A DNA stretch of 64,000 bases, from contig JAKFYJ010000043.1 of NCBI GenBank assembly GCA_021730935.1, positions 1-64,000 of the forward strand, given 5' to 3'. The translations under genes and the position numbers were made by a program. Below, in pieces: positions 1 to 64,000 of this stretch; positions within the stretch are counted from its first letter, which is position 1, and the number at the start of each line of letters is the position of its first letter. Source of the stretch: Elusimicrobiota bacterium. Its GTDB lineage: Bacteria > Elusimicrobiota > Elusimicrobia > 2-02-FULL-39-32. The notes under the pieces were generated by a model, which did no database searches, was not told the DNA's origin, and was given only the letters and a program-made list of their open reading frames with translations.

Positions 1-3000
1 GGGGATCGAACGACAACGCCCTCGCGCCGCCGACTTCCTATCAAATTTATATTTCTACGGATATCGGGTTCGGAGTTTTTTCCACGACGGACACATTCCT
101 GACTTCGGCAACAATCCCGTCCCTCTTGCCCAATGTGAGTTATTATTTCCGAACGAGAGCCTATGGCCGAGGCCTGGAAATTTCCGGATTCAACCTTTAC
201 ATCGCGACCTACACACGCACCGCCGCGCCGATCTGTGATTACAGCGTTTACAGCACCAGCATCACTGTCTATATCTCCACGGCCGGAAATGCGCCGGGGA
301 CAAGATATATTTTGGAGGCTTCTACAAATAATTTTACCTCAATATTTCACACCTATATTCCGTTCTTTCGCAGCCGCGGCGCCTTTGCCTCTTCCGCCGC
401 CTTCAGTGGCTCTGACGGAACTCTACCATCGCTGACCCTATCTAACCTTACTGCAAATAGACTTTATTCCTTACGGATTCTCACGGTCAGCTTCAGTAGT
501 GTAACCACTACGACTTTGATCACATCCACTTATACAGCACCCACAATTCCCACGTTTACAACCATCACACAAATACATCAACTCTATCAGTTAAGCATTT
601 CATGGCAATCAAATCGTAATTGCTTGAATCCATCAACCGTATATGAGGCACATCTGTCCACAGCACCAGATTTTTCAGGATTTATCAGTAGTAATGTCGG
701 GGCATTTTCGACACAATACGGCAGCCCCATTCCCGGCCAGCCGCCCATTGATTCTGATGCCGACGGTGAGGCCACCCTTAATTTTGATGTTTCTGGACTC
801 AGTTTAGACACCACCTATTATGCGCGCGTTAGGGCACTGGGTTTTGGAGGAATCCATTCAGGATTCTCAGTCGCCGTCACAACATTGACCGGCATGAGCG
901 CGCCAAGTTTCCCCGGTTTTAGCGGCGGCAGCGGCATCGGAGCTCAAGGATTGCAGGTTTTTGCCACCTCTGTCACAGTCGTGTTAACTCGCAATGGGAA
1001 TCCTGTTGGAACCCAGTTTGAGTTGTGCGCTAATCGGCGAATTAATGAAAACCCGACAGCAATTAATGACATTTATACCGATGACAACACTTGCATGACA
1101 GCCCCAGCTCAAGCCGGGTTGACCACAATAACAATTTCCACGGGAATTTATCCCAATCGCACATACAGAATTCTTGCCGCAGCCCGCATCCTCACCCTGA
1201 GCTCCAGCACTCTCGTGGCTTCAACGGTCACTCTCTCACTTCCTCCAACGACTTATAGCATCCAAGTCACTTCCAATTCGGCAACCGGATGGATTTTTCC
1301 TCACAACAATTTTCCGTACAGCAATTTTTACGACACCGTATTGGCCTTCTCAACGGGAACCGATGCTCATTTTAATGTGTTAAACTCTTCGATCGGGATC
1401 GTCGGCAGCACTGGAGTCCCTGTGACGACACTAAAAATTCCGAACTTGCTTGGAAATACAACGTATTCGCTTCAAGCCGTTACGCGTGACAGAAGCACGG
1501 GTGCCATCGGACAACATTTCATCGCCACGCTCACGACCGTCACCCTCGCGGCGATGCCGGGACCCAACGTCATCGTTTCCACCGAAATCGGATCCTCTTC
1601 CATCACGCTCCGCTGGGACAACAACACCAATTCGCTCAATCCCCCGACCAGCTATCAAGTTCTGCTCTCGACCTGGGACCCCAATTTCAGCAACGCCGTC
1701 TCGTCGGAAACCTTCAGCATCCAACTGACGACGGCGGGCATCAGCCCCAACTCCAGGTATTTCTTCAAGGTCCGCGCCTTTGGACGCGCCGCCAACGACG
1801 TCACGCTTTACAATTCGTCCGTCGCGGTTTATTCCCGCCCCAATTCTCCCGGGCTCATTTCCTATGATGCGTCCCCCACAAGCGTCACCGTTCACCTCGC
1901 GGCCAACAACAACCCCGTCGACACGCTGTTCCGTGTCCAGGCCTCCACTGACAATTTCGCCACCGTCTCCGCCTCAAACGAGGGGTCCTGCCGGAACACC
2001 GAAACCCTCATCAGCTTGATAAATTTAAACGGCAACTCGACCTATCAAATCTCGCTTGACGCCGTCAATTTCGACGGATTGCCGAGCTCAAGAACCCTCG
2101 TTTCCGTCCTTCAAACCATCGCGGTTGTTCCCAGCACCCCGACCGCAGGGGAACCCGACGTGCGGACTGATTCGATCACGGTGTCCTGGAATTCAAACGG
2201 AAACTCGCTTGCTCCCGCAACAACCTATCAGCTCCAGATTTCAACCAGCCTGAACTTCACGGGGACCGTCACTTCGTCCCAAACCACAAACCTTTTCGCT
2301 TCGACAATCACCCTCGCGCCAAACGCCGCGTATCATTTCCGCGTCCGCGCCTTCGGTCAAGGCGGCTACATTTCCGCTTATAGCGGAGTCTTCAGCACCT
2401 TCACCCGGGCCGCAGCCCCGGGCGTTGCCGGTTTCCAAACCTATATCGACAGCATCACGGTTCAGGTGTCGGATAACCGCAATCCTCCGGGAACTCTTTA
2501 TCGCATCATCGCTTCTTCAGCCGGAACCACAGGCGCAGATGTTTCAACCGCCGCTGTCAGCAATGGGTTCGGGTCTTCTGCAACTCTCGCCGGCCTCCAG
2601 CCCAACACCACCTATACCCTCCGCGCAGACGCGTTCAACGTGAACGGACTTGTGAGCACCTTCACGGTTCTGGCCGCCACCAGCACTCTGATGAAGGTCC
2701 CTGGAGATTCATCGTTCATCGGCGTGGACGGAACCTCCATCACCCTCTCCTGGCTCCCGAACGGAAACCCTCTCACGCCGCCGACCTCCTATCAGGTGCA
2801 GGTGTCCACCTGGGCCGGGTTCACAGGAACCGTCACTTCTTCCATCACCTTCGCCCTGCAGTCGAGCACCGCCGGATTGTTGACAGACACGTTTTATTAT
2901 TTCAGAGTGCTCGCGTTCGGACGAGGAGGCGACTCCAGCGTTTATAACAATGTCATCTCCACGCTCACAGGACTGAACGCTCCGGCTCTGGTGAATTTCC

Positions 3001-6000
3001 AGATCTTCGCAACCTCTGCCTCCGCCGTCGTTGTCCGAAACGGCAATCCCGTGGGAACAATATTGTCGATGAGCACCGGAAATTTCAAGGCGGAGAACAC
3101 TGTTTTCGAACCTGCGACCGTCGGATTCACCACCCTGACCCTCCTCAACCTGACCCCCAACGCGGATTACACATTCTATGCCAAATCTCAGAACGTCACA
3201 TTCAGTTCCCCCACTTTCGTCGCCTCCACCACCACCCTGGCAACCCCTCCCCTCCTCGCGACATTCCAAATTTTCTCAACCAGCATTTCTGTCTCATTGG
3301 GAGACAACGGAAACTCCAGCGGAACGGCCATCATGATCTCAACGGGAACCGACGGATTTTTCGGCTCATCCCAGTCTTCCGTGAGTTTCATCACCGCCTC
3401 GACCACAACCATCATCCTGTCCAATCTCCTTGGAAACACGACCTTCGCGCTCCAGGCCGGCTCCCGCGACCACAGTCCGCGCGCCAGCACGCAAACGATT
3501 CCGATCACGCTCTCGACCATCACGCTCGTGTCCCAACCCACTTCGTTTATGCTCACCGCGTCTGATGTCGGCCTCTCCTCCGTCAGTTTCACCTGGCTCA
3601 ACACCAATTCTTTAACGCCGCCGACTTCGTATCAGTTCCAGGTTTCGACAAGTCCCGCCTTCACAGGGATCACCAGCGACTCCGAAACTTATGTCGTGCT
3701 CGCTTCAAGCATCGGGCTCTCGTATAACACCACTTATTATTTCCGCACGAAGGCATTCGGACGGGGCGGAGACACCACGCCATACAGCGCCGCTTTCGCG
3801 ACCAGCACGCTTTCATCTTCGCCCGGCATCTCCGGATTCCAAATCTATTCCAACAGCGCCACCATCACATTGTCGCACAACGGCAACGCCGCAAAAACTG
3901 TTTACAGAGTCGAAGCGTCTTCCGATGGGTTTTCAACCGTCGCCTTCTCAAGCCAGGGAGCTCAACTCACATTGACCCCCTCCGGGCTTCAGTCAAACAC
4001 CACCTATCAGATCGGCGTTTACAGCCTCAACTTCAACAATCTTCCCAGTTCCCGCACCCTCGTGACCTCCACCGTCACACTGGCATCAATTCCCGGCGCC
4101 ATCTCTTTCAACTCCGTGCAAGGCACATCGATCACCATCACCTGGCTTCCCAACGGAAACCAGCTCACGCCTCCGACGAGTTATCAAGCTCAAATTTCGA
4201 CGTCCAGCGATTTTGTCGTCGCGACCGCCAGCAACACATTCCTGACTCAGGCCATTTTCGCGGGACTGAACGCGGCCTCAACTTATTTTTTCAGGACCGC
4301 GGCCTATGGTCGAGGAGGAGATGTCAGCGGATACAACACTTTCGTCACCACCCGGACCCGCCCCATCCCGCTCACCGTCTCAGGGTTCCAGGTTTATACC
4401 AGCTCGATCTCCGTCACCCTCTCTCCAGGGAGCAACCCGGTGGGCGTCACTCTCTCCATCACCTCCGCCTCATTTGTTGTGGACGACACCTCGTCCGCCA
4501 TCAATAACGCAAGCAATGTCACCCTCGTGCTGTCCGGCCTTGTTCCAAACAAAGCCTATGCGTTCCTGGCCCGGGCCGTGGGGCTCAACGGCGTTCCGGG
4601 CGGAACCACTCTCATCGCGAGCACCGCCACATTGCCCGCTTCCGCCGATCCCCTTGCGTTCAGTTTCGTGGGCCAATCCAGCATCACCGTCAGTTGGCCT
4701 TCAAACGGAAACCCCCTGACCCCTCCGACTTCCTATCAGGTTCAGGTTTCCTCCGCTCAAACCTCGAGCTTCGCCTCATACACGACGAGCGACACTTTTG
4801 TTTTGTCCATGACCAGCGCAGCCTTGTTTCCTTCGACGACTTATTTCTTCAGGGTTTTATCTTACGGCATCGGCGGCACGAATGTTTTAAGCTCCGTCAT
4901 CTCATCCGTCACCACGCCGCTGACGCCGCCAGCCACCGCGCAGAATTTCGCGCACAGCAACCTTGCGATAACCAGCATGACCTTTTCCTGGTCTGACTCG
5001 GACAACGAAACGGGATACAATATTTTGAGCGCCACGGGACCTCTCCTTGGGACGGCCGCGCAAAATGCGACCTCGTTTATTTTAACCGGACTGTCTCCGA
5101 ACCAGTTGGTTCGCGCGAAACTCATCGCGTTCAACACCGCAGGGACTTCCACAAATTCCGTCACCCTCACGAGCTATACCTGGTGCTACACCCCCGCCTC
5201 CCTCAGTTTCGCGGCGGCGGATCTCACCCACATCACTCTTTCCTGGAGCGCCAATGGAAACCCCTCAAGCGCCATTTATGAACTGAACCAGTCGACGGAT
5301 AACTTTTCAGCCGCATCAACCGCTGTCATCCCCTTCGCCGCATCCTATGTCAGCGTCTCAACCACGATCTCGGGACTCGCGACCGGATTTACATATCAAT
5401 ATCGCGTCCGCGCCAGGAACAGCGACGCCGTCCCCACCGGATACAACACCTCCGTGGCCTTCAGCATCCTCCAATCCAGCGGAGGCACAACCGGAGCCGG
5501 CCCCACCAATGTCACCATCGAACCCGGAGTGACGGTGCTCACAGCGCTCCTTTCCGACGGCCGCACCATGCAGATCCTCGTGAGCACCTCGAACGCTCTC
5601 GTGTCTTATGGCAACGGCATGGCGTTCCGCATGCAGCCCGGAATGCAGGCCACCTGTTTCCCAACCTCCACGGGACTGGTGGTGACGAGCACGCTTGGCG
5701 TCACCGTTTCCGCAGGCGGATTCTCGCTCGATGCCGGATCAGGCACGGCCACCCTGAACCTCACTGCCGCGGCATTTTCCTGCGGCATCGCCACGGATTC
5801 CGTCCAAGACCTTCGCGTCCTGTTCCCTTCAGGAGGAACCCGGGCACTCGAAGTTTCCCTCAATCCTCTTTCAGGCGAAATCAAATCCACTCTGCCTGCC
5901 CGAACATTCGCGGAAGACGTTTCCATCCGTTTCAAAGTTCCCGACGCGTTCCCATCGAGCTCAGGGTTCGGCTCTCCCGTCTTCGCCGATCCTTCGCCAG

Positions 6001-6569
6001 AAACGCTTTCAGCTCCATTCGGAACTTCATCCTTGATCACCAGCAGCCAGATCGGGCTTGAAGTCACCCCTGACAAAATTCTTGACCCGCGAGAGCTTGT
6101 CACGATCCGCATGACTTATCGCGACAGCGACCTGCAAGGCAACAAGCCTGAACAACTCGCACTCTGCCGCTATGAACCCACTGTTCAAAAATGGCTGACG
6201 CTCACGTCTCCCACCCTGAACAAGGCCGCAAAAACGGCCGCGGCCATGACGAAACATTTCAGCACCTTCCAGCTCATGCTGGTCACTCCCGCGAGCGATG
6301 TGAATGGGCTCCGGGTGTTCCCAAACCCGCTTCAAATCCATCAAGGCGACACCGAAATGGTGTTCTCCAATTTAAGCGCTCAGGCGTCCATAAAAATTTA
6401 TACGTATTCCGGAGAACTCGTCCGTGAACTGAAAGCCGGAGACACCGGCATCGTCCGCTGGGACGCGAGAAACGCTTCCGGAGATTCTGTGTCCACCGGA
6501 ATATACATCGCGCTGGTTGAAGGCGGACTGGACTCCAAAAAAATCATCAAGATCGGGGTTGAAAAATAA
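1..6569 (+). CDS. Giant fibronectin-type-III repeat surface/secreted protein, 5' partial
   Basis: The reading frame is open from base 3 of the window without a stop, so the true start lies upstream and more than 2,180 residues are visible. It consists of two alternating beta-sandwich repeats. Type A is about 95-100 residues and carries a NGNxLxPPTSYQ motif and a YYFRVRAFGRGG motif. Type B is about 85 residues and carries SITVxLSxNGNPxGT and GLxPNTTY. At least eight A and nine B copies are recognisable, followed by two more divergent FN3 units. After the repeats comes a region of unknown fold (about 4.9-6.2 kb inferred from 5.5 kb on), and the last ~85 residues (VFPNPLQIHQGD ... WDARNASGDSVSTGIYIALV) resemble a FlgD-Ig / gliding-type C-terminal sorting domain. 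It is probably exported and surface-anchored. Its stop overlaps the start of the PorV/PorQ-like gene by one base (TAATG), suggesting joint expression. Specific function is unknown. Confidence 0.85.
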   Translation, partial: GSNDNALAPPTSYQIYISTDIGFGVFSTTDTFLTSATIPSLLPNVSYYFRTRAYGRGLEISGFNLYIATYTRTAAPICDYSVYSTSITVYISTAGNAPGTRYILEASTNNFTSIFHTYIPFFRSRGAFASSAAFSGSDGTLPSLTLSNLTANRLYSLRILTVSFSSVTTTTLITSTYTAPTIPTFTTITQIHQLYQLSISWQSNRNCLNPSTVYEAHLSTAPDFSGFISSNVGAFSTQYGSPIPGQPPIDSDADGEATLNFDVSGLSLDTTYYARVRALGFGGIHSGFSVAVTTLTGMSAPSFPGFSGGSGIGAQGLQVFATSVTVVLTRNGNPVGTQFELCANRRINENPTAINDIYTDDNTCMTAPAQAGLTTITISTGIYPNRTYRILAAARILTLSSSTLVASTVTLSLPPTTYSIQVTSNSATGWIFPHNNFPYSNFYDTVLAFSTGTDAHFNVLNSSIGIVGSTGVPVTTLKIPNLLGNTTYSLQAVTRDRSTGAIGQHFIATLTTVTLAAMPGPNVIVSTEIGSSSITLRWDNNTNSLNPPTSYQVLLSTWDPNFSNAVSSETFSIQLTTAGISPNSRYFFKVRAFGRAANDVTLYNSSVAVYSRPNSPGLISYDASPTSVTVHLAANNNPVDTLFRVQASTDNFATVSASNEGSCRNTETLISLINLNGNSTYQISLDAVNFDGLPSSRTLVSVLQTIAVVPSTPTAGEPDVRTDSITVSWNSNGNSLAPATTYQLQISTSLNFTGTVTSSQTTNLFASTITLAPNAAYHFRVRAFGQGGYISAYSGVFSTFTRAAAPGVAGFQTYIDSITVQVSDNRNPPGTLYRIIASSAGTTGADVSTAAVSNGFGSSATLAGLQPNTTYTLRADAFNVNGLVSTFTVLAATSTLMKVPGDSSFIGVDGTSITLSWLPNGNPLTPPTSYQVQVSTWAGFTGTVTSSITFALQSSTAGLLTDTFYYFRVLAFGRGGDSSVYNNVISTLTGLNAPALVNFQIFATSASAVVVRNGNPVGTILSMSTGNFKAENTVFEPATVGFTTLTLLNLTPNADYTFYAKSQNVTFSSPTFVASTTTLATPPLLATFQIFSTSISVSLGDNGNSSGTAIMISTGTDGFFGSSQSSVSFITASTTTIILSNLLGNTTFALQAGSRDHSPRASTQTIPITLSTITLVSQPTSFMLTASDVGLSSVSFTWLNTNSLTPPTSYQFQVSTSPAFTGITSDSETYVVLASSIGLSYNTTYYFRTKAFGRGGDTTPYSAAFATSTLSSSPGISGFQIYSNSATITLSHNGNAAKTVYRVEASSDGFSTVAFSSQGAQLTLTPSGLQSNTTYQIGVYSLNFNNLPSSRTLVTSTVTLASIPGAISFNSVQGTSITITWLPNGNQLTPPTSYQAQISTSSDFVVATASNTFLTQAIFAGLNAASTYFFRTAAYGRGGDVSGYNTFVTTRTRPIPLTVSGFQVYTSSISVTLSPGSNPVGVTLSITSASFVVDDTSSAINNASNVTLVLSGLVPNKAYAFLARAVGLNGVPGGTTLIASTATLPASADPLAFSFVGQSSITVSWPSNGNPLTPPTSYQVQVSSAQTSSFASYTTSDTFVLSMTSAALFPSTTYFFRVLSYGIGGTNVLSSVISSVTTPLTPPATAQNFAHSNLAITSMTFSWSDSDNETGYNILSATGPLLGTAAQNATSFILTGLSPNQLVRAKLIAFNTAGTSTNSVTLTSYTWCYTPASLSFAAADLTHITLSWSANGNPSSAIYELNQSTDNFSAASTAVIPFAASYVSVSTTISGLATGFTYQYRVRARNSDAVPTGYNTSVAFSILQSSGGTTGAGPTNVTIEPGVTVLTALLSDGRTMQILVSTSNALVSYGNGMAFRMQPGMQATCFPTSTGLVVTSTLGVTVSAGGFSLDAGSGTATLNLTAAAFSCGIATDSVQDLRVLFPSGGTRALEVSLNPLSGEIKSTLPARTFAEDVSIRFKVPDAFPSSSGFGSPVFADPSPETLSAPFGTSSLITSSQIGLEVTPDKILDPRELVTIRMTYRDSDLQGNKPEQLALCRYEPTVQKWLTLTSPTLNKAAKTAAAMTKHFSTFQLMLVTPASDVNGLRVFPNPLQIHQGDTEMVFSNLSAQASIKIYTYSGELVRELKAGDTGIVRWDARNASGDSVSTGIYIALVEGGLDSKKIIKIGVEK

Positions 6570-7516
6570 TGCGCCGCCTTCTCCTGCTGATACTTTTTGC
6601 GGCGAGCGGATGGATGATCCCTCAGGAAGCCCGCGCCCTCGGCAAAAATTCCGTCGGCACTGCCGGTGCCCAGTTCCTGAAACTCGGAACCAATGCCCGC
6701 GCAGTCGCCATGGGAGAGGCCTATTCCGCCGTCACAGACGGATCCGATTCTCTTTATTGGAACCCCGCCGGACTGGAGAGAGTCGACCGCAAAGCCTTCT
6801 CCGTTCTTCACGCGATGTATCTCCAAAACATTTCCTATAACTATGCTTCCTATGCTTTCCGCTTCAGAGAGTCCGGCGTCATCGCCGTGGGAGCGCAATA
6901 TCTGAGCGCGGGATCCATTGACCGGACAGACCGTTTCGGGAGCGCCGCCGGGACCTATAACCCTTATGACCTGGCATTCAGCGTCGGCTGGGCGAGGATG
7001 TTTTCGGATCTCGGCAACGACGAAGAGTTCGCGTTCGGCGTGACCGGCAAGTTCATCCAATCCAAAGTGGTTGAAACCGCCGCGACCGGAGCAGGAGACC
7101 TGGGCGTCCTCTGGACCCCGTCCATGGCGGAAGACGTCACCTTCGGTTTATCCGCTCAAAATATCGGCGGCCAGCTCAAATTCGTCAATGAAGGCGACGC
7201 TCTCCCCATGAGCATCCGAAGCGGCGCTTCATACATCCCGATGCAGGACTGGATCGTGAGCGCGGACGTTGTTTTCCCGAACGACGCCCCGATCTATGCT
7301 TCCCTCGGAACGGAATATAAAATTTCGCTGACAGGAAACATCACCGCCGCAGGACGAGCGGGATACAAATCCAAAACCTCTTCCGACATCTCGGGCATTT
7401 CCTCAATCTCGGCGGGGACCGGACTCCTCTGGAAAGGCTATGGCCTCGACTTCAGCTGGCAGCCTTTCGGCGTCCTCGGAAACACCTATCTCCTGAGCCT
7501 GTCCGGAAAGTTTTGA
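6569..7516 (+). CDS. PorV/PorQ-family (UPF0164-like) outer-membrane protein
   Basis: A 315-residue protein with a signal peptide (residues 1-23, ending EARA-LG). Its N-terminal motif, GTAGAQFLKLGTNARAVAMG then AYSAVTDGSDSLYWNPAGL, is the hallmark of the PorV/PorQ/UPF0164 family of FadL-like beta-barrels. The remainder alternates short beta strands, and the C-terminal residue is Phe, as in outer-membrane barrels. In Bacteroidota, PorV works in type IX secretion as an acceptor for substrates carrying C-terminal sorting domains. Here the upstream gene encodes exactly such a large repeat protein with a sorting-like tail, and the two genes overlap by one base, so a carrier/anchor role for that protein is a reasonable inference. 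No other secretion-system gene is in the window. Confidence 0.85.
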   Translation: MRRLLLLILFAASGWMIPQEARALGKNSVGTAGAQFLKLGTNARAVAMGEAYSAVTDGSDSLYWNPAGLERVDRKAFSVLHAMYLQNISYNYASYAFRFRESGVIAVGAQYLSAGSIDRTDRFGSAAGTYNPYDLAFSVGWARMFSDLGNDEEFAFGVTGKFIQSKVVETAATGAGDLGVLWTPSMAEDVTFGLSAQNIGGQLKFVNEGDALPMSIRSGASYIPMQDWIVSADVVFPNDAPIYASLGTEYKISLTGNITAAGRAGYKSKTSSDISGISSISAGTGLLWKGYGLDFSWQPFGVLGNTYLLSLSGKF

Positions 7517-7541
7517 CAAATTTCCCTGTCTAAGATAGAAT
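7513..7541 (+). promoter_or_regulatory. Sigma70-type promoter for the tRNA region
   Basis: Perfect -35 TTGACA (7513-7518), 17-nt spacer, -10 TAGAAT (7536-7541). The -35 box overlaps the TGA stop codon of the PorV/PorQ-like gene. The predicted start near 7548 lies just before the tRNA remnant and the intact tRNA-Ala, so this should drive tRNA transcription and perhaps the pentapeptide gene beyond. Confidence 0.8.
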
Positions 7542-7563
7542 AAGAGGCTCGATTTTCAACATT

Positions 7564-7618
7564 GGGACTGTAGCTCAGCTGGGAGAGCGGTCGCCGCGGC
7601 GACAGGTCAGGGGTTCAA
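7564..7618 (+). pseudogene. Decayed tRNA-Ala-like remnant without anticodon
   Basis: This stretch matches the 5' half of the intact tRNA-Ala 79 nt downstream (TGTAGCTCAGCTGGGAGAGCG is shared) and also the variable/T-arm start (AGGTCAGGGGTTCAA). The anticodon arm is replaced by a perfect 14-nt palindrome, GTCGCCGCGGCGAC (7590-7603). It folds as a 5-bp stem with a 4-nt loop and therefore has no anticodon. The 3' half of the T arm and the 3' acceptor strand are missing. It cannot be a functional tRNA. It lies directly behind a strong promoter and would be transcribed. Confidence 0.75.
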
Positions 7619-7642
7619 GCAGAAGAAGTTAAATCAAAATTT

Positions 7643-7715
7643 GGGGCTGTAGCTCAGCTGGGAGAGCGCCTGCATGGCATGCAGGAGGTCAGGGGTTCAA
7701 TCCCCCTCAGCTCCA
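7643..7715 (+). tRNA. tRNA-Ala (anticodon GGC)
   Basis: A 73-nt cloverleaf. The acceptor stem GGGGCTG pairs with CAGCTCC (one G-U), the D arm contains AGCTCAGCTGGGAGAGC, the anticodon stem CCTGC/GCAGG encloses the loop ATGGCAT with anticodon GGC, and the T arm is AGGGG-TTCAATC-CCCCT. The discriminator base is A and CCA is not encoded. It would read GCC and probably GCU alanine codons. Transcription is likely from the promoter at 7513-7541. Confidence 0.93.
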
Positions 7716-7732
7716 CAATTTTCCTCCCTCAA

Positions 7733-8122
7733 ATGAAATTCATCATCAAAAATAAAAGCTCGGATAAAATTATCGTCAGCGGAGAAGCCGAAAAGCTCCG
7801 GGACCTGCTTGCGCCGGTGCGCGGTCAGCTTTCTGAGGCTGATCTTCAGCGGGCCGATCTTTGGAGCGCGGACCTCCGGGGAGCCAACCTTTCGCGCGCT
7901 GATTTGCGCGGAGCCTATCTTCGTTCTGCCGATCTGCGCGACGCAAACCTCTCCGGCGCGGATTTGCGCAATGCCGACCTTCAGCGCGCAGACCTCCGGA
8001 ACGCGGACATGACGGATGTGATTTTGGATTGGACCAATTTGAAAGGCGCGGACATGACCGGACTTAAAACCAATAAGAAAGAAGACATCCTGAAATGTTT
8101 GGGGATAAAGGAATTCAAATGA
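7733..8122 (+). CDS. Pentapeptide-repeat protein
   Basis: A 129-residue protein. A short N-terminal segment ([15 protein letters not shown]) precedes about 14 tandem A(D/N)LxX repeats ([20 protein letters not shown] and so on), which fold into a right-handed quadrilateral beta helix. Family members include DNA-gyrase-protecting Qnr-like proteins and many of unknown role. I place the start at 7733, because an in-frame ATG further upstream lies inside the tRNA. The gene's stop overlaps the next start (ATGA), so it is translationally coupled to the MazG-like enzyme. Function unknown. Confidence 0.85.
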
Positions 8123-8448
8123 CCGACAGCACAGCGAGCGTTCAGGACTTAAAAGACAAGGTTCAAAAATTCTGCGACGACCGCGACTGGGACAAATTCC
8201 ACAACGCCAAAGACCTGGCCATCGGCATCATCACCGAAGCGTCGGAACTTTTGGTGCAGTTCAGGTTCAAGTCTGAAAAAGAGGTTGAAACGCTTTTCCA
8301 AAGCCCCAAGACCCGCGAAGCCATCTGCGATGAAGTGGTCGACATCCTCCACACGGTCCTGCGCTTTTCCCAAAAATACGGCATCGATCTTGCCACAGAG
8401 CTCGACCGTAAAATGCAGAAAAACGGCGTCAAATATCCCCTGAAATAA
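8119..8448 (+). CDS. MazG-like nucleotide pyrophosphohydrolase
   Basis: A 109-residue protein of the all-alpha NTP pyrophosphohydrolase superfamily (MazG / RS21-C6 / dCTPase-like). The helical metal-binding pattern is visible: [11 protein letters not shown] (ExxE-type first half), then [14 protein letters not shown] (ExxD second half). Such enzymes hydrolyse (d)NTPs to monophosphates and pyrophosphate, cleaning the nucleotide pool; the small single-domain forms often prefer dCTP or modified dCTP. The start at 8119 overlaps the stop of the pentapeptide gene. Several dNTP-pool genes (thyX, nrdJ, dcd) lie within 8 kb. Confidence 0.85.
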
Positions 8449-8452
8449 AGCG

Positions 8453-8496
8453 ACGCCCCTGACAATCACCGCGTTCGCGATGGCCGTCAAGGGCGT
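8453..8496. terminator. Hairpin between convergent genes, possible bidirectional terminator
   Basis: The arms ACGCCCCTGAC (8453-8463) and GTCAAGGGCGT (8486-8496) pair almost perfectly, and the interior CGCG-TTCG-CG can extend the structure with a stable UUCG loop. It sits between the MazG-like gene (+) and the SWIB gene (-). No clear T-tract follows on the plus strand, so intrinsic termination is only suggested. Confidence 0.45.
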
Positions 8497-8523
8497 TTGA
8501 AGTTTGGACTGACTAAGCTTGGT

Positions 8524-8784
8524 TTAGTTGAGGTGCTTGGAAACGAGCTTGGTCATTTCGAACATGGAAACCTGGGACTTCCCGCCGAAAACAACTTTCA
8601 GCTTCGCGTCCGCGTTGATGTTCCGTTTGTTCTTCTTGTCCTGCAGGCTGTTCTTCTTGATATAGGCCCACAATTTTTTCACAACTTCCGTGCGCGGAAT
8701 GGGCTTGGAACCAACCACTTCTCCCAAGGCTGCATCCGGCTGCAGGGGTTTCATGAACGCTGAGTTCGCTGCTTTCTTTGCCAT
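8524..8784 (-). CDS. SWIB/MDM2-domain protein
   Basis: An 86-residue basic protein that is essentially one SWIB domain. It contains the conserved pieces MKPLQPDAALGEVVGSKPIP, then VVKKLWAYIKKNSLQDKKNKRN, then a C-terminal hydrophobic helix with FEMTKLVSKHL. In eukaryotes the domain occurs in SWI/SNF chromatin-remodelling complexes. Stand-alone bacterial versions are sporadic (Chlamydiae, Verrucomicrobia and others) and their role is unsettled, with DNA topology or nucleoid binding proposed. A clear AGGAG lies about 9 nt before the ATG. It is the last gene of the thyX-purA-SPFH-SWIB series. Confidence 0.88.
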   Translation of the reverse strand: MAKKAANSAFMKPLQPDAALGEVVGSKPIPRTEVVKKLWAYIKKNSLQDKKNKRNINADAKLKVVFGGKSQVSMFEMTKLVSKHLN

Positions 8785-8827
8785 TTAGTTTTTCTCCTGT
8801 TTTTTGTGATGTCTGAAAATTCTTCTT

Positions 8828-9763
8828 TTATGACGGCTTCTGAGCAGGTTTCTCGTGGCTGTCGTCCAGCATTCCAGCAATGCCCTGGATGATGCGGGAC
8901 GCTCCGCCGGACCCATTGTCCATGAAAATCACTTTCCCCTGAGAATGGTCCGCCATATACTTCAGCGCGTCCGTATACTCAAGATATAGCAAAAAATTAG
9001 ACGTTACGCCTGCCGCTTTCAAATCTTCCACGGCTTCCTTCATGCCTTCGGCGATATTTTTTCTAAAAAGAGCCAACCCTTCGCCCCGGAGAGCGGACGC
9101 TTTTTTCTCCGCTTCAGCCCCGATCGTTTTATAGGCCGCTTCGGCTTCAGCGTCTTTGGTGCGTTTCACAAGGAGAGCCGCGCCTTCGTTTTCTGCGGCG
9201 GCCAGCAAATTTTTGGAAGACACCACGCGCGCCATGGAATCGATGATCACAGAATCAAAAGTCATGTCCGTGATCTGGATGTCTCGCACAACATATCCCC
9301 AGGACGAAACCACTTCGTCCAGATTCTTTTTCGTGTGTTCAACGATTTCCGCTCTCATGCCCAAAATCTGGGCCTGCTTGGTCGTGGCCACAAACTGGCG
9401 GATGGAACCGTCGATGGTGCGCTGAAGCGCAAGCTGAAATTCCCGCGGAGAGGCGAAACTGAAAGCCGCTTTGCTGATGGTCTCTTCCCTGGAGTCAGCG
9501 ACCGCATAAACAATCATCGTCGAGAACTTCACATTCGCCTGGTCCAGCGTGATCGCCTGAAATTCCAGTTCGAGCGCGCGGTTCTGAAGCGAGATGCGGG
9601 CAAAAACTCCTTCCCAGGGCATTTTGAAATTGAGCCCTTCGCGCATGACGCGGGTATATTTCCCGAAGATCGTGATCACGGCCACCGTCGCCTGGTCCAC
9701 GGTCGTGAAAGTCATCAATAAAAATACGATTACGGCTCCAACGCCAATTCCGATTTCCATCAT
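8828..9763 (-). CDS. SPFH/Band-7 domain membrane protein
   Basis: A 311-residue protein. An N-terminal membrane segment (about residues 4-20) is followed by a Band-7/SPFH domain (from TTVDQATVAVITIFGKYTRV to about residue 190) and an Ala/Glu/Lys-rich coiled coil (about 185-240). This is the stomatin/prohibitin/HflK-like layout of proteins forming oligomeric rings on the inner membrane, commonly linked to protease control or membrane microdomains. The C-terminus is a short polar tail. The start is one of two adjacent ATGs (9763 or 9760). The gene lies 36 bp downstream of purA on the same strand. Confidence 0.87.
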   Translation of the reverse strand: MMEIGIGVGAVIVFLLMTFTTVDQATVAVITIFGKYTRVMREGLNFKMPWEGVFARISLQNRALELEFQAITLDQANVKFSTMIVYAVADSREETISKAAFSFASPREFQLALQRTIDGSIRQFVATTKQAQILGMRAEIVEHTKKNLDEVVSSWGYVVRDIQITDMTFDSVIIDSMARVVSSKNLLAAAENEGAALLVKRTKDAEAEAAYKTIGAEAEKKASALRGEGLALFRKNIAEGMKEAVEDLKAAGVTSNFLLYLEYTDALKYMADHSQGKVIFMDNGSGGASRIIQGIAGMLDDSHEKPAQKPS

Positions 9764-9799
9764 TAGAATTCTCCCTTTACGGCTTTTCCTCGAGACAAT

Positions 9800-11092
9800 T
9801 TACCAAATTGACTTGGTCGAAGTCGAGATGGTCTCGTCTCTGCTTTTGCCGAGAGACACCAGCGTGAATTTCAGGCCAAGAATTTTTTCCAGATATTGGA
9901 CATATTTTTTCGCGTTCACCGGCAGGTCTTTGAAGTTGCGGATGTCCTGCGAGATGGGGCCGAACCCGGGAACCGTTTCATAGACCGGCACGCATTCGTT
10001 GATCGCCGCGCGGCTGTTGGGAAATTCTTTGTATGTTTTTCCGCGATATTTATACGCCACGCAGACTTTTATTTTTTCGATGCCGCCCAAGACATCGATC
10101 TTGGTGAGCACGAGGTCTTTAATGCCGTTCACGAGGATGGAACGCCTGACAACCGGAGCGTCAAACCATCCGCACCGTCTGGGCCGCCCAGTGGTGGCGC
10201 CGAATTCCTGGCCCGCCGCGCGCAATCTTTCACCGACGGAATCTTTCAGCTCTGTCGGCATGGGGCCTTCTCCCACGCGGGTCGTATAGGCCTTGGCGAT
10301 GCCGAGAACGGAACCGATTCTGGAGGGACCGATGCCGCATCCCGAACCCACGGAACCCGCAATGGGGTTGGAGGAAGTGACAAACGGATAAGTCCCGAAA
10401 TCAATGTCGAGCAATGTGCCTTGAGCGCTTTCAAACATCACTTTTTTCTTCTGGTCGAGAGCTTTGTTGAGGAGCGCGGAAGTGTCGCAGGCGAATTTTT
10501 TAAAAAACGGCCTCAAAAATTTGGCCTGATCCAGAATTTCTTTCCGCACTTTATCCACGGTGCTGACTTTCTCGATAAAATGTTTTTTGAGGAGGAGATT
10601 CTGCTCGAGCAGTTTCGAGAATGTTTCCGGCTCAAGATAATCGACGAGCCGAATCCCCACGCGTTCCACCTTGTCAGCATAAGTCGGCCCAATGCCTTTC
10701 CGCGTGGTGCCGATCTTGGTTTCACCCGCCTTGGATTCTTCACGGGCGATGTCCATAATTTTGTGATATGGAAAAATAAGATGCGCGAGCTCAGAAATGA
10801 AAAGCCGGCCCTTCACGCTGATGTCGCGTTTTTCGAGGAGCTTGATCTCCTCATAGATCGACAAGGGATCCACGACGACGCCGTTGGCGATGACGCAGAT
10901 TTTTTTCGGGATCAAAATACCCGCCGGAATCAAATGAAGCACAAACTTTTTATCGTCGAACACCACGGTGTGTCCGGCGTTCGGCCCGCCCTGATAACGG
11001 ACGATATAGTCCGCCTGTTTCCCAAGCAGATGAACGATCTTTCCCTTCCCTTCATCTCCCCACTGCGTTCCCAACACAACGACTGATGGCAT
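9800..11092 (-). CDS. purA: Adenylosuccinate synthetase
   Basis: A 430-residue enzyme converting IMP and aspartate (with GTP) to adenylosuccinate, the first committed step to AMP. The start at 11092 gives the canonical N-terminus VVVLGTQWGDEGKGK, which carries the GTP-binding loop and the catalytic Asp (WGDEGKG) and is followed by GGPNAGHTV with the catalytic His. Also visible are GIGPTYADK, the SAQGTLLDIDFGTYPFVTSS segment, GEGPMPTE and TGRPRRCGW. Length is normal. The gene begins 2 bp after the thyX stop, so both probably share a transcript. The guaA branch enzymes of the purine operon lie 5-10 kb away on the other strand. Confidence 0.97.
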   Translation of the reverse strand: MPSVVVLGTQWGDEGKGKIVHLLGKQADYIVRYQGGPNAGHTVVFDDKKFVLHLIPAGILIPKKICVIANGVVVDPLSIYEEIKLLEKRDISVKGRLFISELAHLIFPYHKIMDIAREESKAGETKIGTTRKGIGPTYADKVERVGIRLVDYLEPETFSKLLEQNLLLKKHFIEKVSTVDKVRKEILDQAKFLRPFFKKFACDTSALLNKALDQKKKVMFESAQGTLLDIDFGTYPFVTSSNPIAGSVGSGCGIGPSRIGSVLGIAKAYTTRVGEGPMPTELKDSVGERLRAAGQEFGATTGRPRRCGWFDAPVVRRSILVNGIKDLVLTKIDVLGGIEKIKVCVAYKYRGKTYKEFPNSRAAINECVPVYETVPGFGPISQDIRNFKDLPVNAKKYVQYLEKILGLKFTLVSLGKSRDETISTSTKSIW

Positions 11093-11094
11093 AG

Positions 11095-12657
11095 TTATAA
11101 TATCCTTTCGTATTGATTTAAATTTTTGCTCCAGACAGGCACGCCGCAAAAACGGTCGCCTTCGGGGCAAAGAGGTTTTCGTCCGGCGCTCTTGCGGACA
11201 TAACACGGCGCGCGCAGATGTTTCCCGATTTCCGGAAATTTTTCTTCAACCTGACTCACTTCTTCTTTGGACGCTTTCCAGATTTCTTCCTGCGCGGTAT
11301 AACAAAGACGGTGCACCCACTTGTGGTGAAAATCGAGAAGACTCCCGGACTCTTCAAAACGGATGGGAAAAGCATTGGGCAACAAATAAAGAGCGGACTC
11401 CATTTCCGCGCCCTGGCTTAAAACAAGATCGATTCGCCTCCAAAGTTCTTCCATCGTCTTGTGATAAAATTCCTGCGCTTCCGGCGCGGCATCGATCAAG
11501 GCGGGGACAATATAATCAGGCGCGGCAGAAAAATGCCGAGACAGCACGGGGCGGGAACCTGGAATCGTCCGATGCCTCTGATCCTGCGAATCCGCCGTGT
11601 GAGAAATTTTCTTTTTAAATGTGAAATGCGGATGAACCATGACGCGAGTCAATTTCCCATGGTGAGTCAAGTTCATGGTTTCGGACAAAAAAGCGTTTTT
11701 CGCGGGATTCATAACCAAGTCTATGGCATCTTTATCGCTCATCTCGTCTTTTGAGAGACCCAGAACACTCCGAACCGATTGCGCCATCACGGGCTCGGCA
11801 TTCACCTTATAATCCTTAAGCAATGAGCTTTTTCCCTGAAGTTCCTGATCAAATTCCTTGATAAACTTCCGCCCGTCATGTTTTTCTTCTGCCTTATTAA
11901 AGGAAGCATATTCCGGAGTTTCTTCAATCGGCATCGGATCCTGGGCGTTTTTCAAAAATTCCGGGTCCCAGGCCCGAACCTGTTCCGCCATTTTCTGGAC
12001 CAAGAGGGTCTGCTCCTTGGGAGCGTCGAAAATTTGGCAGAGCCTGATGTATCTCAAGAGAGTGATGCCTGAAATCGTGTGATAAAGGTGCGCATGAGTG
12101 GCCACGGGCAAAACATATCTGGAAACTTCCTGACAGCGTTTGCGGATTGCGCTCTGCCAGCGTTTCTCCGTGAGGTCTCGCGAGGGAAAGATTTTCCTGA
12201 ATTCTCTTTCAACAGCCGGCGCGAGGAGAACATTCAGCTTTTCATAAGCTTCCATCAGCATATTGATGGTTGAGAGATAAAGTTCCGAGGAACTTTCCGG
12301 CAGTTCCGGAACCGCAAAATTTTCCGGAGAAACTTTGACATATCTCTGGCTCACCTGCTCGCTGTTATAAAACGGGTGCGAATGCAAAAAACTCCAGATG
12401 CATTGCCGGCTCACTTTCTCGACGGCGAACTGGAAGGTGGAATGCTGGAGCGTGGTGTGGTGTCCCGCCTGAAAAATGCTCCCCGCAATGGCGTCTCTGC
12501 GCGCGCGGGAAACCTCGTCTTTGTTCACGTCCTCGGCATATATCATTTTGGGGGAATAGCAGGTCCTGGCGGTGGCCACCGCGTTGTCATAGGGCTGGTC
12601 GAACGCGTTGATCAGGCGCACGGCCGGCTCAGGAGAAAATTTGGTCATGACATTCAT
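11095..12657 (-). CDS. thyX: Double-length flavin-dependent thymidylate synthase (ThyX)
   Basis: A 520-residue protein, about twice the usual ThyX length, with two ThyX-like domains. The N-terminal domain (about 10-245) has AGHHTTLQHSTFQF and SEQVSQRYV, and helix segments EVSRYVLPVATHAHLYHTIS and LLRYIRLCQIFDAP. The C-terminal domain (about 300-500) has THHGKLTRVMVHPHFTFKKK and QRHRTIPGSRPVLSRHF. The classical RHRxxSxNExSxR motif is thus split: the first domain keeps the SEQxSQRY half and the second the RHR half. ThyX makes dTMP from dUMP using FAD, NADPH and methylene-THF. The C-terminal tail has several Cys residues (CYVRK ... LCPEGDRFCG). The gene leads a run with purA. An alternative start is at 12648. 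Confidence 0.9.
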   Translation of the reverse strand: MNVMTKFSPEPAVRLINAFDQPYDNAVATARTCYSPKMIYAEDVNKDEVSRARRDAIAGSIFQAGHHTTLQHSTFQFAVEKVSRQCIWSFLHSHPFYNSEQVSQRYVKVSPENFAVPELPESSSELYLSTINMLMEAYEKLNVLLAPAVEREFRKIFPSRDLTEKRWQSAIRKRCQEVSRYVLPVATHAHLYHTISGITLLRYIRLCQIFDAPKEQTLLVQKMAEQVRAWDPEFLKNAQDPMPIEETPEYASFNKAEEKHDGRKFIKEFDQELQGKSSLLKDYKVNAEPVMAQSVRSVLGLSKDEMSDKDAIDLVMNPAKNAFLSETMNLTHHGKLTRVMVHPHFTFKKKISHTADSQDQRHRTIPGSRPVLSRHFSAAPDYIVPALIDAAPEAQEFYHKTMEELWRRIDLVLSQGAEMESALYLLPNAFPIRFEESGSLLDFHHKWVHRLCYTAQEEIWKASKEEVSQVEEKFPEIGKHLRAPCYVRKSAGRKPLCPEGDRFCGVPVWSKNLNQYERIL

Positions 12658-12684
12658 GCGATTTAGGGTTTGGGGAGACTCGTT

Positions 12685-12713
12685 ATCATATCTCTTTTGA
12701 GGAGAAAAAACAA
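12685..12713 (-). promoter_or_regulatory. Putative promoter of thyX-purA
   Basis: On the minus strand, TTGTTT (12713-12708), a 17-nt spacer and TATGAT (12690-12685) precede the thyX ATG at 12657. Spacing is ideal and the hexamers are moderate matches. Confidence 0.5.
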
Positions 12714-12774
12714 ATCGCCGAAATGCGCGAAAAACCGCAAAAAAATGTCGGTTTTCTCGTCGGAAAAAATTTGC

Positions 12775-12849
12775 TTGACACTTGTGTGACAGTTATTGTA
12801 GGATTTTGTTTACAAATTATTTACATTTTTTCCGGAACGGTTCTATAAC
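12775..12849 (+). promoter_or_regulatory. Two candidate promoters of nrdR-nrdJ
   Basis: P1 is TTGACA (12775-12780), 18 nt, TAGGAT (12799-12804). P2 is TTTACA (12820-12825), 18 nt, TATAAC (12844-12849). Both lie in the AT-rich stretch between divergent thyX and nrdR. P2 would start near 12856, placing the inverted repeat at 12873-12904 just downstream of its start, where a repressor could act. Confidence 0.55.
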
Positions 12850-12872
12850 AAAAATAAAAATTGAGACGCGCG

Positions 12873-12904
12873 GCACTATATCCTTGAACCACAAGATATA
12901 GTGC
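12873..12904 (+). promoter_or_regulatory. Inverted repeat with NrdR-box-like halves
   Basis: The arms GCACTATAT(C)CTTG and CAAGATATAGTGC pair over 13 bp with a single bulged C around a 5-nt centre. The right-hand 16-mer CCACAAGATATAGTGC (12889-12904) closely resembles the published NrdR box (near-palindromic ACACwAnATATwGTGT). A weaker CCACAACAGATAGG follows at 12919, 30 bp away. The site lies 45-76 bp before the nrdR start, in the leader or promoter of nrdR-nrdJ, and fits autoregulation plus nrdJ repression by NrdR when dATP/ATP is high. Confidence 0.65.
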
Positions 12905-12948
12905 TTAAGTTTTTTGGACCACAACAGATAGGAGAAAGTGACCGATTT

Positions 12949-13470
12949 ATGAGATGCCCCTTCTGCACGAGCGAGAACGACATGGTGATTGATTCGAGGC
13001 CGATTGACGCGGCCGATGTCATCCGCCGCCGCCGCGCCTGCAAGGGATGCGGGAAGCGCTTCACGACCTATGAAAGATTGGAAGAAATGCCCCTCATGGT
13101 GGTGAAATCGGATGACCGCAGAGAACCTTTCGACCGCGACAAGCTCCGCCGCGGAGTGCTCAGGGCCTGCGAAAAGCGGCCCATCTCTCTGGACACCATC
13201 GACCAGCTCGTGGACAGCGTGGAATATGAGCTCAAAGATTTCGTGATGGAAGTGTCTTCGCGCGAGATCGGGGAAAAAATTTTGAAGCGGCTCCACGGCA
13301 TTGACCAGGTGGCCTATATCCGCTTCGCGTCGGTCTATCGGAACTTCGATGACATCGACTCATTTTTATCAGAGATCAAGAAGCTTAAAGCCCGCAGAAG
13401 CCCGAGCCGGACGCTCCGGCCTGCCGGAAACGATTACAAAAGACGAAATGTCGCCGCGCTTTCAGTTTAA
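12949..13470 (+). CDS. nrdR: Transcriptional repressor NrdR
   Basis: A 173-residue repressor of ribonucleotide reductase genes that senses dATP/ATP. The N-terminal zinc ribbon is MRCPFC...CKGCGKRFTTYER (four Cys), and the ATP-cone is MVVKSDDRREPFDRDKLRRG through about residue 135. The start at 12949 is chosen because the family begins MxCPxC. GGAG lies about 13-16 nt upstream. The C-terminus extends some 20 residues past the usual end with a basic tail (KKLKARRSPSRTLR). The gene is 21 bp upstream of nrdJ and preceded by a NrdR-box-like inverted repeat. Confidence 0.96.
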   Translation: MRCPFCTSENDMVIDSRPIDAADVIRRRRACKGCGKRFTTYERLEEMPLMVVKSDDRREPFDRDKLRRGVLRACEKRPISLDTIDQLVDSVEYELKDFVMEVSSREIGEKILKRLHGIDQVAYIRFASVYRNFDDIDSFLSEIKKLKARRSPSRTLRPAGNDYKRRNVAALSV

Positions 13471-13491
13471 GCGCAAATTAAGGAGGAATGC

Positions 13492-16023
13492 ATGAATCAG
13501 TCCGCTCAAGGGTCGGCCTCATCCAAAGAAGAGATCGTCAAAGAAGTTTTGAACAGCTCGAAAGACGCGTCGGGGGAACTGAATAAAGAAGAACTTTTTT
13601 CCGGCCCTCCTCCCTTAACCAAAGAGACCAGCGATTTCTTCAGCGGCGACACCCTCCGGTCCCGCGTGTTCCTTGACAAATATGCCCTCCGCGACAAGAC
13701 GGGGCGCGTGATCGAAAAAACGCCTCTGGAAATGTGGTCCCGCGTGGCGAAAGCGATCGCGAGCGTCGAGAAAACAGACGCCCTCAAGGCCGAATGGCAG
13801 GAAAAATTCTATTGGCTCCTCTCCGACTTCAGATATATCCCGGGCGGACGCATCCTTTTCGGCGCAGGCAATCCCAGAAACGTCACTCTCCTTAATTGCT
13901 ATGTCATCCCCGTCCAGGACGATCGGCTCGAATCCATCTTTGAATGGATGAAAGAAGCCGCCCGCACTTATTCTTACGGCGGCGGCGTGGGCACCGACAT
14001 TTCCGTGCTCCGCCCCAAAGGCGCCCGGGTCAACAACGCGGCCCTCACCAGCACGGGGTCCGTTTCGTTTATGGACTTGTTCTCTTTAACCACCGGAACC
14101 ATCGGCCAGGCCGGACGCCGCGGAGCGCTCATGATCACCATCCGCGATTCCCATCCCGACATCCTTGAATTCTGCCGCGTCAAACGCAATCTTAAAACTG
14201 TCCGTTATGCCAACATCTCCGTGCGCGTTTCCGACGCTTTGATGAACGCCGTCGAGAAAGACGACGACTTTGATCTGTTCTTTGAAAACGACAAGGTGAA
14301 AGTCCACCGCAAGGCGAAGGCCCGCTCCATCTGGAACGAGCTGATCACCGGCGCCAGAGACTGGGCGGAACCCGGCATCATCTTCTGGGACAACATCAAG
14401 CGCGAATCCACTTCGGAATATAACGGCATGGAAGTCATCTCCACCAACCCCTGCGCCGAAATTCCTCTTGAAGGATACGGCGACTGCTGCCTGGGGAACA
14501 TCAACCTTTCCCGTTTCGTCGAAGAAGAGTTCACCGACAAGGCGCGCGTGAACTGGATCGCCATCGAGAAAGCCGCGCGATACGGCATCCGTTTCCTGGA
14601 CAATGTGCTGGACTATAACGCGGACAAACATCCCCTCAAATCCCAAACCGACGCTTCCATGGCTTCCCGCAGAATCGGACTCGGCTTCACGGGGTTGGGC
14701 GACATGCTCTGCCAGATGAAGATGAGATATGATTCGGACGAAGCCATCGCTTTCGTCGACAATCTCTTTGAGCGGATCAAGAACTTCGCTTATGACGAAT
14801 CCGTGAATGTCGGCATCGAGAAAGGGATTTTCCCCCGCTTCGATCTCGAAAAACACATGCGTTCTCCTTTCATCCAGAGACTCTATCCTCAGGTTCAGGA
14901 AAGAATCCGCCAGCACGGAATCCGCAATGTGGCTCTCCTGACGGTTCCTCCCGTGGGAAGCGGCGCGTCTTTGGCCGGAACCACTTCCGGCGTTGAGCCC
15001 ATCTTCGACCTCGCCTATACCCGGCGGTCGGAATCCCTCAGCCAGGAATATTTCAAGGTTTATCATCCGCTGGTTGGTCACTACATGAAACAGTTCGGAG
15101 CGAAAGACGAAGAGCTCCCAACCTATTTCGTGACAGCTCACCAGATCAGTGCCGAGAAGCGCGTGCTCATGCAGGCCACCATTCAGAAACACATCGATCA
15201 CGCCATTTCCTCGACGGTGAACCTGCCCCGCGAAGCCACGCCCGAAGACGTCGCGAAAGTTTATTTTAATGCGTGGAAAATGGGATGCAAAGGCATCACG
15301 GTGTATCGTGAAGGCAGCCGCGAAGGCGTTCTGATCACAGACGCGGAAACCAAATCAAAACAGTCCGGAAGCAACACTTCCGTTCAGGCCGCGCCCGCGC
15401 CAGCCGCAGCAGCAGGCCAGGTCCCGGGAGCCAGACAGAGACCCAAGGTCACCGAAGGCCGCACGGAAAGAGTTGAAACTCCGAGAGGCCCCATTTATGT
15501 GACCATCAACGAAGACGAGTTCGGACTTTGCGAAATTTTCGTAAAATCCCTGGACGCGGAAGCGGAAGTGACGGGCCGGCTCGCCAGCTTGCTGCTCCGA
15601 GCCGCCGTGGACCCCAGAGAGATCATGGAACAGCTCTGGCGCGTGCGTTCCCGCGAAGTGGCTTTCGACAAGTCCGCCGACGGAACCAATGTCATGGTGA
15701 CCACCGTGGCGCAAGGCGTGGCGCTTGTGATCGGAAGATATCTTTATGGCGATTCGTTCAATCCCAAAAATTCTTATCCGAGAGTTTCCACATTGCCTGA
15801 TCCCGTGGCGCGAAACAAACAGCTCAAACTCAAGTTCTCGCAGGGCGCGGAAGTCGCCCCTCAGCCTCTCCAGGCTCCGGACAGCCTCACGCAGATCCAG
15901 ACCAACAAGGATGTCCGCCTCTCGAAAGAGTTCGCCGGCATCTGCCCGGACTGCGGTGAAACGATGATCCAGGAAAACGGATGCGCCACCTGCAAACACT
16001 GCGGTTTCACCAAGTGCGGTTGA
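13492..16023 (+). CDS. nrdJ: Class II (B12-dependent) ribonucleoside-diphosphate reductase
   Basis: An 843-residue adenosylcobalamin-dependent reductase making dNDPs, independent of oxygen. Visible motifs are LLNCYVIPVQDD (first active-site Cys), YGGGVGTD, NPCAEIPLEGYGDCCLGNINL (thiyl Cys plus Asn and Glu) and GCKGITVYREGSR. A TSCPD-type domain follows (about 665-765, with TPRGPIYVTINEDEFGLCEIF), then a C-terminal zinc-ribbon/redox tail (CPDCGETMI ... CATCKHCGFTKCG). The tail carries the Cys residues that re-reduce the active site. AAGGAGG sits at good spacing before the ATG. It forms an operon with nrdR and is followed 24 bp later by dcd. Confidence 0.97.
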   Translation: MNQSAQGSASSKEEIVKEVLNSSKDASGELNKEELFSGPPPLTKETSDFFSGDTLRSRVFLDKYALRDKTGRVIEKTPLEMWSRVAKAIASVEKTDALKAEWQEKFYWLLSDFRYIPGGRILFGAGNPRNVTLLNCYVIPVQDDRLESIFEWMKEAARTYSYGGGVGTDISVLRPKGARVNNAALTSTGSVSFMDLFSLTTGTIGQAGRRGALMITIRDSHPDILEFCRVKRNLKTVRYANISVRVSDALMNAVEKDDDFDLFFENDKVKVHRKAKARSIWNELITGARDWAEPGIIFWDNIKRESTSEYNGMEVISTNPCAEIPLEGYGDCCLGNINLSRFVEEEFTDKARVNWIAIEKAARYGIRFLDNVLDYNADKHPLKSQTDASMASRRIGLGFTGLGDMLCQMKMRYDSDEAIAFVDNLFERIKNFAYDESVNVGIEKGIFPRFDLEKHMRSPFIQRLYPQVQERIRQHGIRNVALLTVPPVGSGASLAGTTSGVEPIFDLAYTRRSESLSQEYFKVYHPLVGHYMKQFGAKDEELPTYFVTAHQISAEKRVLMQATIQKHIDHAISSTVNLPREATPEDVAKVYFNAWKMGCKGITVYREGSREGVLITDAETKSKQSGSNTSVQAAPAPAAAAGQVPGARQRPKVTEGRTERVETPRGPIYVTINEDEFGLCEIFVKSLDAEAEVTGRLASLLLRAAVDPREIMEQLWRVRSREVAFDKSADGTNVMVTTVAQGVALVIGRYLYGDSFNPKNSYPRVSTLPDPVARNKQLKLKFSQGAEVAPQPLQAPDSLTQIQTNKDVRLSKEFAGICPDCGETMIQENGCATCKHCGFTKCG

Positions 16024-16047
16024 TCTTTATATTCTGAGGAGAAGAAA

Positions 16048-16620
16048 ATGCCCGTTAAAGCTGACAGCTGGATAAGAAAAATGGCCCTGGAACATGGGAT
16101 GATTGAGCCTTTCGTTGAAGGGCAAGTCAACAAGGGAGCCATTTCTTATGGGCTGTCTTCTTATGGGTATGACATCCGCGTGAGCCGTGAATTCAAAATC
16201 TTCACCAACACCTATGGCGTGGTTGTGGACCCCAAAGCGTTTGATTCCAAAAGCTTTGTGGACATTGTGACGGACACTTATTGCACAATTCCTCCCAACT
16301 CGTTTGCCCTCGCAAGGACCGTGGAATATTTCAGGATTCCCCGGAACATCATCTCCATTTGCGTGGGCAAGTCCACCTATGCCAGGTGCGGCATCATCGT
16401 GAACGTCACTCCTTTTGAGCCGGAATGGGAAGGATATGTCACATTAGAGATTTCAAACACGACGCCGTTGCCCGCAAGAATTTATGCGAACGAAGGCATC
16501 GCTCAGGTTCTGTTTCTGGAATCAGATGAAGTCTGTGAAATTTCGTATGCGGACAAAAAGGGCAAATATCAGAAACAGCCCGCGGAAATCACGCTCCCTA
16601 AAATAAAGCAAGTCGTTTAG
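16048..16620 (+). CDS. dcd: dCTP deaminase
   Basis: A 190-residue trimeric enzyme deaminating dCTP to dUTP, the feedstock of dUMP for ThyX. Characteristic segments are [35 protein letters not shown] (nucleotide pocket), [23 protein letters not shown] with the catalytic Glu, and [12 protein letters not shown]. Length matches the mono-functional family. It sits in the nrdR-nrdJ-dcd series, and with thyX divergently encoded nearby, this stretch supplies dNTPs. No dut gene is in the window. Confidence 0.96.
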
Positions 16621-16665
16621 TTTTAAACCCTCAAAAATTTTAATTTATCACAGGAGGCACCCCAA

Positions 16666-17832
16666 GTGGCATTTTTTATAGGACGAGACAGAGAAGCAAG
16701 ACGGGCATATGGTTTTGACGAAGTGGCTTTGGTCCCGGGAGCGATCACGATCAATCCTGAGGACTGCGATGCCGCAACGAAAATCGGAGGAAACACCCTC
16801 AAGGTTCCCATCATCGCCAGCGCCATGGACGGCGTCGTGGACGTGAAGTTCGCCATCGAAATGTCCAAGCTGGGCGGGCTTGCGGTCCTCAATTCCGAAG
16901 GCGTCCAGACGAGATATGAAAACCCGGAAGAAATTCTGCAGGCCATCGTAAATTCCGGCCCCGATGAAGCAACCTCACTTCTCCAAAAAGTTTATAAAGA
17001 GCCCATCAAAGAAGAGTTGGTCGCGAAACGCATCAAGCAGATCAAGAAAGCGGGCGGAAAAGCCGCCATTTCAGCCATCCCCAAACGCGCGGAACGCTTT
17101 GCCGAGATCGCTCTTGCGGCGGGCGCGGACTTCTTTTTCATCCAGTCCACCGTCACAAGCACAACTCATGAATCCTCAAATTATGCGAGCGTGGATTTCG
17201 CCAAGATCTGCAAGAAGATGAAGAAAAAATTGCCCATCATCATCGGCAACTGCGTGACTTATAGCGCAGCCTTGTCTCTCATGGAAGCGGGCGTTGACGG
17301 AGTTCTGGTGGGCATCGGACCCGGCGCGGCCTGCACGACCCGCGGAGTTTTGGGCATGGGCGTTCCCCAGGTGACAGCCACCGTGGACTGCGCGGCCGCC
17401 AGAGATTTTTATATGAAAAAGACGGGCAGATATGTTTCCATCATCACGGATGGCGGAATGGTCACTTCCGGCGACATCTGCAAAGCGTTTGCTTCAGGCG
17501 CAGATTCCGTCATGATCGGGTCCGGCCTTGCCAAAGCCGTGGAAGCTCCCGGAAAAGGGTTCCACTGGGGAATGGCGATGCCTGACAGATATTTGCCGCG
17601 CGGAACAAGAGTGAAAGTCGGAACCACAGCGACACTGAAAGAAATCATGCTTGGCCCAGCCAATGTGGATGACGGAACACAGAACCTTCTCGGCGCCTTG
17701 AAAGTCGCCATGGGATCTCTCGGAGCCCACAACTTGAAAGAGCTTCAACTCGTGGAGATCATCATTGCCCCCGACATCAAATCTGAAGGCAAAGTTTATC
17801 AGAAGGCGCAAAAACTCGGCATGGGAAAATAA
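16666..17832 (+). CDS. guaB3: GuaB3-family IMP dehydrogenase-related protein
   Basis: A 388-residue TIM-barrel protein of the IMPDH/GMP-reductase superfamily that lacks the CBS pair found in GuaB. It begins [20 protein letters not shown], the typical GuaB3 start. The catalytic Cys loop is [20 protein letters not shown], and the phosphate-binding [12 protein letters not shown] is present. The GTG start at 16666 has AGGAGG eight bases upstream. Context between dcd and purK-purE-guaA suggests IMP to XMP, feeding guaA, which overlaps purE. Some cyanobacterial GuaB3 proteins have been reported to act as GMP reductases, so the direction of the reaction is not certain. The stop overlaps purK (TAATG). 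Confidence 0.9.
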
Positions 17833-18989
17833 TGAATCCGACGGTCGGGATTGTCGGCGGCGGGCAAATTGGGAAAATGATCACTCAGGCTGCCAGCCGC
17901 CTCAACCTGAGCGTCGTGGTCCTTGATCCCACGCCCAACTGCCCCGCCGCCAAAGCGGGAGCAACCCAAATCCAGGCGGACTTTAAAAATCCTGACGCGC
18001 TCCGGGACCTCGCTTCCAAATGCGATGTGCTCACATATGAAATCGAGCTTGGAGACACGCAAACCCTCCGCGAAATTGAATCTTCAGGGAAAAAGGTTTA
18101 TCCCTCTTCGGATTGCCTGAAAATCATCCAGGACAAGGGCACTCAAAAGCAATTCCTTGCTGATCATAAAATCCCCGTTCCGGAATTCGCCGCCGTCCAT
18201 TCCGCGGACGAAATAAAAAGCGTCACCGCAAAGATCGGGTTTCCCTCCCTCCTTAAATTGAGGAGAGACACCTATGACGGACGAGGCAGTTTCACTTTCC
18301 GCAATCCGCGCGAATTATCAGATCTTCTTAACGCTCACACGCTGAATGGTTCTCTTTCCAAAGACGATTATATGCTGGAACGGTTTGTCCCCTTCACGAA
18401 AGAAATTTCAGTCATGATCGCAAGAAATGCCCAAGGGAAAACAGTCCATTTTCCCGTCGTTGAGAACATTCACAAAGATCACATTCTCGTCTCCACCCTG
18501 GCTCCCGCGCGAATATCTCCCAAACTGGCCGCCAAAGCCTGCGCGATTGCGCGCAAAGCCGTTGAAAAATTGAAGGGCGTCGGCATTTTCGGCGTTGAAA
18601 TGTTCTTGGACAAAAAAGGCGGAATTTTGATCAACGAAATCGCGCCCAGGCCTCACAATTCCGGGCATTATACCATCGAAGCCTGCACCCATTCCCAATT
18701 TGAAATTCACTTGCGCGCCATCCTGGGACTGCCTCTCATTGAGCCGCGCCTTCTTTCACCCGCCGTTCTCATCAACATTCTCGGCACTCGAAATTTTGAA
18801 GGGCCAAGCCGAGTCAAAGGCCTGGAACAAGCCTTGTCCGTCCCGGGAGCGAGCGTGCATATTTATGGAAAAGAAGGATCCCGCGTGAAGCGCAAGCTCG
18901 GACACGCAACCGTTTTGGACAAAACTCTCGCCGGGGCCATGGCGAAAGCCGAAAAAATTCGTAAATGTCTGGAGGTGGTCCCCGCATGA
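17832..18989 (+). CDS. purK: N5-carboxyaminoimidazole ribonucleotide synthase
   Basis: A 385-residue ATP-grasp enzyme making N5-CAIR from AIR, bicarbonate and ATP. The N-terminus [20 protein letters not shown] is the PurK dinucleotide-like loop. The ATP-grasp domain follows with [18 protein letters not shown], then the metal-binding [33 protein letters not shown] (Glu, Asn, His and Pro signature) and a C-terminal domain ending with [10 protein letters not shown]. The gene is locked between guaB3 (1-nt overlap) and purE (ATGA overlap), so it is co-translated. Confidence 0.97.
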
Positions 18990-19519
18990 AAAATTCTCGC
19001 CCGATCATCGGCATCATCATGGGAAGCGATTCCGATCTCCCGGTCATGAACGATGCCGCAGAAATTTGCAGGGAATTCAAAATTCCCCATGAAGTGACCG
19101 TCGTCTCCGCCCACCGAACACCGGATCGGATGGTTGCGTATGCCAAAAGCGCGGCCAGCCGGGGACTCAAAGTTTTGATCGCGGGAGCGGGAGGCTCAGC
19201 CCATTTGCCGGGCATGACAGCGTCTCTCACCACGCTTCCCGTCATCGGCGTCCCTGTCAAAACCAAATCGCTCGCGGGGCTTGATTCGCTCCTTTCCATC
19301 GTGCAGATGCCCGCTGGAATTCCCGTGGCCACAGTCGCCATCAACGGCGCCAAAAACGCCGGCCTTCTCGCCGTAAAAATCATCGCCGCCGGAGACTCAA
19401 AACTCACCGCCGCCCTCCAAAAATATATGAATTCGCTTAAAACAAAAGTGTCGTCCACCGCCAAGGAATTGGAAACGGTTGGAACACAAAAATACATGAG
19501 GAAACATAACCTGATATGA
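18986..19519 (+). CDS. purE: N5-CAIR mutase, class I PurE
   Basis: A 177-residue enzyme converting N5-CAIR to CAIR. Class I signatures are [24 protein letters not shown] (catalytic His) and [18 protein letters not shown]. The start at 18986 (MKNSRP) is chosen over an upstream in-frame codon because it gives the standard N-terminus and overlaps the purK stop as ATGA. The C-terminus overlaps guaA by four bases. The presence of purK and class I PurE together confirms the bacterial two-step route. Confidence 0.97.
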
Positions 19520-21045
19520 TCATTATTCTCGACTTCGGTTCCCAGTTCACCCAGCTCATCGCCCGCCGCGTCCGCGAACAGAAAGTTTATTGCGAAATTC
19601 TGCCTCACACAGCATCTTTTAAAGAGATTGCTTCCAAAAATCCTTCCGGGATCATTTTGTCAGGCGGACCTGCAAGCGTGAACGGCGGCGGAAAATCTCC
19701 TTCCTGCGAAGATGAGATTGTTTCCGGCAAGTTTCCCGTTCTTGGGATTTGCTATGGCCTTCAGCTTCTGGCGCACAAATACGGCGCGAATGTTTCTCCG
19801 GCGCACAAGAGAGAATTCGGCCACGCTGAAATCGTCGTCGAGGATTCAACGCATCTGTTCGAAGGTCTTTCAAAATCTCTCAATGTATGGATGAGCCACG
19901 GAGACGAAGTTAAAAACATCCCGAAAGGTTTCGTCCGCCTTGCAAAAACATCCAACGCGGATGTTGCGGCCATCGCCAACTTTGACAAAAATCTCTACGG
20001 CGTTCAGTTCCACCCCGAAGTCGCCCACACGCCTCAAGGCAAGCAGATCATCGCAAACTTTTTATTCAATGTCTGCAAAGAGAAAGCTTCCTGGCAGATG
20101 TCTTCCTTCATTGATCGCGAAGTCAAAAGCATCCGCGAACTCGTGGGCCAGGGAGACGCCGTCTGCGGAATGTCCGGCGGAGTGGACAGCGCGGTCGCGG
20201 CAGTGCTCGTGAACCAGGCCATCGGCAAACAGCTCCACTGCATCTTCGTCGATAACGGGCTATTGCGCCACTGGGAAAAGGAGCGCGTGGAAGAAGTTTT
20301 CCGCTCAAAATTCGGCGACCGCCTCCACATCATCGACGCGCGCAAGGAATTTTTAAAGAAACTCAAAGGCGTCTCGGATCCTGAAAAGAAGCGCAAGATC
20401 ATCGGCAAGGCCTTCATCGAAGTTTTTGACCGCGAAGCCAAAAAACTCAAGAGCGTAAAATATCTGGTCCAGGGAACTCTTTATCCGGACCTCATCGAGA
20501 GCCAAAGCGTCCGAGGACCTTCCGCCGTCATCAAGACGCACCACAATGTGGGCGGCCTCCCCAAACGCATGAAGCTTTCCCTCATCGAGCCGCTCAAGTT
20601 CCTTTTTAAGGATGAGGTCCGGGAACTGGGCGCGGAACTTGGGTTGCCCCCGGAAATTTTGAAGCGCCACCCTTTCCCGGGCCCCGGCCTTGCCGTTCGC
20701 ATCCTTGGCGACGTCACCGAAGAAAAATTAAACCTGGTCAGAAATGCCGACAGAATCGTGGAAGAAGAAATCCGCTCAGCCGGAATTTATGAAAAACTCT
20801 GGCAGGCTTTTGCAGTGCTGATCCCCGTCAAAACCGTGGGGGTCATGGGAGACGCCAGAACCTATGAACGTGTGGCCGTCCTTCGAGCTGTGACCTCTCA
20901 GGACGCCATGACGGCAGACTGGGCGGACATTCCCAAACCCGTGCTATCCAAAATTTCCAACCGCATCATCAATGAAGTCCGCGGCATCAACCGCGTGGTT
21001 TATGACATTTCCAGCAAGCCCCCCGCGACTATTGAATGGGAATAA
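19516..21045 (+). CDS. guaA: GMP synthase (glutamine-hydrolysing)
   Basis: A 509-residue two-domain enzyme. The N-terminal class I glutamine amidotransferase has catalytic Cys in [10 protein letters not shown] and His/Glu in QFHPEVAHT. The ATP pyrophosphatase domain has the P-loop [15 protein letters not shown] (about residue 218), and the C-terminal dimerisation domain ends in PPATIEWE, the family's invariant end. It converts XMP to GMP. The start overlaps the purE stop (ATGA). It would use XMP from the GuaB3 protein if that acts as an IMPDH, since no other IMPDH is in the window. Confidence 0.98.
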
Positions 21046-21108
21046 TTGTTACATTTTCTTTACAGAAAGTTTAAGACGGTCCGCGCGGCTTTTTGGTATC
21101 ATTTTTAT

Positions 21109-21354
21109 ATGAACTTTCGAAGGGCAACTCTCATCGTCTTTGCTTTAGGCGGTCTGATACTTTGGGGAACCGGAACCATGAACGACTCCAAAATTCCTGA
21201 TCCGCGATATGCCGCCGTGGCCGGAGACCAGATTAAACACAGCATCGATTTCCTCCTCACACCGGCGGACATGATAAAGGATAATCCCGCAATCGTGAAA
21301 GACGTTTTGCTTCCAGCCATGGGCCTTGTGAGCTATCATGACAGCGGCGACTGA
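21109..21354 (+). CDS. Small membrane-anchored or secreted protein, unknown
   Basis: An 81-residue product starting at 21109. Basic residues (MNFRRA) are followed by a hydrophobic segment, LIVFALGGLILWGTG (about 7-22), then a polar domain containing YAAVAGDQIKHSIDFLL. It looks like a signal anchor or an uncleaved signal peptide without a lipobox. I do not recognise a family. It lies between guaA and purC and overlaps the purC start by 17 bp, so it belongs to the purine operon by position. An earlier in-frame start at 21046 would remove the signal-like N-terminus and seems less likely. Confidence 0.55.
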   Translation: MNFRRATLIVFALGGLILWGTGTMNDSKIPDPRYAAVAGDQIKHSIDFLLTPADMIKDNPAIVKDVLLPAMGLVSYHDSGD

Positions 21355-22234
21355 ATCCATTGATCTTCCGCTTTTCATCCGCGGCAAAGTTCGGGATGTT
21401 TATGCCCTTGAAGACAAACTCCTCATGGTGGCTTCGGACAGGATATCCGCCTTCGACGTCGTCTTGCCCACGCCCATCCCGGACAAGGGAAAAGTTTTAA
21501 ACCAAATCTCCGTCTTCTGGTTCGGCCAGACAAAACACATCGTCAAAAACCACCTGATTTCCGCGTCCGTCTCCGAATATCCCAAGCATCTTCATAAATA
21601 TAAAGACCCGCTTGACGGCCGGTCCATGCTTGTGACAAGAACGAACAAGATCAACATCGAGTGTGTCGTTCGGGGTTATCTCTCCGGATCAGGCTGGAAA
21701 GAATATCAGCAGAACAGAAAAGTCTGCGGCGTGAGCCTTCCGGAAGGGTTGAGAGAGTCGGACAGGCTCCCGGAACCTATTTTTACGCCTGCGACAAAAG
21801 AAGAAGGCGGCAAGCACGACGAAAACATTTCGTTTGAACGCATGTGCGGGATCCTGGGAAAAGATTTAAGCGAACAGCTCCGTCAAATTTCCATCAAGCT
21901 TTATAAATTCGCGGCGGATTTCGTCGAACCCAAAGGCCTCATTTTGGCCGACACCAAATTCGAGTTCGGGCTTCTTGAAACGGACGGCAAAAACGAAATC
22001 ATCCTCATCGACGAGTGCCTCACGCCGGACTCTTCCCGCTTCTGGGAAAAAACCCAATACAAAGTGGGCTCTTCCCCGGCATCCTTTGACAAGCAGTTCG
22101 TGAGAGATTTCCTGGAATCCATCAAATGGGGAAAAACTCCGCCGGGGCCTGTTCTCCCCCCGGACATCGTCTCAAAGACCCGGGAAAAATATCTGGAAGC
22201 CTTCACGCGCATCTCGGGCCTGAAGCTTTCTTGA
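21338..22234 (+). CDS. purC: Phosphoribosylaminoimidazole-succinocarboxamide synthase (SAICAR synthetase)
   Basis: A 298-residue enzyme ligating aspartate to CAIR, the step after PurE. Motifs are IRGKVRDVYAL, ASDRISAFDVVLPTPIPDKG, the ECVVRGYLSGSGWKEY block and LIDECLTPDSSRFW near the C-terminus. The length and layout match the long (eukaryote/plant-like) PurC group rather than the ~240-residue group. The gene overlaps the small membrane-anchored ORF in front and, at its end, the TTG start of the glycosyltransferase, so the purine operon continues through it. Confidence 0.96.
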   Translation: MTAATESIDLPLFIRGKVRDVYALEDKLLMVASDRISAFDVVLPTPIPDKGKVLNQISVFWFGQTKHIVKNHLISASVSEYPKHLHKYKDPLDGRSMLVTRTNKINIECVVRGYLSGSGWKEYQQNRKVCGVSLPEGLRESDRLPEPIFTPATKEEGGKHDENISFERMCGILGKDLSEQLRQISIKLYKFAADFVEPKGLILADTKFEFGLLETDGKNEIILIDECLTPDSSRFWEKTQYKVGSSPASFDKQFVRDFLESIKWGKTPPGPVLPPDIVSKTREKYLEAFTRISGLKLS

Positions 22235-22935
22235 CTCCGCTCGTCATCCTTCCAACCTATAACGAAATTGAAAACCTTCCGGTTTTTATCCCTGAAGTTT
22301 TTTCTGCCGTAAAGACTCACATCCTGATCATCGACGACAATTCCCCGGACGGCACGGGCGAACTCGCCGAGCGGCTCTCCAAAGACGACGAAAACATTTC
22401 TGTCCTTCACCGTCCCAAAAAGTTGGGGTTGGGTTCCGCTTATGTCAAAGGGTTTTTATGGGCCCTCGAAAAAAAATATGACCCCATCATCCAGATGGAT
22501 TCCGACTTTTCCCACAGCCCTTCCGCCATTCCCAAACTGATCTCCGCTTTGGACCATGCTGATTTTGCCGTCGGCTCAAGATATATCGGCGGAGGAACCA
22601 TCGAAAACTGGCCCGGATGGAGACTGGCGGTCAGCGAAATCGGGAATGTTTATGCGAGAACGATTTTGGGAGTTGGGATCAGGGATCTGACCGGAGGATT
22701 CAAGGCCTGGAAACGGAAGACGCTTGAATCCCTTCCGCTCAGCCATATTATTTCAGACGGATATTCGTTTCAGGTGGAGACAACCTTCCGCGCCATGCAG
22801 AAAGGTTTTAAACCGGTTGAAGTGCCCATCACGTTCCGTGACAGGACTCGTGGAAAGTCGAAGATCTCTCGAAGGATTTTATTCGAGGCCATGTGGACAG
22901 TCTGGCGCTTAAAATTCAGCGCTCAATCTTGGTGA
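22231..22935 (+). CDS. Polyprenol-phosphate mannosyltransferase-like GT2 glycosyltransferase
   Basis: A 234-residue DPM1-type family 2 glycosyltransferase without membrane helices. Motifs are LPTYNEIENLPVF, IDDNSPDGTGE, QMDSDFSHSP (metal/sugar-nucleotide DxD-like) and GIRDLTGGFKAWKR with the acceptor-side YSFQVETTFRA. It probably transfers mannose or glucose from a nucleotide sugar to a polyprenyl phosphate. Start: no ATG fits. TTG at 22231 overlaps the purC TGA (TTGA) and gives the canonical LTPLVILPTYNE beginning. The 3' end overlaps greA convergently by 20 bp. Confidence 0.87.
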   Translation: MTPLVILPTYNEIENLPVFIPEVFSAVKTHILIIDDNSPDGTGELAERLSKDDENISVLHRPKKLGLGSAYVKGFLWALEKKYDPIIQMDSDFSHSPSAIPKLISALDHADFAVGSRYIGGGTIENWPGWRLAVSEIGNVYARTILGVGIRDLTGGFKAWKRKTLESLPLSHIISDGYSFQVETTFRAMQKGFKPVEVPITFRDRTRGKSKISRRILFEAMWTVWRLKFSAQSW

Positions 22936-23386
22936 TTTTGAATTGTTTTTTGCCTGCGGGAAGATTGATGGTGACGGTTTCGCCCGACTTGTGCCCCAAA
23001 AATCCTTCTCCGAGGGGAGAATGAACGGAAAGTTTTCCGGCAGACGGGTCCGACTCTTCCTGGCCCACGAAAGTATAGGTCATCTCGGCGCCTGAAGCCG
23101 ACTCCACAAAAGTGACAGTGGCCCCGATGCGCACTTCGTCTTTGGCAATTTTGGTGTCGTCGATCAGCTGAGCGTTGCCCAGCTTGGACTCGATGTCTGC
23201 GATCCGCCGCATGACTTCGGCCTGCTTTTCTTTGGCATATTGATATCCGGCGTTTTCACGCAGATCGCCCTGCTCGCGAGCTTCCCCGATCATCTTGGAA
23301 AGTTCGCGTTTCTGCTCTTTGAGCGCGTCAATGTCTTTGCGAAGCTTTTCATAGCCTTCGCGGGTGAGGAATGTTTGATTTGCCAT
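22916..23386 (-). CDS. greA: Transcription elongation factor GreA
   Basis: A 156-residue factor that stimulates RNA cleavage in backtracked RNA polymerase. The N-terminal coiled-coil begins with FLTREGYEKLRKDIDALKEQ and includes the acidic tip segment GDLRENAGYQYAKEKQ. The C-terminal FKBP-like domain has SPLGEGFLGHKSGETVTI. The start at 23386 is favoured by family N-termini and by the promoter, whose -10 ends 7 nt before this ATG, implying a leaderless mRNA. No Shine-Dalgarno is visible. Confidence 0.96.
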   Translation of the reverse strand: MANQTFLTREGYEKLRKDIDALKEQKRELSKMIGEAREQGDLRENAGYQYAKEKQAEVMRRIADIESKLGNAQLIDDTKIAKDEVRIGATVTFVESASGAEMTYTFVGQEESDPSAGKLSVHSPLGEGFLGHKSGETVTINLPAGKKQFKITKIER

Positions 23387-23392
23387 TTCTTT

Positions 23393-23422
23393 ATTATAAT
23401 CCCCTTCTCTATACAATGTCAA
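23393..23422 (-). promoter_or_regulatory. Consensus promoter of greA, leaderless
   Basis: On the minus strand, TTGACA (23422-23417), an 18-nt spacer and TATAAT (23398-23393), both hexamers perfect. Only 7 nt (23392-23387) separate the -10 from the ATG, so transcription should start at or within a base or two of the start codon. Confidence 0.85.
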
Positions 23423-23437
23423 ATCTGATATCATTTA
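23421..23437 (+). promoter_or_regulatory. Extended -10 promoter of the epimerase gene
   Basis: AAATCTGATATCATTTA contains an extended -10 (TG-A-TATCAT, 23426-23434) 9 nt before the ATG at 23444. It overlaps the -35 of the divergent greA promoter. The same 17-mer with one change recurs before the aconitase gene at 24441. Confidence 0.55.
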
Positions 23438-23443
23438 AGACCT

Positions 23444-24430
23444 ATGCAATCATTTTATAAGGGCAAAAAAGTCCTTGTCACGGGCGGTCTCGGGTTTTTG
23501 GGAAGCAATCTCACTCACCGCCTTGTCGAACTTGGCGCAACGGTCACAGTCCTGGACTGCATCCTCCCCGGTCACGGCGGAAATCTCTTTAATATCTCCG
23601 ATATAAAAAAATCCGTTAAATTCTTCAAAGGCGACATCCGCAACAAGCCTTTGGTGAACCGTCTCATAAAGAACCAGAACATCCTTTTCAACATCGCCGC
23701 CCAAACCAGCCACACGGACTCCATGAAAAATCCCTGGCTGGACGTGGACATCAACACCCGCGGCCAAATCACGCTTCTCGAAGCCTGCAAAAACCTGAAC
23801 CCCAAGATCCGGATTGTTTATTGTTCCACCCGGGCGGTTTATGGCGCGGTCACGGCCAAGATCATCCACGAAGAAATTTTGCCCCAGCCTCTCGATGTCT
23901 ATGCCGTCAATAAACTGGCCGGCGAACATTATCACAGAGTTTATTCCAAGGTCTTCGGGTTGAATGCCACGATATTGCGAGTCGCCAATGGTTATGGTCC
24001 CCGGGCGCAAATGAAGGAACCTTCTTTCGGCATTTTAAACTGGTTCATCCGCCTGGCTCTGGATGATGCCGAGATCAAAATCTTCGGCGACGGCAAACAG
24101 GTCCGCGACTATGTTTATGTGGACGACATTGTGGACGCCTTCTTAAAAACCGCTCAAAATGAAAATATATCCGGTCAGGTCCTGAACATCGCTTCCGGCA
24201 AAGGGTTGCCGTTGATCGACATCGTGAAAGAAGTGGTCCGCATCGCAGGCACGGGCAAAATCATCCATGTCCCCTGGCCCGCCACCAATAAAAAAATCGA
24301 TGTCGGCGATTTCATCGCGGATGTCCGCAAAATCAAAAAGCACACATCATGGACATCTCACACGCCTCTCGCTGATGGGCTTCAGGAAACCATCGATTTT
24401 TACCGTTTCAACAAAAAGCATTTTTGGTAA
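23444..24430 (+). CDS. NAD-dependent sugar-nucleotide epimerase/dehydratase
   Basis: A 328-residue extended SDR. The NAD-binding loop is VLVTGGLGFLGSNL, the catalytic Ser/Thr is in YCSTRAVYG, and the Tyr-Lys pair is in DVYAVNKLAGE. The substrate domain carries RVANGYGPRAQ and FGDGKQVRDYVYVDDIVDA. This is the UDP-glucose 4-epimerase / dTDP-glucose dehydratase group. The exact substrate cannot be told from sequence, but it is most likely in cell-surface polysaccharide synthesis. Monocistronic by context, with its own extended -10 promoter. Confidence 0.85.
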   Translation: MQSFYKGKKVLVTGGLGFLGSNLTHRLVELGATVTVLDCILPGHGGNLFNISDIKKSVKFFKGDIRNKPLVNRLIKNQNILFNIAAQTSHTDSMKNPWLDVDINTRGQITLLEACKNLNPKIRIVYCSTRAVYGAVTAKIIHEEILPQPLDVYAVNKLAGEHYHRVYSKVFGLNATILRVANGYGPRAQMKEPSFGILNWFIRLALDDAEIKIFGDGKQVRDYVYVDDIVDAFLKTAQNENISGQVLNIASGKGLPLIDIVKEVVRIAGTGKIIHVPWPATNKKIDVGDFIADVRKIKKHTSWTSHTPLADGLQETIDFYRFNKKHFW

Positions 24431-24440
24431 CCCCAAATCC

Positions 24441-24457
24441 AAATCTGATATAATTTA
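24441..24457 (+). promoter_or_regulatory. Extended -10 promoter of aconitase-rdgB-surE
   Basis: AAATCTGATATAATTTA holds a perfect extended -10, TG-A-TATAAT (24446-24454). The ATG of the aconitase gene is at 24506. The leader of about 45 nt contains a short hairpin, AAGGC-AACGCC-GCCTT (24463-24478). Confidence 0.7.
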
Positions 24458-24505
24458 GCCATAAGGCAACGCCGCCTTAAATATCCTCCGCCATCGGACA
24501 AAACC

Positions 24506-26782
24506 ATGCAAATCGAAACGACGAAAGAACTCGCTGAAAAAATTTATGACCGTTCCAGAAAGAATCTGGAGATCGTAAGGAAGCGGCTGGGGAGGTCTCT
24601 GACTCTGGCCGAAAAAATCCTTTTCGGTCACCTCGCTGATCCCCAAAACCAGGAGTTTTCTCCGGGCAAAGGCATCCTCAAAACGAATCCTGACCGCATC
24701 GCCATGCAAGACGCCACGGCGCAAATGGCCATCCTCCAGTTCGCCCAGGCCCAAATTCCCCAAGTGGCTGTCCCCACCACCGTTCACTGCGACCACCTGA
24801 TCCGCGCTTATGTCGGCGCGAAGAAAGACATGGAAACAGCGACCACCGAGAATAAAGAGGTTTATGATTTCCTGAGTTCCGCGTCGCAAAAATTCGGCAT
24901 CGGATTCTGGCGGCCTGGATCCGGAATCATACACCAAGTTGTCCTGGAAAATTATGCGTTCCCTGGCGGAATGATGATCGGAACCGACTCACATACCCCC
25001 AACGCAGGCGGTCTTGGAATGATCGCTGCCGGAGTGGGAGGAGCGGACGCGGTGGATGTCATGGCCGGGTTCCCCTGGGAAGTGAAACACCCCACATTGA
25101 TCGGCGTTCACCTGACCGGCGAACTTTCGGGCTGGGCTTCCCCCAAAGACATCATTCTTTATGTCTGCGGCGCTCTCACGGTTCAGGGAGGAACGAACCG
25201 GATCGTGGAATATTTCGGGCCAGGCACAAAATCCATCAGCTGCACAGGCAAGGCCACCATCACCAACATGGGCGCTGAACTTGGAGCCACCACATCCATA
25301 TTCCCATATGATGAAAGAATGTCGGCCTATTTAAAAGCAACCAAACGCGCGGACCTGGCGGAACTTGCGGACAAAAATCAGGATCTTTTAAAATCCGACG
25401 AGGACGTCGAAAAAAATCCCCAAAAATATTATGAAAAAGTCATCGAGCTGGACCTTTCCAAACTCGAGCCTTATGTCGTGGGTCCCCACACGCCGGACCT
25501 GGCCCGCCCCATTTCAAAGCTCGCTCAGGAAGTGAAAGATAAAAATTATCCTGACGCCATTTCAACCGCTCTCATAGGCAGCTGCACCAATTCTTCTTAT
25601 GAAGATCTTGGCCGCGTGGCGGACGTTGCAAGCCAAGCCAAGTCTGCTCACATCAAGACTGCGGTCAAACTCATGGTTTCTCCGGGCTCTGACCAGATTT
25701 ATGCCACCGTCAAACGCGACGGCCAGGCCCAGGCGCTTGAAGACATCGGGGCGACCGTTTTGGCCAATGCCTGCGGCCCCTGCATTGGGCAGTGGAAGAG
25801 AGACGACCTCAAGCCAGGGCAAAAAAATTCCATCCTGACTTCTTTCAACCGCAACTTCCCCAAGCGAAATGACGGAAGCGCCGACACCTTGTGTTTCATC
25901 GGGAGCCCCGAAATCGTCGTTGCTGTCGCACTTGCGGGCCGTTTGAGTTTCAATCCTCTGACGGACTCCTTGGACACAGCGGACGGTAAAAAGCTGAAAC
26001 TCTCTCCTCCAAAAAAAGCCGATGATCTTCCTAAAAATGGATTTGTTTCCCCAACGGAAGGATATCTGGCTCCCGCGAAAAACGGCGAGTCTGTAAAAAT
26101 CGTCGTGGACCCTTCGAGCGACCGGCTCCAGCTTTTGGAACCTTTTTCAGCCTGGGACGGAAAGGATTTCGTTGAAATCCCCATCCTGCTCAAAGCCAAG
26201 GGAAAATGCACCACAGACCACATTTCTCCCGCAGGCCCCTGGCTCAAATATCGCGGACACCTCGACAAGATCAGCGACAACATGTTTTTGGGAGCCATCA
26301 ATTCATACACAGGCGATGCCGGCAAGGGCCTGAACATTTTGACCGGCGAAAAAGGCCTTGAGTTCCCGAAGATTGCGCGCGCCTATAAAGCCAAAGGACT
26401 CAGGTGGGTTGCGATCGGCGACGAAAATTATGGAGAAGGGTCTTCGCGCGAACACGCGGCCATGTCACCGAGATTTTTGGGAGCCGGAGCCGTCATCACC
26501 CGGAGTTTCGCGCGCATCCATGAAACGAATCTCAAAAAGCAGGGCATCCTCCCACTCACGTTTGTGAACCCGACGGATTATGAATTAGTGAAGGAAACAG
26601 ACAAGATTTCCATCCTCGGGCTCAAGAATCTTGCGCCCGGAAAAGAAATCGAAGGCGTTCTCCATCACGCGGACGGCAAAACCGGCAAGATTCTGCTCAA
26701 GCACAGCCTGACCTCGGACCAAATCGATTGGTTCAAAGCCGGGTCCGCCCTCAACCTCCTGAAAAAAACCCGCGGCGCATGA
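24506..26782 (+). CDS. acn: Aconitate hydratase, mitochondrial type
   Basis: A 758-residue TCA-cycle enzyme (citrate to isocitrate). The [4Fe-4S] cysteines are in [14 protein letters not shown] and [10 protein letters not shown]. Other landmarks are [51 protein letters not shown] and the swivel-domain [15 protein letters not shown]. Length and motifs match the mitochondrial-like bacterial aconitase clade rather than AcnA (about 890) or AcnB (about 860). It heads a three-gene unit and overlaps rdgB (ATGA). Confidence 0.96.
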
Positions 26783-27381
26783 TCCGCGAAATTCTGCTCG
26801 GAACCAACAACCGTCACAAGACGGCGGAAATTTCACGCCTGCTCGAAACTCTGCCCATCCTTCTCCGGGACCTCACTGAATTCCCCAACATTCCTCCCGT
26901 TGAAGAAGATGGCAAGACCCTACTTGAAAATTCCAGGAAAAAAGCCAATACTTACGGTGCGCTCTCAAGTCTGCCCTGTTTGGCGGACGACACGGGGTTG
27001 GAAGTGGAAGCCCTGAACGGCGAGCCGGGAGTTTATTCGGCACGATATGCCGGAGAGGACTGCAGTTATCTCGATAACTGCGACAAGATTTTGAAAAGTC
27101 TCGGCGAAGGTTCGAACCGAAAGGCAGTTTTTAAGACCGTGATCACATTTTATGACCCGGCAAGCAAAGAGATTTTAGTCGCGGAAGGCATCGTGGAAGG
27201 AGAAATTACGCGGGAACTTCGCGGCAGGAACGGATTTGGATATGACCCCGTGTTCTATGTCAAAGAAGCGGGCAAGACATTCGCAGAAATGACCCTGGAA
27301 GAAAAAAATAAAATAAGCCACAGGGCCAGGGCCGTGATGAAAATGAAAGAGTTGCTCGCAGAAAGATATATAAAAGGATAA
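26779..27381 (+). CDS. rdgB: Non-canonical purine NTP pyrophosphatase (RdgB/HAM1)
   Basis: A 200-residue house-cleaning enzyme that hydrolyses (d)ITP and XTP to monophosphates. Motifs are [13 protein letters not shown] (phosphate-binding), [31 protein letters not shown] (catalytic Asp and substrate loop) and [13 protein letters not shown]. The start at 26779 overlaps the aconitase stop. It sits with surE, another nucleotide-processing enzyme, 2 bp downstream. Confidence 0.96.
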
Positions 27382-27383
27382 AA

Positions 27384-28148
27384 ATGCCAAGAATTCTTAT
27401 TTCGAACGACGACGGAATATACGGGCAGGGACTCAAACCTCTGATCCGGGCCATGAAGCCTCTGGGCGAACTCATCGTGATCGTTCCCGATGGTGAACGC
27501 AGCGCGGCCAGCCACTCCATCACGCTTCACAAGCCTTTCCGCATCCAATCTTTGCCCATCGAGCTTTCCAACAAGGAAGTGATGCATGTTTACATTTCCA
27601 ACGGCACGCCTTCAGACTGCGTGCGATTTGGTTTGTTGGAACTGCTCAAGAATAAAAAAGTGGATTTGGTTGTGGGCGGAATCAATCACGGACTCAACCT
27701 TGGAGAAGACATCATTTATTCCGGAACCGTTGCAGTGGCCCGCGAAGCCGCGATGCAAGGCATTCCCTCCATGGCGGTTTCCATCGGCGAGGGCACACAT
27801 GAAACTTTCGCTCTCGCCGCGGCCACATCTCAAAAACTTGCCAAACTCATCCTCGAGCGCAAGCTTCCCAACAGAGTGTTTTTAAATATCAATGTTCCCC
27901 ATGCCAACGGCGTAAAGCCGAAAGTGGAAATCACGCGGCTCGGAAAAAGAGTTTATGGAAAAGTGATCCCTTCAGGCGTGGACCCGAGAGGACATTTGTA
28001 TTATTGGCTGGCGGGAGACATCCCCAAAGGCATTCCGGAACCGGGGACCGATATCTGGGCCATCAAGTCCAAAAAAATTTCCGTCACGCCGCTGACGGTC
28101 GACAGCGCGGCGCCCATCCTTACAGACATCCACCGCTGGAAAATCTAA
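27384..28148 (+). CDS. surE: 5'/3'-nucleotidase SurE
   Basis: A 254-residue metal-dependent nucleoside monophosphate phosphatase, often with exopolyphosphatase activity. The N-terminal ISNDDGIYGQGLKPL has the metal-binding Asp pair, followed by VPDGERSAASHSIT with catalytic Ser/Asn and VVGGINHGLNLGEDIIYSGT. Length is normal. It follows rdgB by 2 bp and ends overlapping the convergent Nudix gene by 4 bp. Confidence 0.96.
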   Translation: MPRILISNDDGIYGQGLKPLIRAMKPLGELIVIVPDGERSAASHSITLHKPFRIQSLPIELSNKEVMHVYISNGTPSDCVRFGLLELLKNKKVDLVVGGINHGLNLGEDIIYSGTVAVAREAAMQGIPSMAVSIGEGTHETFALAAATSQKLAKLILERKLPNRVFLNINVPHANGVKPKVEITRLGKRVYGKVIPSGVDPRGHLYYWLAGDIPKGIPEPGTDIWAIKSKKISVTPLTVDSAAPILTDIHRWKI

Positions 28149-28705
28149 CGCCCAAAAAATTGCGCGCAGGCGAGGAGTCCCACGATGGTTTTTGAGTCGC
28201 GGATTTTCCCTTTTTCGATTTTCTTTAACAGGTTCCCGAACGTGTCCACGGAACAGGACAGAAATTCGTCGTCGTCCGGATTCATTTTCCCGCTTTTGAG
28301 GCCGTCGGCCCAATAAATGTGGATGATTTCGTTGGCAAAAGCCGGGGTCGGCCAGAACGAGATGAGTTTTTTAATGCGCGAAGCGGAATATCCCGTTTCT
28401 TCTTTCAACTCACGGCGGAGAGCATTGTTCAAGTTTTCTTTTTTGTCGAGTTTCCCGGCAGGCAATTCTTCCGTGATCTCTGAAACGGGATATCTGAATT
28501 GCTTGACCATCACCACGCGCGTTTTCATGAGCGGCGTTTTGAAGGGCGAGTCCAGAAACGGCACCACAGCAACAGCGCCGGGATGGTCCAGATATTCCCG
28601 CACAGCCTCTTTCTTATTCGGGAGCAAAACCTGGTCGGATCGGAACCCGACGGCTTTCCCTTTATAATGATGATTAATTCTCAAAAATCTTTCTTTCATA
28701 TCCAT
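28145..28705 (-). CDS. Nudix hydrolase, ADP-ribose pyrophosphatase-like
   Basis: A 186-residue protein with the Nudix box AGKLDKKENLNNALRRELKEETGY (shown here only to name its pattern Gx5Ex7REUxEExGU, about residues 83-105), followed by a loop with FANEIIHIYWADGL. The layout (VVMVKQFRYPVSEITEELPAG before the box) is that of ADP-ribose/ADP-sugar pyrophosphatases. Start: a TAGAAT directly abuts the ATG at 28705, while the next ATG at 28699 lies 6 nt behind it. If that box is the -10, the real start is 28699 and the mRNA is leaderless. Confidence 0.87.
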   Translation of the reverse strand: MDMKERFLRINHHYKGKAVGFRSDQVLLPNKKEAVREYLDHPGAVAVVPFLDSPFKTPLMKTRVVMVKQFRYPVSEITEELPAGKLDKKENLNNALRRELKEETGYSASRIKKLISFWPTPAFANEIIHIYWADGLKSGKMNPDDDEFLSCSVDTFGNLLKKIEKGKIRDSKTIVGLLACAQFFGR

Positions 28706-28733
28706 ATTCTATCAAAGGAACATAAAAATTATG

Positions 28734-28739
28734 TATATT
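28734..28739 (+). promoter_or_regulatory. -10 box of the GDPD gene
   Basis: TATATT at 28734-28739 ends 7 nt before the ATG at 28747. No convincing -35 is seen. The position suggests a leaderless transcript. Confidence 0.45.
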
Positions 28740-28746
28740 TATTCCC

Positions 28747-29511
28747 ATGTTTAAGCTAAAGCAATCTTCGCCGAGAGCCTGCTGGATCGTGGGGCATCGG
28801 GGCGCCATGGGCCACGCTCCCGAAAACACTTTTTCGTCTTTTGATGAAGGCCGCCACATGGGGGCAGAATTTGTGGAGTGCGATGTCCACCTCTCCAAAG
28901 ACAACGAAATCATCGTGATGCATGACGAATCCGTCGACCGCACCACCAATGGAGCGGGACTGATCAAAAATCTAAAACTTTCGCAGATCAAGAAGCTCGA
29001 CGCGGGTTCGTGGTATTCAAAAAAGTTTAAAGGCGAGAGGGTCCCCACGCTCAAGGAACTTCTCGAATGGGCGAGGCACAAAACCGCTCTCAACAAATAT
29101 CAGATGGGCGTTGCGATCGAAATCAAAAACGAGCCGGTGAATTATCCCGCGATGGCCGAAAAACTCGTCCAAGCGGTCAATGAGGCGGGAATGGGGGCGC
29201 GGGTGGTCGTGATTTCCTTCGACCATGACGTGCTCAAACAGATCAAAAAAATTGACCCCAAAATTGCCACGGGAATTCTTTACAGCGAGCCTCTCAAAAA
29301 TCCGATTCAGAGGGCGATCGATGTGCAGGCGGACGCTCTTTTCCCTCGCAGAACGCTCATCACCCAATCTCTCGTGCAGAAAGCCCACCAAAAAGGCCTG
29401 GCCGTGGCCACCTGGACCGTCAATGAAGTTCCGGAGATGAAGCGGCTTCTGGCTTGCAAGATAGACGCCATTGCAACCAACTTCCCTGACCGCTTAAATA
29501 AGATTATTTAG
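28747..29511 (+). CDS. Glycerophosphodiester phosphodiesterase
   Basis: A 254-residue TIM-barrel GDPD. The catalytic His and metal ligands are visible in VGHRGAMGHAPENTF, EFVECDVHLSKDN and VMHDESVDRTTNGAG. Other matches are EIKNEPVNYP and the C-terminal VATWTVNE. It releases sn-glycerol 3-phosphate from phospholipid head-group diesters. No signal peptide is seen, so it is probably cytoplasmic. Convergent with asd, with only 2 bp between the stops. Confidence 0.93.
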   Translation: MFKLKQSSPRACWIVGHRGAMGHAPENTFSSFDEGRHMGAEFVECDVHLSKDNEIIVMHDESVDRTTNGAGLIKNLKLSQIKKLDAGSWYSKKFKGERVPTLKELLEWARHKTALNKYQMGVAIEIKNEPVNYPAMAEKLVQAVNEAGMGARVVVISFDHDVLKQIKKIDPKIATGILYSEPLKNPIQRAIDVQADALFPRRTLITQSLVQKAHQKGLAVATWTVNEVPEMKRLLACKIDAIATNFPDRLNKII

Positions 29512-29513
29512 GA

Positions 29514-30554
29514 TTATTTTTCGACGAGGCATTCCGCGATCTGCACGGCGTTCAAAGCCGCGCCTTTGCGGAGGTTGTCGCCCACGGCCCAGAACGCGAG
29601 GGCTTTGGGGTTGAAGAGGTCTTTGCGGATGCGGCCAACCAAAACATCATCCTTGCCGGAAGCCAGTGTGGGCATGGGGCAAGTTTTGCCTTCAAGAGGA
29701 TGAGCGTCATCCACGAGGCGCGCGCCGGGAGTTTTGGACAAAATTTTGGCCGCTTGAGCCGGGGTGATTTTTTTCTTCGTCTCAATGTATACAGATTCTG
29801 AGTGACCGTTATAAACGGGCACGCGAACCGTGGTGGGAACCACCTGAATGGATTTGTCGCCCATGATCTTGTGGGTTTCTTTGATGATCTTCAGTTCTTC
29901 GTTGGAATATCCGTCCTTCTCAACTTTCCAGTTGTGAGACAGAACGTTGAAAGCAATGGGGTCCGGGAACACGCCGGGATCGCCGACCGTGCCGGACTGC
30001 AGATGCTCGGCAGTCTGTTTCTTTAAATCTTCAACGGCCTTCACGCCGGCGCCGGAGACCGCCTGATAGGTGGAGACGACAACTTTTTTGACGCCGAATT
30101 TTTTATGGATGGCGTTCACAGGGATGAGCATCACGGCCGTGGTGCAGTTGGGATTCGCGATGATGCCCTGGTGCCAGGCCAGATCATGTTCGTTGATTTC
30201 AGGAATGACCAGAGGAACTTCGGGATCCATGCGATAATCCGATCCATTGTCGATGAGCACGGCTCCGCGGCGGATGGCTTCCTTTCCGAATGTGACTGCG
30301 GCGCCCTTTTCTCCTTCTGTTCCGGCAAACAAAGCGATGTCCACACCGTCAAAGGCTTCGGGCGTGGTTTCATGAACCTGATAATCCTTGCCGTCCACCT
30401 GAATGATGCGCGCGCTTCTCGCAAGAACGCGGATTTCCTTCGCAGGAAATTTCCGCTCCACCAGAATGCGGATCATTTCCTTGCCAACGGCTCCCGCGCC
30501 CACAACTGCAACCGTGACCGGCGCTTTAAATTTTTTGATCTTTGACTTTTTCAT
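29514..30554 (-). CDS. asd: Aspartate-semialdehyde dehydrogenase
   Basis: A 346-residue NADPH enzyme of lysine/DAP, threonine and methionine synthesis. The Rossmann loop is VAVVGAGAVGKEMIRIL, the catalytic Cys is in IANPNCTTAVMLIPV, and YQAVSGAGVKAVEDL and RVPVYNGHSESVYIE (catalytic His) follow. The order is that of the bacterial ASADH family. It lies 24 bp behind hemB but has a nearby extended -10, so it may be expressed alone as well as with the haem operon. Confidence 0.95.
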   Translation of the reverse strand: MKKSKIKKFKAPVTVAVVGAGAVGKEMIRILVERKFPAKEIRVLARSARIIQVDGKDYQVHETTPEAFDGVDIALFAGTEGEKGAAVTFGKEAIRRGAVLIDNGSDYRMDPEVPLVIPEINEHDLAWHQGIIANPNCTTAVMLIPVNAIHKKFGVKKVVVSTYQAVSGAGVKAVEDLKKQTAEHLQSGTVGDPGVFPDPIAFNVLSHNWKVEKDGYSNEELKIIKETHKIMGDKSIQVVPTTVRVPVYNGHSESVYIETKKKITPAQAAKILSKTPGARLVDDAHPLEGKTCPMPTLASGKDDVLVGRIRKDLFNPKALAFWAVGDNLRKGAALNAVQIAECLVEK

Positions 30555-30572
30555 AAGATTGGGAAGTTGATA

Positions 30573-30582
30573 ATTATATCAA
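30573..30582 (-). promoter_or_regulatory. Extended -10 promoter before asd
   Basis: On the minus strand, TTGATATAAT (30582-30573) is an extended -10 (TG-A-TATAAT) that includes the hemB stop codon. It begins a TTGATA...TATCAA inverted repeat. The asd ATG is 18 nt further on. Confidence 0.5.
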
Positions 30583-31571
30583 GCTGAGAGCTTTTTGGCA
30601 ATCGCCTTGGCATGATAGGTGAGGATCAGGTCCGCTCCGGCTCGGCGTATGCTGGTCAAAATTTCAAGGATAATTTTTTCTTCGTCGATCCAGCCGGATT
30701 TTGCGGCGGCCTTCACCATGGCGTATTCCCCCGATACATTGTAAGCCGCCACGGGCACATTGAATTTTTGTTTGACGGCGCTTACGATATCGAGATATGC
30801 CAGAGCAGGCTTCACCATCACGATGTCAGCGCCTTCCCGGATATCCAGCTCCACTTCGCGCAGGGCTTCGTGAGAATTTCTGAAATCCATCTGATAGGTT
30901 TTGCGGTCCCCGAACGACGGCGGAGATTCTGCCGCGTCCCGAAACGGTCCATAAAATGAGGAGGCATATTTCGCCGAATAGGCCATGATGATTTTGTCTT
31001 TAAAACCGTTCGCGTCCAAGGCCGCGCGGATGGTTTTCACCGCCCCATCCATCATGCCCGAAGGCGCGATGATGTCAGAGCCGGCCTTTGCCTGAACCAG
31101 GGCTGTCTTCGCAATCAAGTTCAAGGTCGCGTCATTGTCCAGCTCCGGATCCTTGCCGCTTTTGACCACGCCGCAATGGCCGTGCGAAGTGTATTCGCAG
31201 AAACAAAGATCCGTGATGAGCGTCATCGAAGGAACTTTTGACTTGATGGCGCGAACAGCCTGCTGAATGATCCCGTCATCCGCATAGGCCTCAGAACCCA
31301 AATTATCTTTTGCCGCCGGGATTCCAAAAAAGATAACCGCGCGGACTCCCAGCTTATAGCATTCTGCCGCTTCTTTGACCGCCTGATCAATCGAGAGCTG
31401 AAACTGTCCCGGCATGGAGCTGATGGGTTTCCGAATATTTTTCCCGGGCCGTATAAAAAGAGGCAATATGAGGTTTGCAGAAGACAGCCGCGTTTCGCTG
31501 AAAAGTTCGCGAATCTTCTGAGATTGCCGCAAGCGCCTTGGCCGGATTTTTGGGAAGTTATCGGGGATCAT
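30579..31571 (-). CDS. hemB: Delta-aminolevulinic acid dehydratase (porphobilinogen synthase)
   Basis: A 330-residue enzyme condensing two ALA into porphobilinogen. The zinc-binding triad is DLCFCEYTSHGHCG, marking the Zn-dependent type. The Schiff-base lysines are in MAYSAKYASSFYGPF and VMVKPALAYLD. The start at 31571 is chosen because the preceding residues of the open frame are non-homologous and because it overlaps the SDR stop as ATGA. It is the last haem-synthesis gene in the operon. Confidence 0.96.
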   Translation of the reverse strand: MIPDNFPKIRPRRLRQSQKIRELFSETRLSSANLILPLFIRPGKNIRKPISSMPGQFQLSIDQAVKEAAECYKLGVRAVIFFGIPAAKDNLGSEAYADDGIIQQAVRAIKSKVPSMTLITDLCFCEYTSHGHCGVVKSGKDPELDNDATLNLIAKTALVQAKAGSDIIAPSGMMDGAVKTIRAALDANGFKDKIIMAYSAKYASSFYGPFRDAAESPPSFGDRKTYQMDFRNSHEALREVELDIREGADIVMVKPALAYLDIVSAVKQKFNVPVAAYNVSGEYAMVKAAAKSGWIDEEKIILEILTSIRRAGADLILTYHAKAIAKKLSA

Positions 31572-32368
31572 GCCACAGGATACTTTTTTGCGAGCAATCG
31601 GTCCACCAGCCGCGGCGCCCAATAATTCAGATGATATCCCACGAGTCCCGGACCAAAAACTGCCGCCTCCCGCTTCCGTTTTTTGGACGCAGAGAGGATA
31701 AATTTCGCGATTTTTTCCGGCGTCCGCATGTTCATCTCCGGAATTTCTCTTTTCCATCGGCCATAAAACTCCACGTTCTTGTGAAATTCGGATGAAACGC
31801 GGCCGGGAGAAATGGAGATGACGTCAATGTTCCAGGGCGCGAGTTCCAGACGAAGGCTTTCCGTGAGCCCGTTCAGAGCGAACTTCGTCGCGCAATAGGA
31901 TGAAAATCCCGGGAGAGCGCGTTTCCCGACGCCTGAGGAGACATTGATGATCTGTCCTGAAAATTTCTTTTTCATCCCGGGGATCACGGCCTGAATCAAG
32001 GCCAGGGGCGCAAAAAAATTCACTTCAAAATTTTTTTTATACTGGTCCACAGGACAATCTTCAATCAGACCGGCAACGGCATAACCCGCGTTATTGATCA
32101 AAACGTCAATTCCCCCGAATTTCTTCTCGATCTGGCTCACGACGTTTTGAATGTCGCTTATGTTTGCAAGGTCAAGGACAAACCCTTCTGCCGATGCCCC
32201 CGGCATGGATTTCACTTGCGCCGCGCATTTCAAAAGCTTCGCCTTGTCTCGGCCGATCAGGGCGATTTTTGCGCCGGCCGCGGCAAACCCTTCCGCGCAG
32301 GCCAGCCCGATGCCTGAAGTTGCTCCCGTGATCGCGACGACTTTATTTTTTATTTCGTATGGCTTCAA
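31568..32368 (-). CDS. Short-chain dehydrogenase/reductase inside the haem operon
   Basis: A 266-residue classical SDR. The NAD(P) loop is ITGATSGIGLACAEGF, NNAG is in VLINNAGYAVAG, the catalytic Ser is in INVSSGVGKRALPGF and Tyr/Lys are in SSYCATKFALNG. The C-terminus has a more hydrophobic stretch (VFGPGLVGYHLNYWAPRL) possibly binding membranes. It overlaps hemC by 26 bp and hemB by 4 bp, so it is co-translated with haem genes, in the slot where hemD (uroporphyrinogen III synthase) often lies. Its sequence is clearly SDR and not HemD. Substrate unknown. Confidence 0.88.
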   Translation of the reverse strand: MKPYEIKNKVVAITGATSGIGLACAEGFAAAGAKIALIGRDKAKLLKCAAQVKSMPGASAEGFVLDLANISDIQNVVSQIEKKFGGIDVLINNAGYAVAGLIEDCPVDQYKKNFEVNFFAPLALIQAVIPGMKKKFSGQIINVSSGVGKRALPGFSSYCATKFALNGLTESLRLELAPWNIDVISISPGRVSSEFHKNVEFYGRWKREIPEMNMRTPEKIAKFILSASKKRKREAAVFGPGLVGYHLNYWAPRLVDRLLAKKYPVA

Positions 32369-33278
32369 GAATTTTGTCTCCGCCCAGACTCAAAAGAATT
32401 TTGGCGAGTTCGCGCCCAATTTTTTCCGCGTCCCTGGCGTGCCCTGAAATTTGTTCCCGATAGTGTTTTTTTCCGTCGATCGACCCCACATATCCGTCCA
32501 GCGCGATCCTGTCTCCCTGAACCTGGGCATAGGCCCCGATGGGGACCTGACAGCCGCCTTCAAGAGCCCGCAAAAACGCCCGCTCGCAAAAGGCTTCCGC
32601 GCGGGCGGTCGGGTCATCAAGAGAACTCACAACTTCCTTGGATTTTTTGTCGTTGGCGCGGATCTCAACCGCCAAAAATCCCTGGCCCACCGCAGGCAAA
32701 ATGTCCCAAATGGGAACTTCGTTTAATTTTATGTCTTTCCAATTCACCGCAAGCTTGTGCTTGATCTTGCCGATGCCTGCCTGGGCCAGAAGAACGGCGT
32801 CATAAAGACCCTCTTCCAGCTTTCGGATGCGCGTGTCGATGTTCCCGCGAAGATTCTCAATTTTAATATCGGGCCGGACAGCCAGAATCTGGGACTGGCG
32901 GCGCAGTGCGCTGGTTCCAACCCTTGCACCTTTCGGCATCTTCTGCAAAGTCCAGGATTCCTTTGAGACAATGCAGTCTCTTGGATTTTCTCTTTTCAGA
33001 ACCGCGCCGATTTCAAGCCCTTTGGGAATTTCCGTCGGAAGGTCCTTGAGAGAGTGCACGGCAAAATCAATTTTTTTGTCCAGGAGCGCTTCTTCAATTT
33101 CCTTTGTGAAAAGACTTTTGGCTCCGATCTCGGAGAGCGGGACATCGAGAATTTTATCCCCGGTCGTTTTGATCGTGACCGTCCTGATATCAAGCCCCTC
33201 GTTTTTGGATTTGAGCGAGGCGCAGACCGTTTCGGTCTGGGTCAGGGCCAGAAGCGAGCCGCGGGTCCCGGCAATCAC
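32343..33278 (-). CDS. hemC: Porphobilinogen deaminase (hydroxymethylbilane synthase)
   Basis: A 311-residue enzyme joining four porphobilinogens. Motifs are TRGSLLALTQTETV, the loop KDLPTEIPKGLEIGAVLKRE, ARVGTSALRRQSQIL, ENLRGNIDTRIRKLEEG (cofactor contacts) and LEGGCQVPIGAYA, whose Cys holds the dipyrromethane cofactor. Its start overlaps hemA (ATGA) and its end overlaps the SDR. Length is normal. Confidence 0.97.
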   Translation of the reverse strand: MIAGTRGSLLALTQTETVCASLKSKNEGLDIRTVTIKTTGDKILDVPLSEIGAKSLFTKEIEEALLDKKIDFAVHSLKDLPTEIPKGLEIGAVLKRENPRDCIVSKESWTLQKMPKGARVGTSALRRQSQILAVRPDIKIENLRGNIDTRIRKLEEGLYDAVLLAQAGIGKIKHKLAVNWKDIKLNEVPIWDILPAVGQGFLAVEIRANDKKSKEVVSSLDDPTARAEAFCERAFLRALEGGCQVPIGAYAQVQGDRIALDGYVGSIDGKKHYREQISGHARDAEKIGRELAKILLSLGGDKILEAIRNKK

Positions 33279-34327
33279 AAATCACCCGCCGAAGCGCGGA
33301 GATATTCCGCGCCGTGCTTCAAACTTTTTTCGTCGCCTTCTTCGAGCGATTTCACCCACACGCAGAATTCGTCCGCTTTCAGGTTCACGATGTTCCGGGC
33401 CTTCTCGATTTCGCCTCCACGGGACTTCAGATTTTCACCCGCGATGCCTTGAAGGTCGTCGATGTTATAAAGATAAAGGTTGTCGAGGTTGTGAGCAGAG
33501 GCGTCCACATTTCTGGGAACGCCGATATCGATCACGAAAAGCGACCGATTCCCTCTGTCGCTCATTGTTTTTTTAAGCATATCGCTCGTGAGGATGGGCT
33601 CGTCCGACGAAACTGACGTGATGATGATGTCGGCGGAGGTCATGCGCGAAAACCCGTCTTCAAGGTTCAGCGCCGCGCCCTGAAATTGCGCCGCAAGCTT
33701 TTGGGCGTTCTCCAGAGTCCGGTTGGCGACGAAAAGTTTTTTTATTTTCTTGCTCATGAGGTGGCGCGCTGAAATCTCCGCCATTTCTCCAGCTCCGAAA
33801 AGAAGCACATTGCTCTCCGAAAGGTCTCCGAAAATTTTCTCCGCAAGAGAAACCGCCACGCTCCCCACCGACAACGCCCCGTGGGCGATCCCCGTGTGAG
33901 TCCGCACCAGTTTTCCCACATATAAGGCGCGCTGAAACAAAACATTGAACAGCTTTGAAGTCATCCCGAGGTTGAGCGCCGCCTGATAAGCGTCTTTCAC
34001 TTGCTTGAGAATTTCCTGCTCGCCATAAACGAGCGAGTCGAGGCCCGCCGCCACCGTGAACAAGTGCCGGACCATTTCCTGCTTTTCCTTTATGTATAAA
34101 TATTTTTCCAAACCGCCTTCCTGGAAATGATCCTTGAAGAAATTCACGGCCCGTTCTTTGTGGGCATCGTCGTGAGAATGGATATAGAGTTCCGTGCGGT
34201 TGCAGGTGGAAAGGAGCACCGCCTCCTTTTCTTTCACTTTATGGATTTCCGTGTCCCTGAAGGTAAGCTTCTCCCGAAGCTCGACGGGAGCGGTGTGGTG
34301 CGAAATGCCGACGAGGGTCAAAGACAT
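33275..34327 (-). CDS. hemA: Glutamyl-tRNA reductase
   Basis: A 350-residue enzyme reducing glutamyl-tRNA to glutamate-1-semialdehyde, the first step of the C5 haem route. The catalytic Cys is in LLSTCNRTELY. LVYGEQEILKQVKDAY, the NADPH loop LLFGAGEMAEISARHL and IDIGVPRNVD are conserved. The start at 34327 gives the standard SLTLVGISHHTAPVE beginning and overlaps the ccsA stop by one base (TGATG). hemL (the next enzyme) is not in the window. A shorter C-terminal dimerisation domain than the ~420-residue family norm is noted. Confidence 0.96.
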   Translation of the reverse strand: MSLTLVGISHHTAPVELREKLTFRDTEIHKVKEKEAVLLSTCNRTELYIHSHDDAHKERAVNFFKDHFQEGGLEKYLYIKEKQEMVRHLFTVAAGLDSLVYGEQEILKQVKDAYQAALNLGMTSKLFNVLFQRALYVGKLVRTHTGIAHGALSVGSVAVSLAEKIFGDLSESNVLLFGAGEMAEISARHLMSKKIKKLFVANRTLENAQKLAAQFQGAALNLEDGFSRMTSADIIITSVSSDEPILTSDMLKKTMSDRGNRSLFVIDIGVPRNVDASAHNLDNLYLYNIDDLQGIAGENLKSRGGEIEKARNIVNLKADEFCVWVKSLEEGDEKSLKHGAEYLRASAGDL

Positions 34328-35247
34328 CAAGACCCTTTGCCCGAGAGAAATCCGTGGAGCTGTGAAAGATAGTTGACTCCGACATAGGTGAAGATGACGA
34401 CGGCGAACCCGAAGATCGAAAGCAGGATGGTTTTTCTTCCGCGCCAGCTCATGATGAGACGCATGTGCAGATAAATCGCATAGGTGAACCAGGTGATGAG
34501 GGCCCAGGTTTCCTTGGCGTCCCAACCCCAATATCTCCCCCACGCGTCATAAGCCCAGCGCGCGCCGAGGATGATCCCGAGCGTCAGGATGGGAAACCCC
34601 CAGCTGATCAGGCGATACGACATGATGTCGAGAGGTTCAAGCGCCGGAAGCATTTCGGAAAAATCGTTCGGGTGCTTTGATTTGAGCTCGCGTTCCTGGA
34701 TCAGATAAATGATGCCCACCGCGAAAGCCACGCCGAAAGCGGAATATGAAATAAACATCATGGGGACATGGATCGCCATCCAGATGGACTGAAGCGCCGG
34801 CATCAGCTGCGGGATCGCGCGGGACGCGAGGGCCGCCTGCCACATTTCTCCGGCCCCGTGGACCTGGTCCCAGCTCCCGAAGAGGGGATAAGTCATGGAG
34901 AATGTCACAATGATCCACTGAAGCGTCGCGACGAAGGTCCCCAGGATGTGGAGCCGATATATCCGCATGACCGCGATGAAAGTGACGGCGATCACAAAAG
35001 CGAAGAGAGAAAAACTCTCAAACCAATTGGACCAGGGGACATAGTGTTTCAGCCCATGCTCCACACGCCCGATATAGGCCCGCAGCAGAAAATCGCACAG
35101 GTGAAGGGCCGCGCCGGCCAAAATAAATCCGAACGCAAGGTTTCCAATTGAATTTTTTTTCTTCCAGGCATAAAACAAATACGCCGCCATCGAAACCGTA
35201 TAACAGCCCCAGGCCGCATTGAACAAAATCATCTCAAAATTTTCCAA
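34327..35247 (-). CDS. ccsA: Cytochrome c biogenesis protein CcsA/ResC type
   Basis: A 306-residue polytopic membrane protein with about eight helices. The tryptophan-rich haem-handling motif is GRYWGWDAKETWALITWFTY (residues about 245-264). Conserved His residues in helices flank it. CcsA with ResB forms the system II machinery that exports haem and attaches it to apocytochromes c. The gene lies 2 bp after the precorrin-2 dehydrogenase gene and overlaps hemA, matching the classic hemA-ccsA neighbourhood. Confidence 0.93.
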   Translation of the reverse strand: MENFEMILFNAAWGCYTVSMAAYLFYAWKKKNSIGNLAFGFILAGAALHLCDFLLRAYIGRVEHGLKHYVPWSNWFESFSLFAFVIAVTFIAVMRIYRLHILGTFVATLQWIIVTFSMTYPLFGSWDQVHGAGEMWQAALASRAIPQLMPALQSIWMAIHVPMMFISYSAFGVAFAVGIIYLIQERELKSKHPNDFSEMLPALEPLDIMSYRLISWGFPILTLGIILGARWAYDAWGRYWGWDAKETWALITWFTYAIYLHMRLIMSWRGRKTILLSIFGFAVVIFTYVGVNYLSQLHGFLSGKGS

Positions 35248-35249
35248 AG

Positions 35250-35876
35250 TTATCTCCTTTTGATCAGCTCATCCAGCTTTTCAAGCACGAGCGCTTTCTT
35301 GCCGGCCCGAATCAATGACAAATTTTTTTCAGTGATGATATTTTTCAGAATTCTCCGCCGCTTGTCTAATTCAAGACTCACGAGTTTCCCGCGCACGCTC
35401 TTCAAAATTCCAACCAGCCCGTCCACTTCCGGCCCGATATTTTTTTCGAGCCTTTTGCGTATAAATTTTGCGACAGCCGGACTCGCGCCGCCCGTCGAGA
35501 TCGCGACCAGAATTTCGCCCCGCCTGAAAAGCGCGGGCATGATGAAGTCGCATTCCGATGGTTTGTCCACGACATTCGCCCAAACATGAGCGGCCCTGCA
35601 GAGCGAACTCAAATGACGGTTCAGTTTTTCGTCATTGGTGGCGCAAAAAACCAAGTCCTGATTCATGATGTCGGGATCTCGGAAGGGTCGCTCGATGTAT
35701 TTTACCTTTTTTTGTTTGGCGAGCTTCTTCACTTCCGGAATGGAAGATTTCGTCACCACCGTGACCTGAGCCCCGGCCCGGAGGACATCCTGAATTTTCT
35801 GGAACGCCACAGGCCCCCCGCCCACCACCAGGACATTCTTGCATTCAAGATCGAGGATGACGGGGAAAAACTTCAT
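35250..35876 (-). CDS. Precorrin-2 dehydrogenase / sirohydrochlorin ferrochelatase (CysG N-terminal type)
   Basis: A 208-residue Met8p/CysG-B like protein. The NAD-binding loop is NVLVVGGGPVAFQKIQDVLR, followed by VTVVTKSSIPEV, FCATNDEKLNRHLSSLC and the ANVVDKPSECDFIMPALFRRGE block with ISTGGASPAVAKFIRKRLE. It oxidises precorrin-2 and inserts iron to make siroheme. The uroporphyrinogen methyltransferase half of CysG is absent. The start at 35876 overlaps the resB stop (ATGA) and gives the family N-terminus MKFFPVILDLECKN. Confidence 0.93.
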   Translation of the reverse strand: MKFFPVILDLECKNVLVVGGGPVAFQKIQDVLRAGAQVTVVTKSSIPEVKKLAKQKKVKYIERPFRDPDIMNQDLVFCATNDEKLNRHLSSLCRAAHVWANVVDKPSECDFIMPALFRRGEILVAISTGGASPAVAKFIRKRLEKNIGPEVDGLVGILKSVRGKLVSLELDKRRRILKNIITEKNLSLIRAGKKALVLEKLDELIKRR

Positions 35877-37237
35877 GAAATCGCTTTCAGCTCGTCCAGC
35901 ATCCCGGTGAACTCCATTTCGAACGATTTCCCCCGCGATGACGCGCCGCCAATTTTGACCAGCGTCTTTCCGCTCTCGCCCTTCCGGACCCACACCCAGA
36001 TCCTGCGATAATGGAGATAGAACAAAATCATGAGAGCCCCCACCAGGATCGAGCATCCCATCCAAAAAAATCCCGCTCCGGGATCATAGGCCGCCTGAAT
36101 TCCCGTGACATAAAGCGGGGCTGTCTCCGCCAAAACCGGAATGAACTCGTCCATCGCCTGAAAAGGCGGCATCTGGAGCCCGGGATATTTCACGAAGATC
36201 CACGGGGATTTCACCGGCTGTCCATTTTTTGAGATCAGGAGTTTGACCGCGGGGTTTGATAAATTTGGAGAGCGGGACGCCGGCTTGTTGTTGCCGTCCA
36301 GATAAAAGTCCGGGACGAAATTCAAAACCTTGAGCTGATAAGGCGTTCCGGGAACAGACACGGACTCGTCCATCTTGATCAGCATCGGCGGCGTGGACTT
36401 TTCCGGATTCTTTTTCATGAACAGCCCGATTTTTGCGTGTTTAAGATACGGCGCATAGGTTGCCTGATAAAACCTCACATTTTTATATTCCAGAGGCTCA
36501 TTCACAAGAACTTTTCCGTCGGTGAGAAGCTCCGTCTCCTTAAAGACTCGGAGATCGGAAGCGAAGGTTCTTGGAGTCTGGGCATTGTCATAGAAATCCA
36601 CCGTGAACTTTTCACATTCCACCGACCACGGGCGGCGCGTCATGGAAACGCTTTCCCCCTCAGGGATCTCCAGAGTTTCGCGGAACCCCCACACCAGCCC
36701 GGCGACATTCGCGAGCAGGATCAGGAGCAGGGCAATGTGACTCACCCAACTTCCGTAACGCTGGATTTTGTGCTTCGCGGCCAAGAGAAGCACGGACCCG
36801 TCGGGCAGATTGAGTTTAAGGATGCCGAACCCGGATTTCTGAAGTTCGTCCGCGGCGCGGCCGCAAAATTTTTCCGGGTCCAGTTTTGATGCGCACTCGC
36901 CCTTGAATTTCAGGTTTTCGATCGAAGCGGGATCCCGTTCCCATTTGCTGAAAGCGTGGCCCCCGGGAAATTTCCCGAATATGATTTTGCAGACGAACAC
37001 GTCGAACGCCATGAGAGAAAGGAGGGCAATGAACCACCAGGAATAATAAAGATCAAAAAAACCCGCCTTCCCGAGAACCGGGCCGATCATGGGATGAGAT
37101 TCGACGAACTTCAGGACTTTTTCCGGGACTTCGCGCGATTGAGGGAGGAGAGTGCCGGTGATGGAGGCCGCGGCCAGGACACAGAATAAATAAATGTTGA
37201 ATTTGACGTCCTGGAACAGGGTGAGATATTTCTTCAT
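35873..37237 (-). CDS. resB: Cytochrome c biogenesis protein ResB
   Basis: A 454-residue ResB/Ccs1 family protein. The N-terminus KYLTLFQDVKFNIYLFCVLAAASITGT is the first membrane helix after a short cytoplasmic lead. Two more helices follow near residues 65-85 and 165-185, then a large periplasmic domain with beta strands, and a last helix near residue 395-415. It acts with CcsA in haem delivery to c-type cytochromes. It leads the run resB, precorrin-2 dehydrogenase, ccsA, hemA, hemC, SDR, hemB. Confidence 0.92.
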   Translation of the reverse strand: MKKYLTLFQDVKFNIYLFCVLAAASITGTLLPQSREVPEKVLKFVESHPMIGPVLGKAGFFDLYYSWWFIALLSLMAFDVFVCKIIFGKFPGGHAFSKWERDPASIENLKFKGECASKLDPEKFCGRAADELQKSGFGILKLNLPDGSVLLLAAKHKIQRYGSWVSHIALLLILLANVAGLVWGFRETLEIPEGESVSMTRRPWSVECEKFTVDFYDNAQTPRTFASDLRVFKETELLTDGKVLVNEPLEYKNVRFYQATYAPYLKHAKIGLFMKKNPEKSTPPMLIKMDESVSVPGTPYQLKVLNFVPDFYLDGNNKPASRSPNLSNPAVKLLISKNGQPVKSPWIFVKYPGLQMPPFQAMDEFIPVLAETAPLYVTGIQAAYDPGAGFFWMGCSILVGALMILFYLHYRRIWVWVRKGESGKTLVKIGGASSRGKSFEMEFTGMLDELKAIS

Positions 37238-37261
37238 TGAAATGTTGTGAAAAATTGCGGC

Positions 37262-37846
37262 TTAGCGGCTTGCTTCGCGCCGGAGAAAACTTAAAAACTC
37301 CAAACGCGTCCGTTCATGCGACTCAAAAGCGCCCAGCATCGCGCTGGTGGTGGCATAGGCGTTCTGTTTTTCCACTCCGCGCATGGCCATGCAGAGATGG
37401 AACGACTCGACGACGACGCCGACGCCCCGCGGCTTGAGGTGCGTCTCAATGGCCTGCGCGATCTGCTGAGTCATGCGTTCCTGAATCTGGATCCTGCGCG
37501 CATAAATGTCCACGACCCGCGGAATTTTGGAGAGCCCCACCACTTTGCCGTTCGGGATATAGGCGACATGGCACTTGCCGTAAAAAGGAAGGAGGTGATG
37601 CTCGCAGAGAGAGAAAAAATCAATGTCCTTGACCAAAACCATCTGGTTATATTTTTCGTTGAAGGTCGCCTTGATGATGGTTTCCCCGGCATCTTTATTG
37701 TATCCGCTCGTGAGGAACTTGAAAGCTTCCATCACGCGTTTGGGCGTGCGTTTCAGCCCTTCGCGCTCGGGATCTTCGCCGATGCTTTTGAGGAGGTTCC
37801 TTATAAGAGGCTCAATGGCCTGGATATTTTGTTTATGCTTGGGCAT
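37262..37846 (-). CDS. folE: GTP cyclohydrolase I
   Basis: A 194-residue decameric zinc enzyme making dihydroneopterin triphosphate for folate. Motifs are [39 protein letters not shown] (Cys and His zinc ligands), [12 protein letters not shown] and [16 protein letters not shown] (third ligand Cys). Length is normal. Folate cofactors feed ThyX. It lies 24 bp upstream of resB on the same strand. Confidence 0.97.
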
Positions 37847-37866
37847 ATGGGATTTCTATTAATCTA

Positions 37867-38238
37867 TCATTTCCCGAGGGTAGAATCAATTTTTTTGGGG
37901 GCGAGCTTATAATCCTCCACCATCTTTCTGAACCGGGAATAAGAATAGGGGTCGAGATATTGGAATGTGGTTTTTTCCAACACACTCACGAGGGATTTCA
38001 GGGCTTCCCCCCTTGCCATCCACTGATAGTAATTTCTTCCGTCGTGAGTATAGGGCCCATAAAGCTTGGACCCGGGGACAAGATGGAGAAGCCAGGCGAA
38101 TATTTTATCATGCCGAACATGCATCCTGAGGGTTATTTGGGGCTGTTTGCCGTCCCCGCCAAAATGGCCATCTGTAATCAGAACACCTATGAGAAAACCA
38201 AGAGAAAACTCGTCAATTTGCATATTTATATGTTTCAC
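37867..38238 (-). CDS. Stand-alone LAGLIDADG-like endonuclease-family protein
   Basis: A 123-residue single-domain protein. The LAGLIDADG-type helix is FLIGVLITDGHFGG (residues 14-27, with the acidic Asp near its end), followed by the beta strands PQITLRMHVRHDK, then a helix and KLYGPYTHDGRNYYQWMARG, matching the half-domain fold of LAGLIDADG homing endonucleases. It is not embedded in an intron or intein: its neighbours folE and rhomboid are intact. The start could also be Met6. Flanking DNA looks AT-richer than its neighbourhood. Activity as a nuclease is not assured. Confidence 0.7.
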   Translation of the reverse strand: MKHINMQIDEFSLGFLIGVLITDGHFGGDGKQPQITLRMHVRHDKIFAWLLHLVPGSKLYGPYTHDGRNYYQWMARGEALKSLVSVLEKTTFQYLDPYSYSRFRKMVEDYKLAPKKIDSTLGK

Positions 38239-38259
38239 CCCAATGTTTCATGTGGCACA

Positions 38260-38925
38260 TTATATTAATTTTCGCATAATTGCTACAATAACACCGAAAG
38301 CAAATCCGCCTATATGGGCCCACCAGGCCACGCCGCCAGTATCATGCCCAACAGCATGTGCAATATAGAGAGAAGAGGTTCCGCTGAATGCCTGTATAAT
38401 AAACCAAATTCCAAGAAAGAAGAAAGCAGGGATATCTATAATCCTGCTAAAGAACCCGAGAGGGCTAAGGGTTGTAACTCGCGCCCTCGGGTAATAGAGA
38501 AAGTATACACCCAAAACTCCGGCAATGGCTCCACTTGCACCTAACATTGGAATATTGCTGGAGGGCGTGATATACATCTGCATGGAAGAAGCCGCAATTC
38601 CAGCCCCCAGATAAAAAAATAAATATTTTATGTGTCCGAGTTTATCTTCAACATTATCTCCGAATATATAAAGAAAAATCATATTCCCAACAATATGGGC
38701 AAGACCGCCATGAAGGAATTGGGAGGAAATCAGTCGATAGGCATTGTCAAATGGGTCCCTGAGGAATTGAGACGGGATTAAAGAAAAGTTCAAAATGAAT
38801 GGGTCGAGGAGGCTTGCAGAATTTAATTTTAACTGGAATATAAAAACCGCAATGTTGGCAATAAGAAAGAGAGAATTAATAATAGGAAATTTTCTGCTTT
38901 TGATGCTGTCTCGAATGGGAATCAC
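38260..38925 (-). CDS. Rhomboid-family intramembrane serine protease
   Basis: A 221-residue polytopic protein with about six helices. The catalytic Ser is in PMLGASGAIAGVLG and the catalytic His in WWAHIGGFAFGVIVA. The oxyanion Asn region HGGLAHIVGNMIFLYIFG is present. It cleaves membrane-anchored substrates within the bilayer. The coding region is visibly richer in A/T than the genes on either side, which suggests later acquisition or relaxed composition. It sits 38 bp downstream of the GAF kinase on the same strand. Confidence 0.92.
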   Translation of the reverse strand: MIPIRDSIKSRKFPIINSLFLIANIAVFIFQLKLNSASLLDPFILNFSLIPSQFLRDPFDNAYRLISSQFLHGGLAHIVGNMIFLYIFGDNVEDKLGHIKYLFFYLGAGIAASSMQMYITPSSNIPMLGASGAIAGVLGVYFLYYPRARVTTLSPLGFFSRIIDIPAFFFLGIWFIIQAFSGTSSLYIAHAVGHDTGGVAWWAHIGGFAFGVIVAIMRKLI

Positions 38926-38963
38926 ATGGACATTATAAATAATGTCCAGGGCACAATCAAATT

Positions 38964-41393
38964 TTAGGAATCAGTCCTTACTTGGTGTTCTCGGAGGCGG
39001 GGAATTAAAAATCTAAATGCAGAACCTCTTCCGGGCTCGGACTCAACCCAGATCCTTCCACCATGCATTTCGACGATGGCTTTTGAAATCGCAAGTCCAA
39101 GTCCTGTGCCGCCAACTTTTCTTGTGAGAGAAGAGTCGACTTGATAGAACATGCTGAAAATTTTCTCCTGGTCTTCTTTCTTGATGCCGACGCCGCTGTC
39201 GACAACGCTGACGATGACGAAATCGCCGAGATCGTCAATGCTCATTTTTATGAATCCACCTTGTGGAACAAACTTCATGGCATTTGACAACAAATTTTCT
39301 ATGACTTGTTTCACCCGTGATTCATCTGCGGAGACGATGGGGATTTTCTTTTCGATTCGCAGTTCAAAATTAATTTGCTTCGACTCAATACTGGCGCGAT
39401 AGGTGTCAAAACACTCCTGGATAATTTTATCCATGGCGACAGGCTGCAAAATAATTTTGAGCTGACCTGACTCGATGCGGGAAACATCCAGAAGATCCGA
39501 GATGAGAAGCGAGAGGCGCTCAATGGAGTTGTGGGCGATACGCAAAAATTTTCTCTGCTGTTCATTGATGGGGCCCGCGTCTTCGCCGAGGACGACATCG
39601 ACAAAGCCCTTGATCGCGGTCACAGGCGTGCGGAGCTCGTGGGAAACCATAGAGACGAATTCGGTTTTCACCTGGTTGAGCCGTTCGAGCTCGCGGTTGG
39701 CCGCCATGACTTTTTCATAGAGCCGCGCGTTCTGAACGATGACGGCGCTCCGTTCCGCAAGCAGTTCTGCCACGCGGACATGATCGTCGTCGAAGAACCC
39801 TTCTTTCATGCTCGCGAACCGGAGAACGCCGATCATCTCCTCTTCGATTTTAAGCGGAACGAGCATCATGGATTTGAAAGTTCCCTTGGATGAGTTCAGA
39901 ATGCGGGATTTTTTTTCTATGAAAACAATGGTAGTCTCGTCTTCGTAATCGTCGATGCTGATGGGATCCTGATCTGAAGGGGGGTGCGCAACGAGGGCGG
40001 AAATGGTGGCCTCGTGCAGGAGAAAGTCACAGCGCTCACAGTTGAAGGTTTTGCTGATGACGCGGACAATTTTCGCGAGAATAAATTCAAGAACGGGGGT
40101 GGCGTAAAAAGTGTTGTTGACTTCCTGAAGGGCGGTGAGTTCCGCCATGCGTTTGCGGTTTTCCGTCTCAAGATCGGCGTATTCAAGCGCGTTGGCGATG
40201 CGGATCGCGACCAGCGTGAGCGTGCGCAAGTCTTCGTCTTTGAGTGCGATGGAATCCTCGCCATGCAGGGCGCTCGCCTCCTGAATCGGATTGGCAAGGA
40301 CCAGAACGCCTTTGGCCCCCTGAGGTGTTTTGAGCGGAGCCACGATCAAAGAGCGCAAAATAACTTTTGACGCATTTTGTAAAAATTCCTGATCCTTAAT
40401 ATAAGACTGAAGTTCATGGGACAACGAGAGGGGGCCGCCTTTGAAATGCTGGATCTCTCCGCTCTTGAAAGCTGAGACGACCGCGCGCAAAAATGGGCCG
40501 CCTGAGGTGTCGTCCGGAATGCGGATATTGTGTTTGGAATGAGGCAGTCCGAAAGAGGGATATTGAATTTCCAGAACCGGAGGGCGGCCCTTGGGGGAGA
40601 CATCGACGAAGAAAGCGACATATTCCGCGTTAAAAAATTCAGAGATTTTGGGGGAGACCGCCTCAAGGATATCGTGGAGGTTGGAATGCATGCTGGCCTG
40701 AAGCGTGATTTCATAAAGCGCTTTGAGTTCGCGCACATGGTGGATGAGCCGATCGTTGGTTTGGGTGAGCTCGCTCGTGGTGGCGGAAACCTCGGACGAG
40801 AGACGGCGGTTAAATTTTTCCATGAGCTCAATCAGCTGGACGTTCCGCATGCCGACGGAAAGGACTTGGAGATACGGTCGAAGGAGGTCAATGGTGCTTT
40901 TGACAAAAAATTTGCCGTCCGGCGCGGCGGCGACAAAGAGTCCGAGGTTCTGGCTTTGTAGGATGATGGGGGAGATCAAAAAACTTTCCCAGCCGCGGCC
41001 GCCGTCGAGTTTTTCCGTGTCCAGCACTTCTGAAAATTGGGAGCGGGTCAGAATGAGGCCCTGTCCGCTTGCGATGGCGCGGCCCAGAACCCCGTGGCCG
41101 AGGGGGATTGAAAGGCTGGAAACGAAGGATGCGGGGAAACCTTTGTGACAGCGGACGCGATAAGCCCGCTCATCTTCGAGTGTCAGGACGGCGCAGTCGA
41201 TGCTGAAGGATTCCCGAACGGCGGAAAGGAGATAGCTCAAAACCTGGTCTAGATCCTGATAATGCGTCATGCCCTGGGAAATCATGAGAAGGCGTTCCAC
41301 ATTTTTAGAATAGGGGATGCCGGGCCCGGACTCCGGCGGGCGGAGATTTATGAAATCAGACAGCACCGTTAAAAAATTTTGGATGGGTTTCAA
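38964..41393 (-). CDS. Soluble triple-GAF sensor histidine kinase
   Basis: An 809-residue protein without membrane helices. Three GAF-like domains (about 45-190, 230-405 and 425-560), with coiled coil between the first two, are followed by a HisKA domain with the phospho-His in VSMVSHELRTPVTAIKGF (about 590) and an HATPase domain with N box NLLSNAMKFVP, G1 DSGVGIKKEDQEKIF and G2 GGTGLGLAISKA. All catalytic boxes are intact. It senses unknown cytoplasmic cues and has no adjacent response regulator. Its start overlaps the stop of the DnaA-like gene by four bases (ATGA), tying it to the pilT/DnaA-like unit and, by position, to the microcompartment operon. Confidence 0.9.
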   Translation of the reverse strand: MKPIQNFLTVLSDFINLRPPESGPGIPYSKNVERLLMISQGMTHYQDLDQVLSYLLSAVRESFSIDCAVLTLEDERAYRVRCHKGFPASFVSSLSIPLGHGVLGRAIASGQGLILTRSQFSEVLDTEKLDGGRGWESFLISPIILQSQNLGLFVAAAPDGKFFVKSTIDLLRPYLQVLSVGMRNVQLIELMEKFNRRLSSEVSATTSELTQTNDRLIHHVRELKALYEITLQASMHSNLHDILEAVSPKISEFFNAEYVAFFVDVSPKGRPPVLEIQYPSFGLPHSKHNIRIPDDTSGGPFLRAVVSAFKSGEIQHFKGGPLSLSHELQSYIKDQEFLQNASKVILRSLIVAPLKTPQGAKGVLVLANPIQEASALHGEDSIALKDEDLRTLTLVAIRIANALEYADLETENRKRMAELTALQEVNNTFYATPVLEFILAKIVRVISKTFNCERCDFLLHEATISALVAHPPSDQDPISIDDYEDETTIVFIEKKSRILNSSKGTFKSMMLVPLKIEEEMIGVLRFASMKEGFFDDDHVRVAELLAERSAVIVQNARLYEKVMAANRELERLNQVKTEFVSMVSHELRTPVTAIKGFVDVVLGEDAGPINEQQRKFLRIAHNSIERLSLLISDLLDVSRIESGQLKIILQPVAMDKIIQECFDTYRASIESKQINFELRIEKKIPIVSADESRVKQVIENLLSNAMKFVPQGGFIKMSIDDLGDFVIVSVVDSGVGIKKEDQEKIFSMFYQVDSSLTRKVGGTGLGLAISKAIVEMHGGRIWVESEPGRGSAFRFLIPRLREHQVRTDS

Positions 41394-43441
41394 GTTTTTG
41401 GCGGGGTTTTCCCGCTGTCAGCGGCTGGGATCAGCAGGGAAAGATCCAGAGCGCAGTTTAAATATCGATAATCCTTGCCCATTTCGGACCAGGGGATGAA
41501 CTGGAGCGCAATCCGCTCCTCTTCAAGTGCCGCGGAAAGAAATCCCGCGAAATCGTCCTCGCTGAGCATGGGCGTCTGGGGCGGCCCCAGGACCAAAGCG
41601 ATGGAACATTTTTTATCGCGGCAGACTTTGGAGAAAAAGGTGTAATCAAGCTTGCCTTCATAATTGAAAGACTTTTCCGCAAGGCGGTTCAGGCGGAATT
41701 TGAGTTTATGTTTTTTCAGGATCAGCATGAATTTGGACCGGAGCGTTCTGTAATCCTCAATTTTTCCCGAAGGATAAAAGCAGACGACATCGACAGATTT
41801 CAGAGTCTGATCCACATCAGGATCGTCCGGGTCAGGAGTTTCGTCCGCCGCGGCTGAAGGCGCAGGGTCCGACCTGATTGCGACCGGCTCAGGGCTGGGC
41901 GGTTCAGGGGCTGGGGGTTCCGCTTTTTTTTGAGACACAGCTCTCGTCGCGATTTCGAAATCCTCATTTTCATCGATGGCCTGAGCCGCAACGGGAAGAA
42001 TTTTTTCCGAGACTGTCACAGGCGCAGGCGGGACCTCTTTCTCCGGAACCTTCGGAGGGGGGGGAGGAGGAGGCGGCGGGACCGGAGCAGGAGCAGGTTC
42101 CGGGACGAACGGCGTCGGCGGAGATATCGCTTCATTCAGGCGCTGCATGATATCTTCCAGCTCAGACGCTTTTTTCTTTTCCTCTTCCGGAGCCTTCTTC
42201 TTTTCGGACGCGGGCTCAGATTTGGGAGCGGGCGGAGGAACAGGAATAGCCGGCTCCTTGACCGCAGGTTCATGGGCCTGTTCCGGACTGTCGTCTTCCA
42301 TGACGCCTTTTAAGAGGGAAAGGTCCACCTTGGAATTCATGAGACTCGCGGTGGCATATATTTTTTTGACGATGCCTTCGAGCTCGCGGATGTTCGATTT
42401 TGATTTTTCGGCGACATACATGAGCTGTTCGTTGGTGAGGCTCAGATCGATCTGGTCCGACTTGCTCTTGAGGATGGCCACCCGCGTCTCAAGGTTGGGA
42501 GACTTCAAATCCGTGATCAGTCCCCATTCGAACCGCGAGCGCAGGCGGTCTTCGAGAGTGGAAAGCTGTTTCGGCGGACGGTCGGAGGTGATGACGATTT
42601 GTTTGCCGATTTGATGAAGGCTGTTGAAAACATGAAAAAATTCTTCCTGCGTGGACTCGGATCCGGACAAAAACTGGATGTCATCGATGAGGAGCAAGTC
42701 CAGGTGCCGGAACTGTTCGCGCAGAGGATTGATGTTGCCTCGGCGGATACCTTCAATGACCATGCTCATGAATTTTTCCGTCGATATAAAAATGACTTTG
42801 AGCTGGGGATTCTTGGCGAGGATGAAATTGCCGATCGCCTGCATGAGATGAGTTTTCCCGAGGCCCACGCCGCCGTAAATAAAGAAAGGGTTATAAATTT
42901 TCCCGGGATTTTCAGCCACAGCCTGGGCGGCCGCGTGTGTGAAACGGTTGTTGGGCCCCACGATAAAAGAATTGAAGCTATAGCTCGGGTTGAGCGGCGT
43001 GGAAATGGTTTCCTGAGCCTGAACGGAGGACAACGGCGCCGCAGAGGCGGAGACGGAAACCTTCTCTTGAACAACGGGTTCGGGTTTCGAAATTTCCGAC
43101 TTTGCAGGGGTTATGAAATTTTTTGCGGCCGTCTCCAGCATGTCTTCGAGCATGGGGGGCAATTCTTTTTCCACGTGAAGGGACGGGGAATCAATCAATG
43201 TCCCGTCCGCGCAGAAACCCGTGAAGACGTCGACAGCTTTCAGGCGTGCGATTTCGTCGAGTTTATAAAGATAAAAAGCCCAGTCATAATCCTGAGAAAG
43301 CGTGATGAAAGGCCGGCCGCATTCGACCGGGAGCTTTGAGATGAGTTCTTTGAGGTCTTCCTCGCTTCCCCGCACGCGGGCTTTGAAACGGAGAGAATCC
43401 TTCTCAAACGGAAAATGGGCGAGTTCCCACTTCTGGATCAT
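41390..43441 (-). CDS. DnaA-like AAA+ ATPase lacking the DNA-binding domain, with novel ends
   Basis: A 683-residue protein. Residues 1-110 are an unrecognised N-terminal domain, not DnaA domain I. Residues about 152-375 are a DnaA domain-III AAA+ module: Walker A GGVGLGKTHLM (190-200), Walker B LLLIDDIQFLSG (249-260), sensor 1 ITSDRPP, an arginine-rich RLRSRFEWGL and sensor 2 SNIRELEG (349-356). In place of the DnaA HTH domain IV is a long Pro/Glu/Lys-rich linker (about 385-545), then an unrecognised C-terminal domain of about 120 residues starting SVDVVCFYPSGK. It overlaps pilT (ATGA) in front and the GAF kinase behind. It is unlikely to be the replication initiator; role unknown. Confidence 0.85.
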   Translation of the reverse strand: MIQKWELAHFPFEKDSLRFKARVRGSEEDLKELISKLPVECGRPFITLSQDYDWAFYLYKLDEIARLKAVDVFTGFCADGTLIDSPSLHVEKELPPMLEDMLETAAKNFITPAKSEISKPEPVVQEKVSVSASAAPLSSVQAQETISTPLNPSYSFNSFIVGPNNRFTHAAAQAVAENPGKIYNPFFIYGGVGLGKTHLMQAIGNFILAKNPQLKVIFISTEKFMSMVIEGIRRGNINPLREQFRHLDLLLIDDIQFLSGSESTQEEFFHVFNSLHQIGKQIVITSDRPPKQLSTLEDRLRSRFEWGLITDLKSPNLETRVAILKSKSDQIDLSLTNEQLMYVAEKSKSNIRELEGIVKKIYATASLMNSKVDLSLLKGVMEDDSPEQAHEPAVKEPAIPVPPPAPKSEPASEKKKAPEEEKKKASELEDIMQRLNEAISPPTPFVPEPAPAPVPPPPPPPPPKVPEKEVPPAPVTVSEKILPVAAQAIDENEDFEIATRAVSQKKAEPPAPEPPSPEPVAIRSDPAPSAAADETPDPDDPDVDQTLKSVDVVCFYPSGKIEDYRTLRSKFMLILKKHKLKFRLNRLAEKSFNYEGKLDYTFFSKVCRDKKCSIALVLGPPQTPMLSEDDFAGFLSAALEEERIALQFIPWSEMGKDYRYLNCALDLSLLIPAADSGKTPPKT

Positions 43442-44517
43442 CCCAGGACACCGATGCCTCGAACTTTAAGGGTCAGGTCTTCAGGGTTCGTCGCGTTGGC
43501 GACGGCTTCTTCCATCGAAATCTTTTTTTCCTGTGCGAGGCGGATCAAATCCTGGTCAAAGGTGTGCATTTTGTAATACTCGCCCTGCTCAAGCGCCTTA
43601 TAAATGTCTTCCGGTTTGCCTTCAACAATGATTTTTTTTATCAATGAGGTGCCGATGAGCACTTCGGTCGCGGGCCAGCGGGTGGTGCCGTCCGCCGAAG
43701 GCAGGAGCCTTTGTGCGATGATGCCTTTGAGCACGCGGCTGATCTGGTTTCGGACCTGAGCCTGTTGATGCTGGGGATAAGCGTCCACGATGCGGTCGAT
43801 GGTGTGCACCGCATCCGAGGTGTGGATCGTGGAAATGACAAGGTGTCCGGTCTCTGCGGCAGTGATGGCGGCGGAGATGGCGTCATAGTCCCGCATCTCC
43901 CCGATCACAATCACGTCCGGATCCTGGCGAAGCGAATATTTCAGGGCGTTTTTATAGGATTCCGTGTCCGGACCGATTTCCCTCTGGACGATGGAAGATT
44001 TTTTGTCGGCATGGAAAAATTCTATCGGGTCTTCAACAGTTACGATCTGATAGGTGTAATTTTCGTTGATGTGATTGATGATGGAGTTGAGCGTGGTGGT
44101 TTTGCCCGAGCCCGTGATGCCGGCGATCAAAACAAGCCCGCGCTGTTCCCCTGCGAGCTTTTTCATGGTTTCAATGGGAAGATTAAGTTCTTCAAAATTT
44201 TTGACTTTGAGAGGCACCACTCGGAGCGTGAGAGCAAGGGTCCCGCGCTGGCGATAGATGTTTACGCGGAACCGGCTGAGACCGTCCACGGCATAAGACA
44301 AATCGATCTCGTGCTCCTTGTTGAACTTTGTTTTTTGATCGTCACTCAAGAGAGACAGGGCCATCTCGTTGATGGCGCGGGCATCCAGTTTGCCCAGGTC
44401 CGTGACCGTCAGGCTCCCATGGACGCGCAGAAGCGGGGGAGAACCCGCCTTAAAATGGATATCCGAAATTCCGGACTTGATCATCAGCTGAAGCAGTTCG
44501 TTGATCTTCATGGCCAT
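43438..44517 (-). CDS. pilT: PilT-like type IV pilus retraction ATPase
   Basis: A 359-residue secretion-superfamily ATPase. The N-terminal PAS-like domain contains MIKSGISDIHFKAGSPPLLR. Walker A is GITGSGKTTTLNS (133-145), the Asp box VTVEDPIEF, Walker B VIVIGEMRDYDAI and the His box GHLVISTIHTSDAVHTIDR follow. The C-terminal HTFDQDL of PilT is kept, while the AIRNLIRE motif is altered to SLIKKIIVEGK. It powers pilus retraction in well-studied relatives. No pilin or other pilus gene is near. It starts 1 nt after the last microcompartment gene, with AGAGG at good distance, and is coupled to the DnaA-like gene. Confidence 0.93.
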   Translation of the reverse strand: MAMKINELLQLMIKSGISDIHFKAGSPPLLRVHGSLTVTDLGKLDARAINEMALSLLSDDQKTKFNKEHEIDLSYAVDGLSRFRVNIYRQRGTLALTLRVVPLKVKNFEELNLPIETMKKLAGEQRGLVLIAGITGSGKTTTLNSIINHINENYTYQIVTVEDPIEFFHADKKSSIVQREIGPDTESYKNALKYSLRQDPDVIVIGEMRDYDAISAAITAAETGHLVISTIHTSDAVHTIDRIVDAYPQHQQAQVRNQISRVLKGIIAQRLLPSADGTTRWPATEVLIGTSLIKKIIVEGKPEDIYKALEQGEYYKMHTFDQDLIRLAQEKKISMEEAVANATNPEDLTLKVRGIGVLG

Positions 44518-44518
44518 G

Positions 44519-44764
44519 TTATTTTTCCTCTCGGACTATTTTTATGCCTTTCAATGACAGCCAATCCAGAGCCAGCGGGCTCACAATCGCGTTCCCCTGC
44601 ACTTTTAAAATTTTGTCCGGACCGATCATGCGCTTGATTTCATATTCCGACAAAAATTGCCGCCCTTTCCTTGAGGGCAGGGTTTTGCAGGGAACCGACT
44701 GTTCCGGGACGCTTTGTCTCAAGTGTTCCCATAAAATGTCCGCCAGATCATCGGCAATGGGCAT
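44519..44764 (-). CDS. Small BMC-associated protein with EutT-N-terminal-like motif
   Basis: An 81-residue protein. Its second half, FLSEYEIKRMI ... ILKVQGNAIVSPLALDWLSLKGIKIV, follows the pattern 'ITExD(L/V)R ... (V)xxGxxhTPxAxDxLxxxGI' seen at the N-terminus of EutT-like corrinoid adenosyltransferases and as a short module in other microcompartment proteins. No adenosyltransferase catalytic part is present. Its function is not known to me. The start overlaps the BMC-H stop (TGATG), and pilT begins 1 nt after its stop. Confidence 0.6.
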   Translation of the reverse strand: MPIADDLADILWEHLRQSVPEQSVPCKTLPSRKGRQFLSEYEIKRMIGPDKILKVQGNAIVSPLALDWLSLKGIKIVREEK

Positions 44765-45060
44765 CAGCTAAAAACGCTTTCCACCCGTTTCAGATATTTT
44801 TCGAGGTCATCGTGGGGCCTGGGGATCACGTGCACGCTCACCAGCTCGCCCACTCTCTGAGCGGCGGACGCCCCCGCCTCCACAGCGGCCCGCACGGCTC
44901 CCACTTCACCGCGGCAAAGCGTCGTGACCAGCCCCGAACCGACTTTTTCATATCCCAAAAGCCGCACTTTCGCGGATTTGGCCATCGCGTCCGAGGCTTC
45001 CAATGCCCCGATCAGACCTCTCGTTTCAATCATGCCCAACGCTTCAATATTTTCAGCCAT
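44764..45060 (-). CDS. Microcompartment shell protein, BMC-H (second copy)
   Basis: A 98-residue single BMC domain: [22 protein letters not shown] at the start, pore loop KVGSG (hexamer pore, Lys-Val-Gly-Ser-Gly), and [19 protein letters not shown] typical of the fold's second half. It forms hexameric tiles of the shell. The ATG at 45060 is preferred; an upstream GTG at 45069 would add MKS. The gene overlaps deoC by 8 bp and is highly similar to the other BMC-H at 49.6 kb, differing mainly in the C-terminal tail. Confidence 0.95.
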
Positions 45061-45829
45061 GCTTTTCACCGCCTCCCTGTCCGTCTGTTATGATCTGCAC
45101 TGAAGAAGACGCCCCGATCCGATCCGCTCCGGCCCGCACGAGCTCCTCCGCAAATTTTCTGTCCCTGATTCCTCCCGCCGCCTTGATCTTCATGCGGGGC
45201 CCCACCGCTTCGCGGATAACTTTCACGTCTTCAAGCGATGCGCCTCTCGAAGAAAATCCCGTGCTCGTCTTCACAAAATCGGCTCCGGACTCTTTCACAT
45301 AAAGCGACGCACGGACAATTTCTTCCTTCGTCAAAAGCGCCGTCTCAAGGATCACCTTCAAAATTTTTCCCTTCACCGCGTCCCGCACCGCGCGGATGTC
45401 GCGGCGGACTTTTTCATAGTCCTTCGATTTCAAGGCGCCGATGTTGATCACCATGTCGATCTCGTCCGCGCCCGCGCAAACCGCTTCCCGCGCTTCAAAC
45501 GCTTTGGATTCAGGAGTTCCCGCGCCCAAAGGGAACCCCGCAACGGAACAGATTTTGACTCCGCTCCCTTTGAGAAAACGGGCCGCGAAAGAGACATGGC
45601 AAGGGTTCACGCACACGGCCGCGAACTGATGCGCCCGGGCTTCCTCGCAGAGGCGCTGGATGTCCGACTGCGTCGCCTCCGGTTTCAGATTGGTGTGGTC
45701 GATTTTTCCGGCCAGTCCCTTTTCTTTTTCCGCGCACTCCTCACAGCACGGACGCTTTTTGATCTGGAACGGTTTCCAGGCGCCCGGCTCATTTTGAAAA
45801 ACTTTTCCCGCGGTTCCGATGCTCGTCAT
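45053..45829 (-). CDS. deoC: Deoxyribose-phosphate aldolase with Cys-rich N-terminal extension
   Basis: A 258-residue class I aldolase cleaving 2-deoxyribose-5-phosphate into acetaldehyde and glyceraldehyde-3-phosphate. Catalytic positions are visible: Asp in [13 protein letters not shown], Schiff-base Lys in [14 protein letters not shown] and the second Lys in [12 protein letters not shown]. Before the usual start ([17 protein letters not shown]) lie about 38 extra residues containing CCEEC (28-32). This extension could direct encapsulation or bind metal. In an SPU microcompartment this is the signature enzyme, making the volatile aldehyde to be contained. It overlaps BMC-P (TGATG) and BMC-H. 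Confidence 0.94.
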
Positions 45830-46125
45830 CAGTGATATTTTTTCTCCCGGCCTTCCGAACAGACGGAGTCCACGATCCCGCAGACCACCAGCCGGACGGG
45901 CGCTCCCTTGTCGTTCATGATCTGGCGCGCGGAAGACCCTTCGTCCAAAAGCAGGACCGTGTCTCCCGGGCCGGCCCCAAATTTGTTGTCCACCGCCATT
46001 TGCGTGTCGCCCACGGCCTTGCCGGTCATGCTTTCCAAAGCGCGGACAAGAAGCAGTTTGGATCCGGACAAATTTTTATGTTTCCGAGTCGCCCAAATAT
46101 TTCCAACCACGCGCGCGACCTGCAT
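45829..46125 (-). CDS. Microcompartment vertex protein, BMC-P (EutN/CcmL type), third copy
   Basis: A 98-residue pentameric vertex protein. It shows the typical start MQVARVVGNIWATRKHKNLSG, central LLLVRALES and AVDNKFGAGPGDTVLLLDEGSSARQI, and ends VVCGIVDSV. BMC-P pentamers cap the shell's vertices. The start at 46125 overlaps the preceding BMC-P stop by one base (TGATG) and the stop overlaps deoC the same way. Confidence 0.93.
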   Translation of the reverse strand: MQVARVVGNIWATRKHKNLSGSKLLLVRALESMTGKAVGDTQMAVDNKFGAGPGDTVLLLDEGSSARQIMNDKGAPVRLVVCGIVDSVCSEGREKKYH

Positions 46126-46421
46126 CAGGACTCCATCGTCCAGGCCTGCAAGTTCACTCCGTCCACAATGCCCACGATCGCCGCATCCACCGGGGGAGAA
46201 TCCGCGAGACCGGTTCCTCCCATGGCGACAGCCGCGTCCCGGGACGCCACCCAAAAAACAAATTCGCCTGACCCCGCGCCCACTGTGTCCACGGCCACGA
46301 TCGGATCTCCCTTGGGCGTTTTTTCCCAGGTCATGGGCTGAATCAAAAGGAGTCTTGCGGACTCCAAAGTCTCATATTTCCGGCTGGCCGTCACCCGGCC
46401 GACGACTAACGCGGCTTGCAC
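46125..46421 (-). CDS. Microcompartment vertex protein, BMC-P, second copy
   Basis: A 98-residue EutN/CcmL-type protein beginning VQAALVVGRVTASRKYETLES at a GTG start (46421), as no ATG fits. AAGGAG lies very close in front. It contains LLLIQPMTWEKTPKGDPIVA, VDTVGAGSGEFVFWVASRDAAVA and ends DAAIVGIVDGVNL. The segment after VFW diverges from the other copies (RDAAVAMGGTGL instead of GSSARQ). It overlaps rpiB by 16 bp. Confidence 0.9.
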   Translation of the reverse strand: MQAALVVGRVTASRKYETLESARLLLIQPMTWEKTPKGDPIVAVDTVGAGSGEFVFWVASRDAAVAMGGTGLADSPPVDAAIVGIVDGVNLQAWTMES

Positions 46422-46861
46422 AGCTCCTTTTCGAGCTTTGAAATTTTTCTGATCCTGCGCTGATGGCGCCCGCCCGCGAACGGCGTCTTGATCCAGGCCT
46501 TGATCATCTTCGGAAGCAATGAGGGTTTTATAAATCTGCCGGAGAGGCACAGAACATTCGCGCAATTGTGCTCTGAAGCCAATGACGCGGTTTTCACATT
46601 CCATACCACCGCCGCGCGGATGCCGGGAATTTTGTTCGCGGCGATGCTCATCCCGATGCCGGTGCCGCATATCAGAACTCCGCGGTCGGCTCGCCCCAAA
46701 GCGACGGCTTTCCCGACCTTCTTCGCATAATCCGGATAATCCGTGGACTCTTCCGATGTCGTCCCCATATCCACCACTTTGTGTCCCAGCTTTTGCAAAG
46801 CGTCGACAACAATTTTCTTGCTTTCAAAACCGCCGTGGTCGGAACCGATCGCGATCTTCAT
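46406..46861 (-). CDS. rpiB: Ribose-5-phosphate isomerase B family protein
   Basis: A 151-residue RpiB/LacAB-type isomerase: MKIAIGSDHGGFESKKIVV, the catalytic Cys in RGVLICGTGIGMSIAANKIPGIRAA, NANV-like HNCANVLCLSGR, and the end GGRHQRRIRKI. It interconverts aldose and ketose phosphates (ribose-5-P/ribulose-5-P or relatives). Its presence beside DeoC defines SPU microcompartments, where it may act on the sugar phosphate entering the pathway. The start at 46861 overlaps the BMC-T stop (ATGA). Confidence 0.94.
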   Translation of the reverse strand: MKIAIGSDHGGFESKKIVVDALQKLGHKVVDMGTTSEESTDYPDYAKKVGKAVALGRADRGVLICGTGIGMSIAANKIPGIRAAVVWNVKTASLASEHNCANVLCLSGRFIKPSLLPKMIKAWIKTPFAGGRHQRRIRKISKLEKELCKPR

Positions 46862-47412
46862 GAGTTCGTCAAAACTTTCAGGAGAGATTTGTGGGCGTAA
46901 GGGATGATCACCCACGAGATCAAAGACCCTTCTTTCTTTATGCTTTCAATGCCCGCCGTGACCGCGGCCCGGACAGAGCCCACTTCGCCGGTCAGAGTGA
47001 CATATCCTTTTCCGCCCGCGCCTTTGCCCGGAAAAACTTCGATCAGTTTTATGGCGGCCTTCTTGGCCGCGGCATCCGCCGCATAAATGGAGGCGGCCGC
47101 GTCTTTCGTCTCGATCACGCCCACGGCCTCAAGGTTCTCCACGGACTGCCGCGCGCGCATGGCGGGCAAAACGGAATCGTGCACGTTCTGGATGATGAAA
47201 TGTCCCAGGAGCCACGCGTCTGCGATCTGGACTCCGGCGGCGAGGGACTGCTCCACTTCCGCCTGTTCCCCTCCGATCAAGATGGTATATTTCCCGCGCG
47301 GAATCGCCTGCGTGTGCAGGAGCTCCACTTCCGCCATTTTCATCATGGCGTCCGCCGCCTCAATGCCCTTGGCGATGGATGAGAGTTCAATAAAACCGAT
47401 GGCCTGGCCCAT
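46858..47412 (-). CDS. Microcompartment shell protein, BMC-T (tandem domain)
   Basis: A 184-residue fusion of two BMC domains. The first runs from AIGFIELSSIAKGIEAADAM to about residue 88 with pore-side IPRGKY. The second starts NLEAVGVIETKDAAASIYAAD with pore-side PGKGAGGKG. Trimers of such proteins form pseudohexamers, often with a gated central pore for larger cofactors or metabolites. No Cys for an iron-sulfur cluster is in the pore loops, unlike PduT. Its start shares a base with the PilZ stop (TAATG). Confidence 0.94.
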   Translation of the reverse strand: MGQAIGFIELSSIAKGIEAADAMMKMAEVELLHTQAIPRGKYTILIGGEQAEVEQSLAAGVQIADAWLLGHFIIQNVHDSVLPAMRARQSVENLEAVGVIETKDAAASIYAADAAAKKAAIKLIEVFPGKGAGGKGYVTLTGEVGSVRAAVTAGIESIKKEGSLISWVIIPYAHKSLLKVLTNS

Positions 47413-47831
47413 TACTTTTTCTCCTTTTGAATCTGCTGTCGAAGCAGTTTGTCCTGCCGGACCCGCTCCTGCATTATAAATTTGTTGAGCTTGATGTGTT
47501 CCCGAAGGTCCGTCAGGTCCCGGATAAAAAATTCCAAGCCATAAATCGTCTGGCCTTTCCAGGGATAATTGTGGCGCACGACCGCGACCAGATTCATGTC
47601 CAGATCGGGGCTGAGTTTAAAGCTCATCTGCAGTTTGTCGCCGCGCTTAAACGCCGCGCCCGAAACCATGCGGAGCCCGCGGAGCGAGAGATCGAGCAAG
47701 TCGCCTTTGGCCGCGGCTTTCCCCGAGCGGACCACCTCGATCGGAGCGGACTCCATCACGCGGATATATTTCCGCCGCTCCAGCATGACGACCTGCCCTT
47801 TCGTCCTTATGAATTTCCTGCGCTCAATCAT
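47412..47831 (-). CDS. PilZ-domain protein embedded in the microcompartment operon
   Basis: A 139-residue PilZ protein with both parts of the c-di-GMP-binding signature: RKYIR (RxxxR, residues 20-24) and DLSLRG (DxSxxG, 47-52), followed by the beta-barrel strands (KLQMSFKLSPDLDMNLVAVV) and a C-terminal charged helix. A second RRKFIR copy sits at residues 4-9. The start at 47831 overlaps the aldehyde dehydrogenase stop (ATGA) and the stop shares a base with BMC-T (TAATG), so it is translated with shell and enzyme genes. It may link c-di-GMP to the compartment; no such role is established. Confidence 0.88.
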   Translation of the reverse strand: MIERRKFIRTKGQVVMLERRKYIRVMESAPIEVVRSGKAAAKGDLLDLSLRGLRMVSGAAFKRGDKLQMSFKLSPDLDMNLVAVVRHNYPWKGQTIYGLEFFIRDLTDLREHIKLNKFIMQERVRQDKLLRQQIQKEKK

Positions 47832-49240
47832 GCGATCCTCAAATATCCCACCATGGAACAATGGAGCGGACGGCTGAAATGCGTGGGTTTTGTGAGCCCG
47901 TCGCCCGTGGGCGTGCCGATGGACATGCTCGCAAACCCTTCGCCCATGCCCAGCCCCATATAGTTCGGGCCGTTCTTAACGAAAATCGAGCAAGCCATTT
48001 CGCGCGCGGCTTTCGTGATGTTTCCCACATGCATGGAATAAATGGATGCCGTATGATGGTTTCCGCCTTCAACTTCCTTTGCCAAAGCAATTGCCTTGTC
48101 TATGTCGGCCGCGCGGGTCACAGGCAAGACCGGCATGAGCTGTTCGATCCAGAGAAACGGATGAGTTTCAGGAACTTCGCCCCAGAGGAGCTTCACAGTT
48201 TCCGGAATTTCCAATCCGGCGGCCCGCGCGATCACGCCCGCATTTTTTCCGACGAACTCGCGGTTCAAAACCATCTCGCTTCCGGACTGCTTAAAAACGA
48301 TTTTCGCGAGCTGATCCATCTGTTCGCGCGACAATTCATGGGCCCTTTTATCTTTTCTCAGTTCAGCCAAAAACGCGTTCGCCGCCGATTCCGTCACAAT
48401 CACCTCTTTTTCTCCCGTGCACAAAACACAGTTGTCGAACGAAGCGCCGCTCACAATCCCGGAAGCGGCGACAGCCATTTCTGCCGTCTCATCCACGATC
48501 ACGGGGGGATTGCCGGGACCGGCGCAGATTGTCTTTCTGGGGATTCCGGCCGTCATGGCGATTTTCACGATCGCGGGGCCGCCCGTCACCAGAACCATGT
48601 CCACTTTGGGATGTTTCAGAAGCGCGACCGTGTTTTCCTGCGTGGCGGAAGCAAAGGTGGTGATCAAATTGGCCGGGCCGCCCGCCGACTGAACGGCTCG
48701 GTCCAATATTTTTATGGTTTCCTGGGAACAATTTTTCGCGGAGGGGTGCGGAGCGAAAACAACAGAGTTTCCGGCGGACAAAATTGAGATGGAATTGTTG
48801 ATGATCGTGGCGGTCGGATTCGTGGAAGGCGTCACGGCCGCGACCACGCCGAAAGGCGCCTGCTCGACGAGGGTCAATCCGTCGTCGCCCGTATAAGCTT
48901 TCGCCGGCTGAAGGTCTTCAACTCCGGGCGTTTTCCGGGACACCAAAATATTTTTTTTGATTTTATCTTCAACGCGGCCCATGCCGGTTTCCTGCTGCGC
49001 GAGCTTCGCGAGAGGCTCCGCGTTTTCAAGAGCCGCCTGACGCAGGGCTTCGATTATTTTTTTTCGCGCCGCGAGGCCGAGAGATTTAAAAACTTCCTGG
49101 GATTTGCGGGAGGCTTCAACCGCGTCGTTGACGGCGGGAAAAAACATGCCGGGCGCCTGGACCGGCTGGGGAGCTTTGGCTTCGAGGCGCTTTAAAACTT
49201 CCTGAACGAGGGACTGGACATCCTCTTCTCTGAGTTCCAT
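47828..49240 (-). CDS. CoA-acylating aldehyde dehydrogenase (PduP/EutE type) with encapsulation peptide
   Basis: A 470-residue enzyme oxidising acetaldehyde to acetyl-CoA. The N-terminal MELREEDVQSLVQEVLKRLE forms an amphipathic helix followed by a Pro-rich linker (AKAPQPVQAPG), the classic encapsulation peptide layout. The dehydrogenase core has PFGVVAAVTPSTNPTATI, GGPAIVKIAM, and the active-site region FDNCVLCTGEKEVIV, where Cys274 aligns with the catalytic residue of EutE/PduP (Cys271 is the extra). In this locus it would take acetaldehyde from DeoC. 3 bp separate it from BMC-P, and it overlaps PilZ. Confidence 0.94.
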   Translation of the reverse strand: MELREEDVQSLVQEVLKRLEAKAPQPVQAPGMFFPAVNDAVEASRKSQEVFKSLGLAARKKIIEALRQAALENAEPLAKLAQQETGMGRVEDKIKKNILVSRKTPGVEDLQPAKAYTGDDGLTLVEQAPFGVVAAVTPSTNPTATIINNSISILSAGNSVVFAPHPSAKNCSQETIKILDRAVQSAGGPANLITTFASATQENTVALLKHPKVDMVLVTGGPAIVKIAMTAGIPRKTICAGPGNPPVIVDETAEMAVAASGIVSGASFDNCVLCTGEKEVIVTESAANAFLAELRKDKRAHELSREQMDQLAKIVFKQSGSEMVLNREFVGKNAGVIARAAGLEIPETVKLLWGEVPETHPFLWIEQLMPVLPVTRAADIDKAIALAKEVEGGNHHTASIYSMHVGNITKAAREMACSIFVKNGPNYMGLGMGEGFASMSIGTPTGDGLTKPTHFSRPLHCSMVGYLRIA

Positions 49241-49243
49241 CCT

Positions 49244-49558
49244 CTATCCTCTTTTTCCGGCGAAGTCCTCGCTCTTTGAAAAAAGGATTTTGCCTTCCTT
49301 CTCAATATAATCCACAACGGCAAAAATGGAGCAGTCCACGGGGTTGCCTTCCGTCTGACGGGTCTGCCGCGCAGAAGAGCCCTGCACAATCAGCACCAGC
49401 TCGCCTTCTCCGGACCCAACCGCGTCCACTGACACGATCGGACTGCCTTTGGGCTGACCCTCAAGGTCCACCGGCTGGACCAGCATCAGTTTTGTGCCGA
49501 CGAGTTTTTCGTCTTTGCGCGTACAGACGACATTCCCGATGACTCGGGCGAAAAGCAT
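49244..49558 (-). CDS. Microcompartment vertex protein, BMC-P, first copy
   Basis: A 104-residue EutN/CcmL-type protein: MLFARVIGNVVCTRKDEKLVG, LMLVQPVDLEGQPKGSPIVSVD, AVGSGEGELVLIVQGSSARQT and a VDCSIFAVVDYIE end. It keeps the most canonical motif set of the three vertex paralogues. It lies between BMC-H (10 bp) and the aldehyde dehydrogenase. Confidence 0.95.
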   Translation of the reverse strand: MLFARVIGNVVCTRKDEKLVGTKLMLVQPVDLEGQPKGSPIVSVDAVGSGEGELVLIVQGSSARQTRQTEGNPVDCSIFAVVDYIEKEGKILFSKSEDFAGKRG

Positions 49559-49568
49559 TTTTTAATCC

Positions 49569-49868
49569 TTACCGCTTGCCCCGGTTCATGGTTTCAGGCA
49601 AAGAAATGGGCATCTTGCCTTCGAGGTCCGGATGAGGCTGAGGAATCACGTGGACCGCCACCAGCTCGCCCACTTTCTGGGCCGCCGCCGCGCCCGCGTC
49701 GCAAGCCGCTCTGCAGGCCGCAACTTCGCCGCGGAAAAGGACTGTCACCAGGCCTGAACCGATCTTTTCATAACCCACGATGCGGACATTCGCGGATTTG
49801 ACCGCCGCGTCTCCCGCCTCAATGAGCGACACCAAACCTCTCGTTTCAATCATGCCTAATGCTTCCAT
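49569..49868 (-). CDS. Microcompartment shell protein, BMC-H (first copy)
   Basis: A 99-residue single BMC domain: [22 protein letters not shown], pore loop [24 protein letters not shown], ending in a short Pro/Arg tail. It is the likely bulk hexameric shell tile as the first shell gene of the operon. AGGAGG precedes the ATG. Confidence 0.95.
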
Positions 49869-49884
49869 TATGCCTCCTTATGGT

Positions 49885-50511
49885 TCACAGCATCGTTCCT
49901 AAATCGCCGTTCTTCACTCCCAAAGCGTTGCCTTCGTCCGTGTCGAGATGGCATTCCAGTTTCATGTCGTCGCGCACGCGGCACAAAACATTGATCACGC
50001 CGTCCCGCGGAGGTTTTCCAACCTTTATTTTCACATACTCCATATTTTTTATGCCGAAAACTTCAGCTTCCTTCGTCTGAAAATGAATATGCCGCATCTG
50101 GACGATCGCGCCTTCTTCGAGGTGAACTTCGCCGGCGGGGCCGATCAGGGTGATGGGCGCAGACCCTTTGACATTCCCTGAATCGCGGACGGGAGCGTCG
50201 ATGCCGAGCGTCACGCAATCGGTGCGTGCCAATTCAATTTGGTTATAGGGCCGGAACGGGCCGATCAATCGCGCTTTTTTGATTTCGCCTTTGGGGCCTT
50301 TAAGGATGACGGTCTCTTTGCAGGCGAACTGGCCAGGCTGAATGAGGTCTCGAATGTTGGTGGGCTTGGCTCCAACGCCAAAAAGTTTTTCAAAAGTCTC
50401 CTGGGTGCAGTGCCAGTGACGGTTGGAGATGTTGACGATGATTGGTTTTGATTCCCGGTCCATTCTTTTTATGAGTTTCTGCGTGATCTCCCCGGCAAGA
50501 TCCTGAGACAT
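49885..50511 (-). CDS. pduL: Phosphate acetyltransferase PduL
   Basis: A 208-residue microcompartment phosphotransacylase that converts acetyl-CoA and phosphate to acetyl-phosphate and recycles CoA. The zinc-binding His residues are visible: NISNRHWHCTQ (His32, His34), VQMRHIHFQTKEAEVFGI (His141, His143) and KLECHLDTDEGNA (His188). The first motif is NRHWH where SxRHxH is usual. Two PduL beta-barrels fill the rest. The N-terminal SQDLAGEITQKLIKRM could serve as encapsulation helix. It comes second in the operon. Confidence 0.94.
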   Translation of the reverse strand: MSQDLAGEITQKLIKRMDRESKPIIVNISNRHWHCTQETFEKLFGVGAKPTNIRDLIQPGQFACKETVILKGPKGEIKKARLIGPFRPYNQIELARTDCVTLGIDAPVRDSGNVKGSAPITLIGPAGEVHLEEGAIVQMRHIHFQTKEAEVFGIKNMEYVKIKVGKPPRDGVINVLCRVRDDMKLECHLDTDEGNALGVKNGDLGTML

Positions 50512-50520
50512 GAGCGTCTG

Positions 50521-51342
50521 TTATGCTGCCTGATACGCCACGATCCTTGAGAAATCCGCCGCCTTGAGGGAAGCGCCGCCGACGAGTCCGCCGTCGATGT
50601 CGGGCTGGCTCATGAGAGAATCGATGTTGTCGGGTTTGACGGAACCGCCGTACAAAATTCTTGTTTTCTGCGCGAGAGGTTCATTATAAATCTGCGACAA
50701 AATCTTTCTGATGAACGCGTGCATTTCCTGCGCTTGAGCGGGGGAGGCGGTTTTGCCCGTGCCGATCGCCCAGACCGGCTCATAGGCGATGACAAGCTTC
50801 AAATAATCTTCTTTCACGAGGTTCGAGACCCCGTCCCTGATCTGCCGCTCCACGACTTTAAAATGGTTATTGGCCTCGCGCTCTTCCAAAGTCTCGCCCA
50901 CACAGACGATGGGGAACAGCCCGGCCTTGAGCGCGGCGTTCATCTTGTCATTGACGATTTTGTCCGTCTCGCCGAAATATTGCCGCCGTTCGGAATGCCC
51001 GATGATGACATATTTACAGCCCGCGGCCTTGATCATGGGTCCTGAAAGTTCGCCCGTGAAAGCGCCTTCATTGGCCCAGTGGAGGTTTTGAGCGCCCAGA
51101 CAAATATTGGTGCCCATGATAATCTCGGACACTTTTGTCAGGTTTATGGAAGGGGGACAAATCAGAATTTCGCGTCCGGAAACGCCCGCGACCAGCTGTT
51201 TCAATTCTTTGGCAAGAGCCTCAGATTCGGAAACGGTCTTATACATTTTCCAGTTCCCCGCCAAAAGCGGCGTTCTCTGAAGTGTGGATTTTTTTTCCAC
51301 ACCCTTTTCCCTCTCTGTCGGCTTCGCGGTTTGCTGTTCCAT
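50521..51342 (-). CDS. tpiA: Triosephosphate isomerase, first gene of the microcompartment operon
   Basis: A 273-residue enzyme interconverting glyceraldehyde-3-phosphate and dihydroxyacetone phosphate. Catalytic residues: Lys in [11 protein letters not shown], His in [14 protein letters not shown] and Glu in [17 protein letters not shown]. Phosphate loop [11 protein letters not shown] and GLVGGASL are present. An N-terminal extension of about 26 charged residues precedes the usual start ([17 protein letters not shown]). Placement 9 bp before pduL suggests a task with DeoC's glyceraldehyde-3-phosphate. A promoter lies just upstream. Confidence 0.95.
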
Positions 51343-51352
51343 TTGCGTTTCG

Positions 51353-51382
51353 ATTATAGCAGTTATGCCGCCGTTTCCGCAA
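51353..51382 (-). promoter_or_regulatory. Candidate promoter of the tpiA-microcompartment operon
   Basis: On the minus strand, TTGCGG (51382-51377), an 18-nt spacer and a perfect TATAAT (51358-51353) lie 10 nt before the tpiA ATG and after/around the stop of the Cache kinase gene. It would give a leader of only about 3 nt. Confidence 0.6.
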
Positions 51383-53159
51383 GATTTTTTTCTGTTTCCT
51401 GCCGTTTTCCGGAACGCGAAGGAAGCCGCACAATGAAGGTGCTTCCTTTGCCGGGTTCGCTCTCCACGCGGATTTGGCCGCCGTGAAGCTCCACGGCCAT
51501 CTTGCAGAAAGTGAGGCCCAGGCCCGTGCCGGATCTCACGCGAACGCGTTTCCGTTCCGCCTGAACGAACTTGTCGAATATTTTTTCTTTATATTCAGGC
51601 GAAATGCCTTCGCCGTTGTCCATGACCACAAGCTCGACAAAATTCTCGACAGAGCGGCACTCCACGGTGATCAGCCCTTTGGGCCGAGTGTGACGGATCG
51701 CGTTCGAAAGAAGGTTGGTGATCACGCGCTTGATCATCGGGCCGTCAACCGCGATTTTATGCACGCCCTCATCTATGTTTTTGATCAGCTGTTTGGATTC
51801 CTTCTCGATCTGGAGACGGAAATTCTCCGCGCATTCTTCCATCATTTGCGCCGGGTTTATTTTTTCCAGCCGGGGAGAAAGTTTGCCTTCTTCCATCTTG
51901 GCCACGTCCAGCATGTTCTGGATCATCTGCAGAAGCTCGTCGGAAGATTTGCGCGAGAGGCTGAGAATCCGCTTGGAAGTGTCCGAGATTTTATCGTGTT
52001 CGTTCTGCTCGATATAATCAATACTGCTCATGATGGCGGAAAGCGGGCTTTTCAAATCATGAACGATCATGGAGATGAGGTCACGCCGCAGATCCTCAAG
52101 CTGTTTGAGGGACCCCGCCATCTGTTTGAAAGACCCCGCGAGGTGTTCAAGTTCATCGCCCGTGTGGATATCCAGGTCCAGATCCAGGTGCCCGTGCGCG
52201 ATTTTCCGCGCGCCCTCTTCAAGAAGCTCCACGGGCTTCACGATCTGCCTCACGCGCCAAAGCGCCAGGGCCAAAATAATACACATCGAAATTGCGGTCC
52301 ATTTGATCACGGCTTTTTCCATCGTGCGGATCGGAGCATAGGCCTTCGATTCCGGAGTTTCAACCACCACGCCCCAGTCCAGGTTCGGCACGGCTTCGAC
52401 TACGGAAACGACGTTCTCATGAACATCGTTTTCGTGCACGCCGAAAGAAGAGCGCCCGGTCCTGCCGCTTTTGAACGCTTTCACGAGGGACAGCCCGTCC
52501 ATGTTGGTGTGCGAAAGAACTTTTTCAGGGACCGGGTGAGCGAGCAGATATCCTTTGCTGTCGATGATATAGGCCGTGTCCCCCTGATGATCCGCGATTT
52601 GTTTGACCACGTCCCAGAGGCTGTCGAGACGCACCTTCACGACGAGCACGCCGCGGCGTCCATAAGTGGGACAGCTCACAAAAAAATACGGCATCCTGTC
52701 CCCGCCGAAAAACGGTTCGCTCGCGACCGCAAGCCCTTCCGCCATCGCGTCCTGGAATTCAGGCCGGCTCTTTCGGGAGATCAGGCGCCCGGGAACAAAC
52801 TTGTTGTCCTGACTCACGAGTTTGGCGGTCTCCATGCCGAAAGCGTTGAGGAGAATGGCCTCTTTAAAAGTGGGCTGCCACCTGAGGAGACGGCGCAAAG
52901 ACTCTTCCTGCCTGGCCGGCCTCATGGCGGAAAGCCCGGGCTCTTTGGAAGCGATGGAAAGGACGGAGTGAACATTGTCGAGGTGAATGGAAACGCGGTT
53001 GGCGATGCGCTGAGCGGTTTGGGACTGCTGGATATAAATCGAATCGGTGAGGGCTTTTCGTCCGGTTAAAATCAGGCTGATCGCGATCGCGGCGGCGGGG
53101 CCCACGACGGCCAGGACCGCGAAAACGGTGAATTTAAACGCCAGGCTTTTTTTATTCAA
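51363..53159 (-). CDS. Membrane sensor histidine kinase with Cache sensor
   Basis: A 598-residue protein. A first membrane helix (about 8-30) is followed by an extracytoplasmic Cache-type sensor (about 35-280) with YIDSKGYLLAHPVPEK typical of double-Cache. A second helix (about 288-308) precedes HAMP (about 310-362) and HisKA, with phospho-His in MIVHDLKSPLSAIMSS. The HATPase domain has NLLSNAIRHTRP, DNGEGISPEYKEK and RSGTGLGLTFCK. All boxes are intact. It overlaps the DUF47 gene (ATGA) and precedes the tpiA/BMC genes by 20 bp. No response regulator is adjacent. Confidence 0.92.
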   Translation of the reverse strand: MNKKSLAFKFTVFAVLAVVGPAAAIAISLILTGRKALTDSIYIQQSQTAQRIANRVSIHLDNVHSVLSIASKEPGLSAMRPARQEESLRRLLRWQPTFKEAILLNAFGMETAKLVSQDNKFVPGRLISRKSRPEFQDAMAEGLAVASEPFFGGDRMPYFFVSCPTYGRRGVLVVKVRLDSLWDVVKQIADHQGDTAYIIDSKGYLLAHPVPEKVLSHTNMDGLSLVKAFKSGRTGRSSFGVHENDVHENVVSVVEAVPNLDWGVVVETPESKAYAPIRTMEKAVIKWTAISMCIILALALWRVRQIVKPVELLEEGARKIAHGHLDLDLDIHTGDELEHLAGSFKQMAGSLKQLEDLRRDLISMIVHDLKSPLSAIMSSIDYIEQNEHDKISDTSKRILSLSRKSSDELLQMIQNMLDVAKMEEGKLSPRLEKINPAQMMEECAENFRLQIEKESKQLIKNIDEGVHKIAVDGPMIKRVITNLLSNAIRHTRPKGLITVECRSVENFVELVVMDNGEGISPEYKEKIFDKFVQAERKRVRVRSGTGLGLTFCKMAVELHGGQIRVESEPGKGSTFIVRLPSRSGKRQETEKNLAETAA

Positions 53160-53758
53160 ACGGTTTTGACCAGAATATCTCCGATGATGTCCGCCGATTC
53201 GTCGCAGCGGTCTGCCGCGTTCGACATGTGGCGATAGATTTCTCTCAATTTTAAAATTTGAATGACGTCCTTTTCTTTAAAGAGTTCCGCGAGGGCTTCG
53301 CGATAAAGCCGCTCCATCCGGTTCTCGGTTTTTTTCGCGCGGACAATGTGGTCGGTCGCGGCTTTGGGATCGTTCTTCATGAACCCCACGGCCGCAGAAA
53401 CGTCGGCGGCGGCGGAGGTGAGGATCTCGGCCATTTTTTTCAGGTGATCGTTCGGCTGAACTTCAAAAAGCGTCATTTCCGCGACGGTGGACCTGGCGTA
53501 ATCGCAGACATCGTCGATGGTGCGGGACAGGGCGAAAATATCTTCGCGGTCCACAGGAGTGACGAAGGTGCGGTTGAGGCCGTCAATGAGGATGCGGCGA
53601 AGTTCATCCGCTTCTTTCTCGATGGTCTCCACGCGGAGAGCTTTTGCGGGAGTCGCGTCCTGCATGAATTCCAAAAGCGCAGTCATGCCTTCTTCGACTT
53701 TGAGAGCCTGGTCGGAAAGCATTTTGTAGAAATCATATCGCTTGGGAAATGGCCACAT
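53156..53758 (-). CDS. DUF47 / PhoU-like phosphate transport accessory protein
   Basis: A 200-residue all-helical protein of the DUF47 (PhoU-like, Pit accessory) family. It has acidic motifs KEADELRRILIDGLNRTFVTP, VDREDIFALSRTIDDVCDYA and RHMSNAADRCDESADIIGDI, which bind metal in PhoU-like folds. It usually regulates or assists the adjacent PiT transporter. It is located 4 bp downstream of pit and overlaps the histidine kinase gene. Confidence 0.92.
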   Translation of the reverse strand: MWPFPKRYDFYKMLSDQALKVEEGMTALLEFMQDATPAKALRVETIEKEADELRRILIDGLNRTFVTPVDREDIFALSRTIDDVCDYARSTVAEMTLFEVQPNDHLKKMAEILTSAAADVSAAVGFMKNDPKAATDHIVRAKKTENRMERLYREALAELFKEKDVIQILKLREIYRHMSNAADRCDESADIIGDILVKTV

Positions 53759-53762
53759 GGGA

Positions 53763-54797
53763 TTATCCTATCCTTTGCCCAAAAATTATTTTTCCGGCAT
53801 AAAAATATATCGCGGAAGCCGCGGCGGAAAGGGGGATGGTGATGAGCCAGGCGGTCACCATGTCGGCCGCGAGTTCCCAGCGGACCGCTTTGGGACGGAA
53901 CGCCGCGCCGGAGCCCAGGATGGAAGACGTCATCACCTGCGTGGTGGAAATCGGAAATCCCAGGACGGAGGCGGCATACATGATGGCGCCGGAAGCGGAC
54001 TGCGAAGCGAAAGCGTGGATGGGACGGACGCGGAAAAAGCCCGAGCCGATTTTTCTGGCCATGCGCCAGCCGCCGAAAAACACGCCGAAAGAAATCGCGA
54101 GAGAACAGGCCAGCGCCACCCATTTCGGAATGAATCCGCCGTCCAGGACGGGGTTGTGATAATTCAAGGCCAGGAGCCCGAAAACGATCACGCCCATGGT
54201 TTTTTGTCCGTCGTTGGCTCCGTGAGAAAGAGATTGGCCGATCAGGGAAAAAACCTGCATCTTTTTAAAGAATCCATTCACTTTGGGGCTCGAATAACTC
54301 GAGAAGAAAAAAGTCAGTTTGGTGAAAAAATAAGTGAGGATGAAAACGACGATGGGCGAAACGAGCATAACGATGATGATTTCGGCCACGAGAGCCCAGT
54401 GAACGGGTTTGATGCCCCAGCCCGCGACGAAAGAGCCGAGGAGTCCGCCGATCAGAGAATGAGAACTGGAACAAGGAAATGAAAAACGCCAGGAAAGAAG
54501 ATTCCAGGTGAGAGCGCCCAGGAGCGCGCTATAGACAACGAAGATACCCACTTGGGAGGACTGCATGAGCTCGGGGTCCACGATGCCCTTCCCGATGGTT
54601 TTGGCGACGCTGGTGCCGAGAAAATAGGAACCCGCGAAATCGGAGAGGGCCGCCAAGGTGAGGGCAATTTCTGGAGTGAGAGCGCCTGAGGCGATGACGG
54701 TCGCGACCTGGGTCGCAGAATCGTTAAAGCCGTTTGAAAAATTAAAGAAAAGAGCGAGGCTCACCACCAGAATCGCAACGATCAATTGCTGATCCAT
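53763..54797 (-). CDS. pit: PiT-family inorganic phosphate transporter
   Basis: A 344-residue permease with about ten helices. The duplicated family signatures are FSNGFNDSATQVATVIASGAL (N-terminal GFNDxA motif) and GQSLSHGANDGQKTMG (C-terminal GAND motif), with SSSHSLIGGLLGS between. It imports phosphate or metal-phosphate by cation symport. It heads a pit-DUF47-kinase unit. Its start codon is 7 nt after a -10 box. Confidence 0.94.
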   Translation of the reverse strand: MDQQLIVAILVVSLALFFNFSNGFNDSATQVATVIASGALTPEIALTLAALSDFAGSYFLGTSVAKTIGKGIVDPELMQSSQVGIFVVYSALLGALTWNLLSWRFSFPCSSSHSLIGGLLGSFVAGWGIKPVHWALVAEIIIVMLVSPIVVFILTYFFTKLTFFFSSYSSPKVNGFFKKMQVFSLIGQSLSHGANDGQKTMGVIVFGLLALNYHNPVLDGGFIPKWVALACSLAISFGVFFGGWRMARKIGSGFFRVRPIHAFASQSASGAIMYAASVLGFPISTTQVMTSSILGSGAAFRPKAVRWELAADMVTAWLITIPLSAAASAIYFYAGKIIFGQRIG

Positions 54798-54804
54798 TGT
54801 GCAC

Positions 54805-54834
54805 AGTATAATTGATTTTATCGACGGATGTCAA
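54805..54834 (-). promoter_or_regulatory. Strong promoter of pit, leaderless
   Basis: On the minus strand, TTGACA (54834-54829), 18 nt and TATACT (54810-54805) precede the pit ATG (54797) by 7 nt. As with greA, transcription would start at the start codon itself. Confidence 0.8.
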
Positions 54835-54857
54835 ACAACGGAAATGATAAGCGCCGG

Positions 54858-55670
54858 TCAGGACGGGCGCGCCCAGCGGCGATAAATGCCGCAGAGGAGG
54901 GCAGCGGCGGCGAGCAGAAAAGCGATGAAAGGGCCGGTCGGATAATCGAGGCGGAAAGAGCCGTAAAATCCCGAGACGGTGAGGCCGGCGACGAAGGCCG
55001 GAATAAAAATAAAAATGCTGGCGATCCTGCGGAACAATAGAAGCGCGATCGCTCCGGGAAGGAGAAGATAGGTGAACGCGAGGAGCACGCCGAAGATGTG
55101 GATCGCCACCGTCATGGAGAGAGCGAAAAGCGTATAGAAAAGCAGGCTCCAGAGATCCACGTTTATCTTGGCGACATTCACCGCCATGGGATCGAACGCG
55201 ATCCAGATCCAGCGGTGAAACCATCCCGATAAAAGCAGAACGGTCAGGAGCAGAATTGAAAGCCCTTCCCAGACCTCCGTGATGCCGAGCGACAAAACAT
55301 TTCCGAAGAAAACGTCCATCGTGTGAGCCTCGCCCTGGGGCGCTTTGGCGAGGAGGAGAACGGCCGCGGCGGCTCCGAAGATATAAAGGGAAGCGATCCA
55401 TATTTCCTGCGGGACCCTCGGAGATTTGGAAATCTGGTGGAGCAGGATGAGGCCCGCTCCGACGGAAGCAAGCGCGAAGCCGTGTTCGCCATAGTGAAAT
55501 CCCAGGAGCGCTCCGATGACGGCGCCCAGCGCCGCGAGCTGGGACGCGGCCAGCCCCAAAAACGAAACGCGCGTGGACAGAATAAAGATGCCGATCAGGG
55601 AAAGCGCGGTCCCGGCCAGAAGACTGGAAGCGAGGGCATATTGCATGAACGGAAGAGAAAACGGATTCAT
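54858..55670 (-). CDS. Metal ABC transporter permease (ZnuB/TroC type)
   Basis: A 270-residue membrane protein with about seven to eight helices of the ABC-3 metal permease family. Markers are MNPFSLPFMQYALASSLLAGTALS at the start, a GLAASQLAALGAVIGALLGFH helix and IHIFGVLLAFTYLLLPGAIALLL near the C-terminus. It imports Zn(II) or Mn(II) with the neighbouring ATPase and binding protein. Its start overlaps the ATPase stop (ATGA). Confidence 0.92.
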   Translation of the reverse strand: MNPFSLPFMQYALASSLLAGTALSLIGIFILSTRVSFLGLAASQLAALGAVIGALLGFHYGEHGFALASVGAGLILLHQISKSPRVPQEIWIASLYIFGAAAAVLLLAKAPQGEAHTMDVFFGNVLSLGITEVWEGLSILLLTVLLLSGWFHRWIWIAFDPMAVNVAKINVDLWSLLFYTLFALSMTVAIHIFGVLLAFTYLLLPGAIALLLFRRIASIFIFIPAFVAGLTVSGFYGSFRLDYPTGPFIAFLLAAAALLCGIYRRWARPS

Positions 55671-56422
55671 CGTTCCCCTCTCAGCGGCGTGGCCCAGCGC
55701 ATGCCGTTCGATTCAGCCAGGATGAAAGGCGCGCCGTAAATTTCTTCGAGGCGTTTGGTGTGAACGAGTTCGTCGGGAGTGGCAATGACGCCCACGCCCT
55801 GGCTGAGGACCAAAATCCTTTCCATATAGTTGAGCGGGATGTGCAGCACGTGCGTCACGAAAAGGATCGTGAGTTTTTCTTCGCGTTTGAGGCCTTCGAT
55901 CAACTGCAGGAGATCGTGTTCCGCGGCCACATCAAGGCCCTTGGTGGGCTCGTCCAAAAGCAGGACGTCCGGTTTTTGCGACAAGGCCTGGGCGAGCAGT
56001 GTTTTTTGCCTTTGGCCCCCGGAACATTCCTGAATCGTCTGGTGCTGGATGCGCGAGATCCCGACGCGTTCAATCGCGTGTTCCGCGGCCTTTTTCTCGT
56101 CGGAACTGATGCGCCCCGCCATCCTGCGGGACCTCAGGGCGAGGAAAACGGCTTCGCGGACGGTGAGCGGCAAAACCATCCCGAAATTTTCTGTCTGGGG
56201 GACATAAGCGAAACGCATGGCGCCGTCGGTCCAAACCGTTCCAGCGTCCGGCTCAACCAGGCCGAGGAGCGCTTTCATGAGCGTCGTTTTTCCGGACCCG
56301 TTGGGACCCACGATGCCAAGACTTTCTCCGCGGTTGACGGAAAAATTGAGACGGCGGATCACGGGCTTGCCGTGATATCCGAGATCGACGTCGGTGAGTT
56401 TGATGAGGGGCTTATTTTCCAG
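55667..56422 (-). CDS. Metal ABC transporter ATPase (ZnuC/TroB type), possible CTG start
   Basis: An ABC ATPase with Walker A GPNGSGKTTLM, Q loop YVPQTE, signature ECSGGQRQKTLLAQ, Walker B VLLLDEPTKGLD and the His switch LFVTHVLH. A start at the GTG at 56362 would remove the first beta strands (IKLTDVDLGYHGKPV), which are plainly encoded upstream in frame. The only plausible initiator for the whole domain is CTG at 56420-56422, with GGAGG 6 nt ahead and overlapping the SBP gene's end. From CTG the product has 251 residues, with Walker A near residue 40 as usual. Confidence 0.85.
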   Translation of the reverse strand: MENKPLIKLTDVDLGYHGKPVIRRLNFSVNRGESLGIVGPNGSGKTTLMKALLGLVEPDAGTVWTDGAMRFAYVPQTENFGMVLPLTVREAVFLALRSRRMAGRISSDEKKAAEHAIERVGISRIQHQTIQECSGGQRQKTLLAQALSQKPDVLLLDEPTKGLDVAAEHDLLQLIEGLKREEKLTILFVTHVLHIPLNYMERILVLSQGVGVIATPDELVHTKRLEEIYGAPFILAESNGMRWATPLRGER

Positions 56423-57317
56423 ACAAAGCCTCCGCGACTTTTTTTACGTTATAGTCCATCATGGAAAAATAATCCTTCGCTTCAGGAACCGTTCCCGGGA
56501 AAAGGCACATGACCGCAACCTTCGCGCCCGTCTGTCTCGCCAGAGATTCCGAGGTCCGGCTCTCGTGCCAGGGCTCCGTGAGAATGATCCCCACCTGGTT
56601 TTTTTTCATGATCTCGATCAGGTCCGCCGTGTGGACCGCCGTGGGCGGGATTCCCGGTTTGGGCTCAATTTCTCCGGAAGCAGCCAGTCCGAACCGTTTG
56701 GCGAAATAGGGATACACTTTGTGATAGCTTACAAACTTTTTTCCCTGATATGGAGCGAGATTTTTCTCCCAGCTTTTCATGGAGGCTTTCAAACGCTCCT
56801 CAAATGCGGCCAGATTTTTCCGGAACTGATCGCCGTTCTCGGGAAAGAGTGTGGACATTTTTTCCACAATGAGTTTGGCGACGAGTCCGGAATTTTCCGG
56901 GTCCAGCATATAATGAGGGTTCCCCATCGGATGCACATCCCCCATGGATCGGTCCGCTTTGACGGGGACTTCAAGGGGAGAAATGGCGGAAGAGCAATCC
57001 AAAAAGCCTTCCGCTCCCTGCTGGACTTTCCGGTTCCCTGAGGAAGTTAAGAGCAGAGGCGCCCACCCGATTTCCAGATCCATCCCCGTCTCCACAAAAA
57101 GGTCCGCCTTCATCACTTTCACGATCAAAGACGGCTTTGCGTCCACGAAGTGAGGGTTCTGCATGGGCGAAGCCAAAGCATCCACCTGAACAAGGCTGCC
57201 CCCAACCTGGCGGACAATGTCGGCGAGATCTGCCGTGGTCGTCACGACCTTCAGTGTTTTGGCCCAGAGGGACGAAGACAAGAACAAGAGAGCCGCGACC
57301 AGATTTATTTTTTTCAT
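56412..57317 (-). CDS. Metal ABC transporter substrate-binding protein (ZnuA-like)
   Basis: A 301-residue cluster A-I binding protein with signal peptide (residues 1-19, KKINLVAALLFLSSSLWA-K). Metal ligands are visible: His in QNPHFVDAKPSLI, His in DVHPMGNPHYMLDP, and His in FVSYHKVYPYFAKRFGL, with an acidic residue likely in the C-terminal LTEPWHESRTSE. The His-rich loop of many zinc-specific members is absent, so Zn versus Mn is open. Last in order comes the OM protein upstream; 15 bp separate them. Confidence 0.9.
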   Translation of the reverse strand: MKKINLVAALLFLSSSLWAKTLKVVTTTADLADIVRQVGGSLVQVDALASPMQNPHFVDAKPSLIVKVMKADLFVETGMDLEIGWAPLLLTSSGNRKVQQGAEGFLDCSSAISPLEVPVKADRSMGDVHPMGNPHYMLDPENSGLVAKLIVEKMSTLFPENGDQFRKNLAAFEERLKASMKSWEKNLAPYQGKKFVSYHKVYPYFAKRFGLAASGEIEPKPGIPPTAVHTADLIEIMKKNQVGIILTEPWHESRTSESLARQTGAKVAVMCLFPGTVPEAKDYFSMMDYNVKKVAEALSGK

Positions 57318-57332
57318 TTTATTTTATCCTTA

Positions 57333-58559
57333 TCAAAACGCGTGAGCGCCGTGCGGCCCGAGGATGACCGTCCACTGGAAGAAAACGCGGTGTTCCGTGT
57401 CATCGCCGGGCAAAGTCTTGTTTTCATATTGCAGGCGGAACCGGTTGAACTCGCTGAGAGTGAATGTGACATAGGGCGAGACAGCCCGCGTGATGGAGGT
57501 CCCGACTGTTCTGGATGTGCCGTCCTGCAGGGTTATGGTTTCATCGGATTTTTCCGGATTTTCGACATAATCTCCGCGCACGCCCACTTTCCATCTCTGG
57601 AGGGGCTGAAACTCAACATAGGAATAAACTCCCCGGCGGTGAAGCTGCCTTGCCGGAGTCGTGACCGCGCCTGTGAGGGCGCTGGTTTCCTGAAGAAGTT
57701 TTCTGTCGGAATATAATCCTTCGGTCCTCCAGATGAATGAACGATAAAGCCCTTCCTGAAGAGGTTTCCAGCGGAATGTGAGATCGGCTCCGGCCATTTT
57801 GGTTTCTTTAAACTCTTTCGGCTGGTGCAGAAGCCCTGAAAACCCAAGCTCGACATTCGCCGAGTCCGTGAGGTCCCCATAAAATCTCACGCGCGCAATG
57901 TGAGCGAAGTTGCGGATCTGTCTTTGAGGCTGGTTGTCTGTTTCCTTGACAGTCACGGTCACCGTGTTGCCGCTGGTGTCGGTGACGGTGGTGGTGGTTG
58001 GGTCCTTTTTTTCGGCTTTCCCCAAACCGTTCAGGAACGCATAAGAAAGTTCCGTAAAAATCCCGAACGGAGCGAATATGCGGCTCACTTCCGCGCCCGT
58101 GTCGTTGAGAGCTTCCTCGCCCAGGAACTGAGTGATCAGGTGCGGCTGGTTCACCTGCGGCTGTTCGTGGGGATGAATCATGTTCATCTTCCCGAAATTG
58201 GGCCGGAATTTTCCGCCGCGCGCCTTGATGTTCCAGGGCAGGCTCAGGAGAGTCACATATCCTTCTTCAAGCTCCACCGCTTCCCCTTCAGGGAAACTCA
58301 CGAAAAAATCCGCACGGGCATAAGGATCGACGGAAGCCTGAAGCCCAAGCTCCGTTTCCCGGAGAGAAAGCCGGTTGGCTTTGGTGTCTTTCATGGGGCC
58401 GGAAACGCCTGTGAAGTCCCCGATGAGGCTGATGTTGGGGTTAAGCGCGTTGGAAAAAGTTTTGGTCCGGAGCCAACCCGCGTCGATGCCTTCGGCGAAT
58501 AATGATGTCGCGGAAACGGAAAACAACAGAACAGTCAAAATATTTTTGATTTGCCTCAT
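57333..58559 (-). CDS. Outer-membrane beta-barrel protein associated with metal uptake
   Basis: A 408-residue protein with signal peptide (residues 1-22, ending SLFA-EG). It has alternating amphipathic beta strands throughout (for example ARVRFYGDLTDSANVELGFSG, RRGVYSYVEFQPLQRWKVGVRGDYV) and a terminal Phe, fitting a porin-like barrel. Its position immediately before the SBP gene and a His-containing C-terminus (GPHGAHAF) suggest passage of zinc or another metal over the outer membrane. AAGGAGG lies at good spacing from the ATG. I cannot name a precise family. Confidence 0.75.
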   Translation of the reverse strand: MRQIKNILTVLLFSVSATSLFAEGIDAGWLRTKTFSNALNPNISLIGDFTGVSGPMKDTKANRLSLRETELGLQASVDPYARADFFVSFPEGEAVELEEGYVTLLSLPWNIKARGGKFRPNFGKMNMIHPHEQPQVNQPHLITQFLGEEALNDTGAEVSRIFAPFGIFTELSYAFLNGLGKAEKKDPTTTTVTDTSGNTVTVTVKETDNQPQRQIRNFAHIARVRFYGDLTDSANVELGFSGLLHQPKEFKETKMAGADLTFRWKPLQEGLYRSFIWRTEGLYSDRKLLQETSALTGAVTTPARQLHRRGVYSYVEFQPLQRWKVGVRGDYVENPEKSDETITLQDGTSRTVGTSITRAVSPYVTFTLSEFNRFRLQYENKTLPGDDTEHRVFFQWTVILGPHGAHAF

Positions 58560-58625
58560 AAATCCTCCTTTAAAATGTCGCGCCGCTGATTCAAACGCGA
58601 GGTGTGTCTATTTTATACGGGAGAT

Positions 58626-58907
58626 TTATAGCGGAGGCGCGCGGGGATTCTTTGAGAGATGAATGGAAAGAGATGAAACGCGCTGAGAGAAAAAAGGAAC
58701 GGGCTGAGGGTCCAGATGTTCAAGCTGAAGCACTGCCGCGGACGGAGTGAGAGTCTGCTGTGAAAGTTTGGAAGCGTGGAGACAAACCTGGCACGATTCG
58801 TGCGCGGGGTGGAGGTCTGTCAGGTGCGGCTTGTGCAGATGGAAAGAGAGTAAAACCCAGCTGACGAGGACTGCGGACGCAATAAATTTTCTTAAGCGAA
58901 TCTTCAT
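58626..58907 (-). CDS. Small exported His/Cys-rich protein, possibly DUF2946-like
   Basis: A 93-residue protein. An N-terminal membrane or signal segment (ASAVLVSWVLLSF, 11-23) precedes a His-rich stretch HLHKPHLTDLHPAHESCQVC (24-43) with two Cys. The rest is low-complexity. Such small proteins with HLHxxxH...CxxC are often found upstream of metal-uptake outer-membrane genes. It lies 66 bp upstream of the barrel gene on the same strand. A metal-binding or sensing role is inferred from composition and context only. Confidence 0.6.
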   Translation of the reverse strand: MKIRLRKFIASAVLVSWVLLSFHLHKPHLTDLHPAHESCQVCLHASKLSQQTLTPSAAVLQLEHLDPQPVPFFSQRVSSLSIHLSKNPRAPPL

Positions 58908-58969
58908 GAACTCTTATGACATTAACAAATTTGCGAGCGCCCGCGCAAGTGGAAGCGCGCCGATTTTTG

Positions 58970-58975
58970 TAGAAT
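58970..58975 (+). promoter_or_regulatory. -10 box of acpS
   Basis: TAGAAT ends 6 nt before the acpS ATG at 58982, so the message would be leaderless. No clear -35 is seen. Confidence 0.45.
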
Positions 58976-58981
58976 TAAATC

Positions 58982-59344
58982 ATGCCCATAAAATTCTCTG
59001 TCGGCACCGACCTCGTGGATGTGAAGCGCATCGCTGCGTCCATAAAAAATCCCAGATTTTTGGAGCGCGTGTTCACGGCTTCTGAAATAAAATATTGCGG
59101 CGGAAAAAAAAATTCTGCCCAGCATTATGCCGTGCGCTTCGCCGCCAAGGAAGCGGTCTGGAAAGCTCTCTCGGAAGTTCAGGTGAAAGGGATCGCGCAC
59201 AAGGAGATCGGCGTGGCCCGGGCCCCCAGCGGAAGGCCTTCCGTTTCTCTGTCCAAACGGCTCAAGAAATACGAAAAGAAAATTCACCTTTCGCTTTCTC
59301 ACACGGACGAATATGCCCTCGCGGTCGCGACTTTTATCCGCTGA
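58982..59344 (+). CDS. acpS: Holo-[acyl-carrier-protein] synthase
   Basis: A 120-residue phosphopantetheinyl transferase loading ACP with the CoA-derived arm. Motifs are VGTDLVDVKRIAAS (Mg-binding Asp), FLERVFTASEIKYC and YAVRFAAKEAVWKAL (catalytic Glu, Lys), ending HISLSHTxxYA-like HLSLSHTDEYALAVA. Length is normal. It overlaps nnrD by 32 bp; this pairing is common in bacteria. Confidence 0.97.
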   Translation: MPIKFSVGTDLVDVKRIAASIKNPRFLERVFTASEIKYCGGKKNSAQHYAVRFAAKEAVWKALSEVQVKGIAHKEIGVARAPSGRPSVSLSKRLKKYEKKIHLSLSHTDEYALAVATFIR

Positions 59345-60227
59345 GATCGTCAGAAGCTGGCTGATCCGCCGCCCCGCGAACAGCCGGAAGGGTGATTTCG
59401 GCCATGTCTTGATCATTGCCGGTTCCAGAGGCATGGCAGGAGCAGGAATTTTGTCGGCCCACGGCGCCCTTCGGAGCGGAGCCGGGCTCGTGACTCTCGC
59501 AGTTCCCAAAAGCCAACAGCCTGCCGCGGCCAAACATGTCCGCCCCGAAGCCATGACTTTGGGCCTTCCTGAAAACACACAAGGCGGAATTTCATCCAAA
59601 GCAAAAAATCCGCTTCTTTTATACATAAGGAGACGAAGAATCACTTCCCTTGTGATCGGGCCGGGACTCTCGAGAAATTCTGAGACGGCAAAATTTGTTA
59701 AAACTTTTCTTTTATCGTTAAACGATTGCAAAACTCTCAAAGCCGTCATCCTGGACGCCGACGGATTTTTGGCCTGCTCCAAAAACAAGATCTTGCCACG
59801 AATAAAAATCCCCGTCGTCGTCACTCCTCACGCGGGAGAAATGTCGCAATTCTTGGGAATGAGCGTCAACCGGATTGAGGCGGCGCGGGAAGAGACGGCC
59901 CTGAAATTTGCTAAACTTTTCAGAGTCATCTGCGTTCTCAAAGGCCGCAGGACCGTGATCTCCGACGGGAATCAAACATGCGTGAACCCGACCGGAAATC
60001 CCGGCATGGCCCGCGGCGGGAGCGGAGATGTTTTGAGCGGCGTGATCGCCTCGCTTATCCTTAACATTAAAGGCCCTGAAGCCATTTTCAAGTCCGCCTG
60101 CGCGGGGGTTTATGTTCACGGCCTTGCGGGAGACTTGGCCGCAAAAGAAAAAACTCAAATCGCCATGACAGCGGGAGACATTGCGGAAAACATGCCGGGA
60201 GCTTTTGGGAAAATTCTACAAAAATAG
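59313..60227 (+). CDS. nnrD: ADP-dependent NAD(P)H-hydrate dehydratase
   Basis: A 304-residue ribokinase-like repair enzyme restoring NAD(P)H from its hydrate. Signatures are KGDFGHVLIIAGSRGMAGAGILSA, VVIGPGLSRN, VILDADGF, VVVTPHAGEMSQFLG and GNPGMARGGSGDVLSGVIASL (catalytic GSGD). It lacks the N-terminal epimerase (NnrE/YjeF_N) half found in many bacterial fusions, so epimerisation would need a separate gene. Its start lies inside acpS. Confidence 0.95.
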   Translation: MPSRSRLLSAEIVRSWLIRRPANSRKGDFGHVLIIAGSRGMAGAGILSAHGALRSGAGLVTLAVPKSQQPAAAKHVRPEAMTLGLPENTQGGISSKAKNPLLLYIRRRRITSLVIGPGLSRNSETAKFVKTFLLSLNDCKTLKAVILDADGFLACSKNKILPRIKIPVVVTPHAGEMSQFLGMSVNRIEAAREETALKFAKLFRVICVLKGRRTVISDGNQTCVNPTGNPGMARGGSGDVLSGVIASLILNIKGPEAIFKSACAGVYVHGLAGDLAAKEKTQIAMTAGDIAENMPGAFGKILQK

Positions 60228-60274
60228 TCCCTCCCCAAAGACCCTCCAATCACCTCATTTTAAATAAATATGAT

Positions 60275-60287
60275 TGTATACTATACA
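60275..60287. promoter_or_regulatory. Palindrome before the AAA/DUF4143 gene
   Basis: TGTATACTATACA is a perfect 6+1+6 inverted repeat 22 bp before the ATG at 60310. It includes TATACT, a -10-like hexamer, and a related GGTATACAT lies over the start codon. An operator or promoter is possible. Confidence 0.4.
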
Positions 60288-60309
60288 TATTTCTGCTACT
60301 ATTGACATA

Positions 60310-61491
60310 ATGGTATACATAAATCGTCAAATATCAGAGCTTTTACAGCATTCGCTCGAACGCGGCAAGAGTATTTTGCTTTTGGGACCGCGTCAAACTG
60401 GAAAAACAACCTTGATGGATAAAATCAAGTGCCAGATGAAGATTTCTCTCGTTAATCCCACAGAACGCCAGCGGTATGAAAAAGATTTGTCCCTGCTGGA
60501 AAAAGAAATTTCCGCCCTGGCTGTAGGTTCAGGGGTGCAACTGCCGATCGTTTGCATCGATGAAATCCAAAAAGTCCCAATCCTTTTGGATTCCATCCAG
60601 GATTTGATCGACAGAAAAAAAGCGCAGTTTATACTTACGGGCTCTTCCGCCCGCAAACTGCGGCGAGGTCCGGCTGTCAATCTCTTGCCTGGAAGAGTCG
60701 TCGCCATTTATCTGGACCCCTTCACGGTGGCCGAAACTCCCGCAGTCAATCTTGAAAATCGACTTTTGTTCGGTGAACTCCCAGGAATTGCTTTGATCCA
60801 AAACCCTGAGGACCAGGAATCTGATTTGCGTTCGTACGTGACGACCTATCTTGAAGAAGAGGTTCGGGCTGAAGCGCTGGTGAGGAACCTGGCATCTTTC
60901 GCGCGTTTCCTTGAACTCGCCGCCGCTGAGTCAGGGAGACCGGTCAACTTCAACAAGCTTTCGCAGGACATCGGAGTGGCCCGCACGACGATCATGTCGT
61001 TTTATGAGATCCTTGAAGACTGTCTCATCGTCCACCGAGTTGACCCCTGGACGCAGAGCAAGACGCGCAAGAAGCTGACAAGGTCCCACAAATATCTTTT
61101 CTTTGATTGCGGGGTGCGGCGCGTCGCGGCACAAGAACCGCCGAAGCTTGTTCCTTCGCGCGTGGGAGACATTTTCGAGGAATGGGTGGGGCTTCAATTG
61201 ATCCGTCTCGCGCGCAGCGCTCCGCAAATCGACCGTCTCCACTTTTGGAGAGACCCCAACGGCCCGGAAGTGGATTGGCTCCTCCGCCGGGGAGCTGAGC
61301 TCATCCCGATCGAAGTAAAATGGTCGGAAACTCCGTCGGAAAAGGACGCCAAACATTTGAAAACTTTTTTTAACGAATACCCGGAAGCTAAAAAAGGATA
61401 TGTCGTCTGCCGCACCCCGCGCCCTGTGCAGCTTTCGCCGAACATTTTAGCTCTGCCCTGGCAGGAGCTTCCGCGCATCATTGCAGATTAG
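60310..61491 (+). CDS. AAA ATPase with DUF4143 (PD-(D/E)xK-like) domain
   Basis: A 393-residue protein. The N-terminal P-loop ATPase has Walker A LLLGPRQTGKTTLMD and Walker B IVCIDEIQKVP, then sensor ILTGSSARKLRRG. A winged helix (about 215-260) and a C-terminal DUF4143 domain with nuclease-like GPEVDWLLRRG ... LIPIEVKWSETPS (D-ExK arrangement) follow. This broad family is frequent in mobile or variable regions and its cellular role is not settled. The start at 60310 is chosen for its ATG over an upstream TTG. It interrupts an otherwise housekeeping run from acpS to tsaE. Confidence 0.88.
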   Translation: MVYINRQISELLQHSLERGKSILLLGPRQTGKTTLMDKIKCQMKISLVNPTERQRYEKDLSLLEKEISALAVGSGVQLPIVCIDEIQKVPILLDSIQDLIDRKKAQFILTGSSARKLRRGPAVNLLPGRVVAIYLDPFTVAETPAVNLENRLLFGELPGIALIQNPEDQESDLRSYVTTYLEEEVRAEALVRNLASFARFLELAAAESGRPVNFNKLSQDIGVARTTIMSFYEILEDCLIVHRVDPWTQSKTRKKLTRSHKYLFFDCGVRRVAAQEPPKLVPSRVGDIFEEWVGLQLIRLARSAPQIDRLHFWRDPNGPEVDWLLRRGAELIPIEVKWSETPSEKDAKHLKTFFNEYPEAKKGYVVCRTPRPVQLSPNILALPWQELPRIIAD

Positions 61492-61492
61492 G

Positions 61493-61498
61493 TATAAT
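61493..61498 (+). promoter_or_regulatory. -10 box of the M20 peptidase gene
   Basis: A perfect TATAAT directly after the DUF4143 gene's stop and 7 nt before the ATG at 61506. The transcript would be leaderless. No good -35 is found. Confidence 0.5.
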
Positions 61499-61505
61499 CC
61501 ATAAT

Positions 61506-62651
61506 ATGACTGAAAAAAGTTTGTTGGACTTTGTCACAAAAATCCGACGGGAAATTCATCAATATCCTGAGCTCGGGAACAACGAGTTCAAGACGGCGAA
61601 AGTGATTGAGCGGGTGCTGAAATCCCTTGGGATCCCTCACAAGCGCGTCGGCAAAACCGGCGTGTTGGGGGAAATCAAACGGGGGCCGGGCCCCTGCGTG
61701 GCGCTCCGGGCGGACATGGACGCGCTTCCGCTCACGGAAATTTCGAAATCTTCCTATGCTTCCAAAATTCCCGGCGTGATGCATGCTTGCGGGCACGACG
61801 CTCATGTCGCCATGCTCCTGGGCGCGGCGATGATCTTGAAGGATGACAAAAATATTTCCGGCACCGTTAAATTTATATTCCAGCCGAACGAAGAGGGCGC
61901 GGGAGGGGCGCTGGAACTCATCAAAAAAGGGATCATGAATCATCCCAGGGTGGAGGCGACGTTCGGCCTGCATGTGAACCCCCGTTTTCCCTCGGGAAGC
62001 GTGGCCATCAAGAGCGGGCCCCTGATGGCGGCGGTGGATAAATTTGAAATCGAAATCATGGGGCAGGGCGGGCACGCGGCTTATCCTCATGAAGGCAAAG
62101 ACGCGGTCGCGATCGCGTCCGAAGCGGTGCAGTCGCTCCAGATGATCGTTTCCAGAAAAGTGGATCCCGTGGACCCCGCGGTGCTGACCGTGGGAACTTT
62201 TAACGCCGGCACGCGATATAACATCCTTGCCGGACGGGCAACGCTCACAGGAACCGTGAGAACGCTTTCCGAAAAAACCCACGCTTTGATCCCGAAACTG
62301 ATCCGCCAAACTCTGGACGGCATCACAAAGGCCCACGGCGCCAAATATGTTTTGAATTATGAAGTCCTGGGCTCTGTCCTTTCCAACGATAAAACAATGG
62401 CCCTGCATGCCCGAAAATCGGCGGAGAAAATTCTGCCCATGAACCTGATCCATGAACCTGAACAGGCCTCCATGGGCGGGGAAGATTTTGCGGAATATCT
62501 TAAATTTTCGCCCGGATGTTTCATTTATGTGGGAACAGGAAGCCAAAGACTCAAAACCACAGCCCCCTGGCACCACCCGGGATTCAATTTGGACGAATCC
62601 GCTCTCCCTGTCGGATCCAAACTCCTCGCTCAGATTGTCCGTGATTTTTAA
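61506..62651 (+). CDS. M20 family metal-dependent amidohydrolase (M20D)
   Basis: A 381-residue enzyme similar to hippurate/N-acyl-amino-acid hydrolases. The N-terminus DFVTKIRREIHQYPELGNNEF is the family signature. Metal ligands are in GVMHACGHDAHVAMLLGAA, QPNEEGAGGALELI and FGLHVNPRFPSG, and the dimerisation lid has GQGGHAAYPHEGKDAV. It hydrolyses amide bonds of N-acyl amino acids or small peptides; substrate is unknown. No signal peptide. Confidence 0.93.
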   Translation: MTEKSLLDFVTKIRREIHQYPELGNNEFKTAKVIERVLKSLGIPHKRVGKTGVLGEIKRGPGPCVALRADMDALPLTEISKSSYASKIPGVMHACGHDAHVAMLLGAAMILKDDKNISGTVKFIFQPNEEGAGGALELIKKGIMNHPRVEATFGLHVNPRFPSGSVAIKSGPLMAAVDKFEIEIMGQGGHAAYPHEGKDAVAIASEAVQSLQMIVSRKVDPVDPAVLTVGTFNAGTRYNILAGRATLTGTVRTLSEKTHALIPKLIRQTLDGITKAHGAKYVLNYEVLGSVLSNDKTMALHARKSAEKILPMNLIHEPEQASMGGEDFAEYLKFSPGCFIYVGTGSQRLKTTAPWHHPGFNLDESALPVGSKLLAQIVRDF

Positions 62652-62660
62652 GGTCAATCC

Positions 62661-63689
62661 ATGACCCGCCTTTCGCAAATCGGGGAATGGGAAACCATCC
62701 GCCGAGTCCAAAAAATATTGGGGTCCCCCAAAATTCCTGCTCCTCACAAACTATTAGTCGGCCCGGGAGATGATACGGCTGTGGTTAATTTTACCACGCC
62801 CTCGCGCCTGGCGTTTACGACGGACACTCTGGTTGAGGGCACCCATTTCCGTCTGGACTGGATGAGGCGCCATTTCAGCGAAAAGGAAGTTTGGCAGGGC
62901 CTTGGGTGGAAAGCCATGGCCGTCAACCTCTCAGACCTTGCCGCCATGGGCGGAGCAAGACCCATCCTGGCTCTTTTGACATTCGGGGGGCGTGGGGATA
63001 TCTCTGTGGATACTGTGGAAAATGTTGCCAGGGGAATCTCAAAACTAACGAGGAATTTGGGCTTTTCAGTGGTTGGTGGTGATACAATTCGATCTGATAA
63101 AACAATAATTTCTATTACTCTCGTCGGTGAAATAGTTACCCACAATCCGGTTTTGCGCTCGGGAGCCAAAAAAGGCGACCTTTTGGGGTGCACAGGCCCC
63201 CTTGGCCTCTCGATGGCAGGCATGGAACTCCTCCAAAGGGAATCCATTTTATCGTCTAAAGAAGCGAAATTTCTCGCCAACTGTCACATCCGTCCCGTTC
63301 CGAAACTCAAGGAAGGTGAAATTCTGGGAAATGTGGATATATTTTCCACATCAATGTTGGACACATCCGATGATTTGCGGACTTCACTGGAGATTCTGTT
63401 CCGTCAAAGCGCTGTCGGAATAGAATGCGATCTCTCTCAAACGCTCATTCATCCCGCCTTGTCCTGGTTCTGCAAAAAAAACGGCGCCTTGCCTTATGAT
63501 TATATCCTGAACGGCGGAGAAGACTATCAATTGCTGTTCACGGTTCCGGCCAGCAACGCCGAAAAAGTCCTGAAAAAAATTCCGGGGGCCTATATATTTG
63601 GAAAAATAACCGATAAAAAAAATGGGATTCGATTATTGGACAATGGCAAAGCAATGCGGATCAAGAATGAAAGATTTAAACACTTTTGA
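62661..63689 (+). CDS. thiL: Thiamine-monophosphate kinase
   Basis: A 342-residue PurM-like ATP-dependent kinase making thiamine pyrophosphate. Signatures are LLVGPGDDTAVV (Mg-binding Asp), TTDTLVEGTHFRLDW, GWKAMAVNLSDLAAMGGARP and VVGGDTIRS, with DTSDDLRTSLE and LNGGEDYQLLFTV near the end. It lies 9 bp after the M20 gene and overlaps the tsaE start by 23 bp. Confidence 0.96.
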   Translation: MTRLSQIGEWETIRRVQKILGSPKIPAPHKLLVGPGDDTAVVNFTTPSRLAFTTDTLVEGTHFRLDWMRRHFSEKEVWQGLGWKAMAVNLSDLAAMGGARPILALLTFGGRGDISVDTVENVARGISKLTRNLGFSVVGGDTIRSDKTIISITLVGEIVTHNPVLRSGAKKGDLLGCTGPLGLSMAGMELLQRESILSSKEAKFLANCHIRPVPKLKEGEILGNVDIFSTSMLDTSDDLRTSLEILFRQSAVGIECDLSQTLIHPALSWFCKKNGALPYDYILNGGEDYQLLFTVPASNAEKVLKKIPGAYIFGKITDKKNGIRLLDNGKAMRIKNERFKHF

Positions 63690-64000
63690 ATTATTGTTTG
63701 TCACGAAATCTCCGGAGGAGACCTTCAAATTCGCAAAAAATTTGGGGGAAAAACTCGGCCCGGGAGATGTTGTTGCTTTGATCGGAGACCTTGGGAGCGG
63801 AAAAACCCATTTTGTGAAGGGCCTGGCCAAGGGACTCAAGGTGAATCAGCCCGAGGAAGTCCGGAGCCCGACCTTCTCGCTTATTCAGGAATATGACGGA
63901 AAAATTCCCCTCTGCCACGCGGACCTTTATCGCCTGAGCCCGACGGAAACCTTGCATCTGGGATTGGAAGAATATTGGCTCGGAAAAAAATGGGCCGTGG
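63667..64000 (+). CDS. tsaE: tRNA threonylcarbamoyladenosine biosynthesis ATPase TsaE, 3' partial
   Basis: 111 codons are visible before the window ends. The start MKDLNTFELLFVTKSPEE lies inside thiL in another frame. The P-loop is ALIGDLGSGKTHFVKGLAKG, followed by SPTFSLIQEYDG (the conserved S/T-PTF-LI-Y motif) and HADLYRLSPTETLHLGLEEYW (HxDxYR). These are diagnostic of TsaE, which works with TsaB and TsaD on the t6A modification of ANN-decoding tRNAs. The missing end should hold the last 40 or so residues. Confidence 0.96.
   Translation, partial: MKDLNTFELLFVTKSPEETFKFAKNLGEKLGPGDVVALIGDLGSGKTHFVKGLAKGLKVNQPEEVRSPTFSLIQEYDGKIPLCHADLYRLSPTETLHLGLEEYWLGKKWAV

What the first reader, a model, noticed from the sequence alone, without database searches (positions are those of the whole stretch)
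41390..43441. DnaA-type AAA+ module with two unknown domains and no DNA-binding domain
Walker A/B, sensor 1 and sensor 2 are clearly DnaA-like, yet the HTH domain IV is absent and replaced by a Pro/Glu-rich linker of about 160 residues and a new C-terminal domain (from SVDVVCFYPSGK, about 120 residues). Domain I is also replaced. Short DnaA paralogues such as Hda and DiaA partners control initiation, but this architecture with pilT and a kinase is unusual. It could be a spatial organiser or a regulator of DnaA.
Basis: partly seen in the sequence, partly recalled or inferred. Interest (0 to 1): 0.76.

Follow-up and report, generated by a model that had tools for sequence, protein, structure and literature searches.

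The report
DnaA-derived ATPase switch of Elusimicrobiota
A second, DnaA-like protein in nearly every Elusimicrobiota lineage keeps the ATP-driven core of the bacterial replication initiator but has lost its known DNA-binding parts, gained two undescribed domains, and sits in an operon with a pilus-motor protein, a sensor kinase and nucleoside-sugar breakdown genes, which points to a signalling role rather than replication.

Summary
Window 41390-43441(-) encodes a 683-aa protein: an N-terminal domain (1-84), a DnaA-type AAA+ core (147-386), a 163-residue linker (26% Pro) and a C-terminal domain (552-672). It is a second gene: the genome also carries a normal dnaA with domains I and IV. It belongs to a family found in 245 of 341 Elusimicrobiota genomes, usually in one copy, and in 5 of 6 genomes of a small separate phylum. 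Its AAA+ domains split from all canonical DnaA with 100/99 support. The window protein keeps Walker A/B, sensor 1, arginine finger and sensor 2. It lacks domain IV, and every relative scored has lost the pore lysine (K243) that binds single-stranded DNA. The C-domain is predicted confidently (pLDDT 93) as a Rossmann-like fold, nearest Argonaute MID, with no Pfam match; the N-domain is unmatched and was found only at this locus. The usual context is TpiA-RpiB-(DeoC/microcompartment)-PilT-gene-kinase. This PilT is a distinct subtype that nearly always occurs together with the gene. Best explanation (inference, about 0.4): an ATP-dependent scaffold or switch linking two-component signalling and pentose/nucleoside metabolism to a PilT-type motor. 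A regulator of DnaA is possible but less likely.

The parts
41390..43441 (-). DnaA-type AAA+ paralogue, 683 aa
   Evidence: ORF; Bac_DnaA 2.6e-68; family in relatives; phylum-wide
43190..43441 (-). N-terminal domain, residues 1-84 (invariant W5; predicted b-b-a-b-a-b)
   Evidence: alignments A2/A3; model (pLDDT about 88 over the first 80 residues); no PDB fold match below E 1e-3; found only at this locus
42284..43003 (-). AAA+ domain (DnaA domain III type), residues 147-386; catalytic residues kept, K243/R245 equivalents changed to Ser
   Evidence: tree
41795..42283 (-). Pro/Glu-rich linker, residues 387-549
41426..41788 (-). C-terminal Rossmann-like domain, residues 552-672
   Evidence: alignments; model (pLDDT 92.8, pTM 0.86); Foldseek; profile search
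43438..44517 (-). PilT-family ATPase of a distinct subtype; overlaps the AAA+ gene by 4 nt; lacks the AIRNLIRE motif
   Evidence: TIGR01420 442 bits; motif table; co-occurrence
38964..41393 (-). Histidine kinase with three GAF domains; overlaps the end of the AAA+ gene by 4 nt
   Evidence: Pfam; conserved directly downstream in 32 of 49 loci
45053..45829 (-). DeoC (deoxyribose-phosphate aldolase), operon context
   Evidence: 45-62% matches to DeoC of relatives; NCBIfam deoC on the L111 homologue
44764..45069 (-). Microcompartment shell protein, operon context
   Evidence: conserved next to DeoC; identity as a shell protein assigned by eye from sequence
46406..46915 (-). RpiB (ribose-5-phosphate isomerase B), operon context
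   Evidence: PF02502 9.5e-58
47828..49240 (-). Aldehyde dehydrogenase of the SPU-type microcompartment, operon context
   Evidence: PF00171

Best explanation
The protein is a DnaA-derived ATP switch and scaffold, not an initiator. SHOWN by sequence: an intact ATPase/oligomerisation core in the window protein, loss of domain IV and of the ssDNA-contacting pore residues, two lineage-specific domains on flexible tethers, and 4-nt gene overlaps with a PilT-subtype ATPase upstream and a GAF histidine kinase downstream. INFERRED: ATP binding drives DnaA-like head-to-tail assembly of the AAA+ core; the N- and C-domains, which also occur in AAA+-less partner proteins of the same operons, recruit those partners and the motor or kinase; the Rossmann-like C-domain may read a small phosphorylated ligand or a phosphorylation state. 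The module would couple two-component signalling and pentose/nucleoside catabolic state to a PilT-type motor (type IV pilus activity). Where catalysis has decayed (Elusimicrobiaceae and several other families) only the ATP-binding scaffold role would remain.
For: Catalytic residues kept but K243 and R245 equivalents lost (roles of V211, K243 and R245 in ssDNA binding: PMC8235120, PMC5835720). The family separates from all canonical DnaA at 100/99. Of 69 genomes with the operon-type PilT, 64 have the C-domain by profile and one more (G014) has a divergent copy; near-complete genomes without the gene (G007, G008, G010, G019, G026) have only other PilT paralogues (at most 46% identity); G011 and G020, whose operon lacks PilT, keep this PilT subtype elsewhere (56%). 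Kinase directly downstream in 32 of 49 loci, two response regulators there in the separate phylum. N-domain found only in this gene and the genes next to it. C-domain homologues in neighbouring partner genes.
Against: Families f10 and f14 have the gene without the PilT subtype, and the separate phylum has it without PilT in the operon, so PilT is not obligatory. f10 also lacks the adjacent kinase. No interaction, whole-protein structure, or expression data. Conserved gene order can outlive function. Co-occurrence counts are not corrected for shared ancestry.
Confidence: 0.4

Rival explanations
1. Hda-like regulator of DnaA: it co-oligomerises with DnaA through the AAA+ interface and stimulates or blocks DnaA-ATP turnover, tying replication to nucleoside/pentose supply.
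For: Full AAA+ interface with arginine finger, sensor 1 and sensor 2 in the window protein; same AAA+ clade as DnaA; operon of pentose and nucleoside metabolism.
Against: Far below the Hda model cut-off (110 vs 194.8 bits); no clamp-binding motif near the N-terminus in any of 67 relatives, where E. coli Hda has QLSLP at position 6; arginine finger and sensors lost in f8, f9, f10, f13 and f14 although the gene is kept; its neighbours are not replication genes.
Confidence: 0.15
2. DNA uptake or processing factor: the operon scavenges DNA (pilus motor, RecJ, nucleoside phosphorylases, DeoB, DeoC, microcompartment) and this AAA+ protein handles incoming DNA.
For: RecJ, PunA, PyNP, DeoB and DeoC in the same operon; RecJ directly follows the gene in G238, G239 and CG1_37_114; DeoC/RpiB (SPU) microcompartments are proposed to break down nucleic acid (PMC8217296); the C-domain fold resembles Argonaute MID.
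Against: DnaA's ssDNA residues and domain IV are lost; DeoC is absent from G011, G013 and G020, which have the gene, and present in G007 and G008, which lack it.
Confidence: 0.15
3. Regulator, sensor or positioning factor of the pentose/nucleoside pathway and its microcompartment itself, with PilT only a passenger.
For: TpiA upstream in 31 of 34 loci and RpiB in 34 of 40 with enough flank; TpiA-RpiB-gene is shared with the separate phylum; f10 keeps TpiA-DeoC-gene only.
Against: Many holders have no microcompartment (shell gene in 17 of 42 loci); f14 holders have no metabolic genes nearby; no DNA-binding domain, so not a direct transcription factor.
Confidence: 0.2
4. Ordinary second DnaA or decaying duplicate.
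For: It just passes the NCBI DnaA equivalog cut-off (348.8 vs 343.9 bits), so automatic annotation may call it DnaA.
Against: No domain I or IV; a canonical dnaA is present; deep separate clade; preserved across a phylum with conserved extra domains.
Confidence: 0.03

Closest known systems
DnaA (chromosomal replication initiator)
   Same: AAA+ domain III with Walker A/B, sensor 1, arginine finger and sensor 2
   Different: No domain I, no domain IV, pore K243/R245 equivalents replaced, two new domains, separate clade, different operon
Hda (DnaA regulatory inactivator)
   Same: DnaA-type AAA+ without domain IV; arginine finger present in the window protein
   Different: 683 vs 233 aa; no clamp-binding motif; extra N- and C-domains; below Hda model cut-off
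Argonaute MID domain (fold only)
   Same: C-domain topology; best Foldseek hits, E 2e-4, TM up to 0.64
   Different: No sequence-profile match; also resembles lumazine synthase, PTS IIB and binding-protein lobes, so fold kinship only; conservation of the 5'-phosphate residues was not tested on an alignment
PilT/PilU retraction ATPases (the upstream gene)
   Same: PilT family model, Walker and Asp/His-box regions kept
   Different: C-terminal AIRNLIRE motif altered in every operon copy seen, as it is absent in PilU (PMC6762196)
SPU-type bacterial microcompartment loci
   Same: DeoC and RpiB with shell genes and aldehyde dehydrogenase upstream in this window
   Different: The published catalog's main text has no mention of Elusimicrobia, PilT or DnaA; the AAA+ gene also occurs without shell genes

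Membership tests
DnaA initiator | AAA+ domain III with Walker A/B, sensor 1, arginine finger, sensor 2 | tested here: met
   window row: K178, T179, D235, D236, D269, R281, R285 and R334 equivalents all kept
DnaA initiator | Domain IV helix-turn-helix (PF08299) for DnaA boxes | tested here: not met
   absent; present in the genome's real DnaA
DnaA initiator | Domain I (PF11638) | tested here: not met
   absent; present in the real DnaA
DnaA initiator | ssDNA-contact residues of the central pore (V211, K243, R245) | tested here: not met
   I, S, S in the window; K243 lost in every family member scored, kept in all 17 canonical Elusimicrobiota DnaA listed
Hda | N-terminal clamp-binding motif | tested here: not met
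Hda | Curated model cut-off (TIGR03420) | tested here: not met
   110 vs 194.8 bits
Hda | Stimulates DnaA-ATP hydrolysis | not testable with these tools
   needs biochemistry
Argonaute MID | MID-like Rossmann fold | tested here: inconclusive
   E 2e-4, TM 0.55-0.64, other Rossmann folds close behind
Argonaute MID | Sequence-profile similarity | tested here: not met
   no hit
Argonaute MID | 5'-phosphate binding residues | not tested
   no residue-level structural alignment available; by eye from memory they look replaced
Receiver domain (C-domain) | PF00072 match | tested here: not met
PilT (neighbour 43438-44517) | TIGR01420 above cut-off | tested here: met
   442 vs 319.1 bits
PilT (neighbour 43438-44517) | AIRNLIRE motif | tested here: not met
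   SLIKKIIVEGK; other PilT paralogues such as G000_C1b (VRNLIREGK) and G327_C8 (AIRNLIREMK) are close to the motif

The most novel reading that the evidence does not exclude
The initiator ATPase of bacterial replication was co-opted, before the Elusimicrobiota and a small separate phylum diverged, into a DNA-free ATP-switchable signalling scaffold with its own two domain types, which drives or gates a dedicated PilT-subtype motor in response to a two-component input and nucleoside-sugar metabolism.
Probability: 0.3. Interest if true: 0.82.

Novelty: new variant of a known kind. Interest (0 to 1): 0.64.

Why it matters
DnaA-clade AAA+ proteins are known from replication initiation and its control (own knowledge). 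A phylum-wide relative that has shed its DNA-contacting parts and lives with a pilus motor and a kinase would show this machine reused for signalling. It also warns that a 'DnaA' call in Elusimicrobiota genomes can be wrong: the window protein passes the curated DnaA cut-off. It gives two uncharacterised domains, one with a confident fold, and a concrete gene set to test in Elusimicrobium minutum, which has a complete genome (recognised here by its 1,643,562-bp contig, from memory).

Tried and rejected
Foldseek of the N-domain gave nothing below E 1e-3. Profile searches of both domains against PDB sequences and Pfam gave only chance hits. DeoC or the microcompartment as the obligatory partner was rejected: DeoC is absent from several holders and present in several non-holders. 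PilT as an obligatory partner was rejected: f10 and f14 lack the subtype. A clamp-binding motif was sought and not found near the N-terminus; pattern hits in other members lie mostly in the AAA+ core. Literature on Elusimicrobiota with DnaA, with PilT, and on DnaA paralogues without domain IV gave no description of this protein. An E. coli genome could not be used as a search centre, so unrelated phyla were only covered by the two-motif scan of genome contigs.

Full report
What is there. Window 41390-43441 on the minus strand is a 683-codon ORF. Pfam recognises only the DnaA ATPase domain (residues 150-311) and generic AAA models. NCBIfam's DnaA equivalog is just passed (348.8 vs 343.9 bits) but over profile positions 56-343 of 437 only. 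The genome carries a second Bac_DnaA gene on the same contig, and that one has domains I and IV, so the window gene is a paralogue and not the initiator.

Family. Protein searches found it in the genus, family and class. A profile of the C-domain finds it in 245 of 341 genomes of the phylum (151 of 192 good ones), nearly always once; most of the non-holders are one block of handles, G246-G322, whose two listed members belong to family f21. Record titles from a scan of about 85,000 species name Elusimicrobia and Endomicrobia, plus three MAGs titled Clostridia or 'bacterium'. The latter belong to a phylum of which six genomes are held; five have the gene, and the three of these checked each also carry a second DnaA-type protein. 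That scan used two exact peptide patterns, so distant members in other phyla could be missed. AAA+ domains of the family and of canonical DnaA, including E. coli and the separate phylum, fall on opposite sides of a branch with 100/99 support, after leaving out the most diverged members; with those and Hda included, long branches blur the picture.

Anatomy. Residues 1-84: an N-domain with an invariant Trp5, predicted b-b-a-b-a-b (about pLDDT 88 over the first 80 residues), no fold match, no Pfam or PDB sequence match; all its hits in 60 relatives lie in this gene or beside it. Residues 147-386: AAA+. Residues 387-549: linker with 26% Pro. Residues 552-672: C-domain, confident model (pLDDT 92.8, pTM 0.86), alternating b-a four times. 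Its best structural neighbours are Argonaute MID domains (E 2e-4, TM 0.55-0.64), with lumazine synthase, PTS IIB and a binding-protein lobe also among the top 50. I read this as a Rossmann-like fold; kinship with MID is not claimed.

What the AAA+ core can and cannot do. Aligned to E. coli DnaA, the window protein keeps the Walker A Lys/Thr, both Walker B Asp, the sensor 1 Asp, Arg281/Arg285 and the sensor 2 Arg. The pore residues that hold single-stranded DNA in DnaA (V211, K243, R245; PMC8235120 and PMC5835720) are I, S and S. K243 is replaced in every family member scored and kept in all 17 canonical Elusimicrobiota DnaA. Several families (f8, f9, f10, f13, f14) have also lost sensor 1, the arginine finger and sensor 2 while keeping Walker A and B, so ATP binding is the common denominator and stimulated hydrolysis is not.

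Neighbourhood. In the window PilT overlaps the start and a GAF histidine kinase the end of the gene by 4 nt. Across 49 loci (chosen for spread, not random) TpiA lies upstream in 31 of 34, RpiB in 34 of 40, DeoC in 29 of 41 and PilT in 29 of 45 with enough flank; the kinase is directly downstream in 32 of 49, and two response regulators take that place in the separate phylum. In locus L111 the operon runs on through DeoB, PunA, PyNP and RecJ. In the window the upstream part is an SPU-type microcompartment set (DeoC, RpiB, aldehyde dehydrogenase, shell genes), a type proposed to break down nucleic-acid sugars (PMC8217296). Many loci also carry, between PilT and this gene, AAA+-less proteins with an N-domain and/or a C-domain-like end.

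Which neighbour matters. The operon PilT is a recognisable subtype (53-68% identity to the window's, against at most about 50% for other paralogues). Its AIRNLIRE motif is altered in every operon copy, as it is absent in PilU (PMC6762196). Of 69 genomes with this PilT, 64 have the C-domain by profile, G014 has a divergent copy, and G032, G215, G233 and G237 have none; three of those four are under 80% complete. Two genomes whose operon lacks PilT keep it elsewhere (G011, G020), which is linkage-independent. Near-complete genomes without the gene (G007, G008, G010, G019, G026) lack this PilT. The converse fails: f10 and f14 have the gene without it. DeoC does not track the gene. These counts are not corrected for shared ancestry.

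Mechanism. I favour an ATP-switchable scaffold in a signalling module acting on a PilT-type motor, at about 0.4; the steps beyond sequence (oligomerisation, recruitment, ligand sensing, motor control) are inference. A role in the nucleoside/pentose pathway itself (0.2), an Hda-like role (0.15) and DNA processing (0.15) remain open. No published description was found in the held library.

Limits. Only public MAGs and one complete genome were compared; gene names of neighbours rest on profile matches or sequence similarity; structures are single-domain predictions.

Noticed in passing
window 44500-50600: SPU-type microcompartment locus (TpiA, PduL-like, shell genes, aldehyde dehydrogenase, RpiB, DeoC) directly upstream of the PilT-AAA+-kinase genes.
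   Followed up: partly
window 43438-44517: The PilT here is a separate subtype lacking the AIRNLIRE motif; the genome has three other PilT-family genes on contig C1 above the model cut-off.
   Followed up: partly
window 37867-38238: Small ORF with a weak LAGLIDADG_3 match (E 0.07) between folE and the rhomboid gene, conserved at 70-75% identity in two sister genomes (L033, L035).
   Followed up: no
L051:9137-9898: A C-domain on its own behind a hydrophobic N-terminus and a charged stretch, away from the main locus in G020.
   Followed up: no
L048, L061, L062, L072, L050 (between PilT and the AAA+ gene): Partner proteins share a short N-terminal motif like 'ILSDLDAILSDL' before a long Pro-rich stretch and a C-domain-like end; function unknown.
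   Followed up: no
G051:C1:84750-85771: A PilT-family match in the 1,643,562-bp genome (E. minutum by size) is split over two overlapping frames, possibly a broken gene.
   Followed up: no
L120, L123, L126: MAGs titled 'Clostridia' or 'bacterium' belong to a phylum of which only six genomes are held and carry TpiA-RpiB-AAA+ gene-two response regulators-transketolase; the titles are probably misleading.
   Followed up: partly

What the first reader, a model, noticed from the sequence alone, without database searches (positions are those of the whole stretch)
43438..51342. Microcompartment operon runs directly into pilT, a DnaA-like ATPase and a GAF kinase
The sequence shows that the last BMC-locus gene ends 1 nt before pilT, pilT overlaps the DnaA-like gene by 4 nt, and that gene overlaps the kinase gene by 4 nt. 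No promoter or terminator is visible in between. Known SPU loci are described as shell proteins plus sugar-phosphate enzymes and regulators; I do not know of one carrying PilT or DnaA-like ATPases. The association could reflect positioning or partition of the compartments, or a shared control of motility and sugar-phosphate use. Both ideas are inference.
Basis: partly seen in the sequence, partly recalled or inferred. Interest (0 to 1): 0.87.

Follow-up and report, generated by a model that had tools for sequence, protein, structure and literature searches.

The report
Microcompartment operon joined to DNA-handling genes
In the little-studied bacterial phylum Elusimicrobiota, genes for a protein shell that is thought to break down sugar from DNA sit in one long operon with a pilus motor, an odd DnaA-like ATPase and a sensor kinase, which suggests that these bacteria may have a dedicated system for taking up and eating DNA.

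Summary
In detail: an SPU-type microcompartment operon runs unbroken (1-nt gap, then two 4-nt overlaps) into pilT, a DnaA-like gene and a GAF histidine kinase. It recurs: in 98 Elusimicrobiota genomes (own included) this PilT ortholog lies beside shell genes in 24 of the 25 that have both, though about half of the 48 shell-bearing genomes lack it there. In 18 of 19 families sampled, tpiA, rpiB or deoC lies upstream of the DnaA-like gene, often with no shell in sight: the constant partner is (deoxy)ribose-phosphate catabolism, and the shell is optional. In 12 of 24 families nucleoside phosphorylase-family and/or RecJ genes lie downstream. The DnaA-like protein is a DnaA AAA+ domain whose DNA-binding domain is replaced by one with the fold of the Argonaute MID domain. 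My searches found no published description of this chimera. Best reading: a DNA/nucleoside scavenging superoperon in which PilT, the DnaA-MID ATPase and the kinase serve capture, handling or control of DNA. The genome context is well supported; the trio's molecular role is inference. Compartment positioning is not supported.

The parts
53763..54797 (-). phosphate transporter (PHO4), first gene of the run
   Evidence: Pfam PF01384 E 1.4e-80; promoter-like site 54834-54805, 11 of 12
53156..53758 (-). PhoU-like protein (DUF47)
   Evidence: PF01865 E 3e-19
51363..53159 (-). dCache-HAMP sensor histidine kinase
   Evidence: PF02743, PF00672, PF00512, PF02518
50521..51342 (-). triosephosphate isomerase TpiA, the only copy found in this genome
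   Evidence: PF00121 E 1.5e-100; one match in own genome
49885..50511 (-). PduL phosphotransacylase
   Evidence: PF06130 E 4.2e-65
49569..49868 (-). BMC-H shell protein 1
   Evidence: PF00936 E 5.5e-28
49244..49558 (-). BMC-P (EutN/CcmL) vertex protein 1
   Evidence: PF03319 E 6.5e-31
47828..49240 (-). aldehyde dehydrogenase
   Evidence: PF00171 E 2.4e-33
47412..47861 (-). PilZ-domain protein inside the shell operon
   Evidence: PF07238 E 1.6e-11; also in G006
46858..47412 (-). BMC-T (two BMC domains)
   Evidence: PF00936 E 2.8e-39, 2 stretches
46406..46861 (-). RpiB sugar-phosphate isomerase (start inferred)
   Evidence: PF02502 E 9.5e-58
46125..46400 (-). BMC-P vertex protein 2 (start approximate)
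   Evidence: PF03319 E 3.6e-17 on 46125-46370
45829..46125 (-). BMC-P vertex protein 3 (start approximate)
   Evidence: PF03319 E 2.8e-24 on 45829-46254
45053..45829 (-). DeoC deoxyribose-phosphate aldolase
   Evidence: PF01791 E 2e-19; TIGR00126 278 bits, cut-off 117
44764..45069 (-). BMC-H shell protein 2
   Evidence: PF00936 E 6e-28
44519..44764 (-). 81-aa protein of unknown fold, linked with shell genes
   Evidence: no Pfam or NCBIfam match; in the table never listed without a shell gene
43438..44517 (-). PilT/PilU-family ATPase, the operon-linked ortholog
   Evidence: TIGR01420 442 bits, cut-off 319; ATPase motifs intact, AIRNLIRE-type motif changed; full-length orthologs 53-68% identical, other PilT matches with E up to 1e-100 at most 50%
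41390..43441 (-). DnaA-MID ATPase: residues 1-78 small N-domain, 148-387 DnaA AAA+ domain III, about 546-668 MID-like domain; no DnaA domain IV found
   Evidence: PF00308 E 2.6e-68; model m50597de18ee0, Z 28.5 to 8btg; C-terminal model m18b75452a021
41390..41806 (-). MID-like C-terminal domain of the DnaA-like protein
   Evidence: pLDDT 91; the 50 listed VIA rows are Argonaute/PIWI, Z 11.0-13.4; hhalign 86%; reverse profile test
38964..41393 (-). sensor kinase: GAF regions, HisKA, HATPase
   Evidence: PF13185, PF01590, PF13492, PF00512, PF02518
38932..38960 (-). promoter-like site that follows the kinase, before the rhomboid gene
   Evidence: TTGATT-17-TATAAT, 10 of 12; shuffled sequence gives such sites by chance too

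Best explanation
The trio belongs to an ancient Elusimicrobiota superoperon for scavenging DNA and nucleosides. Shown: tpiA, pduL, rpiB and deoC, with or without the SPU shell, lie beside a dedicated PilT-family ATPase, small MID-like proteins (X), a DnaA AAA+ protein with a MID-like domain, and a GAF kinase; in half the families sampled, nucleoside phosphorylase-family and/or RecJ genes lie downstream on the same strand, with DeoB in the four loci checked. Inferred: pili pulled back by this ATPase capture DNA; DnaA-MID with X binds incoming single strands and hands them to RecJ, or keeps them from recombination; phosphorylases and DeoB make deoxyribose-5-phosphate; [quoted passage not shown] the kinase senses a ligand and tunes the system.
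For: PilT ortholog within 500 nt of a shell domain in 24 of 25 genomes with both (read). With at least 6 kb of upstream sequence, tpiA/rpiB/deoC lie within 12 kb upstream on the same strand in 34 of 44 genera and 18 of 19 families; shell in 18 of 44 genera. PNP, PyNP, RecJ or a second PNP-family gene downstream on the same strand in 15 of 52 genera, 12 of 24 families: RecJ in 6 families, PyNP in 5, only the second PNP-family gene in 3. In G135, G123 and G136 RecJ directly follows the DnaA-like gene; DeoB in G121, G155, G137, G022 and transketolase in G155, G117. Own genome has a PNP-PyNP-RecJ-PNP operon on another contig and ComEC. SPU loci were already proposed to metabolise products of DNA degradation (PMC8217296, passages). 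Competence genes are reported as usually conserved in the phylum and expressed in Endomicrobium (PMC8809381, passages). DnaA domain III with Walker A, Walker B and arginine finger in the window protein.
Against: No experiment. ComEC is in 93 of 98 genomes, so it does not discriminate. The MID-like domain lacks the lysines and the tyrosine of the 5'-phosphate pocket; only Q and N are kept, by my reading of the alignments. 18 of the 32 aligned rows that cover the site lack the arginine finger (some rows are one genome fetched twice). In f2, f7-f10 and f13-f15 the downstream partners are ComM, DprA or TopA instead (31 loci against 16 with the nucleoside set, none with both). PilT is absent beside the DnaA-like gene in 8 of 21 families, and about half of the 48 shell-bearing genomes lack this PilT beside the shell. 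91 of 294 genomes gave no C-terminal domain match. No deoB (TIGR01696) match in the window's own genome, and its nucleoside operon is not beside the trio. RecJ and PNP also have housekeeping roles.
Confidence: 0.5

Rival explanations
1. Control module: X, DnaA-MID and the GAF kinase form a signalling unit that adjusts type IV pilus retraction (PilT) and transcription to the sugar-phosphate or nucleotide state of the cell. DNA is not itself the cargo.
For: Kinase follows DnaA-MID in 41 of 59 genera; overlapping genes; PilZ genes in the same runs in the window, G006, G145, G155; module kept where no shell is found.
Against: Does not by itself explain the RecJ, PNP and PyNP neighbours or a nucleic-acid type AAA+ plus MID-like fold. 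I noticed no response regulator gene in the runs I annotated, but I did not search for one by profile.
Confidence: 0.2
2. Replication regulator: DnaA-MID is an Hda-like partner of the true DnaA that ties replication initiation to deoxyribonucleotide supply.
For: AAA+ domain 56% identical to B. subtilis DnaA domain III (8bv3) in the structural alignment; it passes NCBI's DnaA cut-off although the match stops at position 343 of 437; a second DnaA match in a 468-aa frame, taken to be the true DnaA, lies 33 kb away.
Against: Hda model scores 110 bits against a cut-off of 195; 18 of 32 rows lack the arginine finger that Hda would need (role recalled); PilT and the catabolic neighbours stay unexplained.
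Confidence: 0.12
3. Slow reshuffling: the block is ancestral gene order without a shared function.
For: Ordinary housekeeping genes (dprA, topA, xerC) are part of some versions.
Against: Other neighbours are not kept: in the 81-region table rhomboid follows the module only in genus g1 and the Cache kinase is matched upstream only in f1 and f7. Genes overlap or abut in the window, and X, DnaA-MID and kinase stay together away from the sugar genes in f14.
Confidence: 0.13
4. Positioning or partition of the compartments by PilT, DnaA-MID and X, in the manner of McdAB.
For: Shell genes upstream in 18 of 44 genera; X has a short amphipathic N-terminal helix, a proline-rich linker and a C-terminal domain, which resembles a cargo or adaptor layout.
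Against: DnaA-MID with sugar-phosphate genes is kept in five genomes with no shell match at all and in others with none in the region; the X helix is also present in shell-less G020 and G011; no ParA-type hit among the operon genes.
Confidence: 0.05

Closest known systems
SPU (sugar-phosphate utilisation) bacterial microcompartment loci (Axen 2014, PMC4207490; Sutter 2021, PMC8217296)
   Same: DeoC-type aldolase (pfam01791), RpiB (pfam02502), TIM, aldehyde dehydrogenase, PduL, BMC-H, BMC-T and three BMC-P
   Different: Carries PilT-family ATPase, DnaA-MID, GAF kinase and PilZ in the same run; the main texts of both papers hold no mention of PilT (supplements not read)
DnaA replication initiator
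   Same: Domain III AAA+ fold, Walker and sensor motifs, arginine finger in the window protein
   Different: No domain IV hit; different N-domain and a MID-like C-terminal domain
Argonaute MID domain (prokaryotic Argonautes, PMC6299218; PIWI proteins)
   Same: Fold of the C-terminal domain; profile similarity in both directions, with misses
   Different: No PIWI match; phosphate-pocket lysines missing; fused to DnaA AAA+ or to a disordered-looking linker (X)
PilT/PilU retraction ATPases
   Same: TIGR01420 above cut-off; ATPase motifs
   Different: Separate ortholog group tied to this operon; AIRNLIRE-type motif (name recalled) altered, unlike one other PilT-family gene of the same genome
Natural transformation systems (PilT, ComEC, ComM, DprA)
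   Same: PilT here; ComM-DprA follow the module in other families
   Different: Linked to sugar-phosphate catabolism and, in other families, RecJ and nucleoside phosphorylases, which suggests DNA as food

Membership tests
SPU microcompartment locus | DeoC-type pfam01791 aldolase and RpiB pfam02502 with shell genes | tested here: met
   definition from passages of PMC8217296
SPU microcompartment locus | TIM, aldehyde dehydrogenase and PduL | tested here: met
DnaA | AAA+ domain III | tested here: met
   PF00308, Z 28.5 to 8btg
DnaA | domain IV DNA-binding helix-turn-helix | tested here: not met
   No such Pfam match at E 0.001; the TIGR00362 match ends at 343 of 437; the region holds a linker and a MID-like domain
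Hda | score over TIGR03420 cut-off | tested here: not met
   110.1 bits against 194.8
PilT/PilU | TIGR01420 above cut-off with Walker A, Asp box, Walker B, His box | tested here: met
PilT/PilU | AIRNLIRE motif of retraction PilT (recalled) | tested here: not met
   SLIKKIIVEGK in the window protein, AVRNLIREGK in another PilT-family gene of the same genome
PilT/PilU | drives pilus retraction | not testable with these tools
   needs experiment
Argonaute | PIWI domain | tested here: not met
   No Piwi match at E 0.001 in the protein; none in the own genome
Argonaute | MID fold | tested here: met
   fold level only; profile support; no sequence-level PDB match
Argonaute | YKQTNK 5'-phosphate pocket | tested here: not met
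   only Q and N positions kept, read by eye from the alignments; motif from PMC6299218 (passages)
ParA/McdAB-type positioning system | ParA-family ATPase in the locus | tested here: not met
   no ParA-type Pfam hit among the 19 operon genes

The most novel reading that the evidence does not exclude
Elusimicrobiota carry a dedicated machine for eating DNA, laid out as one ancestral superoperon: a private pilus-retraction ATPase hauls DNA in, a chimera of the DnaA AAA+ motor and an Argonaute-type MID domain (with partner proteins X that carry the same domain) binds and feeds the strands to a RecJ-type exonuclease, phosphorylases and phosphopentomutase free deoxyribose-5-phosphate, and a microcompartment consumes it. 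The DnaA-MID family would be a new class of nucleic-acid ATPase.
Probability: 0.35. Interest if true: 0.92.

Novelty: new variant of a known kind. Interest (0 to 1): 0.83.

Why it matters
In the papers I could read, the substrate of SPU microcompartments was inferred from the enzymes (passages); conserved runs that hold RecJ, nucleoside phosphorylases and DeoB near the SPU enzymes make the DNA-catabolism idea directly testable. A DnaA motor joined to an Argonaute-like MID domain is an architecture that my searches found in no paper; its C-terminal domain is matched in 203 of 294 genomes of the phylum sampled. It also shows a gene that NCBI's model would name DnaA although the DNA-binding domain is missing.

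Tried and rejected
Compartment positioning: rejected as main reading because the module persists without shells. ComEC co-occurrence as a test of DNA uptake: uninformative, 93 of 98. X helix as an encapsulation peptide: weakened, since shell-less G020 and G011 have it; 6 of the 24 X proteins listed lack the pattern I searched. Sequence search of PDB with the MID-like profile: no Argonaute hit at E up to 10, so the MID claim rests on folds and profile-profile scores. X's domain against Argonaute MIDs gives only 57%. In one search three of six Argonautes ranked 2, 4 and 8 of 571 in their MID region; the other three ranked 32, 165 and 315 over 10 to 27 columns only; ranks 1 and 3 were module proteins of L061. 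In one search DnaA-MID proteins took ranks 1-10 of 597 (window protein rank 5), but only 16 of 32 aligned at the C-terminus over 40 columns, and ranks ran down to 538; rows are related, so no probability is claimed. VIA-align compares only chains that Foldseek ranked high. Other Foldseek matches (lumazine synthase, a ribose-binding-protein lobe, lipoprotein 4ycs) show that a general Rossmann-like likeness is not excluded. Omnitrophota was my first guess for the phylum; one search showed Elusimicrobiota. A fold search of the viral library and a tree of PilT were not run. In one search one of three other PilT-family genes (L139) was extracted as a wrong frame and tells nothing.

Table limits: 81 regions were annotated, 75 with the DnaA-like gene; six were dropped (L046, L048, L049, L050, L161, L162). 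L048-L050 have no such gene in the region; in L046 my ORF caller missed a gene whose C-terminal domain one search finds; L161 and L162 held other DnaA matches. The first 20 regions were chosen partly because shell genes were near, so shell and PilT fractions are not a random sample. Counts need a stated length of flanking sequence, as given. The 24 of 25 was read by eye; one search lists only matches with E up to 1e-100. The label MTAP for the second PNP-family gene is mine; Pfam gives PNP_UDP_1.


Full report
1. The observation. The window lies on contig 4 of a 2.7 Mb genome. On the minus strand a run of 19 genes from PHO4 (54797) to a GAF histidine kinase (38964) has no gap above 20 nt with my start codons. 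Pfam identifies TpiA, PduL, two BMC-H, one BMC-T, three BMC-P, aldehyde dehydrogenase, RpiB, DeoC and a PilZ protein, which meets the definition of an SPU locus in PMC8217296 and PMC4207490 (passages read). The last gene of the shell part (81 aa) ends 1 nt before pilT; pilT overlaps the DnaA-like gene by 4 nt, and that gene overlaps the kinase by 4 nt. The strongest minus-strand promoter-like sites stand before PHO4 and after the kinase, but such scans are weak evidence.

2. The organism. The nearest named relatives of the operon's aldehyde dehydrogenase are mostly Elusimicrobia MAGs. Genome handles used below are unnamed; family (f) and genus (g) numbers are those of the tool.

3. PilT. In 98 genomes (the own one and 97 relatives), matches to the window PilT with E up to 1e-100 fall in two groups: 33 places at about 3e-129 or better (53-68% identity, 100% for the window) and the rest at 3e-110 or worse, among which two are cut genes of the first kind (G002, G073). 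Of the 33 genomes, 24 have a shell domain within 500 nt of this PilT, one (G032) has shell genes on another contig, and eight have no shell match (read). Seen from the shell side, 48 genomes have a shell match over the cut-off, so about half lack this PilT beside it; examples are G004, G005, G007 and f14. The own genome holds three other PilT-sized matches and one longer match. ATPase motifs are intact, but the AIRNLIRE-type motif (name recalled) is changed, while one other PilT-family gene of the same genome keeps it.

4. The DnaA-like protein. Residues 148-387 are DnaA domain III: Z 28.5 and 55% identity to 8btg. Motifs for ATP binding and the arginine finger are present in the window protein; 18 of 32 aligned rows lack the finger. 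NCBI's DnaA model is just passed (348.8 against 343.9 bits), yet the match ends before domain IV; another DnaA match in a 468-aa frame, taken to be the true dnaA, lies on the same contig. In place of domain IV there is a long proline-rich linker and a folded domain of about 120 residues. Its model (pLDDT 91) matches Argonaute MID domains: Foldseek ranks 1-8 are human AGO2 MID, E 1.5e-5 to 1.3e-4, TM-score about 0.55-0.62 by the model's length, and the 50 entries listed by VIA-align 2 are Argonaute or PIWI, Z 11.0-13.4, for instance 4p1z at Z 12.5, rmsd 2.4 over 118 residues. hhalign of the domain against six prokaryotic Argonaute MIDs gives 86%, while 16 control families give at most 1%. Single-protein tests in both directions agree in part and are told with their misses under Tried and rejected. 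The phosphate-binding pocket is not kept. A Pfam scan of 16 copies gave only two families, each for one copy, at E 0.11 and 0.17. A partner gene, X, often lies between pilT and the DnaA-like gene; its C-terminal domain is homologous to the MID-like domain (97%; 91%), and in L060/L061 the small N-domain sits in X rather than in the DnaA-like protein. In f10 the DnaA-like gene is part of a 750-1624 aa frame, leaving out one cut by a contig end. I call the family DnaA-MID.

5. Neighbourhoods. DnaA-MID's C-terminal profile hits 203 of 294 genomes of the phylum, also outside the window's class; 91 gave no match, among them the listed members of f16, f3 and f5. In 75 annotated loci, counted by genus and family with enough flanking sequence and within 12 kb on the same strand: tpiA, rpiB or deoC upstream in 34 of 44 genera and 18 of 19 families (exception f14); shell genes in 18 of 44 genera and 9 of 19 families; PilT in 25 of 51 genera and 13 of 21 families; the GAF kinase downstream in 41 of 59 genera and 19 of 25 families. 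By contrast rhomboid and the Cache kinase, neighbours in the window, are matched only in g1 and in f1 and f7. Downstream there are two versions, never both in one locus: ComM, DprA or TopA (31 loci) or PNP, PyNP, RecJ or a second PNP-family gene (16 loci). Of the 12 families with the second version, six show RecJ, five PyNP, and three only the second PNP-family gene, in G011 behind two genes of the other strand. In G155 the order is TpiA, PilZ, RpiB, DeoC, PilT, DnaA-MID, kinase, two transketolase halves, DeoB, PNP, PyNP and the start of RecJ at the region's edge. In G135, G123 and G136 RecJ follows DnaA-MID directly. In the window's own genome PNP, PyNP, RecJ with an RNase T domain and a second PNP form an operon on another contig.

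6. Reading. The constant partners of the trio are enzymes of deoxyribose- and ribose-phosphate catabolism; the shell comes and goes. With RecJ and phosphorylases in the same run in other families, the simplest account is a system for DNA and nucleoside scavenging, which agrees with the published guess for SPU loci (PMC8217296, passages) and with competence genes in the phylum (PMC8809381, passages). That PilT and DnaA-MID act on imported DNA is inference; the kinase as sensor is inference. Rivals are control of pili, replication control, inherited gene order and compartment positioning, scored in their sections.

7. Known or new. Literature searches, seen as listings only: BMC with PilT and DnaA, none; BMC with PilT, two papers that look unrelated; Elusimicrobia with microcompartment, five papers whose titles and abstract starts do not describe this; Argonaute MID with DnaA or AAA+, six papers, of which passages of PMC6299218 were read; MID-like domain terms, two papers. 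The library holds only openly licensed papers, and no supplements were read, so absence in print is not shown. The locus is a new variant of the SPU kind; the DnaA-MID chimera is the most novel part.

Noticed in passing
47412-47861: A PilZ (c-di-GMP type) gene sits inside the shell operon; PilZ-like genes also stand beside rpiB/tpiA in G145 and G155.
   Followed up: partly
41390-43441: The DnaA-like gene passes NCBI's DnaA equivalog cut-off without domain IV, so automatic annotation would likely name two DnaA genes on this contig.
   Followed up: yes
L055, L056, L149-L151, L195, L197: Family f10 (probably with Elusimicrobium minutum, by recalled size) has DnaA-MID in frames of 750-1624 aa; the one scanned (L056) has a long N-terminal part without Pfam match.
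   Followed up: no
L061 16877-18052: A third protein with a MID-like C-terminal domain between pilT and X; top hit of the profile among 571 proteins.
   Followed up: partly
L211 6763-12098: Own genome operon: PNP, PyNP, RecJ with an inserted RNase T domain, second PNP-family gene.
   Followed up: partly
29514-37846: Next genes on the minus strand include a semialdehyde dehydrogenase, ALAD, porphobilinogen deaminase, glutamyl-tRNA reductase, a cytochrome c assembly protein, a sirohaem-type dehydrogenase, ResB and GTP cyclohydrolase I.
   Followed up: no
126-6569: A 2147-aa open frame at the window's start was not examined.
   Followed up: no
phylum sample of 294 genomes: Only 3 of 294 genomes show a PIWI match (2 over the cut-off), so the MID-like domain has no obvious Argonaute donor in these genomes.
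   Followed up: partly
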